DNA of 33,551 nt from a virus: positions 1 through 33,551 of the IMG/VR virus record IMGVR_UViG_3300009169_000053. The stretch is one strand, 5' to 3'. Position 1 is the first letter of the stretch, and each line of letters starts with the position of its first letter. A program made the translations under genes and the position numbers. The notes below the pieces were generated by a model. The model was given only the letters and a program-made list of their open reading frames with translations. It was not told the DNA's origin and made no database searches. Of this stretch, positions 1-33,551 are shown piece after piece.

Positions 1-2961
1 AAGTCCTTTACGAACAAAAGGTAGAAACACCCTAGCCTCAGCCTTACTGATATATCCTATCTCCTGATAGTATTCGTTCCTTTTTTTAATATTATTATAT
101 AAATCAAGAGCTTGTTTGTTTTCAGACTTATTAAGTTCTTTCCATTCATTTGATTCCCAAGTAGTTTTGTCAGGAAACTTTTTAAGTAGATCATAGTTAA
201 ACCATCCAGCTGAATCTATTGTAGATGTGTCGTATAAAGATTTAGTTTGTGCAATTTCTCTTTTTATCTCTTTCTGTATTTCCTCATCAGTTCCCACCCT
301 TGCTTTATCTTGGATACGTTGTAAATCTTCTTTCAGTTTTTCTTTAAGAAAGTCTGTATATTCTGCAACATTTATATTGTTCTTAATCCACTGAATGTCC
401 TTCTCACCAATCTTTGTTCTGAGAGTTTTATAGAATTCTGGATTAAACTCATCTATAAGCTCATTTGACTTTTCTTTCTTTATAAAGCTGAAATAGTTTT
501 TAGATGACAACCCTTTACCTTTTGCCCACTCATCATATTTAGATTTGATGTTCGTGAGTTTTTTGGTTTCAACAATTGTATCTTGAGCAGCATATGTAAA
601 TGCTCTATTTGCTTTTTTATACAGCACCTCCAAAGCTTTTAATGGAATTGTAGCTGTAGAAGAAAACCATTTTGTTATACCCTTTATCACCTTCTCAGGA
701 GTGAGGAAGTTCTCTACTCCTTCAGATCCAGCTACAAAGTCTTCTACAAACTCTCCTGACACTTCAGATAGTTCTGATAATATACCTCTTGCATCATCAA
801 CTGTATCTCTTAAGTCTTCTCTAAGTGCTTTATCTTCTTCAGACAGTTCTCCTTGGAATAGAAACTTAAGTTCTGTATCTAATGTAGTGTAATGTGATAT
901 TGAATTGTATGCATTTTCCAATTCATCATAGAAAGCGCTGATTTGTTCTTGAGAGAAAGATTTAACATCTTTTCCTTTCCAGTTTGTTTGATATTGCTCA
1001 AGAAGTTTATTCAGTTGTTTATTTAACACCTTTGCTTGATACAACAAAGGTTTGATATTTTGTTTAATCTGAAGTTGCCTGATAGCAGAAAAGAGAGCAT
1101 TCAATTGCTCAGCCTTATTAAGCTTCTCACTAGGAAGAGCTTTCTTTTCAGACATCTTTTTGTATACAGCATTTAGTTTTTCCAGGAGAGCATCAATCTT
1201 TTTGTTTCCTGTTTTTTCACCTTCTAGTCCTACAGGTAATAAGTAATCTTCCTTAACATTTTTTACGTTAACATCTCCAATCTGTATACCTGAAAGTGTA
1301 GGTAAGATTCCTTCTTTAACATTTCCACCAACATATTTAGCTTTGATTGGAATCATTCTTGTCTGCTTAAAGTCTTGTGGTTTAACCCCATAAACTTTCT
1401 CCAACAAGAGTTTGTATTGCTCCATTTGCTGTCTCCAAGCATTCACCTTATACCAAGGAACATCTGTATATTTGTCAACATTCAAATCCATGAACTTCCA
1501 GTCCAGGATGTTAGTTTTACCATCAGGTTCAATTGCCAAGAAATCTATTGTACCAGCTAACCCACGTTTAGCATCGTACGTCATTATTTCAGACAAGAAT
1601 CTTGTTCCTCCATTCTCTTTAGGAAAAGAGTTGAGACGTTCTTTTAAGTTATCTCTCAGAAGCTCATACATATCCCTATTATCTGGATTGAGCTGGGAAA
1701 CATATCCACTATCATCAAGTGGAGTGGTTCTTAAATATCCATCTTCGTTTACAAATACAGTAAAAGCATATTCAAGATCAGCATGACCAGCTGTTCCTTT
1801 CTCTGCCTTTAAATCAAACAAAGCCGTTTGATATTCATTCTTTGTAAGATCTTTAGCTTTAAACCTTCTCTCATACCAATCTTTTACAAGATCAGTTACC
1901 CTTCTAGGCACCTTCTTACCATCTATATAATATCCGTCGTCCTTTTTTTCAATCTTTGAAGAAATGTCTTTAAGCTTTTCATATATAGAATCTCTAGTAC
2001 CTTTCTGTAGGTATATCTGTGCTTCTTTATTTCTAACATCATCTACACTTCCAATTTCTTCTCCAGAGATAATCTTCATTGCTGCTGTGTCAAACCCACT
2101 CTTATTAAACAATCCTTTTAGATAGTTAACTATTTTCTGCCACCAACTCTCCACCTTAGCAACATTCTCTGGATTTTCTATAGATCCTTCTGACTTATTT
2201 ATAACTGTTTCAGCAAGCACCTTTGCAATAGCCTCTTTCTTGAGTTTTATTACATCAGGTTTACCTTCTTTTGTTTGGTAGTTAGAATCGCTGCTGTATG
2301 TGGCAAATACATCCTTCATCATCCTATATCCATTAATCTCCTTCAGAAGAGTGTTGAAGAGTTTAGGATCTGTTTGTTGGATGATTTCTACAACAAAGTG
2401 CATAGCTTCCTCAGGAAGTGCTGATGCTTCTTTACCATTCACCACTTGAATAAGCTTCTGTGTTATGTCAGCAACACCATTTGCACCAATTATTTTACCA
2501 TTGACAGCTATCTTGCTAACAACTTGATAATCAACACCTATCCTATTGAGGAGTTCTTTAATACGTTTGATTGTCTCAGGAGAAGCTTTTGATAGTTCTG
2601 TTCCTGGAAGCTGAAACATTCTATCTGCAGGATCAGTTTGTTTATCTAATGGTAGTTTCCTATATTCATATTCAATGTATGCTGGATTAACGTTTAATGT
2701 AATTGTAACTGGATCATATTCAGATCTGTTTGTAACATATCCAGTTATTGCATTATTGAATGATTTCTTAATTGACTCTAGTTTTTGATTAGCTATGTTA
2801 ATAGCCTGGTTCCTACTTAAAGCCTTTGTTTGTGCAGCATCCACTTGACCATTTATTCTGACAGTGTCGTCTGACATACGTGTAAATGTATACCTACCCT
2901 CAAAAGCTTCATCAAAGGCATTGTCTAATATTGCTTTTCTAACATCTAATCTACAAGCCAT
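1..2961 (-). CDS. crAss-like virion polyprotein with degenerate zincin and PD-(D/E)XK nuclease domains (3' end outside window)
   Basis: I translated this frame from ATG at 2961; 987 codons stay open to the left edge, so the C-terminus is missing. The ATG overlaps the stop of the polymerase gene in a TAATG junction, which fixes the start and suggests coupled translation. Residues 184-188 read EEAMH, in the sequence setting of a zincin metalloprotease (HExxH with the first His replaced by Glu); a helix with LAET near residue 250 and a basic amphipathic helix follow. Residues about 370-490 carry a RecB-like PD-(D/E)XK nuclease signature: GTAGH with His393, D473 in GTIDF, then D487-W-K489. The rest is Lys/Glu-rich and probably helical, with coiled-coil character. 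By position it belongs to the large proteins packaged with the virion RNA polymerase. The nuclease role, on host or phage DNA, is inferred. Confidence 0.85.
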   Translation of the reverse strand, partial: MACRLDVRKAILDNAFDEAFEGRYTFTRMSDDTVRINGQVDAAQTKALSRNQAINIANQKLESIKKSFNNAITGYVTNRSEYDPVTITLNVNPAYIEYEYRKLPLDKQTDPADRMFQLPGTELSKASPETIKRIKELLNRIGVDYQVVSKIAVNGKIIGANGVADITQKLIQVVNGKEASALPEEAMHFVVEIIQQTDPKLFNTLLKEINGYRMMKDVFATYSSDSNYQTKEGKPDVIKLKKEAIAKVLAETVINKSEGSIENPENVAKVESWWQKIVNYLKGLFNKSGFDTAAMKIISGEEIGSVDDVRNKEAQIYLQKGTRDSIYEKLKDISSKIEKKDDGYYIDGKKVPRRVTDLVKDWYERRFKAKDLTKNEYQTALFDLKAEKGTAGHADLEYAFTVFVNEDGYLRTTPLDDSGYVSQLNPDNRDMYELLRDNLKERLNSFPKENGGTRFLSEIMTYDAKRGLAGTIDFLAIEPDGKTNILDWKFMDLNVDKYTDVPWYKVNAWRQQMEQYKLLLEKVYGVKPQDFKQTRMIPIKAKYVGGNVKEGILPTLSGIQIGDVNVKNVKEDYLLPVGLEGEKTGNKKIDALLEKLNAVYKKMSEKKALPSEKLNKAEQLNALFSAIRQLQIKQNIKPLLYQAKVLNKQLNKLLEQYQTNWKGKDVKSFSQEQISAFYDELENAYNSISHYTTLDTELKFLFQGELSEEDKALREDLRDTVDDARGILSELSEVSGEFVEDFVAGSEGVENFLTPEKVIKGITKWFSSTATIPLKALEVLYKKANRAFTYAAQDTIVETKKLTNIKSKYDEWAKGKGLSSKNYFSFIKKEKSNELIDEFNPEFYKTLRTKIGEKDIQWIKNNINVAEYTDFLKEKLKEDLQRIQDKARVGTDEEIQKEIKREIAQTKSLYDTSTIDSAGWFNYDLLKKFPDKTTWESNEWKELNKSENKQALDLYNNIKKRNEYYQEIGYISKAEARVFLPFVRKGL

Positions 2962-5900
2962 TAGTTACATTTTTGATCTTTAACATTCAAATTCTTGTCA
3001 GGAAAATTATCTACAACTGGAGGTTTTGTATAGTTTTCCTCAAGGTCTTTCATAGCAGCTTGATTAATCCTATCCTCGTATTGTCCTGTTGTCTCTCCTG
3101 GTTCTTTAAAAATTGTATCATGCTTCACTTCATGAATCAGTGCAAAGGTAAACCATTCCTCTGCACTTTTAAATGCATCTTCAGCTAAAGGTGTAGCAAA
3201 AGATCCATCGAGTTGTTTAGCTGGTTTAGTCCATGCCTTATCGTCAAACTTTTGAACCATGGCTTTATAATCTATAGTGATTACACCAGTTTGTCTATTG
3301 TTCTGCATTGCAACAACTGTTTCCTTTTGTGTAGGAATCTTGTCTACAAAGTTCAACGGTTTGCCTCTGAATGATTTCTGAGCAATTCCTTTCTCTGGAG
3401 TGAATAGTTCTTTCTTCTTAGGTTCTTCAGCAGGTTTAGGTTCTATAGGAGTAGGAGCTATTGGTTTAGGATCTGTTGTTCTTGGAGCAAAGTAGTTAAT
3501 AATGTCTGCGTTAGGAATCTCATTATCAATCTTCTTTGTACCATTGTTGAACACAGAAGGTTTGTTTACATTATAATACTCAGAAGCAAACACTCCATCT
3601 CCATATAAATTGATAAGTTTGTAAATGTGTATTGCATTTCCATCCTTATCATATGTAAGAACAGGATCTCCATTATCATATCTCACCTTCTGATAACCAT
3701 ATACATCCTTGTATGACATGTCACCTTTTGCTTTCATTTGAGCAATCATTGATTTTGCCATAGTGGTTCCTGTCTCAACATCAATCATATCACCAGTCTT
3801 TCTATCTGTAACAACAGCAGGAACTAAAAGGAAGTCTCTTTGTACATCGAGATAGTTATAAGCCTCATTCAGTGTAAGGATTTTCCTATCTTCACTTTTT
3901 ATATTCAGATTTGCAACATTTGGAAATGCAGGAGAGTTGTATTGATAGATGTCAATAACATCACCGCTGTACGTCTCAACTTGTCCAATAGGTTCATCGT
4001 TTACAAAAAACTTAGGAGAAATTGTTCTCCATACATCTTGGTTCTTCCAATTGTTCCTTTGGAATGCTCCTTTTGCAAATGCTTCTATTTCAGGAGTGGC
4101 TACAAGATTTGCAATAACTGGAGCAATTGTTTTACTAAAGTCTTCAATAGGAATTACGTTCCTTATTGATATTGCACTCTGATAGGTTCCTTGAAGAATA
4201 GCCAGCTTTACAATATTATTATATAAAGCATTTGTCTCAGGAGTGTCTCTGAGTTGTCTGAACATTCCTTGGTAGAGATTTTCACTGTATGCAGACTTAT
4301 CATTTGTCCTAAGCTTGATGCTTTTTGCTCCATCAAACCTATCAGAACTAACCACTTGCAGTTCATTCAACAACTTGTTTTCAGGAAACTTAGCCTGAGC
4401 TTCAGCAAGTTGTGTAGCTACAGCTGTAGCAGGATCTACCAATAGTTCTTTTATTTCATCACTTAATGTTGTCTTAGTTTGAATTATGAAGTCTAGGAAA
4501 GATGACGTAATCCTGTTTCCTATCCTTTCATAATCGTCAGCTGACAAATACTGATTCTCAGCAAATGGTCTTAGAACACTGTCGCTTATTATTCTCAGTT
4601 TTGGATTTTCAAGCTTCAGATATTCTCCTAATGCTTCTGTAGACTTGTCAATTAAGAAAGCTTGTTCACCAATAAATGATGTATCAAAAACCTTATCTAT
4701 AGAAGAGAATATATTTCTGTCTCTTGCTTTCTGGGTTTTTACTTGCTTTCTGAATAGAGCGTCACCACTACCAAATCTAGTAGTGTCGTAGTTATATCCT
4801 TGAGTGAGGTTGAAACTGAACTCAGCCATTTTAGCATATTTCAAGAACTCAAAGAATATCTTTTGCTGAACAGCATTGTCTATGTCTGTGTCAAACTTAC
4901 CACCATTTTTGTAGTACTTCTCAATATTACTCTCAAGAGAATTTACATCTACACCTGCTGCCCTAAATGTTTCTCCTTTTGAAGGAAAGGATTCCAGGGC
5001 ATTAGTTATATTACCTTTGTTGAATAGGTTTTTATAACCAATGCTATCCAGATGGCTAAGGTATTTAGCAATGATTGGCTGATTCAAGAACATTGCAGCT
5101 TTCTCACCTACACCAATTCTCTCAAGATACATAAATGTACCAACAACCAATTCACTCTTTATAATCTTCATGATGTATGGATCTTTTGCAACATCCACAA
5201 AGGATGTACCATATCCAGACAATCTATCAGATATGTATTGTGTTCCATCTTCAGTCTTTGCTCCAGACATTGATATGTATGTCTTTCCATTTACAACAAC
5301 AGTGTTGTGAGGAAGAACAACTGAACCATCTCCAAGAAGTTCTTTGTCCCTCTTTGGTAAAAATGCAAATCTTTCTGGGTCAAGATATATTTGAGACTTC
5401 TGGAACAATGAGTGTCCTGTAATATTAACAGCAGCAATACCCACCCATTTCTTTGCAGATACAAAAGCATGTCTGAGAGCAGTCATATAGCTTCTGTTAA
5501 GAAGTCTGTTCTTAATCTTACTCTCATCAAAACCTGTTAATCCATCAAGTGTTTCAGACAGTTTCTTAAGACCGCCATCACTTACAGGAGATATTAATCT
5601 TTGGAACACTTCAGGAAGAGTTAGTAATTCTTCAAGAGATTCGTAATATTCATTCTCAAGGGATTGCTTATATGCTTGATTTACAAACTTTTCTTTAAGA
5701 TCAGCTTGAACAGACTCATCTCCAAGTTTTTCCAAATCCTTCATAAGAGAATCTGCCAAATCAGAAATATCGTTATACTCTTCTAAAAGTACATTCAAAA
5801 TACCATCATACCTCTTAAGAAGGTTTTTCGGATCTGCTAAATTGTATGCAAGAATATCAACTGCCTCAAGTAGTTCAGCTTTCTTAACTGCTTTACCTTC

Positions 5901-7922
5901 AAGAATCCTATCAAACTCACCTCTAAAGAATTCTTTTGTTTTTCCTTCAGATCCTAGATATTTTATCAACTTAACCTCACCTCTTGCATTCACGTATACA
6001 GACTTCAGGTACATATTGAGTTTATCAATATCAAAGTCAGATCCAGACTTAGTGGTGATTTCAGAAGGTACAATAACTGTTGCTCCCATATATTTTGGAA
6101 GAAACCCTTTCACCCTAAACACCTCAACAGAACTTGTTGCCTGTGTAGGAATACGAAATCCTATACCTGTAAGAATCTTCTTACCTTCTTCTGTATTATT
6201 CAGATAGTTAAGAATATCTTCATCTGTCTTGAATTTGTTTTTTGGAAACTTGTCTTTGAACCAATGAGGAATCATCACTTCGCAATACGGAGCATCCTTT
6301 GTATAGAACTTAAGAGTGTCGTCTGTAAGAGCCACCTTCTTCTTCTCATTTTCATCTAGCTTATCATATGCCTCTTTGGTTATCTTTTTCCAACCATCTT
6401 TGGTTTTATAAGCCAAGCTTCTTCCTTTTGTAGCAGACTCCCAAAGTGTAACAGGAACCTGTACGTGTGCACCACCACTCATCTTTGGAGAAACAAGAGC
6501 TTTGTCCACCATAGAGAACATAAGACTTCTTATCTGTGTGTATGCAGGAGATGATTCAAATGGTATTCTGAATTGACCGTTCTCATCAGTTCTAACAGTA
6601 TCAATAGCATTGTCAGAAAGCTCCCTTCTAAGCATCTCATGTTCAAGAGATTCTGAAAGTTTCTTCCTATCCACTACATTAAAACTATCACCAAGGTCTT
6701 CAACTCCTAATTTATTAAGAAGCTCATAATAAGAATTTTCATGCATCTTGTCAAGAATATCTTTATTCCTATCGTAAGCTTTTCTTATAACTGCTTGTCT
6801 TTCAGGATTTTTACTAAGAGGTTCACCATTGCTAAAGAGGTCCATGCTTGACATTTTAGTAAGCTGAGATCCTCTTGTTTGATACTTATCGTCTTCTGTT
6901 GTAGTTTCCACTTGAATACCATAAGCCTTCCAAGGAACTTCAATTCGATTATTGAAAGCTTCTTGATTAAATGAGCCATCTTGATTGTACAAACTATGAA
7001 GACTTTCAGCTCCAACCTTTCTACCACTTATCATTATTGTATATCCTACATCCTCCTTCATCATTTTCAGATAGAGGTTTTCTAGATTGGTTCCCTCAAT
7101 CATGCTATAATACATGGGCATTTGAGAAAACTTATCCAACACAAGATCGATAGTGTTCTTATTGTGTTTACTACCAGTCACAATAGGTTTCAATATCTCT
7201 AATGTATGTTTAGGTGAAGGAGATGATATAGTTTTCTCATCTTGTTTTTTAAGATTGTCATTTGTATAAGTGTACAATCCTTTGGTAGACATTCTGTTTC
7301 TTGTATAAGCCATTTGCCACTGATGCCAATCTTCAGCTTCCCTACTCCATTGTCCGTTCTTATTCTTGATTTCTCTGTATGTAGTGTCCATCAATATAGA
7401 TGCTGCATCTGCCTCATTTGTTTTGGCATAAGCATCTTTTATATCTTTAGGAACACCTTCCGTCATAGCAATACTACCAACAATATTTACGTCAGCAGTG
7501 GTGATTGTTGAAGTGTAGCTTTTATGTACATGGTAACCAGGATCTCCAGGTAAGAGAGAAATGTCTCCTGCTTTATTCTTACTATTCAACCATGTGTTAA
7601 ACTCAGGGCTATCAAATGTCACTCTTCTTGGAGAGAGGAATGATTTGATACGTTTTGTCTCATCCAGTTGATTTTCTTTAATTGCAAACTGATAAGGATC
7701 ACCAAACAATATCTTATGGAACTCAATATTGTTTATGATGTAATTGGTGTTTGCAAATTTGAACAATGCCTTCAGTTCATCCTCAGACATGTTATATTTA
7801 TTAACATCTTGCTCTTTTGCAAACTTATCATTCATTAATGGGAATGAATAAACATCCTCATTAATTTGGAAAATCTGACTATTATTTTTTAAAATCTCTA
7901 ATGGAATCATCCACTGTACCAT
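2961..7922 (-). CDS. crAss-like virion RNA polymerase, catalytic polypeptide, with C-terminal zincin domain
   Basis: This 1653-residue protein carries the DFDID motif at residues 629-633, in the context SGSDFDIDK. That is the metal-binding DxDxD of the two-barrel RNA polymerases, in the form known from crAss-like phages such as Cellulophaga phage phi14:2. GSQLTK at 351-356 fits the first double-psi barrel, and RIPTQ near 590 lies just before the catalytic loop. Phage polymerases of this family are packaged and ejected to transcribe early genes. Residues 1597-1601 read HEVKH with Glu1616 after it, an intact HExxH...E zincin site near the C-terminus. The protein looks short on its N-terminal side for this family; the missing part is probably the end of the preceding 2512-residue frame, which overlaps it by 41 bases. 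The start at 7922 (or Met5) is therefore uncertain. Its stop overlaps the next gene as TAATG. Confidence 0.9.
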   Translation of the reverse strand: MVQWMIPLEILKNNSQIFQINEDVYSFPLMNDKFAKEQDVNKYNMSEDELKALFKFANTNYIINNIEFHKILFGDPYQFAIKENQLDETKRIKSFLSPRRVTFDSPEFNTWLNSKNKAGDISLLPGDPGYHVHKSYTSTITTADVNIVGSIAMTEGVPKDIKDAYAKTNEADAASILMDTTYREIKNKNGQWSREAEDWHQWQMAYTRNRMSTKGLYTYTNDNLKKQDEKTISSPSPKHTLEILKPIVTGSKHNKNTIDLVLDKFSQMPMYYSMIEGTNLENLYLKMMKEDVGYTIMISGRKVGAESLHSLYNQDGSFNQEAFNNRIEVPWKAYGIQVETTTEDDKYQTRGSQLTKMSSMDLFSNGEPLSKNPERQAVIRKAYDRNKDILDKMHENSYYELLNKLGVEDLGDSFNVVDRKKLSESLEHEMLRRELSDNAIDTVRTDENGQFRIPFESSPAYTQIRSLMFSMVDKALVSPKMSGGAHVQVPVTLWESATKGRSLAYKTKDGWKKITKEAYDKLDENEKKKVALTDDTLKFYTKDAPYCEVMIPHWFKDKFPKNKFKTDEDILNYLNNTEEGKKILTGIGFRIPTQATSSVEVFRVKGFLPKYMGATVIVPSEITTKSGSDFDIDKLNMYLKSVYVNARGEVKLIKYLGSEGKTKEFFRGEFDRILEGKAVKKAELLEAVDILAYNLADPKNLLKRYDGILNVLLEEYNDISDLADSLMKDLEKLGDESVQADLKEKFVNQAYKQSLENEYYESLEELLTLPEVFQRLISPVSDGGLKKLSETLDGLTGFDESKIKNRLLNRSYMTALRHAFVSAKKWVGIAAVNITGHSLFQKSQIYLDPERFAFLPKRDKELLGDGSVVLPHNTVVVNGKTYISMSGAKTEDGTQYISDRLSGYGTSFVDVAKDPYIMKIIKSELVVGTFMYLERIGVGEKAAMFLNQPIIAKYLSHLDSIGYKNLFNKGNITNALESFPSKGETFRAAGVDVNSLESNIEKYYKNGGKFDTDIDNAVQQKIFFEFLKYAKMAEFSFNLTQGYNYDTTRFGSGDALFRKQVKTQKARDRNIFSSIDKVFDTSFIGEQAFLIDKSTEALGEYLKLENPKLRIISDSVLRPFAENQYLSADDYERIGNRITSSFLDFIIQTKTTLSDEIKELLVDPATAVATQLAEAQAKFPENKLLNELQVVSSDRFDGAKSIKLRTNDKSAYSENLYQGMFRQLRDTPETNALYNNIVKLAILQGTYQSAISIRNVIPIEDFSKTIAPVIANLVATPEIEAFAKGAFQRNNWKNQDVWRTISPKFFVNDEPIGQVETYSGDVIDIYQYNSPAFPNVANLNIKSEDRKILTLNEAYNYLDVQRDFLLVPAVVTDRKTGDMIDVETGTTMAKSMIAQMKAKGDMSYKDVYGYQKVRYDNGDPVLTYDKDGNAIHIYKLINLYGDGVFASEYYNVNKPSVFNNGTKKIDNEIPNADIINYFAPRTTDPKPIAPTPIEPKPAEEPKKKELFTPEKGIAQKSFRGKPLNFVDKIPTQKETVVAMQNNRQTGVITIDYKAMVQKFDDKAWTKPAKQLDGSFATPLAEDAFKSAEEWFTFALIHEVKHDTIFKEPGETTGQYEDRINQAAMKDLEENYTKPPVVDNFPDKNLNVKDQKCN

Positions 7923-10900
7923 TTACATAGTCGTCTATGTTTGCATTTATCTCAGCAATATTTTCATCAATGAACTCTTTGATTTTTTCTTTGTCACCTT
8001 TTTCTATTAACTTGTTTAAGTTTGTCAAAAGGTTTTCAGAAAGAATATCTTTGAAGAAACGAAGTTCTTTTGCACGAGGTTTGACATTTCTTAAATAAGA
8101 CCTGTCAGACAGGGCAAGTTCAATCTCATCTTCCAGATAACCTCTGAACACTTTGTGGATTTGGTCATTTGCCTCATTTCCTTCAAAATCTTCAAAACTT
8201 ATTTGGTTTCCAAGATTGAGCATCCATTCTGTAGATCCATCTGCAGGAATAAGAATATAGTAGTCACCAGACAAGTTTTGATTAAACTCTTGTGTAAACC
8301 TACTACCAAGTCCTAGCTTTGATGTAGATGTTCCTTTATCATCCACTGTATCTTTTGTACCTTGGATGTAGCCCACTTTCAACTTCCTATCTGTACGTTT
8401 ACCATCTTTGTCAAAGAATGGTCCTCCTTTTTTTAGAATCAAACTGTTCTTAGAGAATACATCATTAAGTTCAGGTCTTGCAGAAAGAAGTTCGTCAAGT
8501 GTTCCCACCTCATTAAATGTGTTCTCAAATACAGAAGGTGCATTACTATCAGCATAAGATTGCTGACGTTTACCATCTACACCAAAATATGTAGAATCTA
8601 TATTTGGATTGGTGGCTTTTATATAAAGTTCTGCAAGAGTGTTCAGCTGACCATTTATGGTGAGTGTTTCTCCTGTAACCTTTCCTATCTCTTTCTCACT
8701 TGCATATTTGTGTATTGCAGATACAGCTCTTCCAAAAGCTTTTTGTTGAGGGTCTTTAAGGTTTTGATACACCTCAAATGGGAAGTTTATACCAAGCTTG
8801 TCAAGAAACTCAACCATCTGTTGAGGATTACCAATAGGAATGTCAGACAGTTTCTTTGTTCTATATGTCTTATCTGGAGAATAATAATATATCAGAGATG
8901 TATTATCATTTGCTAATGTCTTAACATTCTCAATCCATCCCTGTTTAAATTGTTCTACAGCACTGAACAGATTAGCTGCACCATTATACACTTCGTTGTT
9001 TTCACCTATATATTGTATAACAGCATTAGGTTTTTGTTTTGTAAATGTCTGGTAGAAGTTGATGAACAGTCTCCAGTCTTGTTCTTCAAACTTTGAGAAG
9101 TCTATAGATACAGTGTTTCTATCTCCCTTCAGACGAGTGAAGAGGCGAACGTAATTACTGTCATATCTAGACAGTTCGATAAGTTTGTCTACAAGTTTTG
9201 TTACACTGTTGGTGTTTGCAAACTTATCCAAAGCTGTTGCAAAGGTTCTTGCAAAGTTTAGAATTTTATATCCATTTACACTAGACAGTTTTTGTTTTGG
9301 AAGATCCAAAGAAGTGGTGTCTATCTGACTTGTTGGTACAGTTTCTGTTAATGTACCCAGGATTAACTTGATAGGAAATGGAGAAGACTTTTTCCAGTCT
9401 GTAGAGAATGCCTCACGAGCGTAATCATTCTTATTATAGTTCTCATCGTTTATACCAAGAACACCCTCTTCATCAAAATCTATTTTGAACGTACGAAGGA
9501 AGTCACGGGTTTTACCAATAAGTTGTCTCCATGTATTTTCAGAAAGCAAATCTAATTTTCCTTCTTGTTGATAGCTTTCTTTTATTTCTGCAAATATTTG
9601 AGGAGCTGTAATTTGCTCAGGATTGTACAAAGACATGTTTGTTCCAAATGCTATTTGAAAAACACGAGCTGTAATATCCTGTACAAAGTCATGCGTTTGT
9701 TCTTCTGTCAATCCTTCTACAGCTCTATATTCAGCAAAGTCATTCTTTACACTTTCTGGAAGAACACTTTCTTTAAATCTACCTGTATCAATAGCTTTGA
9801 ACAGTTGTTCCTTCATAGAAGGTTTCTGTACAAATTGCTTGAAGAATTCAATAATGCTTCTGAAGAATCTAAGAACTTTCTCCTTCAGAGAACGAGCAGG
9901 GAGTTTACCAAGTCTAAACTCAGCAAAATCATCCATGATTCTCTCCTTCAGCATCTGGTCAGTTACATTTGGATCATCATAGGAATAAGTTTTTCCTGAT
10001 TGTCTATCTTTAAACTTACCAGACTTTTGTCTTTCTTCATCAAGAATAGCCTGACGCTCTTCAGGAGAAAGCATACCATTCCATACAGCTTCTCCTATTT
10101 CATGATATTCTGTACCTCTAGCTGCAGACCTATAAAACTTAGCAACACCATTTTCAAATGCACCCCATGCTTTCTCACCATCATGTGTTGTAAGAACATT
10201 CTCCATCACTGTATATGGAATAGTAGGAACCTTTTCAGCAGCCCAAGCTTTGAACAACTCAAGCTCTTCACTAGAAATTCTTTCTATTCCATCAGCACCC
10301 ACTCTTCTATATTCTGTATTAGGAGGTGGTTTAGTTCCTCCAAAATTTGTTGGTGCAGTAGGTTTAATCCCTTCTAAAGCAGCTAGTTCTGCATCATCAA
10401 AGATTACATCAGCAGTAAAACTTTGTCCATCTGGTCTTTGAATCCAAACTGTACCTACTAACTGACCTTTACTATTTCTTCCTCTTACTTCAAGAAGTTT
10501 TACTTGCTTAACTTCACTGTTAACTAATTCTTCAAGACCTGATTCATTTTTATTTACAATTGATAATGAAATAACTGGAGCTTGAGGTAACTCTGTATTA
10601 GCTCTGTTCAAAGTGTATTTCTGAACTTTTTCTATATCAGTTTTAGCATCTGTAGAAACAGCTGTTGTAAGAGGCTCTGTCCTAGCTGTTCCTTGCACTT
10701 GTGCAAGAGGAGAAACATCAGGCTGCAATACAGCTGCTGTTGTAGGAGCAACTGAAGCATTCAATTGTTTTTGTAAATCGTTTGCTATTTTAAGAGAAAC
10801 AAAACCAAGAACATGCTGTTCGTCTTTTTCTGTAGCATCAAATTTCTTTTCTGCTTTTAATAAAGGAATTATTGTATTGTTAAGAGCATCCTTATTATCA

Positions 10901-13900
10901 GCAATTTTCTTTATTGTGTCATTAGATTCAACCTCTACAAAAACTTCACCATCCTTAATAGTGGCTGTGAATCCAACAGGACCGTTATTAAGTTGGTATA
11001 CGTTTTGCGTTACACCATCTACGGTGTAATCACCTATCTTCTCTCCAGAAGGAGCAGGTGCTGTAGGAGCTTCTGGTTTAACAGCAGGCTTCACTTCAAT
11101 AGAAGGAAGTTCCACTCCCTCAAGAATGGAATACTTTTGTTTGAAATTAAAAGGCTTAAGCTCTGTAGGTTTCTGAATAGGAGTTGTCAAAGGAATGTCT
11201 ACCACTGACCTATTGGACCCATCTGGATACTTTGAAGACAACAGATAAGACTGATAATTATCCCACGTTCTTGTTGCAAGATTTTTAGACTCATCAATAT
11301 AATATTCATTAAACTTCTCACTAAAGTTTTTTGTAAGAGAGTCATTATTGATGTTAGCATAAAGATTCTCAAGCTGATCTATAATTTCAGCCTCACTTGC
11401 ACCAAGATTTGTCAAATCATACCTCTTTCCACCAAAGAAGAAATCCATTGTATCATAGTCAATGAATATCTGGTTCTTATCTGTCTTTGGTGATTTCCTC
11501 CAATAAAGAACATTTTGAAGGAACCTTGTATACTTCTTGTTGCTCTTTATTTTCTTTCCTTGGTCAAGTTTTTGTTTGATGTCTTCAGACATCTTTTTCA
11601 TCACCTCAAAAATAGTTCGTGCTTCAGCTTTAGTGAACTTACGTGTCTTGAGGAATGTCAATACATCTCTGTATTGGAAAACAGGAACACCATCAGGAAA
11701 CTTAAGGTTGCGTCCTTGGTGTTGAATATTTCCTGTTGTAGGGATTACAACAAGTCCTTCTTGGTAAACAATCTCATTTTCAGGAATAAGAGTTTCACCA
11801 ACAGTGTTGTTATCACTAAGGTTTGCTATGTCTGGAATACCAGGGCTTACAGAAAACTTATAGATTTCATATTTTCCTTCTGGAGTGTTAAACAGTTGGT
11901 TGCGTTTTGCTTTCCACTTATCTGAATACTCTTGTGCCTTATCCTCATCTCCAGATCTATACCTATTTTCTTTATCACTCCATGTAAGACTTGTTGTAGG
12001 CATTGTATCAAATACCACTTGATTAATGTCCACAGGATCACCAACCTTTCCAAGTTTCTTACCACTCTTATCTACAAAATATACATCAGCCCCATCCTGT
12101 TCAACATACACTGCACCAACAAATCCATCATTCAAGTCTGTGTATGTAGAAGGATCTACACCAGTGTTAGCCATTGACATTGCTGTCAGTCCAGATAAAC
12201 CAAGAGAGTTTTCTTGATTCTGTGTAACAAGGATTATTCTGAGGTTGTTTCTGTTAGGAAGGTTTCTGTAATTGTTCCTAAGTGTAATAGCACGTTGCTG
12301 ACTAGGACTAAGCTTACCTGATTCCCAGTCTTCAGACGCACCACTAGTTGATATAAATAACCATTCAATTCCTTTTTTCTTACTCTCTACATCAAACTCA
12401 GCTTTTGTTTTTGCTGTATTTTCTTTGGAAGCTATTGTTCCAGATGTATGTTCTATATCTTTTTGATCTTCTTCTACATCTTGTTTAAACTTCTGCAGTT
12501 TCTCCTGCTCAGTTTCTACCTTTTCATATCCCTCAAACTTGGATGGATCGACATTATATATGTCACCATTTATATCTTCCACCTTCAGTGTACCATCAGG
12601 ATTAATAGCAATCACCTTTGCTTTCTGAAGATTACCAAATTCTTCATTTATAGAATCAACTTGTTCTTTTGCTTTTTCCTCAGATCCATAAAAGGTGATG
12701 TTACCATCAGGTGCAGTCACTTGCCACCTATCATCAGCAATCTTATCAATTCTAGCTTTCTTTCCTGCAGGAATTTGATATTCTCTACCCTCTTCAAATG
12801 TTTCTTTAACACCAGCTTTATTTGTAAACTGAGGACCTTCTTTTACAACAATCTCTTTTTCTTCTTTATCTTCTTCCTCAGGAATAGCACCAGAACGAAG
12901 CTGCTCTCCTTGGTCCATGAATTTGTTAAATCCTTTTTCGCCTGTGAGATTGTCGTATAATTCAGACACATCATCTTTCAGAGAGTTGAGCCTATTAATA
13001 TCATGACCATAAGTGAATAAGTCAGTGGTATTCTCTGGACCAACTTGTCTGCTAGCAGTTGGGTCTTGATTATTGAGCTCAAAGTTGAGTAGATAATCAA
13101 ATAATTTACCATCTACACCATTTGTCAAACCAAGATTGATTCTTTCAGAAGCTGTACGTAATGCCTTAACCTGATTGTTTATTCTTTTCTTATCCTGTAT
13201 AGATGTAAACTCTGTAATAGTTTTATTTAACTGATTGGCTTTTTCCTCATAAGATGTACTAAGATCTTTAAGAGACTCTTTGTTTGTTAATTGAGAAAGT
13301 AAATCATTTGTAACAATAGGACTAATGCTATTGACACTTTGCTGTATAGAGTCTAATCTATTATTTACATGTGGAATCTTTGCTGCAAGAAATGTAAGCT
13401 CTGCTTTCCATTTATTGAAATCATTAAAACGTGAGGTTTCAATTCCCTCTTCAGTAGTGGTTGGGTTGTCTATCTTCTTGAAAGGATTCTTGAATGTAAA
13501 ATCAATTGAATCACTAATCTTCTTAATCTGATTAGCTTCATCAATTAATGAATCTACATATTCATTTACAGTGGACTTATTGGAAGAATTGAAGTCCATA
13601 CCAAATGACTTCTCAAATTCAGCTTTATCCAAATCTTTCAACATCCTCAACTGTTCAATTGTAACATCATGCATTCCTGAAGGAATACGTGATTGTACAA
13701 AGTTGATGAACATGTCGTTCTTAAGATTTTTATATTTAAAGACATCATTAGCTTTTACAGCCTCATCCATCTCTTTAGCAATGCCAGCTGAGTTCAAAGT
13801 GTTTTCAAAATTACTACTCAACACTCCAGTGAGACCATATTGATTGAGAATGTTTATAGAACTTTGTAAACGTTCATCAGATCCTTGTCCTCTTACTGTA

Positions 13901-15420
13901 TCAATTTTAGACATTATTCCACCACTAATCATTGCGCTGATTGCACCAACAATCATGTTCTCCAATCCTTCGTCTGTTCCAAATTGATCTTTTAGTCCCT
14001 TTACTGTAGAATTAACTGCTTCAACAGTGGTGCTCCAATTATCTTTGTATAATGGGTTTGAAAGATTTTTATACTTTCTTGTAAAATAATCATAAGTTCC
14101 TTTTTCTGCAGCATATTGACCACCTTCCTCATATACACCTTCTGACAGAATGTTTGGCAATTTAGGTTGTACAGATTCCCAGATTTTTCCAGAAAGTGTT
14201 TGAGCACCTTTTCTTTCAAACAAGTCAAGCGATCCTTCCTTAAGTCCAATTTTACCAACCTCGTCTATATCTCTTGTAAGCTGTCCGCTAATTCCTTTTT
14301 GAGCAGATGTAAATGATTTAAACAAGTTTCCAAACTGAACAGCATTGGATACTGTCAGTAGTGCCATGTTAATACCAAATCTGGTATTCATTGCATCTGT
14401 TGCATATTTTTCAATTTCTTCTAAATCAGAACTAATTGGTTCTTTTCCAGGATTTTGACTTTTATATTCCTTAATCAACTCATCCTTCACTTGCCTATAT
14501 CCATCACGAGCCTCAATTGCAGCTTCAGTTCTAGAAGAGCCATATATGCCCATTCCATATCTAAATCCGTTTGTTACTTTTGTTCCAGCAGCAATCTCTC
14601 CTAAACGTTTAATGTTTAGAATTTGTTGTTCAGTTTTTCCAACAGTTTTTGCAAGATCTAAAACCTTATCTACTTTTGTACTACCAGCGTAAAGTTTATT
14701 TAACCACAAAGAAGCTTTGCCAAGTTGAGACGCTACCAATGGGGCAGCGCCAATTCCTTCTGTAGCAGCTCCAATAATTGCATCTTGTACAAGAGCTCCA
14801 CCAATAGCTCCTGCTGTAAAACCAAGATTCTTAATAATTTTATCACCCCAGAAATTAGCACTTCCAGGCATGAAAGGAACTATTGCTAGATATGGATTTT
14901 CTTTTTCTTTTCTAGTATAGTAGTTGGGAAAGTAGTCTTCTAGATTTTTTGTCCAATCATCTATTGCAGCTTCATAACTATCTGGTCCTCCAGATAAAGC
15001 AGTTGTACCATTCTTAAAAGCAGAAATAGTATTAGGAATTGTAGCAAAACTTTGAGCAAATGTACCTGCAGCCAATCCTGCCATTTTCACAGCACTATTT
15101 CCCAATTGTGCCCATGCAGATTGTTGCATTCCATAAATGTTCTCAAGATCCATCCCTCTAACATAAGTGTTGTATCTTTTGTTAGCTGCCACTTCACTTA
15201 ACGGAATAAGATTAGCACCACCACCTTGTCCAGGAAGTTTTGCAAGCTTTGATAATTGAGAAGCATCAAGTCCCTCTATAGATTTATTTACAGAGCCTCC
15301 ACTAACTTCAATATTTGGAAGTGTGGGCATAGCACTTAATTGAGGAGTACCTAATGCAAGTTGCGGAATAGGATCTCCTTCTAAAGGAGTGTTTATCAAC
15401 TCTTCTTTAAAAATTGCCAT
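7882..15420 (-). CDS. giant crAss-like virion polyprotein (2512 aa) with zincin-like domain and probable N-terminal part of the virion RNA polymerase
   Basis: The N-terminal third has Gly/Ala-rich hydrophobic stretches (about residues 107-123, 200-230 and 488-505) that could insert into or cross a membrane; most of the following 900 residues look helical or Lys/Glu-rich. Proline-rich linkers lie near 1440-1457 and 1690-1705. Residues 1773-1777 read HEIGE in a zincin setting (YHEIGEAVW, then SPEER, then an acidic helix DDFAEF near 1830 and a basic helix); the second metal His is Glu here. The last 600 residues probably form the N-terminal part of the polymerase completed by the next frame. The stop TAA directly follows an A6 run, and a one-base deletion there would fuse both frames. 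ATG at 15420 overlaps the upstream stop (TAATG). It is probably packaged and ejected. The reading frame is certain; the domain assignments are inferred. Confidence 0.85.
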   Translation of the reverse strand: MAIFKEELINTPLEGDPIPQLALGTPQLSAMPTLPNIEVSGGSVNKSIEGLDASQLSKLAKLPGQGGGANLIPLSEVAANKRYNTYVRGMDLENIYGMQQSAWAQLGNSAVKMAGLAAGTFAQSFATIPNTISAFKNGTTALSGGPDSYEAAIDDWTKNLEDYFPNYYTRKEKENPYLAIVPFMPGSANFWGDKIIKNLGFTAGAIGGALVQDAIIGAATEGIGAAPLVASQLGKASLWLNKLYAGSTKVDKVLDLAKTVGKTEQQILNIKRLGEIAAGTKVTNGFRYGMGIYGSSRTEAAIEARDGYRQVKDELIKEYKSQNPGKEPISSDLEEIEKYATDAMNTRFGINMALLTVSNAVQFGNLFKSFTSAQKGISGQLTRDIDEVGKIGLKEGSLDLFERKGAQTLSGKIWESVQPKLPNILSEGVYEEGGQYAAEKGTYDYFTRKYKNLSNPLYKDNWSTTVEAVNSTVKGLKDQFGTDEGLENMIVGAISAMISGGIMSKIDTVRGQGSDERLQSSINILNQYGLTGVLSSNFENTLNSAGIAKEMDEAVKANDVFKYKNLKNDMFINFVQSRIPSGMHDVTIEQLRMLKDLDKAEFEKSFGMDFNSSNKSTVNEYVDSLIDEANQIKKISDSIDFTFKNPFKKIDNPTTTEEGIETSRFNDFNKWKAELTFLAAKIPHVNNRLDSIQQSVNSISPIVTNDLLSQLTNKESLKDLSTSYEEKANQLNKTITEFTSIQDKKRINNQVKALRTASERINLGLTNGVDGKLFDYLLNFELNNQDPTASRQVGPENTTDLFTYGHDINRLNSLKDDVSELYDNLTGEKGFNKFMDQGEQLRSGAIPEEEDKEEKEIVVKEGPQFTNKAGVKETFEEGREYQIPAGKKARIDKIADDRWQVTAPDGNITFYGSEEKAKEQVDSINEEFGNLQKAKVIAINPDGTLKVEDINGDIYNVDPSKFEGYEKVETEQEKLQKFKQDVEEDQKDIEHTSGTIASKENTAKTKAEFDVESKKKGIEWLFISTSGASEDWESGKLSPSQQRAITLRNNYRNLPNRNNLRIILVTQNQENSLGLSGLTAMSMANTGVDPSTYTDLNDGFVGAVYVEQDGADVYFVDKSGKKLGKVGDPVDINQVVFDTMPTTSLTWSDKENRYRSGDEDKAQEYSDKWKAKRNQLFNTPEGKYEIYKFSVSPGIPDIANLSDNNTVGETLIPENEIVYQEGLVVIPTTGNIQHQGRNLKFPDGVPVFQYRDVLTFLKTRKFTKAEARTIFEVMKKMSEDIKQKLDQGKKIKSNKKYTRFLQNVLYWRKSPKTDKNQIFIDYDTMDFFFGGKRYDLTNLGASEAEIIDQLENLYANINNDSLTKNFSEKFNEYYIDESKNLATRTWDNYQSYLLSSKYPDGSNRSVVDIPLTTPIQKPTELKPFNFKQKYSILEGVELPSIEVKPAVKPEAPTAPAPSGEKIGDYTVDGVTQNVYQLNNGPVGFTATIKDGEVFVEVESNDTIKKIADNKDALNNTIIPLLKAEKKFDATEKDEQHVLGFVSLKIANDLQKQLNASVAPTTAAVLQPDVSPLAQVQGTARTEPLTTAVSTDAKTDIEKVQKYTLNRANTELPQAPVISLSIVNKNESGLEELVNSEVKQVKLLEVRGRNSKGQLVGTVWIQRPDGQSFTADVIFDDAELAALEGIKPTAPTNFGGTKPPPNTEYRRVGADGIERISSEELELFKAWAAEKVPTIPYTVMENVLTTHDGEKAWGAFENGVAKFYRSAARGTEYHEIGEAVWNGMLSPEERQAILDEERQKSGKFKDRQSGKTYSYDDPNVTDQMLKERIMDDFAEFRLGKLPARSLKEKVLRFFRSIIEFFKQFVQKPSMKEQLFKAIDTGRFKESVLPESVKNDFAEYRAVEGLTEEQTHDFVQDITARVFQIAFGTNMSLYNPEQITAPQIFAEIKESYQQEGKLDLLSENTWRQLIGKTRDFLRTFKIDFDEEGVLGINDENYNKNDYAREAFSTDWKKSSPFPIKLILGTLTETVPTSQIDTTSLDLPKQKLSSVNGYKILNFARTFATALDKFANTNSVTKLVDKLIELSRYDSNYVRLFTRLKGDRNTVSIDFSKFEEQDWRLFINFYQTFTKQKPNAVIQYIGENNEVYNGAANLFSAVEQFKQGWIENVKTLANDNTSLIYYYSPDKTYRTKKLSDIPIGNPQQMVEFLDKLGINFPFEVYQNLKDPQQKAFGRAVSAIHKYASEKEIGKVTGETLTINGQLNTLAELYIKATNPNIDSTYFGVDGKRQQSYADSNAPSVFENTFNEVGTLDELLSARPELNDVFSKNSLILKKGGPFFDKDGKRTDRKLKVGYIQGTKDTVDDKGTSTSKLGLGSRFTQEFNQNLSGDYYILIPADGSTEWMLNLGNQISFEDFEGNEANDQIHKVFRGYLEDEIELALSDRSYLRNVKPRAKELRFFKDILSENLLTNLNKLIEKGDKEKIKEFIDENIAEINANIDDYVNGTVDDSIRDFKK

Positions 15421-18062
15421 TATTTGCTATCTTTTATTTCTTGATATTTCTTTGTACCAATGTTTTGCATAATTGCAAATACACCATCTAATTTTGCAAA
15501 GCCCTCTTTGTTCACAACATCATCTTTCCAAATACCATTGTCATTTACATACATTCTAATTTGATATAGATCTTCGTCTCCACCATCGTTGTCAGAAGCG
15601 CCTTCAATGTCAAATCTTACCAAACTTGAATATTTACTTCCTGCTAATAGCGGAAGTTGATCTCCTGTAAATGCAGCATTTAATGCTCCAGATGGTCCAC
15701 CATCAACTACTCCAGCTGAGTTTGTTGTTTTTGTAGGAGAACCCATTATCATATATTTTGCACTATCTAAAGGATGTCCTTTAGCTGCTTGTGGAAAATA
15801 TCTACCTAGTTGTTTAGAGTTAAGTGGAATCTCTTGAACTTCGTTTCCATTAAATATTTGAAGAGTTCCTTGAGACATATCAGCTTTTCTCTTTACAACA
15901 TATTTCAAATCACTAGCTTGCTTACCTGTTCTCCATGCTGTTATGGTAGCAGGGTCAAACTTTTCAGAATCAATCTTTCCACCAAGTTGACTTGCTATCC
16001 CATACATGTTACCAATGAGATTATCAACTTTTCCCATTGTAACCTTATCTTCTTTATCCAATGTACCAACTTCATCTTGATACTGAGGCATTATTTTTCC
16101 AAGTTCTGTATTAATAAAATTATCTTTATCTTTTGAAATCTTAGCTGATTTCTCTCTAACTTGACTACGAATGTTATCAAGTGTTTTTGCAATCTCCATT
16201 TCTTCACCAACTAATGATGCCAATCCACTTTTTTGTCTTTTCTCAATAACGTTAATTATTGGAAGATATTTTGAATTAGCATATACTTGTTTCATTTTAC
16301 CCCAATCTGTCACCCCACCTCCAATAGGAACTCCAAATTTGTTTAATTGTAAAGAAGAAGTAAATCTATTAATATCACTAGTTATACTTCTGATTTCTTT
16401 AGCACTATATATTTGTGTACCATTTTTTACATATCCAGGAAGAGAGTCTGCAATATTATTAATTGCGTCATCAAAAGGTTTTGCCTTTTGTGTAATGTTT
16501 ACATAATTGCTCATTTTCCTAGTCATATCAGTTTGCTTACCAATCCACTGATCAAGAATTTTTCTTTTGTTATTATCAGTGATGCTTGATGGGTTTGCTA
16601 GGTATTGATCAACTAGGCTATTCATTGCCTCTCTTTTCTGAACATCATTCATCTCGTTATATCCTGAAATAATAAAAGGAGCATTTTCTCGTTTAAACTT
16701 TTGCATTTCGTCATCAAGACTAGTGATGTCATTTTGTAAATCCCCAAGTGTAGGAAGAGTTTTATCTGTAGATGTTCCTAAGTTTTCGAATATAACATCT
16801 TTACCAGCAGCATCTTTCGTTAACTTGAATTTTTCTATATTAAGTCTTTCTAGACTTAATCCGTAATCTCTATCTTTATTCTTCTGGTCTCTAACAGCTT
16901 CTGAATATTTAAATGCTAAATCCTTCTTCTTCATCAATGCATTGAAGTAAGGATTGTCTTTATATTCTGTTTCTATATCTTGGTAGGAAATATCAGTGGC
17001 CAGTTTATTTAATGTTTTTTCCATGTAAACTGAACCCTTAAGTTCATCATCGCTAATTCTACCAATATTACTAAGTTTCTCATTAAGCTCTTTATCTATT
17101 CCACCTTTATTTACAAGATCTGTATACTCGTTCATCTTTGCTGTAAGAGCATCTCTTTGTTCCTTTGTAAGCTTAGAATTTCCAGAGAGCTCTGTTGATA
17201 TCTTGACAATTTCTTTTGATATTATGTCTTTCTTCATATTGTATGAAGAAGTTATATCACTTGTTATTTTTTGTTTAAACGAGTCTCCAGTATACCCTCT
17301 ATAATGATACCAACCGTCAATATTTAACTGTCTTTTATCATTCTCATCAATACTACTATAAAAGTTATCAAGAATCTTTTGAGCAGATTTCCCTTTAACT
17401 TTAGTTTTTAGCAGCACTTCATCAATCCTACTCTGCCCTTTGTCTGGAGTTGTAACATTACCATTTTTATCAAAATATAAAATATTGCCACCATTATCTC
17501 TTTGGAAAGGCATTTCTATAGATCGATCGTATTCGTGGACATCTTTTGCAACATCCCTAAGCTTCTTTTCAATATCTGTATATTCAACATAATAGTCCGA
17601 AAAAGAAGCATTTATGTCATTGTTATTTAACCATCCGTTTATTTTATTATTAAACCATGCTTCGTTTTGTACAGAAGATTTACCTGCTTTTCTAGCAGTC
17701 TCCATATCTTGCTGTCCTTTTCTTACATATTGAGTTGATGATACGGCACTTTGTACTGTGGGGTCTTTTGCAATTTGTGTAGCCATTCCTCCCACAGAGT
17801 TGACTAATTGGAAGTTTGAGAAGTCTCCAGCAGCTACACTCTTCAGTTTTCCTCCAAGCTCATCAAGCTTGGATTGAAGATATTGTTTATGTAATGGTTT
17901 AACAACATCCAATCCAGCTACATTGTCTATATAGCTTTGGATTTTCTGTACCCCTTCTTCATACTTCTGTTGTTTATACATACCCACTTTAGCCATTGCC
18001 TCAACAGGCAATTGCTGAACGTATGGGTTAAATTGCATTAAAGAATCTGTAAAACTGGCCAT
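15420..18062 (-). CDS. crAss-like virion/cargo protein, 880 aa, mostly helical, function unknown
   Basis: I recognise no enzyme motif. The protein starts MASFTDSLMQFNPYVQQLPV and is then rich in Lys, Asp, Asn and Gln with long predicted helices and coiled-coil-like stretches, for example through the DMETARKAGKSS and QREAMNSLVDQYLA regions. There is no signal peptide or membrane segment. It is the first gene after the promoter at 18078-18109 and is translationally linked by TAATG to the 2512-residue polyprotein, so it heads the RNA polymerase cargo module. In crAss-like phages a long helical protein of unknown function usually sits at this place and is a virion component; a role as internal cargo or as scaffold for the polymerase proteins is inferred. 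The start at 18062 is the only ATG close to the promoter and leaves a leader of about 10 bases. Confidence 0.8.
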   Translation of the reverse strand: MASFTDSLMQFNPYVQQLPVEAMAKVGMYKQQKYEEGVQKIQSYIDNVAGLDVVKPLHKQYLQSKLDELGGKLKSVAAGDFSNFQLVNSVGGMATQIAKDPTVQSAVSSTQYVRKGQQDMETARKAGKSSVQNEAWFNNKINGWLNNNDINASFSDYYVEYTDIEKKLRDVAKDVHEYDRSIEMPFQRDNGGNILYFDKNGNVTTPDKGQSRIDEVLLKTKVKGKSAQKILDNFYSSIDENDKRQLNIDGWYHYRGYTGDSFKQKITSDITSSYNMKKDIISKEIVKISTELSGNSKLTKEQRDALTAKMNEYTDLVNKGGIDKELNEKLSNIGRISDDELKGSVYMEKTLNKLATDISYQDIETEYKDNPYFNALMKKKDLAFKYSEAVRDQKNKDRDYGLSLERLNIEKFKLTKDAAGKDVIFENLGTSTDKTLPTLGDLQNDITSLDDEMQKFKRENAPFIISGYNEMNDVQKREAMNSLVDQYLANPSSITDNNKRKILDQWIGKQTDMTRKMSNYVNITQKAKPFDDAINNIADSLPGYVKNGTQIYSAKEIRSITSDINRFTSSLQLNKFGVPIGGGVTDWGKMKQVYANSKYLPIINVIEKRQKSGLASLVGEEMEIAKTLDNIRSQVREKSAKISKDKDNFINTELGKIMPQYQDEVGTLDKEDKVTMGKVDNLIGNMYGIASQLGGKIDSEKFDPATITAWRTGKQASDLKYVVKRKADMSQGTLQIFNGNEVQEIPLNSKQLGRYFPQAAKGHPLDSAKYMIMGSPTKTTNSAGVVDGGPSGALNAAFTGDQLPLLAGSKYSSLVRFDIEGASDNDGGDEDLYQIRMYVNDNGIWKDDVVNKEGFAKLDGVFAIMQNIGTKKYQEIKDSK

Positions 18063-18065
18063 AGT

Positions 18066-18076
18066 ATGTTAAGTTA
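18066..18076 (-). promoter_or_regulatory. leader element TAACTTAACAT shared with the other promoter
   Basis: On the minus strand this reads TAACTTAACAT, three bases before the 880-residue gene's ATG. The leader of the metallophosphoesterase gene has TAACTAAACAT (32187-32197), identical in 10 of 11 bases and seven bases before its ATG. These are the only two leaders in the window that follow a promoter. The element could be a ribosome-loading site without Shine-Dalgarno pairing or a transcription start region. Its distance to the -7 box differs (1 versus 8 bases), which argues against a core promoter part. Confidence 0.35.
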
Positions 18077-18077
18077 G

Positions 18078-18109
18078 CAAATGTAATTTAATATATTATA
18101 ATAACCAAG
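18078..18109 (-). promoter_or_regulatory. Bacteroidota-type promoter for the RNA polymerase cargo module
   Basis: On the minus strand the gap upstream of the 880-residue gene contains TACATTTG at 18085-18078, a full match to the Bacteroidota -7 box TAnnTTTG. CTTG at 18109-18106 lies 20 bases further upstream, a 3 of 4 match to the -33 box TTTG. This is the only gap over 50 bases between 32180 and the left edge, so transcription of the last four genes most likely starts here. The -33 box falls in one arm of a short inverted repeat (ACCAAG/CTTGGT, 18104-18109 and 18124-18129) that could bind a regulator. Confidence 0.55.
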
Positions 18110-18136
18110 ACATCATAACGAAACTTGGTAAGTTGG

Positions 18137-18155
18137 TATAACTGAATCAGTTATA
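18137..18155. repeat. perfect 9-bp inverted repeat over the stop of the 894-residue gene
   Basis: The plus strand reads TATAACTGA-A-TCAGTTATA. The arms cover the TAA stop of the 894-residue gene (18151-18153). On the minus transcript no U run follows, so it is not a classical terminator in that direction. On the plus strand a TTTTTT run follows closely, which would suit termination of antisense transcription. With a one-base centre it could also be a dimer binding site upstream of the adjacent promoter. Confidence 0.5.
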
Positions 18156-20835
18156 GATTTTTTATTGCTTTTACGATAGAACCGTTTCTTCCTTTTTTAG
18201 GCTTAGAATCCTCTTTCACCCTATATCCTGTAATATTATTGTCTTTTCCATATATAGGAATGAGATCATTTCCTTTACTATCTTTTGTGGTTGATGTAGC
18301 ACCAACTTGAGGAATATTAAATTCTGTCAAACCAGTGTTAAACACCCTACCTTTAGGACCAAATGTGTATTGTGGATACATGTTTGCCATTACATTTGTG
18401 CTCAGAGTTTCAGCTTTATTCTTTGCAATCTTATCAGCAATTGAACTAAGAGCAGTGAATGCTTGTGCTTTTGTAGCAGATTTAGCCTGAGACTGCCTTT
18501 GATATTGTTGATCAAGAATGCCAAGGTTCTTAAGAGTGGCATCATTCAATGTAGCTAAGTTTCTTCTACGAGACTCCATTTCCATTGCTTGATTAACTCT
18601 AAATTGTTCACCAAGCACTTTGTTCTTGGCAGATGCTGCTTGAGCTGCTATAGCTGCTTGAGCTGCTGGATTACCACCAACCATTCTTCTAGCAGCATTT
18701 GCCTCAGCTTGTATTTCATTAAGCTGGTCTTGTAAAGAGATTCTACTTACTTCCTCAAGAAGAGGTGTGTAGAGTTGGGCTTGTACTGGCTCAAGTTGAT
18801 TTGCCGAAAGAGCAAACATCTCTGGAGCAAGTTGACCTGGGTCTAAACGATTTTGTACACCAGGTCTTAAATAAGGATTTACCATTTGTAGAAAATCTGA
18901 CATATCAAACTCATCTTCTGGCTCACCTGGTTTAGACGATTTAAGCTTTTCTAAATCAGAAATTACACGTTTTGAAATGTCTGGATCAATAGTAGAACTA
19001 ATAGCTGGAAGTTTTGGTATGTCTCTTTTTATAGGTGCTACTGGTGCAAAAAGTCTATCTTTTATAGGAGCTGCTATAGCAGAAGCTTTTGTAACTTTAG
19101 ATTTTGGTGCAGCTTTTTTTACTTGTGGTTGTTGCTGTTGTTTAACCAACTCTTGTACAGCAGCAGTTGTTTTAAGAAGTTGATTTTCTCTAACTGGAAT
19201 TTGATAATATGTATTTACAGGAGGGATTGGTGTCAAAGGTTGATTGATTCCCACCTGAGCAGAGGTGAACTTGCCTCCAGATTTAGCAGATTTGATTTTT
19301 CCTCTAGAAAGAGAATCACTTTCAACTCCCATTTCTTCTGCTGTATCTAATATTGCACTTTGTATACTAGCAGCTGTTTGTTTTTTCATAGCTGCATCTT
19401 TAAGTTTCATGTCAGATCCTTTTAACATTGCTTTAGCTGTAGAAATTGACAGAAGATCAAAAGGACTATCTACCTCAGTATCTTCTAAAAGTTTTAAAGC
19501 TTTGTCAGTTGTTTTATTTGCTTTGTTTTCAATTTTGCTCAAGCCTGCTGTATATGTTTTAAACTTCATACCTTTTGCTTTAGGATCATCCAACTCACTA
19601 ACTCCATAGGAAGGAATCTTCATATTACCAAATACAACAAGGTTTTCTTCATTACTACCTCCATCTCTAAGTTTTACAGCAGGTTCACCTCTTTCAACTT
19701 CTACAGGATTGTCACCATAAGTGATTCCAATTCCTGTTCTTCCTTGTCCATCAGATTCATCGTGAGACTGTCCTCTAAACATTACAGTTTCACCACCATC
19801 AGGTAAATAAGGATTTTGAGAAATAGGTTCTGCATATCCACCCCAATAGGTTTGAAGCTCTCCACCCATTTGGAAATCAGGTCTTTCTGTAGACATAGCT
19901 CTTGCACTAGGAGCTGTGTAGTCTTTAAGATGACCACCAGACCTCAGCATGTCTGCATCATTTGGAGCTTTCAGCAAATCTTTAACGTCATACTCTCCAA
20001 ACTTTGTAATTACTTGTGGCTGCCAATCATTAGAAACCCAACCACCATTCTTCATGTATGCTGACATTGAATCTTGCAATCCTACAACACCACTTTGAAA
20101 AGCAAGGTTTCCTATTTTTCTCTCTTGTTCTTTTATTTTCTTTTCTTGACCGCCTCCAATAAGTCCTCCAACTGCTCCTCCAAGAGCACTACCAATGATA
20201 CCACCAACTCCAGGAAGAAGAATGTTTCCTGCAATTGCACCCACACCACTTCCAACTTGACTTGCTCCAGAAGGTTTTCCTGATCCACCACCAATAAGAC
20301 TTCCAAGACCTCCACCAAGTTGACCATATTCTTGAGAACCTAATCCAAAAATTTTTCCTCCTGGTTGATATTGTTTTATATTACTATCATCAAGAGGCTC
20401 ATATCCCATGTCAGAATATATATCTCCAGGACTGTACATGTTTTGAATCTCTGTAACATTTCCTCCCATTTCCATCTGAAGGAAGTCTGTTCCAGATCCC
20501 ATAGGATTCATAGAATTAACTATTGTATCTTCTGGTCTAATATATCTTCTTCTGGGAACCTCTGGTTTTCGAACAGCTTTCTGTGCAAGTTCAGCAATCT
20601 TACCATACTGTTTTGCCTTCCTTACATTGGCTATATCCTCTTTCAGTTGAATAGATCCCTGTACAATATTTTTCAAACCAGATGCTACATCAGGATCACT
20701 CAGTTTGATTCCTTTTTGAGCTTTGCTAAAAGCTTTGCCATGTTTAGCCATAAATGCTTCCTCTGTAGGAAACTTACGGTAAAACTCATCAACATCTTTA
20801 ACTTTAGCTATCTTAAGAAAATCTTTCTTTCTCAT
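18151..20835 (-). CDS. crAss-like virion protein with glycine zipper, 894 aa
   Basis: The N-terminus (MRKKDFLKIA) is basic. Residues 172-229 are strongly Gly-rich, with a glycine zipper at 209-229 (GVGGIIGSALGGAVGGLIGG) followed by a charged helix, the kind of segment that packs into membranes or oligomeric channels. A middle region (about 330-420: WGGYAEPISQNPYLPDGGE, then VEVERGEPAVKLRDGG) resembles a family I know from Bacteroidota phages only as 'structural protein'. A Gln/Pro/Lys-rich linker lies near 565-600, then an Ala-rich helical segment near 700-760. No catalytic motif is visible. The gene overlaps the HNH gene by 23 bases upstream and is the last gene before the promoter at 18078-18109. 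A role in the tail or in DNA ejection is inferred from the zipper and position. Confidence 0.75.
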   Translation of the reverse strand: MRKKDFLKIAKVKDVDEFYRKFPTEEAFMAKHGKAFSKAQKGIKLSDPDVASGLKNIVQGSIQLKEDIANVRKAKQYGKIAELAQKAVRKPEVPRRRYIRPEDTIVNSMNPMGSGTDFLQMEMGGNVTEIQNMYSPGDIYSDMGYEPLDDSNIKQYQPGGKIFGLGSQEYGQLGGGLGSLIGGGSGKPSGASQVGSGVGAIAGNILLPGVGGIIGSALGGAVGGLIGGGQEKKIKEQERKIGNLAFQSGVVGLQDSMSAYMKNGGWVSNDWQPQVITKFGEYDVKDLLKAPNDADMLRSGGHLKDYTAPSARAMSTERPDFQMGGELQTYWGGYAEPISQNPYLPDGGETVMFRGQSHDESDGQGRTGIGITYGDNPVEVERGEPAVKLRDGGSNEENLVVFGNMKIPSYGVSELDDPKAKGMKFKTYTAGLSKIENKANKTTDKALKLLEDTEVDSPFDLLSISTAKAMLKGSDMKLKDAAMKKQTAASIQSAILDTAEEMGVESDSLSRGKIKSAKSGGKFTSAQVGINQPLTPIPPVNTYYQIPVRENQLLKTTAAVQELVKQQQQPQVKKAAPKSKVTKASAIAAPIKDRLFAPVAPIKRDIPKLPAISSTIDPDISKRVISDLEKLKSSKPGEPEDEFDMSDFLQMVNPYLRPGVQNRLDPGQLAPEMFALSANQLEPVQAQLYTPLLEEVSRISLQDQLNEIQAEANAARRMVGGNPAAQAAIAAQAASAKNKVLGEQFRVNQAMEMESRRRNLATLNDATLKNLGILDQQYQRQSQAKSATKAQAFTALSSIADKIAKNKAETLSTNVMANMYPQYTFGPKGRVFNTGLTEFNIPQVGATSTTKDSKGNDLIPIYGKDNNITGYRVKEDSKPKKGRNGSIVKAIKNL

Positions 20836-21469
20836 TATTTTCTATTATTAATTTGCAAAAATATATTAAATTGTCAAGAGGCATGTTGCTTTTCATCATA
20901 TTTGCTCTATTGCAAACAAATTGAACATTTCCCTCAACGTATCCTAATGATGGATTTATTTTATCTATACTAGCATTTGTATCTAATTTTCCATGAAGTA
21001 TAGTATGGGTCATTTTTAAACCACTAATCTTACAGTTACCATCTTGACTTTTCCAAAGATCTTGTAAATAATCTATAGTTAAATCAAATGGTATATTTTT
21101 AGAAATAGCTCTATTCTTAGCACCGTGAAATCTGTCTTTTATATAATAGTCTAGATTATCTTTTTTAATTAATCTATCACACCTATTAGGATCTTTTTGA
21201 AGACAGTTTTTACACCTGTGTTGAAATCCTGTTTCTGAATCAGTTCTTTTATAAAAGAACTCACTTGTTAGAGGTAGTTCTTTATTACAAGAAGAACATG
21301 TCCATATATTGTCAGCTAGATATTTTTGCTTTTTTAAAGAGTTTAAATATCCAACATTTTTTGCACAAGTTTTACATTTGTTAAAGTACCCATCTTTAAT
21401 ACTTGGATTCTTCCAAAAATTATCAATAGATAATTCTTCTTTACAAAGTTTACAAATTTTAGTCTTCAT
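20813..21469 (-). CDS. free-standing HNH endonuclease with two zinc-ribbon-like N-terminal motifs
   Basis: From ATG at 21469 the product is 218 residues; a GTG six codons upstream (21487) is the alternative. Two Cys4 sets come first (CKLC...CKTC, then CSSC...CKNC), typical of zinc-binding DNA-recognition modules. The HNH core follows: CKISGLKM, SIDKINPSLGY and GNVQFVCNRANMMK, the form common in phage homing endonucleases. Such enzymes cut DNA at a recognition site and spread their own gene; they are not virion parts. It sits tightly between two structural genes, overlapping the upstream stop by 11 bases and the downstream start by 23. Its DNA looks more AT-rich than its neighbours: the 60-base lines at 21061 and 21121 hold 13 and 15 G+C, against 23 at 21661. 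A hairpin lies just upstream of its ATG. It is probably a mobile insertion. Confidence 0.85.
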   Translation of the reverse strand: MKTKICKLCKEELSIDNFWKNPSIKDGYFNKCKTCAKNVGYLNSLKKQKYLADNIWTCSSCNKELPLTSEFFYKRTDSETGFQHRCKNCLQKDPNRCDRLIKKDNLDYYIKDRFHGAKNRAISKNIPFDLTIDYLQDLWKSQDGNCKISGLKMTHTILHGKLDTNASIDKINPSLGYVEGNVQFVCNRANMMKSNMPLDNLIYFCKLIIENNEKERFS

Positions 21470-22667
21470 ACTTTGATAACCATCCACCTTTGGATGGTTT
21501 ATTATAGTTTGTAAAGTTAAGCAATTGATCTAACTTCTTAATAGGTTGAGCATCAGCACTGTTAACACTAATACCACCTTTTGCTATTGGGTATTCTGTA
21601 ACTGATTCTCCATCAAACTCATATTCTTCCTCAGGATACATCATCTGTGTATCACCAGTGTCTGATATTCCAAGGACAGGATAAGGTACGCCTTCCATTG
21701 TTATTTCGTTAGATGGAATTGTTGTCACCTCACCAGGATATTCCCATTGTCCATAAGGTGTTATAATAGAACCATCTTCACTGATTGTCTTAGGTTTGAA
21801 ATCCAAGCCTTCTTGGTAGTATTTCATTTCACCACCATTCTGATAAGAATCATAAGCTGTTTCAGCACCAAGTACTCCAAGCAATGCACGATTTGCTAAT
21901 AGAGATTTATCTGTCATACCTCTCACCTTTGTAAAAGGTTCTATATATTGTGTTCTACTATATCCCCCTGGAAGTATCCCAGCTTGTGGACTAAGTGGAT
22001 ATAAAGGTTGTCCTGGTTTTAAATATTTACTATTTCTTCTAAACTCATTATTTGCAAGTACATTAGGTAGTGCAACACTTGCTGCATTTATTGCAGCAGA
22101 TACATAATTTCCATTATAAAGATCACCAGCTGCTTGTGCAGCATCTACCCAAGCACCAGCTGCATTACCAGCTTTACCAATAGCTTGACCTATTGGATGA
22201 GGAACAAAGTTTCCAACCTGCATTATGTCTGTAGCAATATCAGCACCTTTTAGTATTTGGTTTTTCAGTTCTCCACGTTGGGAATCTTCATATAACATTT
22301 TTCTTACAGCGTCAGGTGTAGATCCTCTAGACTGTAACTTGGGGTTTTCTTTTCTAGAAGCTTGTTGTGCATACTGTTTTAAACGCTCCATTTTTAGTTC
22401 ATCAGGAGAAAGTTTAACCGATGGTTTTTTTACATTTGTACCATCTTGTGCACTAGCCTTTGTCTTCTTAGCATAAGGACCGTTGGAAGGAATGCTTCCT
22501 GTACGTGCGTACGTGAATCCTACAGAACCAGGAAGAGAACCTCCTGCCATCATTGTTCCACCCCATGCACCATTGTAATTAAATCCCTTGTCAGTGAGAC
22601 CTCCCATGGTTCCTTCTATACCATTCTGGGCTTTTGGAGCTTCATATTTATCTAACCACTTCTTCAT
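21459..22667 (-). CDS. phage structural/internal protein with WLDKYE and WLSKYE motifs at both ends, 402 aa
   Basis: The protein begins MKKWLDKYEAPKAQNG and ends GGWLSKYED, so nearly the same short motif stands at residues 4-9 and 396-401. Between them are a Gly-rich N-terminal part (GGLTDKGFNYNGAWGGTMM), a basic helical stretch (about 85-135), an Ala-rich hydrophobic stretch (about 140-200: AIGKAGNAAGAWVDAAQAAG) and an acidic C-terminal part (QMMYPEEEYEFDGESVTEYP). I know proteins of this kind from crAss-like and other Bacteroidota phages only as unnamed structural proteins. The start is one base after the TAA of the preceding gene (TAACATG). A role in virion assembly or as internal cargo is inferred; the paired terminal motif could be a docking or processing signal. 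Confidence 0.75.
   Translation of the reverse strand: MKKWLDKYEAPKAQNGIEGTMGGLTDKGFNYNGAWGGTMMAGGSLPGSVGFTYARTGSIPSNGPYAKKTKASAQDGTNVKKPSVKLSPDELKMERLKQYAQQASRKENPKLQSRGSTPDAVRKMLYEDSQRGELKNQILKGADIATDIMQVGNFVPHPIGQAIGKAGNAAGAWVDAAQAAGDLYNGNYVSAAINAASVALPNVLANNEFRRNSKYLKPGQPLYPLSPQAGILPGGYSRTQYIEPFTKVRGMTDKSLLANRALLGVLGAETAYDSYQNGGEMKYYQEGLDFKPKTISEDGSIITPYGQWEYPGEVTTIPSNEITMEGVPYPVLGISDTGDTQMMYPEEEYEFDGESVTEYPIAKGGISVNSADAQPIKKLDQLLNFTNYNKPSKGGWLSKYED
21478..21499 (-). promoter_or_regulatory. hairpin upstream of the HNH endonuclease start
   Basis: On the minus strand AACCATCC and GGATGGTT form a perfect 8-bp stem around the loop AAAGGT, eight bases before the HNH ATG at 21469. It lies inside the codons for the last residues of the 402-residue protein. 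The loop resembles a ribosome binding site, and the alternative GTG start (21487) lies in the stem. Hairpins that limit translation are known for homing endonuclease genes of T4-like phages; that role here is inferred. Confidence 0.45.
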
Positions 22668-22668
22668 G

Positions 22669-23538
22669 TTATTTGTAAGAGATTTGGTTTGCTGTTACAA
22701 AGAATTGTGAAACTAAATGCACGTCACTTCTTGAATCAAGAATATGTCTAACTTTAAGTTCTTTAGCTCTCAAAGGTTCCTTCTTAAAGGATCTTTTAGA
22801 GTAGTCCATATTAGATTGGTTTACAACTTTGTCAATTGAAAGAGACTCACATGTTGATATGAACAGTGGTTTAGACTTATCTCTTACCAAAGACCAAAAT
22901 GTATTATACTGATAGAAGTTATCGCTTTTTGTAAATGTTATTGTTTTACTGTCTACGCTGTAAATAGGATATTTCATATAGTCACTCAGGTTGTTAATTG
23001 GTTTTGGAACAAGTTTCAACACACCAGAAGACTGCTGACCATTATAAAGAATTGATTTATCAAAATACTGGTTGTCTATTTCAACTTTAAGATTGTCATC
23101 AAACACACCATATTCTGAAGGAAGGTATTGATACACCTTTGTGTAGTCTTTTATATTTTGAAGAATCTCATCTTGATATCTAAATGCAAATGAATACTCT
23201 ATAATGTAAGGATTTGTACAGCCGTAATATTTATTATAAATAGTGGTGTTTGTCAAATGCCTCCAAAGAGATGCAGTGTTTGTGTCTTTAAATTGTTGAG
23301 CTGCTAGTTCCTCCTTTGTAGCTGTTCCTATTGAGACGTTGATTGAGGTGTTACAGCATGTGTATAGAGATTTTATTACAATAACCTTTGTTTCATCAGC
23401 AACACTAACTGTAAAGCCATCAATGATGTTTTGTTTAGAAACATCATTGGCAAGAACATTGCCCCTATCATCTAATATCTGAAAGGGGCCTGTTCTTCTG
23501 CCTGCACTAGTTAACTTTATGATTATTGTTTTAGCCAT
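22669..23538 (-). CDS. tail protein: duplicated N-terminal beta domain plus probable C-terminal domain of the tail muzzle, 289 aa
   Basis: Residues 1-72 (MAKTIIIKLTSAGRRTGPFQ, then DGFTVSV, then VIVIKS and Cys61/62) match the N-terminal domain of the next gene upstream, MAQTVLITLTTAGADTGPF, in order and spacing, so the two arose by duplication. Residues about 90-289 (LWRHLTNTTIYNKYYG, DEILQNIKDYTKVYQYLP, YQYNTFWSLVRDKSKPLF, DVHLVSQFF) are unlike the duplicated part. From memory they resemble the C-terminal region of the large muzzle/tail proteins of crAss-like phages, which here is missing from the 1551-residue protein two genes upstream. The product probably assembles on the tail. The start at 23538 lies nine bases after the previous stop. 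The structural role is well supported by context; the muzzle link needs a search. Confidence 0.75.
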   Translation of the reverse strand: MAKTIIIKLTSAGRRTGPFQILDDRGNVLANDVSKQNIIDGFTVSVADETKVIVIKSLYTCCNTSINVSIGTATKEELAAQQFKDTNTASLWRHLTNTTIYNKYYGCTNPYIIEYSFAFRYQDEILQNIKDYTKVYQYLPSEYGVFDDNLKVEIDNQYFDKSILYNGQQSSGVLKLVPKPINNLSDYMKYPIYSVDSKTITFTKSDNFYQYNTFWSLVRDKSKPLFISTCESLSIDKVVNQSNMDYSKRSFKKEPLRAKELKVRHILDSRSDVHLVSQFFVTANQISYK

Positions 23539-23547
23539 TTGTTATTC

Positions 23548-24153
23548 TTAACAAGTTCCTTGATTATCACCATTCACTGTAAAGTAGTATGTTATTGAGT
23601 TTGGTACAGTTGTTGCTGGCCAAACACAATTCAATGTTGTGAAAGCAGGACAGCTTGTACCACTTCTACTTGATTGCCATGTATTTCCAACGTTTCCATC
23701 TTGAACAACTTTTATTGAAAGAGATGAGTTTCTTTGTACACTGATAACAGCTCTTTGAGTACAAGTTGTGTCATCAAAAGATGCACCCACTTGAGTCCAT
23801 GAAACTCCTCCATTTTGTGAATATGCAAATGCCAAAAGTGGGAAAGCGGAAGCAGCTGGATCATGCCTACCATAAAGAATCACCTGAATAAGATCTTGTG
23901 TAGTGGTGGTTGTGGTGGTAGTGACACCAGAAACTGCCAAATCTATAAAGTTTGGACAAAGAACACTTGTAGACTTCACCCTTATTATAGATGTTCCATC
24001 AGGAACAACTGTAGATGTAAATCCTGAAACAAGAGAAGCTTTTGCCACTCCTGTTTGAAATGCAGATACATAACCATCTACATTTGAAAATAGATTAAAA
24101 GGTCCTGTATCAGCTCCTGCCGTAGTCAATGTTATTAATACTGTTTGTGCCAT
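23548..24153 (-). CDS. small tail/surface protein: duplicated beta domain, Thr linker, second beta-rich domain, 201 aa
   Basis: Residues 1-75 form the same domain as in the following gene (TxxGPF, GYVSAF, SIIRVKS, Cys66). A run of eight Thr (78-85) links it to a second domain of about 115 residues that is rich in Ser, Thr and aromatic residues (GRHDPAAS, SQNGGVSWTQVG, YYFTVNGDNQGTC) and probably folds as a beta-sandwich; several Cys could pair. Thr-linked display domains are frequent on Bacteroidota phage tails and may bind surface glycans, but nothing here shows a ligand. The gene sits between the muzzle gene and a gene that carries a muzzle-like C-terminal domain. Its start is 19 bases after the muzzle stop, preceded by an A/T-rich leader without Shine-Dalgarno match. 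Confidence 0.75.
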   Translation of the reverse strand: MAQTVLITLTTAGADTGPFNLFSNVDGYVSAFQTGVAKASLVSGFTSTVVPDGTSIIRVKSTSVLCPNFIDLAVSGVTTTTTTTTQDLIQVILYGRHDPAASAFPLLAFAYSQNGGVSWTQVGASFDDTTCTQRAVISVQRNSSLSIKVVQDGNVGNTWQSSRSGTSCPAFTTLNCVWPATTVPNSITYYFTVNGDNQGTC

Positions 24154-24172
24154 TTTATAATATTTTAAGGTT

Positions 24173-27100
24173 TTAAGCTGGTGGAATAAATTGTGCTGTT
24201 CCTGCCAATGTACAGTTTGCTGCTATTGTTGTTGTGGTTGTAGTTGTAGTTACTGGAGGTATTAGCACTGCAGTTCCTGCAAGTGTACAAACACCAACTC
24301 TAGCATTTCCTGCAAGAGTACATTGAGGTGCGAGTGTTGTAGTTGTAGTGGTTGTTGTAGAGCTTGTACTTGTTGTACTCGTTGTAGTGGTGGTTGGTGT
24401 TGGTATCCTCTCTACAGCAATTGCATGTAAATCACAACCTGTATTTATTCCAGAATAGAAGAAATTGTTTTCTGCAATATACCAGTTAGGAATATAGCTA
24501 TGGAAACTCACCCAACTCTTTGTATTGAAATTGAAAGAGAGTGTCCAAGACTTATTACAAAAATATGTAGTGTCTGTTAAATAAACAACTTCACGAACCA
24601 CGCTGTAAAATAGTTCCTCATCAGGCATTCTATATTGGGTTTCAATGTAGAACTCATCTTTAACAGCGTCGTATTTAATGTCGTTTCTTAGAGGAATGTA
24701 ATCAAGCTTGCTTATTATAATTCTATCAAACTTACTATCAAATACACCATGCAATCCTACACCATTGAAATGGTTGTCTGTAGGAACATTTGGAAAATAT
24801 CTAAGTATTTCAAAAGCAAGATGATCTGTAAAGAACCTATTCAATCCTGAACCAAATGCTGACAAGTCTTGTGCACTGTTTCCTGAAATTAGAAACACTT
24901 GTCCTCTTTTTGCATCAATTGTTATCTGTCCTTGAGGAATCTTTAACAACATTTTATTCTGACTTCCTACATAACCAAGATCTGTTTCTGCAAAATCTAT
25001 TGGAGGAGAACTTCTGAACAATGTGTCGTTTCCTACGTAAGCAGCTTGAGGATTGCTTGTATCAATTGTTAATAGAGTGTTGTAAAGCAATGATTTGTTT
25101 TCAAACCTTGCAAGGACAGCTCTGTTCTGAATACCATCTAAGCTTGTGAGCTTTCCATAATTCTGTGGAAAATCAAAGAAGCTAATTGGTCTGTATATCA
25201 ACCAACTATTTACACGATTGTCTGTATAACTTTGTTGTCTGTCAGAATATATTGCTCTGAATGGAAAATTTGTATAACATTGATCACCAGTCCAATCAAC
25301 TGGAAGGTGTGAAAAGAAATTCTCAGTGTTCTGTTTTGAGAAAGATGGATTGTAATAATAAGTGTTGTCAAATGCAATAGTTACATTACTTTCCTGCACC
25401 CATTCATCAGGAATACCTGTACTAACATGAGGATAGAAATCTCCTTCCTTATTATTAAATGCTTGTCTAAGGTCTACGTTTACACTAGATTCACAATAGA
25501 ATGTAGGAATACCATAAGTAAACATGTACATTTTTCCATCATAGAATGTTCTTCCAGGATTACCAGATGTATCTGCTTGACTATTTGGGCAATCAAAATT
25601 ATGTGCTTTGTAGGAAATAATATTTTTAAGAGGTCCTGTACTACCTCCTACAGTGTAGTTACTAAGAACAGATCTTGCAGAGTGCCAATACTTTGGATAG
25701 CCAATGTTTCCAAGCTCATCATAAAACACATCACTATCATCAGGAGCACCCACCCTATTATCAATAAAGAAGGGCACCTTTGTTTTGAATGAGAATTTAT
25801 TTATAAATGTGTCTCCACCAAAAACAGTTGTTCCTGTATAAGAGTTAGATAGGTTGAATATTACTTGCGCTCCTGTATCTATTGTTTCATAAGAATACAT
25901 CTGACCCCATTGGTTAGGGATGATGTTCTTAATTGCTGCGTAATAACTAACTACACTTATAGGTTGTTCTTTTTCTGGAGTGAGGCAGCTGTCTTTTTGT
26001 GATATTATAAATCTTGAATCATCACTTATCAAACTTCCTCCAGAAGAGAGAACGAGACTGTTTGTTTTATCTGGGAATGGTAGAGGTGTAGTTCCTGCTG
26101 TTTTCAAATAAACAGAAGACTCTCTTTGGAAATTGTTTACATTATAATTATCTCCTACATTCTGTACACCAGGAATAAGATATTGATAGAGATCAAGTTC
26201 TCTTTGTTTAATTCCCAGATTATTATCTATGTTGGCTGAATAGTTATACTCAGCTATAGAGTTGAAAGAATATCCATAATTCTTTCTTGTAATACCATTT
26301 ATATATATCTGTAAGTAGGATTGATAAGCTGTAAACATTGCAGTGGCATCAAAAGTTCCTGCAATTCTAGCAACGTCTTCACTTGCTTTCAGTGCATCTT
26401 CTTGTGCTTCTTTTGTAATAAGCTTATACATTGCATTCTTCTTCACTTCTACAAAGTGAGCCCTACCAGCACCAAACATTACATTTTCCAACTTCAAAAC
26501 ACTTCCTAAGAAAGGACTTCCAAAGGATGTTTCTGGAGAGTTGAATACATGTCTGAATTTGGAATCGTCTGTTGAGAATCCATCTAAGTCTGTTCCTGAA
26601 CAAGAAGGATTATTTATATTGCTGATTGCATTTCTTGTAAATGTTCCTGCAAATGCTGGTGTAGGATTTGGCAAGATGCTTGAATTCACTGTAATACTTT
26701 GACCAGGACCAACTATCCAGCTTTTTGTAAGAAGTGTAACAGGATCAATCCAAAACCATGTATGTTGAATTGATATTGAAGAGAGTTTATATGTATACCA
26801 TGAAGTTTTTAGTACTGTTGCAGTTCCACTTATAATTCTAATTGTTCCGATTGTACACTGTGTAATAACATCACCAGCGGTCATCGGTGCTTCTATAAAT
26901 TCAGCAGTGTAACAATCTGTATACTCGTATTCACCTGAAGTGAGTACAGTTATTCTATAACTTTCACACTGACCTAAGAAAGCATTACTTTTAGTTGTAA
27001 TAAAAGGATCTTTCTTAAGGTCGTTGTAAGGGTAGTTTGGAAAATAATAATCGGTTCCTTCTCTGTTGTACTTTCCTACGTTTCTTAAAATACCTTTTGC

Positions 27101-28828
27101 AATAACAGACTTGTTTGTATTTCTGTTACCACGTACAATCTTAAAACCAACTATGTTTTGTTTCTCGTCAGCAGTTAAATCTGATGTTTGTACAAGTTGA
27201 CTAATCTGTTGTACATTAATCTTTACACCTATTGGAAACACTGCATTCTTTGTCTCAACAGGAGTTAATGGAGCTCCTGATGCATAAACTGCACTTTCAA
27301 ATATAGGGCTTACAAGCGCATCTGGAAACTTATGATGTCTGATTGGTTGATTTGCTAAATCTCCCCAAACATCTGTATTACAAGGATATACGTCTGTTGA
27401 TTCCCAATATGCAAAATCACCATATTTGTATGCACCTTTGTAATCTACGTTTGAACTATATCCTTCTGAGAAACCTGTTTCTGTGGCGGTGTTGTATATT
27501 TTCCAATAAGGGCTATATCCAATTCCTCCAGAGGAATACGTAGGTTCTCCTATGAAGTCAGGGTTTGTATCAGGTACGTCTGGATATAATGTGTCATTAA
27601 CTGACAATGTTCTTCCAGGAATATGAAAACCATCTGTCTGTTGACCATTCTTTAATAGGAAAACTATTTCAAATGCATAAACCTCATCTCTTAAATAACC
27701 ACGAAGATTTGTGGCATTCACTGAGTTTGAATAGTTTTCTGTAGAGGGTATTCTCCAAGTTTCCCACTGAAGAGTTATTTGATTAGCAATCTTCTGGTAG
27801 TTAACTTGATCTATAGATGTAAGACCTTGCCAAACTATAACATCTTGTACAGCAGTTACATCACTTGCAATATCGTAATATGGGAATTTTTCAAACACAT
27901 CATCTAGCGTAAGTCTTATTTGTGTTTGATTCTGACCAGTGTAAGTGATTGTTTTTGAAGAACCATCAATAAAATACGTACCAATTAATTCAACAGAAGT
28001 TATTGCATTAATTGTTTTAATTACAGCAATATTGTAATATTCAAAATATCTTGTAAGATCTAGATTCTTTATATATAGTTCTATAGACTTTCCTACAGAA
28101 TAGTTGAAATCAAGAGTGGTGATATCTTCGTTGGATATTGGAGTGGGGTTTGTTACAGAGTAGTATGATGTGTAAGGCTCTCCACCAGCGTCGCAATATT
28201 GTATTGCAAATTGATATACACCTGCAGTTAAATTTCCTCCATTAACTACATCTGTTACATCTATTTCAGGAATTGAAAAATTAGGCTGTATCTTTAATTT
28301 GTTACAGTCAATTGCAGATGTATCAATACTATCACAAACATTTACTCCTGTAGATGTAGTGTATGGTGGGTTATTTAAATCTAGAAACCTTCTAGGATTT
28401 AAACCATCTGTCCAATAGATTTCAGTGGTACAGTTTGTAATTTTATGAACAACCTTATGAATAGGGCTACTCACTTTAAAATTCAAACAAGGTGCGTTTA
28501 TGTAAGTTTTATAAACACAATCGTTATTATCCATATACCCAATCTCACAATCGCCTGTTACATCGTTTGTTAAAAAGAATATATGTTTTCCAGATTCATT
28601 TATAAAATGTGAACCTATCAATGAATATCCTTCAGGAAATGAAACACAAAGTTCATTTCCTGGTTCATTCTGATAGTTCACTGAGTTAGAGTCGTAGTTC
28701 TCTAATGCTGCATTTAGGGCATATGAAAGCTTACCTGGAGCCACCTGATTTGCAGATGAATCCATGTCAAGCCCTATCCTACCAACAGCTTGTTGCAGTT
28801 TAATATTACCCGTTTCTTCTCCAGCCAT
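24173..28828 (-). CDS. large tail protein: crAss-like muzzle / tail stabilization protein, 1551 aa
   Basis: The product is almost entirely beta-rich (many Tyr, Asn, Gly, Thr), with no signal peptide or membrane segment. The N-terminus (GRIGLDMDSSANQVAPGKLS, then EIYWTDGLNPRRFLDLNN) is typical of the large tail proteins of crAss-like phages, named tail stabilization protein by likeness to P22 gp10, or muzzle in the phicrAss001 virion structure. That protein forms the outer shell of the tail tip around cargo. The body ends near residue 1470 (NKSWTLSFNFNTKSWVSFH). A Thr/Ser run (about 1477-1498), three CTLAG[NT]A repeats (1503, 1514, 1539) and a second Thr run (1527-1534) follow, and the protein stops just after. 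The domain expected after this point appears to sit in the separate gene at 22669-23538. The start overlaps the previous gene by 23 bases. Confidence 0.85.
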   Translation of the reverse strand: MAGEETGNIKLQQAVGRIGLDMDSSANQVAPGKLSYALNAALENYDSNSVNYQNEPGNELCVSFPEGYSLIGSHFINESGKHIFFLTNDVTGDCEIGYMDNNDCVYKTYINAPCLNFKVSSPIHKVVHKITNCTTEIYWTDGLNPRRFLDLNNPPYTTSTGVNVCDSIDTSAIDCNKLKIQPNFSIPEIDVTDVVNGGNLTAGVYQFAIQYCDAGGEPYTSYYSVTNPTPISNEDITTLDFNYSVGKSIELYIKNLDLTRYFEYYNIAVIKTINAITSVELIGTYFIDGSSKTITYTGQNQTQIRLTLDDVFEKFPYYDIASDVTAVQDVIVWQGLTSIDQVNYQKIANQITLQWETWRIPSTENYSNSVNATNLRGYLRDEVYAFEIVFLLKNGQQTDGFHIPGRTLSVNDTLYPDVPDTNPDFIGEPTYSSGGIGYSPYWKIYNTATETGFSEGYSSNVDYKGAYKYGDFAYWESTDVYPCNTDVWGDLANQPIRHHKFPDALVSPIFESAVYASGAPLTPVETKNAVFPIGVKINVQQISQLVQTSDLTADEKQNIVGFKIVRGNRNTNKSVIAKGILRNVGKYNREGTDYYFPNYPYNDLKKDPFITTKSNAFLGQCESYRITVLTSGEYEYTDCYTAEFIEAPMTAGDVITQCTIGTIRIISGTATVLKTSWYTYKLSSISIQHTWFWIDPVTLLTKSWIVGPGQSITVNSSILPNPTPAFAGTFTRNAISNINNPSCSGTDLDGFSTDDSKFRHVFNSPETSFGSPFLGSVLKLENVMFGAGRAHFVEVKKNAMYKLITKEAQEDALKASEDVARIAGTFDATAMFTAYQSYLQIYINGITRKNYGYSFNSIAEYNYSANIDNNLGIKQRELDLYQYLIPGVQNVGDNYNVNNFQRESSVYLKTAGTTPLPFPDKTNSLVLSSGGSLISDDSRFIISQKDSCLTPEKEQPISVVSYYAAIKNIIPNQWGQMYSYETIDTGAQVIFNLSNSYTGTTVFGGDTFINKFSFKTKVPFFIDNRVGAPDDSDVFYDELGNIGYPKYWHSARSVLSNYTVGGSTGPLKNIISYKAHNFDCPNSQADTSGNPGRTFYDGKMYMFTYGIPTFYCESSVNVDLRQAFNNKEGDFYPHVSTGIPDEWVQESNVTIAFDNTYYYNPSFSKQNTENFFSHLPVDWTGDQCYTNFPFRAIYSDRQQSYTDNRVNSWLIYRPISFFDFPQNYGKLTSLDGIQNRAVLARFENKSLLYNTLLTIDTSNPQAAYVGNDTLFRSSPPIDFAETDLGYVGSQNKMLLKIPQGQITIDAKRGQVFLISGNSAQDLSAFGSGLNRFFTDHLAFEILRYFPNVPTDNHFNGVGLHGVFDSKFDRIIISKLDYIPLRNDIKYDAVKDEFYIETQYRMPDEELFYSVVREVVYLTDTTYFCNKSWTLSFNFNTKSWVSFHSYIPNWYIAENNFFYSGINTGCDLHAIAVERIPTPTTTTTSTTSTSSTTTTTTTTLAPQCTLAGNARVGVCTLAGTAVLIPPVTTTTTTTTIAANCTLAGTAQFIPPA
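24175..24406 (-). repeat. Thr-linker and CTLAG repeat region at the muzzle C-terminus
   Basis: The last 78 codons of the muzzle gene consist of Thr/Ser-rich runs and three copies of a short unit, CTLAGNA or CTLAGTA, two of which continue to IPP. The unit is repeated in DNA as well as in protein (for example near 24195-24215 and 24265-24285). Similar Thr runs followed by IAP or LAP also end the 113-residue protein at 32347 and link the domains of the 201-residue protein at 23548, so the linker is a recurring module of this tail operon. Confidence 0.7.
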
Positions 28829-29735
28829 ATCTATTTGTCCTATTAGGCAGTTCGTACATGTTGAACCTGTTCAAATCTTGCTTGATTCTTCTTTGCTTTG
28901 CGTAAGGATCTTGTTTCTTTATTTCTATGTCAGCCATTATAAATGCTTCATCTGACAATTGTTTATAGTAAACAAGCTTTTGTTGAACTTGATTGAATGT
29001 CTCGTCATTTATCTGATTAGAAAGAGTTTCAAATATTTTGTATTTGATAAACGCTTCAACATATTCTCTTATACGGTAGTTATCAGGAATCATTTGATTT
29101 CCTGATTGATCATAGTCGTATGCATAAAATACAAGATGAACAATACCTTGTCTGAAATTTGTTACAAACTTGTTGTCCCTTATATCAAAACTATCTGCAG
29201 AAGAAGCTCCAAGATTTGCACAATCTAATGTGCAGTGAGCTTTTACAGAGATGTTTCCTGGCTTAAGTAGATATGATTTTTGGTAGGCTATGTTCAACTC
29301 ATTGTTTGTCTTGTATACAGCCTGTATCAATTCAGGCATACACGTACCTGAGCAGGAAGGATTTACACAACTAGGGTTGTTACAAACTTCACCACCTACA
29401 GTTAGAGGAGATACTTGTATTGTTGTTTGAGAAGCAGCTTGTGAATAGAATGAGTTTGCTGACCTGTAAGGATAACCATCAACATATGTGCACATCCAAG
29501 CTTCTCTTACAGCAAAGAAGTTGTCAGGAAGCCTTGCTTCAAAGTCTTCTATTGTCAAATAAGTTTCTTGAATTTCATACGTAGCTCTTCCAAGTTTTCT
29601 AAGACACTTATCCAAGTATGTAGGAAACAGAAGATCATCAACAGCTCCTGTATCAAAATAGCTTTTCAGTTCTTCCTTTATAACGGAAAAAACTGGTTCT
29701 GGGCTTACAAAATTATATTTATAGTAGTAGCTCAT
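28806..29735 (-). CDS. tail-tube / connector ring protein, crAss-like (P22 gp4-like type), 309 aa
   Basis: The start MSYYYKYNFVSPEPVFSVIK leads into helical segments (KEELKSYFDTGAVDDLLFP, LDKCLRKLG) and an aromatic, mixed middle part. The C-terminus is helical and charged (FIKYKIFETLSNQ, then IEIKKQDPYAKQRRIKQD). Residues 118-132 carry four spaced Cys (CNNPSCVNPSCSGTC) that may bind metal or form disulfides. In crAss-like phages the gene just before the tail stabilization/muzzle gene, and after an HU/IHF-like gene, is the tail-tubular or ring protein that joins portal and tail; the order here is the same. I assign the role mainly from this order and the length. It overlaps the muzzle start by 23 bases. 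The start at 29735 follows an A-rich leader without a Shine-Dalgarno motif. Confidence 0.75.
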   Translation of the reverse strand: MSYYYKYNFVSPEPVFSVIKEELKSYFDTGAVDDLLFPTYLDKCLRKLGRATYEIQETYLTIEDFEARLPDNFFAVREAWMCTYVDGYPYRSANSFYSQAASQTTIQVSPLTVGGEVCNNPSCVNPSCSGTCMPELIQAVYKTNNELNIAYQKSYLLKPGNISVKAHCTLDCANLGASSADSFDIRDNKFVTNFRQGIVHLVFYAYDYDQSGNQMIPDNYRIREYVEAFIKYKIFETLSNQINDETFNQVQQKLVYYKQLSDEAFIMADIEIKKQDPYAKQRRIKQDLNRFNMYELPNRTNRYGWRRNG

Positions 29736-29760
29736 TTTTGTATCTTTCTATTTGTAAAAA

Positions 29761-30234
29761 CTATTTCTTCCATTCTTTGTAAATGTGTTGGTATTTTTCG
29801 TCAGCATTAATGTAATGTGCTATCATTCTTGATGTAACTCTTGAAGGTTTGAAATACCAAAAGTTACAGTTTTTTAATCTTGCTGTTTCTTTAAACCAAA
29901 TCCATCCAAAGAAATATCCTTCTGTGTGGTAGTTGAAATTGTAAATAACTTTCCCTTTCTCTTTGGTTTTCTTCCAGTCTATAGCGAGATTTACAAACTC
30001 ACTTTCTGCACCTTTATGTTTCTTCCTTTTCTTTTTGTTTATTGAAAACTCTCCAAATCCAAAAGGAAGCTTTTCCCTGTTTCCAGTTTCTAAAATGTAA
30101 TTTCTGAAAGCTTCGTTAAATCTATAGATAACATCCCTCCAAGCATCAAATGATAGGTTTACATCTGGATGTTTCTTGCAAAAATTTATATAGTTATCTC
30201 TACTTGCCGATCTCCAATCGATCTTGGTTCTCAT
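29761..30234 (-). CDS. HU/IHF-like protein of the crAss-like structural gene block, 157 aa
   Basis: The first 50 residues are helical (FDAWRDVIYRFNEAFRNYIL). LPFGFGEFSI at 56-65 matches the beta-turn core of the HU/IHF fold (L-x-GFG-x-F), and a very basic stretch KKKRKKHK (67-74) follows. The C-terminal half has aromatic strands (FNYHTEGYFFGWIWF) and a basic end (FKPSRVTSRM). HU/IHF proteins bend or coat DNA as dimers; members encoded inside phage structural blocks are often annotated as IHF subunit, with unclear function in the virion. The product is longer than bacterial HU (about 90 residues) because of the extra N- and C-terminal parts. It starts in a TAATG overlap with the previous gene. 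It is the only gene of the window ending in TAG. Confidence 0.75.
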   Translation of the reverse strand: MRTKIDWRSASRDNYINFCKKHPDVNLSFDAWRDVIYRFNEAFRNYILETGNREKLPFGFGEFSINKKKRKKHKGAESEFVNLAIDWKKTKEKGKVIYNFNYHTEGYFFGWIWFKETARLKNCNFWYFKPSRVTSRMIAHYINADEKYQHIYKEWKK

Positions 30235-30959
30235 TATTTAAGATTTGGTGCATTGGGAGCCTGACCATCTATACCATCGTCAGATATGTCAGTTTTAATA
30301 CTAAAGTAAGTTTGTAGTAGCTTTTTAGTAGTAAGTTCAAGCACCTGACTTTGCAAATATCCTGGGAGAGAATAAGGTTTATCCAAAGGATTTTTGCAAA
30401 ACTCGTCAATGTTTATACTTTCTCCGCAACAGCATTCTGAGAACATTATGCTATTGGGAACATCCTCTTCAAACAAAGCAGTCATTCTTATTGCTTTCAG
30501 AAGAGGATTACTTACATATAAATAATTATTCATTATCCAATAATAAGCTTCTTTCTTTATTATTGGAAGTTTCAAAAGATTTATATATCTATTTACTGTA
30601 ATTTCTTTAAGTTTCTTTCCCTGACCACTCATTGCATTTATTGAGTAGACACCTTGAATAATGTATTGATAGTTTCCTTCTGCTATTCTTGGAATCTTTT
30701 CTTTACTCCTTGATATAGTACATGGGTCTACGTAATCACAACATTCTGAAATGGGAACTTCCACCATTTCAAGGCAGGGTATTGTTGTAAACAGTGTGTC
30801 TGTTGCCCAAAGTTTTCTAAGATTTGTTTCCCTCTTTATCAACAAAAGAGAATTGTTTTTAATTTCAGACGCAATAGCACGATCAGTTATCAAACTATCA
30901 GTTGATAAAAGTTTGTGCATGCTTCTTACGTCAGATACTAATTTTCTTAGAGTGGCCAT
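30234..30959 (-). CDS. conserved crAss-like tail/connector structural protein, Cys-rich, 241 aa
   Basis: No catalytic motif is visible. The N-terminal 60 residues are helical with basic residues (TLRKLVSDVRSMHKLL). Residues 62-80 hold four Cys (PCLEMVEVPISECCDYVDPC), and residues 176-188 four more (CCCGESINIDEFC), each set inside a loop-rich stretch; such clusters could bind metal or crosslink the particle. The last 40 residues are helical up to a short acidic/Pro tail. By order (metallophosphoesterase, this gene, HU/IHF-like, tail-tube, muzzle) it is probably one of the ring or tail-hub proteins below the portal. I cannot tell which. TAATG junctions link it to both neighbours, so production is likely coupled. 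Confidence 0.7.
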   Translation of the reverse strand: MATLRKLVSDVRSMHKLLSTDSLITDRAIASEIKNNSLLLIKRETNLRKLWATDTLFTTIPCLEMVEVPISECCDYVDPCTISRSKEKIPRIAEGNYQYIIQGVYSINAMSGQGKKLKEITVNRYINLLKLPIIKKEAYYWIMNNYLYVSNPLLKAIRMTALFEEDVPNSIMFSECCCGESINIDEFCKNPLDKPYSLPGYLQSQVLELTTKKLLQTYFSIKTDISDDGIDGQAPNAPNLK

Positions 30960-32179
30960 TATAAATACTGTTTATATATATTCGTCATTCCATAGAGATG
31001 GTCTATTAGAAATCCTGTCACTTCTCCTCTTGACCCTGTATATCCATTCTTATCGTCCCATGAACTCTTAGCATTTGAAAATGCTGGAATTTGATAAAAT
31101 TTAATTCCTCCAAAGTCGTGACTCACCTCATGATGTTTATCTCCTGTGAATATGTAAAAGTTCTCATGACTTGACCATTTGTCCTTATATTCTATTGGAA
31201 ATATACCAGCAAGCTTAGCAGGTTTCATTGCATCTCCATGGTTGAACATTATTGCTGTCTTTCCGTAGCTCACATATTTTCTATACTTAGGAGAAGTTTC
31301 AAAAGATATGTGCTCTTCTGACTTGTAATACGTTTCTAACCATTTGACCAAATGCCATCCTACATATTCATCGTGATTTCCAGGAACGTAAATAACATTC
31401 AGGAAAAAACAATTAGATGCCAAAAAGTTTATCATATCAACCTCATGATTGCATATTTTTTCAAAAGATTTATGATATGACAATATATTTTGCTGAGGGG
31501 TTCCTTTAGTTGTAGTTCCGTTAAATTCACTATTGAACTCATCAGAACCTATTACATAATAAATTGTATCAACAAGATTTGACACAAGAGCTTGATTAAC
31601 AATCACTTCTACCTTTTCTCTTATCTTTGCAAACCTGTCGTTGATGTTATTTGAACCATCTACATCAAGCTTGTTAAAATGTGAATCTTGTTTGTTTATT
31701 ATCAAAGATGCTTCGGGTACATCTTTTATCACTTTAGGGGAGCCTATGGAAGGAAGAGTGGGTTTATATTCCTTTAGAAAGGAAATAAATTCGTTTTGGA
31801 AAACTGTTGCCTCGCTCTTTTTACTCAACCATGCTTTAACTTGCCAGTTAGGTGTGGTTGTGTTTCCCCAATAGTTTTGTACGTATTTAGTTATTTCCCA
31901 AACAGAAACATCTATTTTAGACTTTTCAATCAGCTCTTCTAAAGACTTTATTTCTTCTTTAACGTTTAAAACTATTTCTCCAGTTCCGTTTACAATATCT
32001 TCTTTGAATATTGCTGTGTTGTTTTCAAAAACTTGAACAGGTTTTACATCTCTTAACTCTTTCAAAAGATCATCTACACATTCTTCTGTCACACCAAGTT
32101 TATCTGCATAAAACTTCTTGCTTTTCTTCCACGTCAATAAATTTTGAAGTTGAATCAGAAGTGATTGATTTTCAGACAT
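30959..32179 (-). CDS. calcineurin-like metallophosphoesterase with helix-turn-helix-like N-terminus, 406 aa
   Basis: The C-terminal domain (about 155-406) has the full metal-site series of the calcineurin-like family: D165-S-H167, GSDEFN (211-216), GNHD (267-270), NHG (313-315) and GDKHH (346-350). These residues hold two metal ions and hydrolyse phosphate esters; substrates in the family include DNA, cyclic nucleotides and proteins, and the sequence does not decide among them. The N-terminal part (about 1-150) holds a helix-turn-helix-like segment (SKKFYADKLGVTEECVDDLL, residues 20-39) and a second helical stretch, which favours a nucleic acid substrate. It is the first gene after the promoter at 32206-32255 and leads the tail operon, joined to the next gene by a TAATG overlap. 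The start at 32179 leaves a leader of about 25 bases with no Shine-Dalgarno motif. Confidence 0.88.
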   Translation of the reverse strand: MSENQSLLIQLQNLLTWKKSKKFYADKLGVTEECVDDLLKELRDVKPVQVFENNTAIFKEDIVNGTGEIVLNVKEEIKSLEELIEKSKIDVSVWEITKYVQNYWGNTTTPNWQVKAWLSKKSEATVFQNEFISFLKEYKPTLPSIGSPKVIKDVPEASLIINKQDSHFNKLDVDGSNNINDRFAKIREKVEVIVNQALVSNLVDTIYYVIGSDEFNSEFNGTTTKGTPQQNILSYHKSFEKICNHEVDMINFLASNCFFLNVIYVPGNHDEYVGWHLVKWLETYYKSEEHISFETSPKYRKYVSYGKTAIMFNHGDAMKPAKLAGIFPIEYKDKWSSHENFYIFTGDKHHEVSHDFGGIKFYQIPAFSNAKSSWDDKNGYTGSRGEVTGFLIDHLYGMTNIYKQYL

Positions 32180-32186
32180 TTATGAA

Positions 32187-32197
32187 ATGTTTAGTTA
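32187..32197 (-). promoter_or_regulatory. leader element TAACTAAACAT shared with the other promoter
   Basis: On the minus strand TAACTAAACAT stands seven bases before the metallophosphoesterase ATG. It matches TAACTTAACAT (18066-18076) in front of the cargo operon in 10 of 11 positions. The match is short and A/T-rich, so chance is possible. Its presence in both promoter-proximal leaders is the reason to note it. Confidence 0.35.
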
Positions 32198-32205
32198 AAT
32201 TGACA

Positions 32206-32255
32206 TAAAGATAGGGAATATTATTGAATATACAAAATAATTTTAATTTTGTCAA
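32206..32255 (-). promoter_or_regulatory. promoter of the tail operon (two overlapping consensus readings)
   Basis: Two promoter types fit the minus strand. A Bacteroidota type has TTTTG at 32237-32233, 19 bases, then TATCTTTA at 32213-32206 (7 of 8 to TAnnTTTG). A general sigma-70 type has TTGACA at 32255-32250, exactly 17 bases, then TATATT at 32232-32227. The region lies between a terminator and the metallophosphoesterase start, where a promoter is expected. The host-type boxes suggest host RNA polymerase transcribes this operon. Confidence 0.65.
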
Positions 32256-32283
32256 TTATTACATTAACATGATTAATTAAAAA

Positions 32284-32307
32284 CCCCCAACGTAGACACG
32301 CCAGGGG
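32284..32307 (-). terminator. intrinsic terminator after the tail fibre / 113-residue gene pair
   Basis: On the minus strand CCCCTGGCGT and ACGTTGGGGG form a 10-bp stem (three G-T pairs) around the loop GTCT, followed directly by TTTTTAATTAAT. It starts 40 bases after the stop of the 113-residue gene and separates that operon from the promoter at 32206-32255. Strong C-G pairs at the base and the T run make it a good Rho-independent terminator. Confidence 0.8.
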
Positions 32308-32308
32308 T

Positions 32309-32338
32309 AAACCCTGTAAAACCAACAAAACAGAGTTT
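32309..32338. repeat. second hairpin next to the terminator
   Basis: The minus strand reads AAACTCTGT, a 12-base A-free loop, then ACAGGGTTT: a 9-bp stem with one G-T pair, one base away from the terminator stem. On the plus strand a T5 run follows (32336-32340), so this hairpin could end antisense transcription and make the pair bidirectional. It may otherwise protect the 3' end of the messenger. Confidence 0.55.
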
Positions 32339-32346
32339 TTATAAAT

Positions 32347-32688
32347 TTAAGGAGCTATTGTAGTTGTTGTGCTTGTTGTGCTTGTTGTGACACTTGCACA
32401 CTGTGTTAACAATAAACACAATGCTGCCAAATATCCAGGGTTGGTGCTTAGAATGGCTAGCATTGATTGCACAATAGCAACTGGTGTAATTTTAGAATCT
32501 ATCTTCTGAAGTGCTGTAGTGAGACAATCTTTAAACTGTACTCCTGATCCTGGAAGGTTTGATCCAGAATAATAGATGTAATCTGAGTTTATAGGATAGC
32601 CTAAGAATCCATCATATACACATCCAGAGGGATAGTAAGTGTAGACAATATCAGCGTTGTAACAAGGCATACCAGGTACGCAAGCCAT
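32347..32688 (-). CDS. small tail-associated protein ending in a Thr linker, 113 aa
   Basis: The N-terminal 60 residues are Tyr/Cys/Gly-rich (MACVPGMPCYNADIVYTYYP, then YYSGSNLPGSGVQFKDCL), a beta-type region with several Cys. A helical stretch follows (about 66-97, ALQKIDSKITPVAIVQSML onward), and then a Thr/Ser run ending TTTTIAP just before the stop. In other proteins of this window such a run is followed by another domain; here it is not. The start is three bases after the tail fibre stop, so both are made from one messenger, which ends at the terminator 40 bases downstream. A tail-fibre accessory or baseplate role is inferred from position; I do not recognise the family with certainty. 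Confidence 0.7.
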   Translation of the reverse strand: MACVPGMPCYNADIVYTYYPSGCVYDGFLGYPINSDYIYYSGSNLPGSGVQFKDCLTTALQKIDSKITPVAIVQSMLAILSTNPGYLAALCLLLTQCASVTTSTTSTTTTIAP

Positions 32689-32691
32689 AGT

Positions 32692-33551
32692 TTAAGGATT
32701 TGGAATGTACATAATATAATAACAAGCAATGGAAGGCTGTATGTTTGCATGAGAAAGTCCGCCTCCTGTAGAGCCTATTGTTGCATTAACTCCTGTAAAA
32801 CTAGTACTTGTCTTTCCTACAGTTGCACCTAGTGTGCTAGGACGAAGTGCATATTGTTCGTTTGTTCCATAGGATCCTGCAGAAGCAATAGGAGTTGTTG
32901 AGTTTATTATAGCGGTAGATGCTGATGTGTCTGACCCAGCAACGAAGTGATGATGCCCAGGATCTGTCAAAGTTACACTGTGCGTGTGAGCAGGAATCTG
33001 TGTAGCAGACAATGTTACGGTGTTTGCACCTGTAGCAAGATTTAGAGCATAGTTTGGATTGCTTGGATTAGAAGGATCTACAGCTGGATTAAGAGCTCCA
33101 CCACCTACACCTACAATTGCACCTACACCAACTCTACCTCTCTTGTCAGGAGTTCCATTAAGACCGTTACAAAGATAGATTTGTTGCCAAGGTCCTATTC
33201 CTACACCATTAACATCAAAGTTACCAGAAAGTCCTCCATAATATTCCATTACAGTGAACGGAACCATTCTTGTATAATAAGGAGTGACTGCTGGTGCTAC
33301 AGAAGCAAGATATGCAGCAATCAAACCGTTAAGGTCAGCAATCTTTACATAGTTTGTACTTACGTCAAGAGCAAGTGCTGCTAAGTCAACTCCCAGCTGA
33401 CAAAGTTTTGTAATTACAGCTTGTACAATATCATGTGTATCAGACGATGCTGTAACTCCTGTAAGACATCCAATAGTATAATTGGCATTCAGTGTAGTGA
33501 GAGTTCCGTTGATTGATGTAACCTGAGTTTGTAAGTTACAAGCAGCTTTTA
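32692..33551 (-). CDS. tail fibre protein with phage tail-collar domain (5' end outside window)
   Basis: The frame is open to the right edge: 285 codons are visible, and no start codon needs to lie in the window. TTG at 33324 is an internal codon rather than a start. The visible N-terminal part (QTQVTSINGTLTTLNANYTI) looks like a repetitive helical or coiled stalk. The C-terminal part has the tail-collar signature: WQQIYLCNGLNGTPDKRGRV, Gly/Ala/Ser-rich strands, PAHTHSVTLTDPGHHHF and HANIQPSIACYYIMYI at the end. Proteins with this domain form the distal tips of tail fibres and contact the host surface. The His-rich loop (HTH, GHHHF) is usual for the family and may bind metal. It is co-transcribed with the 113-residue gene that follows after three bases. 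Confidence 0.88.
   Translation of the reverse strand, partial: KAACNLQTQVTSINGTLTTLNANYTIGCLTGVTASSDTHDIVQAVITKLCQLGVDLAALALDVSTNYVKIADLNGLIAAYLASVAPAVTPYYTRMVPFTVMEYYGGLSGNFDVNGVGIGPWQQIYLCNGLNGTPDKRGRVGVGAIVGVGGGALNPAVDPSNPSNPNYALNLATGANTVTLSATQIPAHTHSVTLTDPGHHHFVAGSDTSASTAIINSTTPIASAGSYGTNEQYALRPSTLGATVGKTSTSFTGVNATIGSTGGGLSHANIQPSIACYYIMYIPNP

Follow-up and report, generated by a model that had tools for sequence, protein, structure and literature searches.

The record IMGVR_UViG_3300009169_000053 presents a giant virion RNA polymerase gene of a virus that appears cut in two at a short run of adenines, which raises the question of whether its product is made as two chains, is joined by a shift of frame, or is encoded by one gene into which an error was introduced. 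The window, on which all positions are numbered here unless a relative is named, is the whole stretch of 33,551 bases analyzed from this record.

Layout of the locus and the frame break

An upstream frame of 2512 aa (7882-15420) and a downstream frame of 1653 aa (2961-7922), both on the minus strand, overlap by 41 bases at 7882-7922, as had been reported in an earlier note made from the letters alone, together with the A6 run before TAA. On the coding strand the junction reads ...GATTTTAAAAAATAATAG..., where the A6 homopolymer (7890-7885, minus strand; T6 on the plus strand) marks the point of the frame break and is followed by the TAA (7884-7882) that closes the upstream frame; the downstream frame is +1 relative to the upstream frame. 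A gp47-like part, a zincin-like motif, YHEIGE (10090-10107, minus strand; residues 1772-1777), and the start of the polymerase are assigned to the upstream frame. The downstream frame is assigned the remainder of a two-barrel virion RNA polymerase, and its DFDID motif was indeed found at residue 629, as previously stated. Immediately before the ATG of the downstream frame at 7922 there is an in-frame TAA and, therefore, this frame cannot extend upstream. The preceding gene (15420-18062, minus strand) shares 1 base with the fused gene and encodes 880 aa, as it also does in the related contig G003. The next gene (1-2961, minus strand) has a 1-base overlap at its start and is cut by the window end at 987 aa, whereas 1645 aa are encoded in the relatives L001 and L003.

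Two features of the junction would suit a functional break. The overlap opens with an ATG that immediately follows an in-frame TAA, which is in agreement with a true two-subunit polymerase, the second chain of which would be begun at ATG 7922 (or at Met5) by coupled re-initiation. Also, +1 shifts of the release-factor-2 type combine a slippery codon, a slow stop behind it and a continuing frame at +1; this geometry would favor a programmed +1 ribosomal frameshift at AAA-TAA or, alternatively, polymerase slippage on A6, either of which would set the ratio of short to full protein.

Relatives across the junction

A first scan with the downstream protein as query gave 23 IMG/VR loci that were 44-100% identical by best segment, and a second scan with an alignment as query gave 78 further loci, taken from the best 80 of at least 468 relatives. 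Together, 101 IMG/VR loci, 32-100% identical by best segment, were examined. By contig name, 18 contigs are common to both sets, leaving 83 distinct contigs of which 81 reach the junction, and, since some of them are near-identical phages from different samples, these 81 contigs do not represent 81 independent lineages.

The junction is reached in 99 of the 101 loci, L103 and L105 beginning downstream of it, and all 99 junction-spanning loci of this set, which includes the best 80 of at least 468 relatives, read through it in a single frame. Each locus of the first set of 23 has one frame over the junction, 3655-5140 aa in length where no contig end intervenes; the frames of L015 and L018 (3188 and 3448 aa) both stop at or beside contig ends. 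Because the relatives hold both parts in one frame, both frames of the window are genuinely coding and did not arise by chance, and the proposal in the earlier note that they form one gene is borne out. Among the records examined, the split is private to this record. Related phages split likewise at other sequences, which would have spoken for a genuine split, were not found in this set, the breaks of L087 and L077 lying elsewhere in the gene.

Within a 1196-aa stretch of the polymerase, the portion that could be matched is free of stops in 98 of the 99 junction-spanning loci. The exception, L087, was scored as spanning the junction and not as intact; its frame is open except for a lone in-frame TAA at 11332-11334 of that locus, about 235 residues past the junction position. 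This TAA may be an error, a mutation or a case of readthrough, and the same locus is without the zincin-like motif at the usual place.

These data bear on both functional readings. None of the 99 junction-spanning loci is cut at this place or needs a shift of frame, and as features of the family the two-subunit and the frameshift readings were rejected. No relative examined divides the protein into two frames at this boundary, L077 being split elsewhere, and the shift site and the frame transition are not conserved among relatives, as they would be in a programmed frameshift. For this record itself, we consider a two-subunit polymerase to be extremely improbable, and a programmed shift or slippage only marginally less so.

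The A run in the nearest copies

L001 (99.0% DNA identity) and L003 (98.6%), the two nearest relatives, hold A5 in place of the A6 of the window. Both are without an in-frame stop at the junction, where the letters of the TAA are present out of frame, and the A5/A6 difference is the sole gap in the 10,397-column block in which the window was compared with them. The more distant L002 (89%) has CCAAAAC, with four As in a row, and likewise maintains one frame. A slippery site is, therefore, not conserved even among these copies, which argues against a frameshift. With regard to slippage, bacterial transcription slippage is described in a passage of PMC5009743 for runs of 9 As or Ts, and the run of 6 found here argues against it.

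L003 is carried by contig G003, of which 35.5 of 93.5 kb were compared in 32,629 alignment columns distributed over six blocks. The clean blocks contained six gaps, five of 3 bases and the A-run gap of 1 base. Four more gaps, of 2, 9, 1 and 3 bases, occurred in a divergent block (93%), and the first three of these fall within about 20 bases and jointly preserve the frame. In the parts aligning to G003 no other gap leaves the frame shifted. The window has 31 homopolymer runs of 6 or more, of which those in the stretches aligned to G003 were covered by this comparison. A contig scan of the viral collection for the junction with at least four As returned only the two A5 contigs, the window's own record possibly being outside that set, and nothing was found when the genome-contig collection was scanned for the junction.

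Window ORFs of at least 60 aa that match G003 are matched along all or nearly all of their length, except for a 402-aa ORF at 21459-22667, which matches pieces of a single 823-aa ORF present in G003 at that place. Beside it, on the minus strand (20813-21487), lies a 224-aa endonuclease VII/HNH-like ORF (phrog_1035, E 1.8e-29) for which there was no match in the compared part of G003. This arrangement suggests that a module was exchanged or that a homing-type endonuclease was inserted.

Position of the break in the predicted polymerase fold

At the limits used, PHROGs and Pfam gave no family for either frame and, therefore, homology was derived from tblastn, phmmer, hhalign and structural modeling; a megablast search of window positions 1-25000 against the phages collection gave no match. 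When phmmer was employed, the downstream frame matched the polymerase of PDB entry 6VR4, gp66 of phage phi14:2, with E 2e-22. In profile comparisons, the 1196-aa stretch as a whole matched gp66 219-1377. The 529 residues of this stretch upstream of the break, when used alone, matched gp66 219-708 (probability 91.6, E 8e-7), the part downstream of the break matched gp66 828-1377 (probability 100), and a middle fragment spanning the break aligned to gp66 787-986 (probability 95.1). Neither part matched gp47, gp49, g67 or g65 in these comparisons (probability 0.8 or less). For the extreme N-terminus of the polymerase, before about gp66 residue 220, the profile alignment was of low confidence and was given no weight.

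A first structural model, based on 23 sequences, had a mean pLDDT of 54.7 and no PDB match below E 0.001. A second model, made for the L001 homologue with 67 sequences, reached a pLDDT of 84.8 and a pTM of 0.82. In this model the junction (around residue 530) is located at the end of a helix (508-532) within a block of pLDDT 93-96. Residues 20-1182 of the second model fit residues 217-1472 of the 6VR4 chain (Z 21.1, rmsd 3.4, 883 residues, 20% identity), chains of QDE-1 and RDR2 being next (Z 9.5-14.6), and in a Foldseek search 6VR4 was the sole hit with E below 0.001 (5.1e-35). Taken together, the gp66 profile matches and the 6VR4 fit place the break inside the predicted polymerase fold, where it cuts a fold and not a subunit boundary. 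The supposition that the N-terminal part of the polymerase lies at the end of the upstream frame is thus substantiated, as that part matches gp66 219-708 and the 6VR4 fit spans the break. Alignment of both frames to gp66, a check suggested in the earlier note, shows the boundary to lie within the gp66-like fold. The two-barrel core and DxDxD motif of a crAss-like (gp66-type) polymerase are found in one polypeptide, which holds for the relatives but not for the window as recorded. Both functional readings are weakened by this position, as a two-subunit cut would fall inside the gp66-like fold and the short product of a shift would end inside it.

The break adjoins a stretch whose length varies among relatives: compared with L001, the distance from one conserved motif to a second is reduced by 16 residues in L015 and L021 and increased by 8 in L022; a real break beside such a stretch might, therefore, harm the protein less than elsewhere. 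If A6 were real and a working polymerase were obtained from two chains or by a +1 shift at AAA-TAA, with the cut at the edge of this variable stretch in the gp66-like fold, the phage would represent an early stage in the origin of a two-barrel virion polymerase that is split in nature, but we judge this to be very improbable.

The gp47-like part and its zincin-like motif

The upstream frame matches gp47 of phage crAss001 in two places, residues 91-696 and residues 1748-1882. The second match corresponds to the C-terminal part of gp47, with its HExxH motif, and the polymerase begins after it. All 23 proteins of the first set carry a YHExx[EH] zincin-like motif shortly before the polymerase part and, as judged by position, 97 of the 101 loci examined have it at that place in the same frame as the polymerase. 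The four loci without that arrangement are L103 and L105, which start downstream, L077, whose polymerase has a frame to itself, and L087, which has an open frame at that place but no motif. The zincin-like motif might cut the giant protein post-translationally into gp47-like and polymerase chains. In L077 (1-1118) the zincin-like part ends in a different frame, and about 850 bases separate its end from the start of the polymerase frame; this locus may be an unfused relative, may carry an insertion or may have a frame break in the linker. The linker (10397-10627, minus strand) from the gp47-like N-terminal part to the zincin-like motif varies in length; in the window it is 435 bases (a multiple of three) shorter than in G003.

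Regarding affiliation, protein matches were obtained with Crassvirales (phi14:2, crAss001) and with phages recorded only as Caudoviricetes (Dulem virus 41, Leptolyngbya phage Lbo-JY46). For residues 149-836 of the upstream frame, the lowest E-value among the phage matches listed (3e-44) belonged to a protein of Lbo-JY46, a phage of the cyanobacterium Leptolyngbya; as this best listed match is not from a Bacteroides or Cellulophaga phage, a host of that kind should not be presumed for the window.

Comparison with known systems

Like the polymerase of the window's relatives, gp66 of the Cellulophaga phage phi14:2 (Crassvirales) is a two-barrel polymerase with DFDID in one chain. In phi14:2, however, gp66 (2180 aa) and g067 (1797 aa) are separate genes, whereas the relatives of the window have partner and polymerase in one frame, and g067 lacks an HExx[HE] motif. 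In the case of crAss001, gp47 is matched by the upstream frame and gp50, the polymerase, by the downstream frame, but the two genes are encoded on opposite strands and separated by about 4 kb that include gp48 and gp49. Separate genes for gp47-like protein and polymerase on opposite strands in crAss001, and the polymerase of L077 in a frame of its own, would favor a two-subunit arrangement. However, the boundary in L077, crAss001 and Dulem virus 41 (and, by annotation, in p-crAssphage) is that between zincin-like part and polymerase, and in the first three it maps about 600 residues upstream of the break.

Carjivirus communis (p-crAssphage) also has giant fusion polypeptides, KP06_gp44 and gp45, annotated as 'putative RNAP catalytic subunit fused to unknown RNAP subunit' and 'putative RNAP associated protein fused to zincin protease', respectively. 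These are separate genes, whereas the window's group has the zincin-motif part and the polymerase in one frame. Giant fused polymerase proteins are, therefore, already known in Crassvirales, p-crAssphage gp44 being an example by annotation, and several large multidomain proteins making up a transcription block are described for the order in PMC7886860. For phage P23-45, a passage in PMC10770324 mentions a virion polymerase fused to the tape measure protein. Stops and frameshifts inside polymerase ORFs are reported for zeta crAss-like phages in PMC7886860, but there the disruption is described for a group, while here a single record differs from 99 of 99 junction-spanning loci that read through.

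Selection on the two halves and the origin of the additional A

Over the 2.4 kb that precede the break, pairwise dN/dS was 0.129 versus L001 and 0.079 versus L003; the corresponding values were 0.048 and 0.063 downstream of it, and 0.077 and 0.145 in the next gene. As estimated from these substitution ratios, both halves are under strong purifying selection. The downstream half, with 6 nonsynonymous and 32 synonymous differences from L001, is therefore not decaying, and the break, if real, is young, which is all that the low dN/dS says.

The main rival to an error is a real and recent one-base insertion in the phage or in a sub-population, which would lead to a truncated polymerase in a defective or weakened genome, or to low rescue by chance frameshifting at AAA-TAA. 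Homopolymers are mutation hot spots too, and six As are a short run for a short-read error. The 103 positions at which the window differs from L001 in the 10,397-column block indicate a distinct genome, and the in-frame TAA of L087 in the same gene demonstrates that broken copies occur in the collection, whatever the reason. According to the survey cited in the analysis, singletons can also be recent indels. Against an insertion stand the read-through in each of the 99 junction-spanning loci, the downstream half without relaxed selection and the parts aligning to G003 without any other frame-shifting gap. On balance, we regard a real insertion as unlikely, though clearly less so than the two functional readings.

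We consider an error of sequencing or assembly to be the most likely cause of the cut, because the relatives checked read straight through and this copy has an extra A. From the sequence comparisons, a homopolymer error probably makes one gene appear cut in two, the record holding one more A (A6) than its nearest relatives (A5) and the frame being shifted thereby. Thus, of the three readings offered in the earlier note, the assembly error is best supported, while the two-subunit polymerase and the frameshift or slippage did not withstand the comparison with A5 in L001 and L003 and with the 99 loci that read through. The actual phage gene would then consist of a single frame of about 4,150 codons, and its product would link a two-barrel crAss-like (gp66) virion RNA polymerase to a gp47-like protein that has a zincin-like motif. 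By analogy with phi14:2, as described in PMC7886860, we infer that this product may be carried in the virion, be injected along with the DNA and act in the host in the transcription of early genes.

With this false lead removed, the record should serve neither as an example of a split crAss-like polymerase nor as one of a frameshift gene, and the 99 junction-spanning loci (81 contigs) provide a set whose polymerase frame continues through this position. The join of a zincin-motif gp47-like part and a polymerase in one frame, as in the window's group, differs from the join annotated for p-crAssphage gp44 and may be a variant among the giant fused polymerase proteins of Crassvirales.
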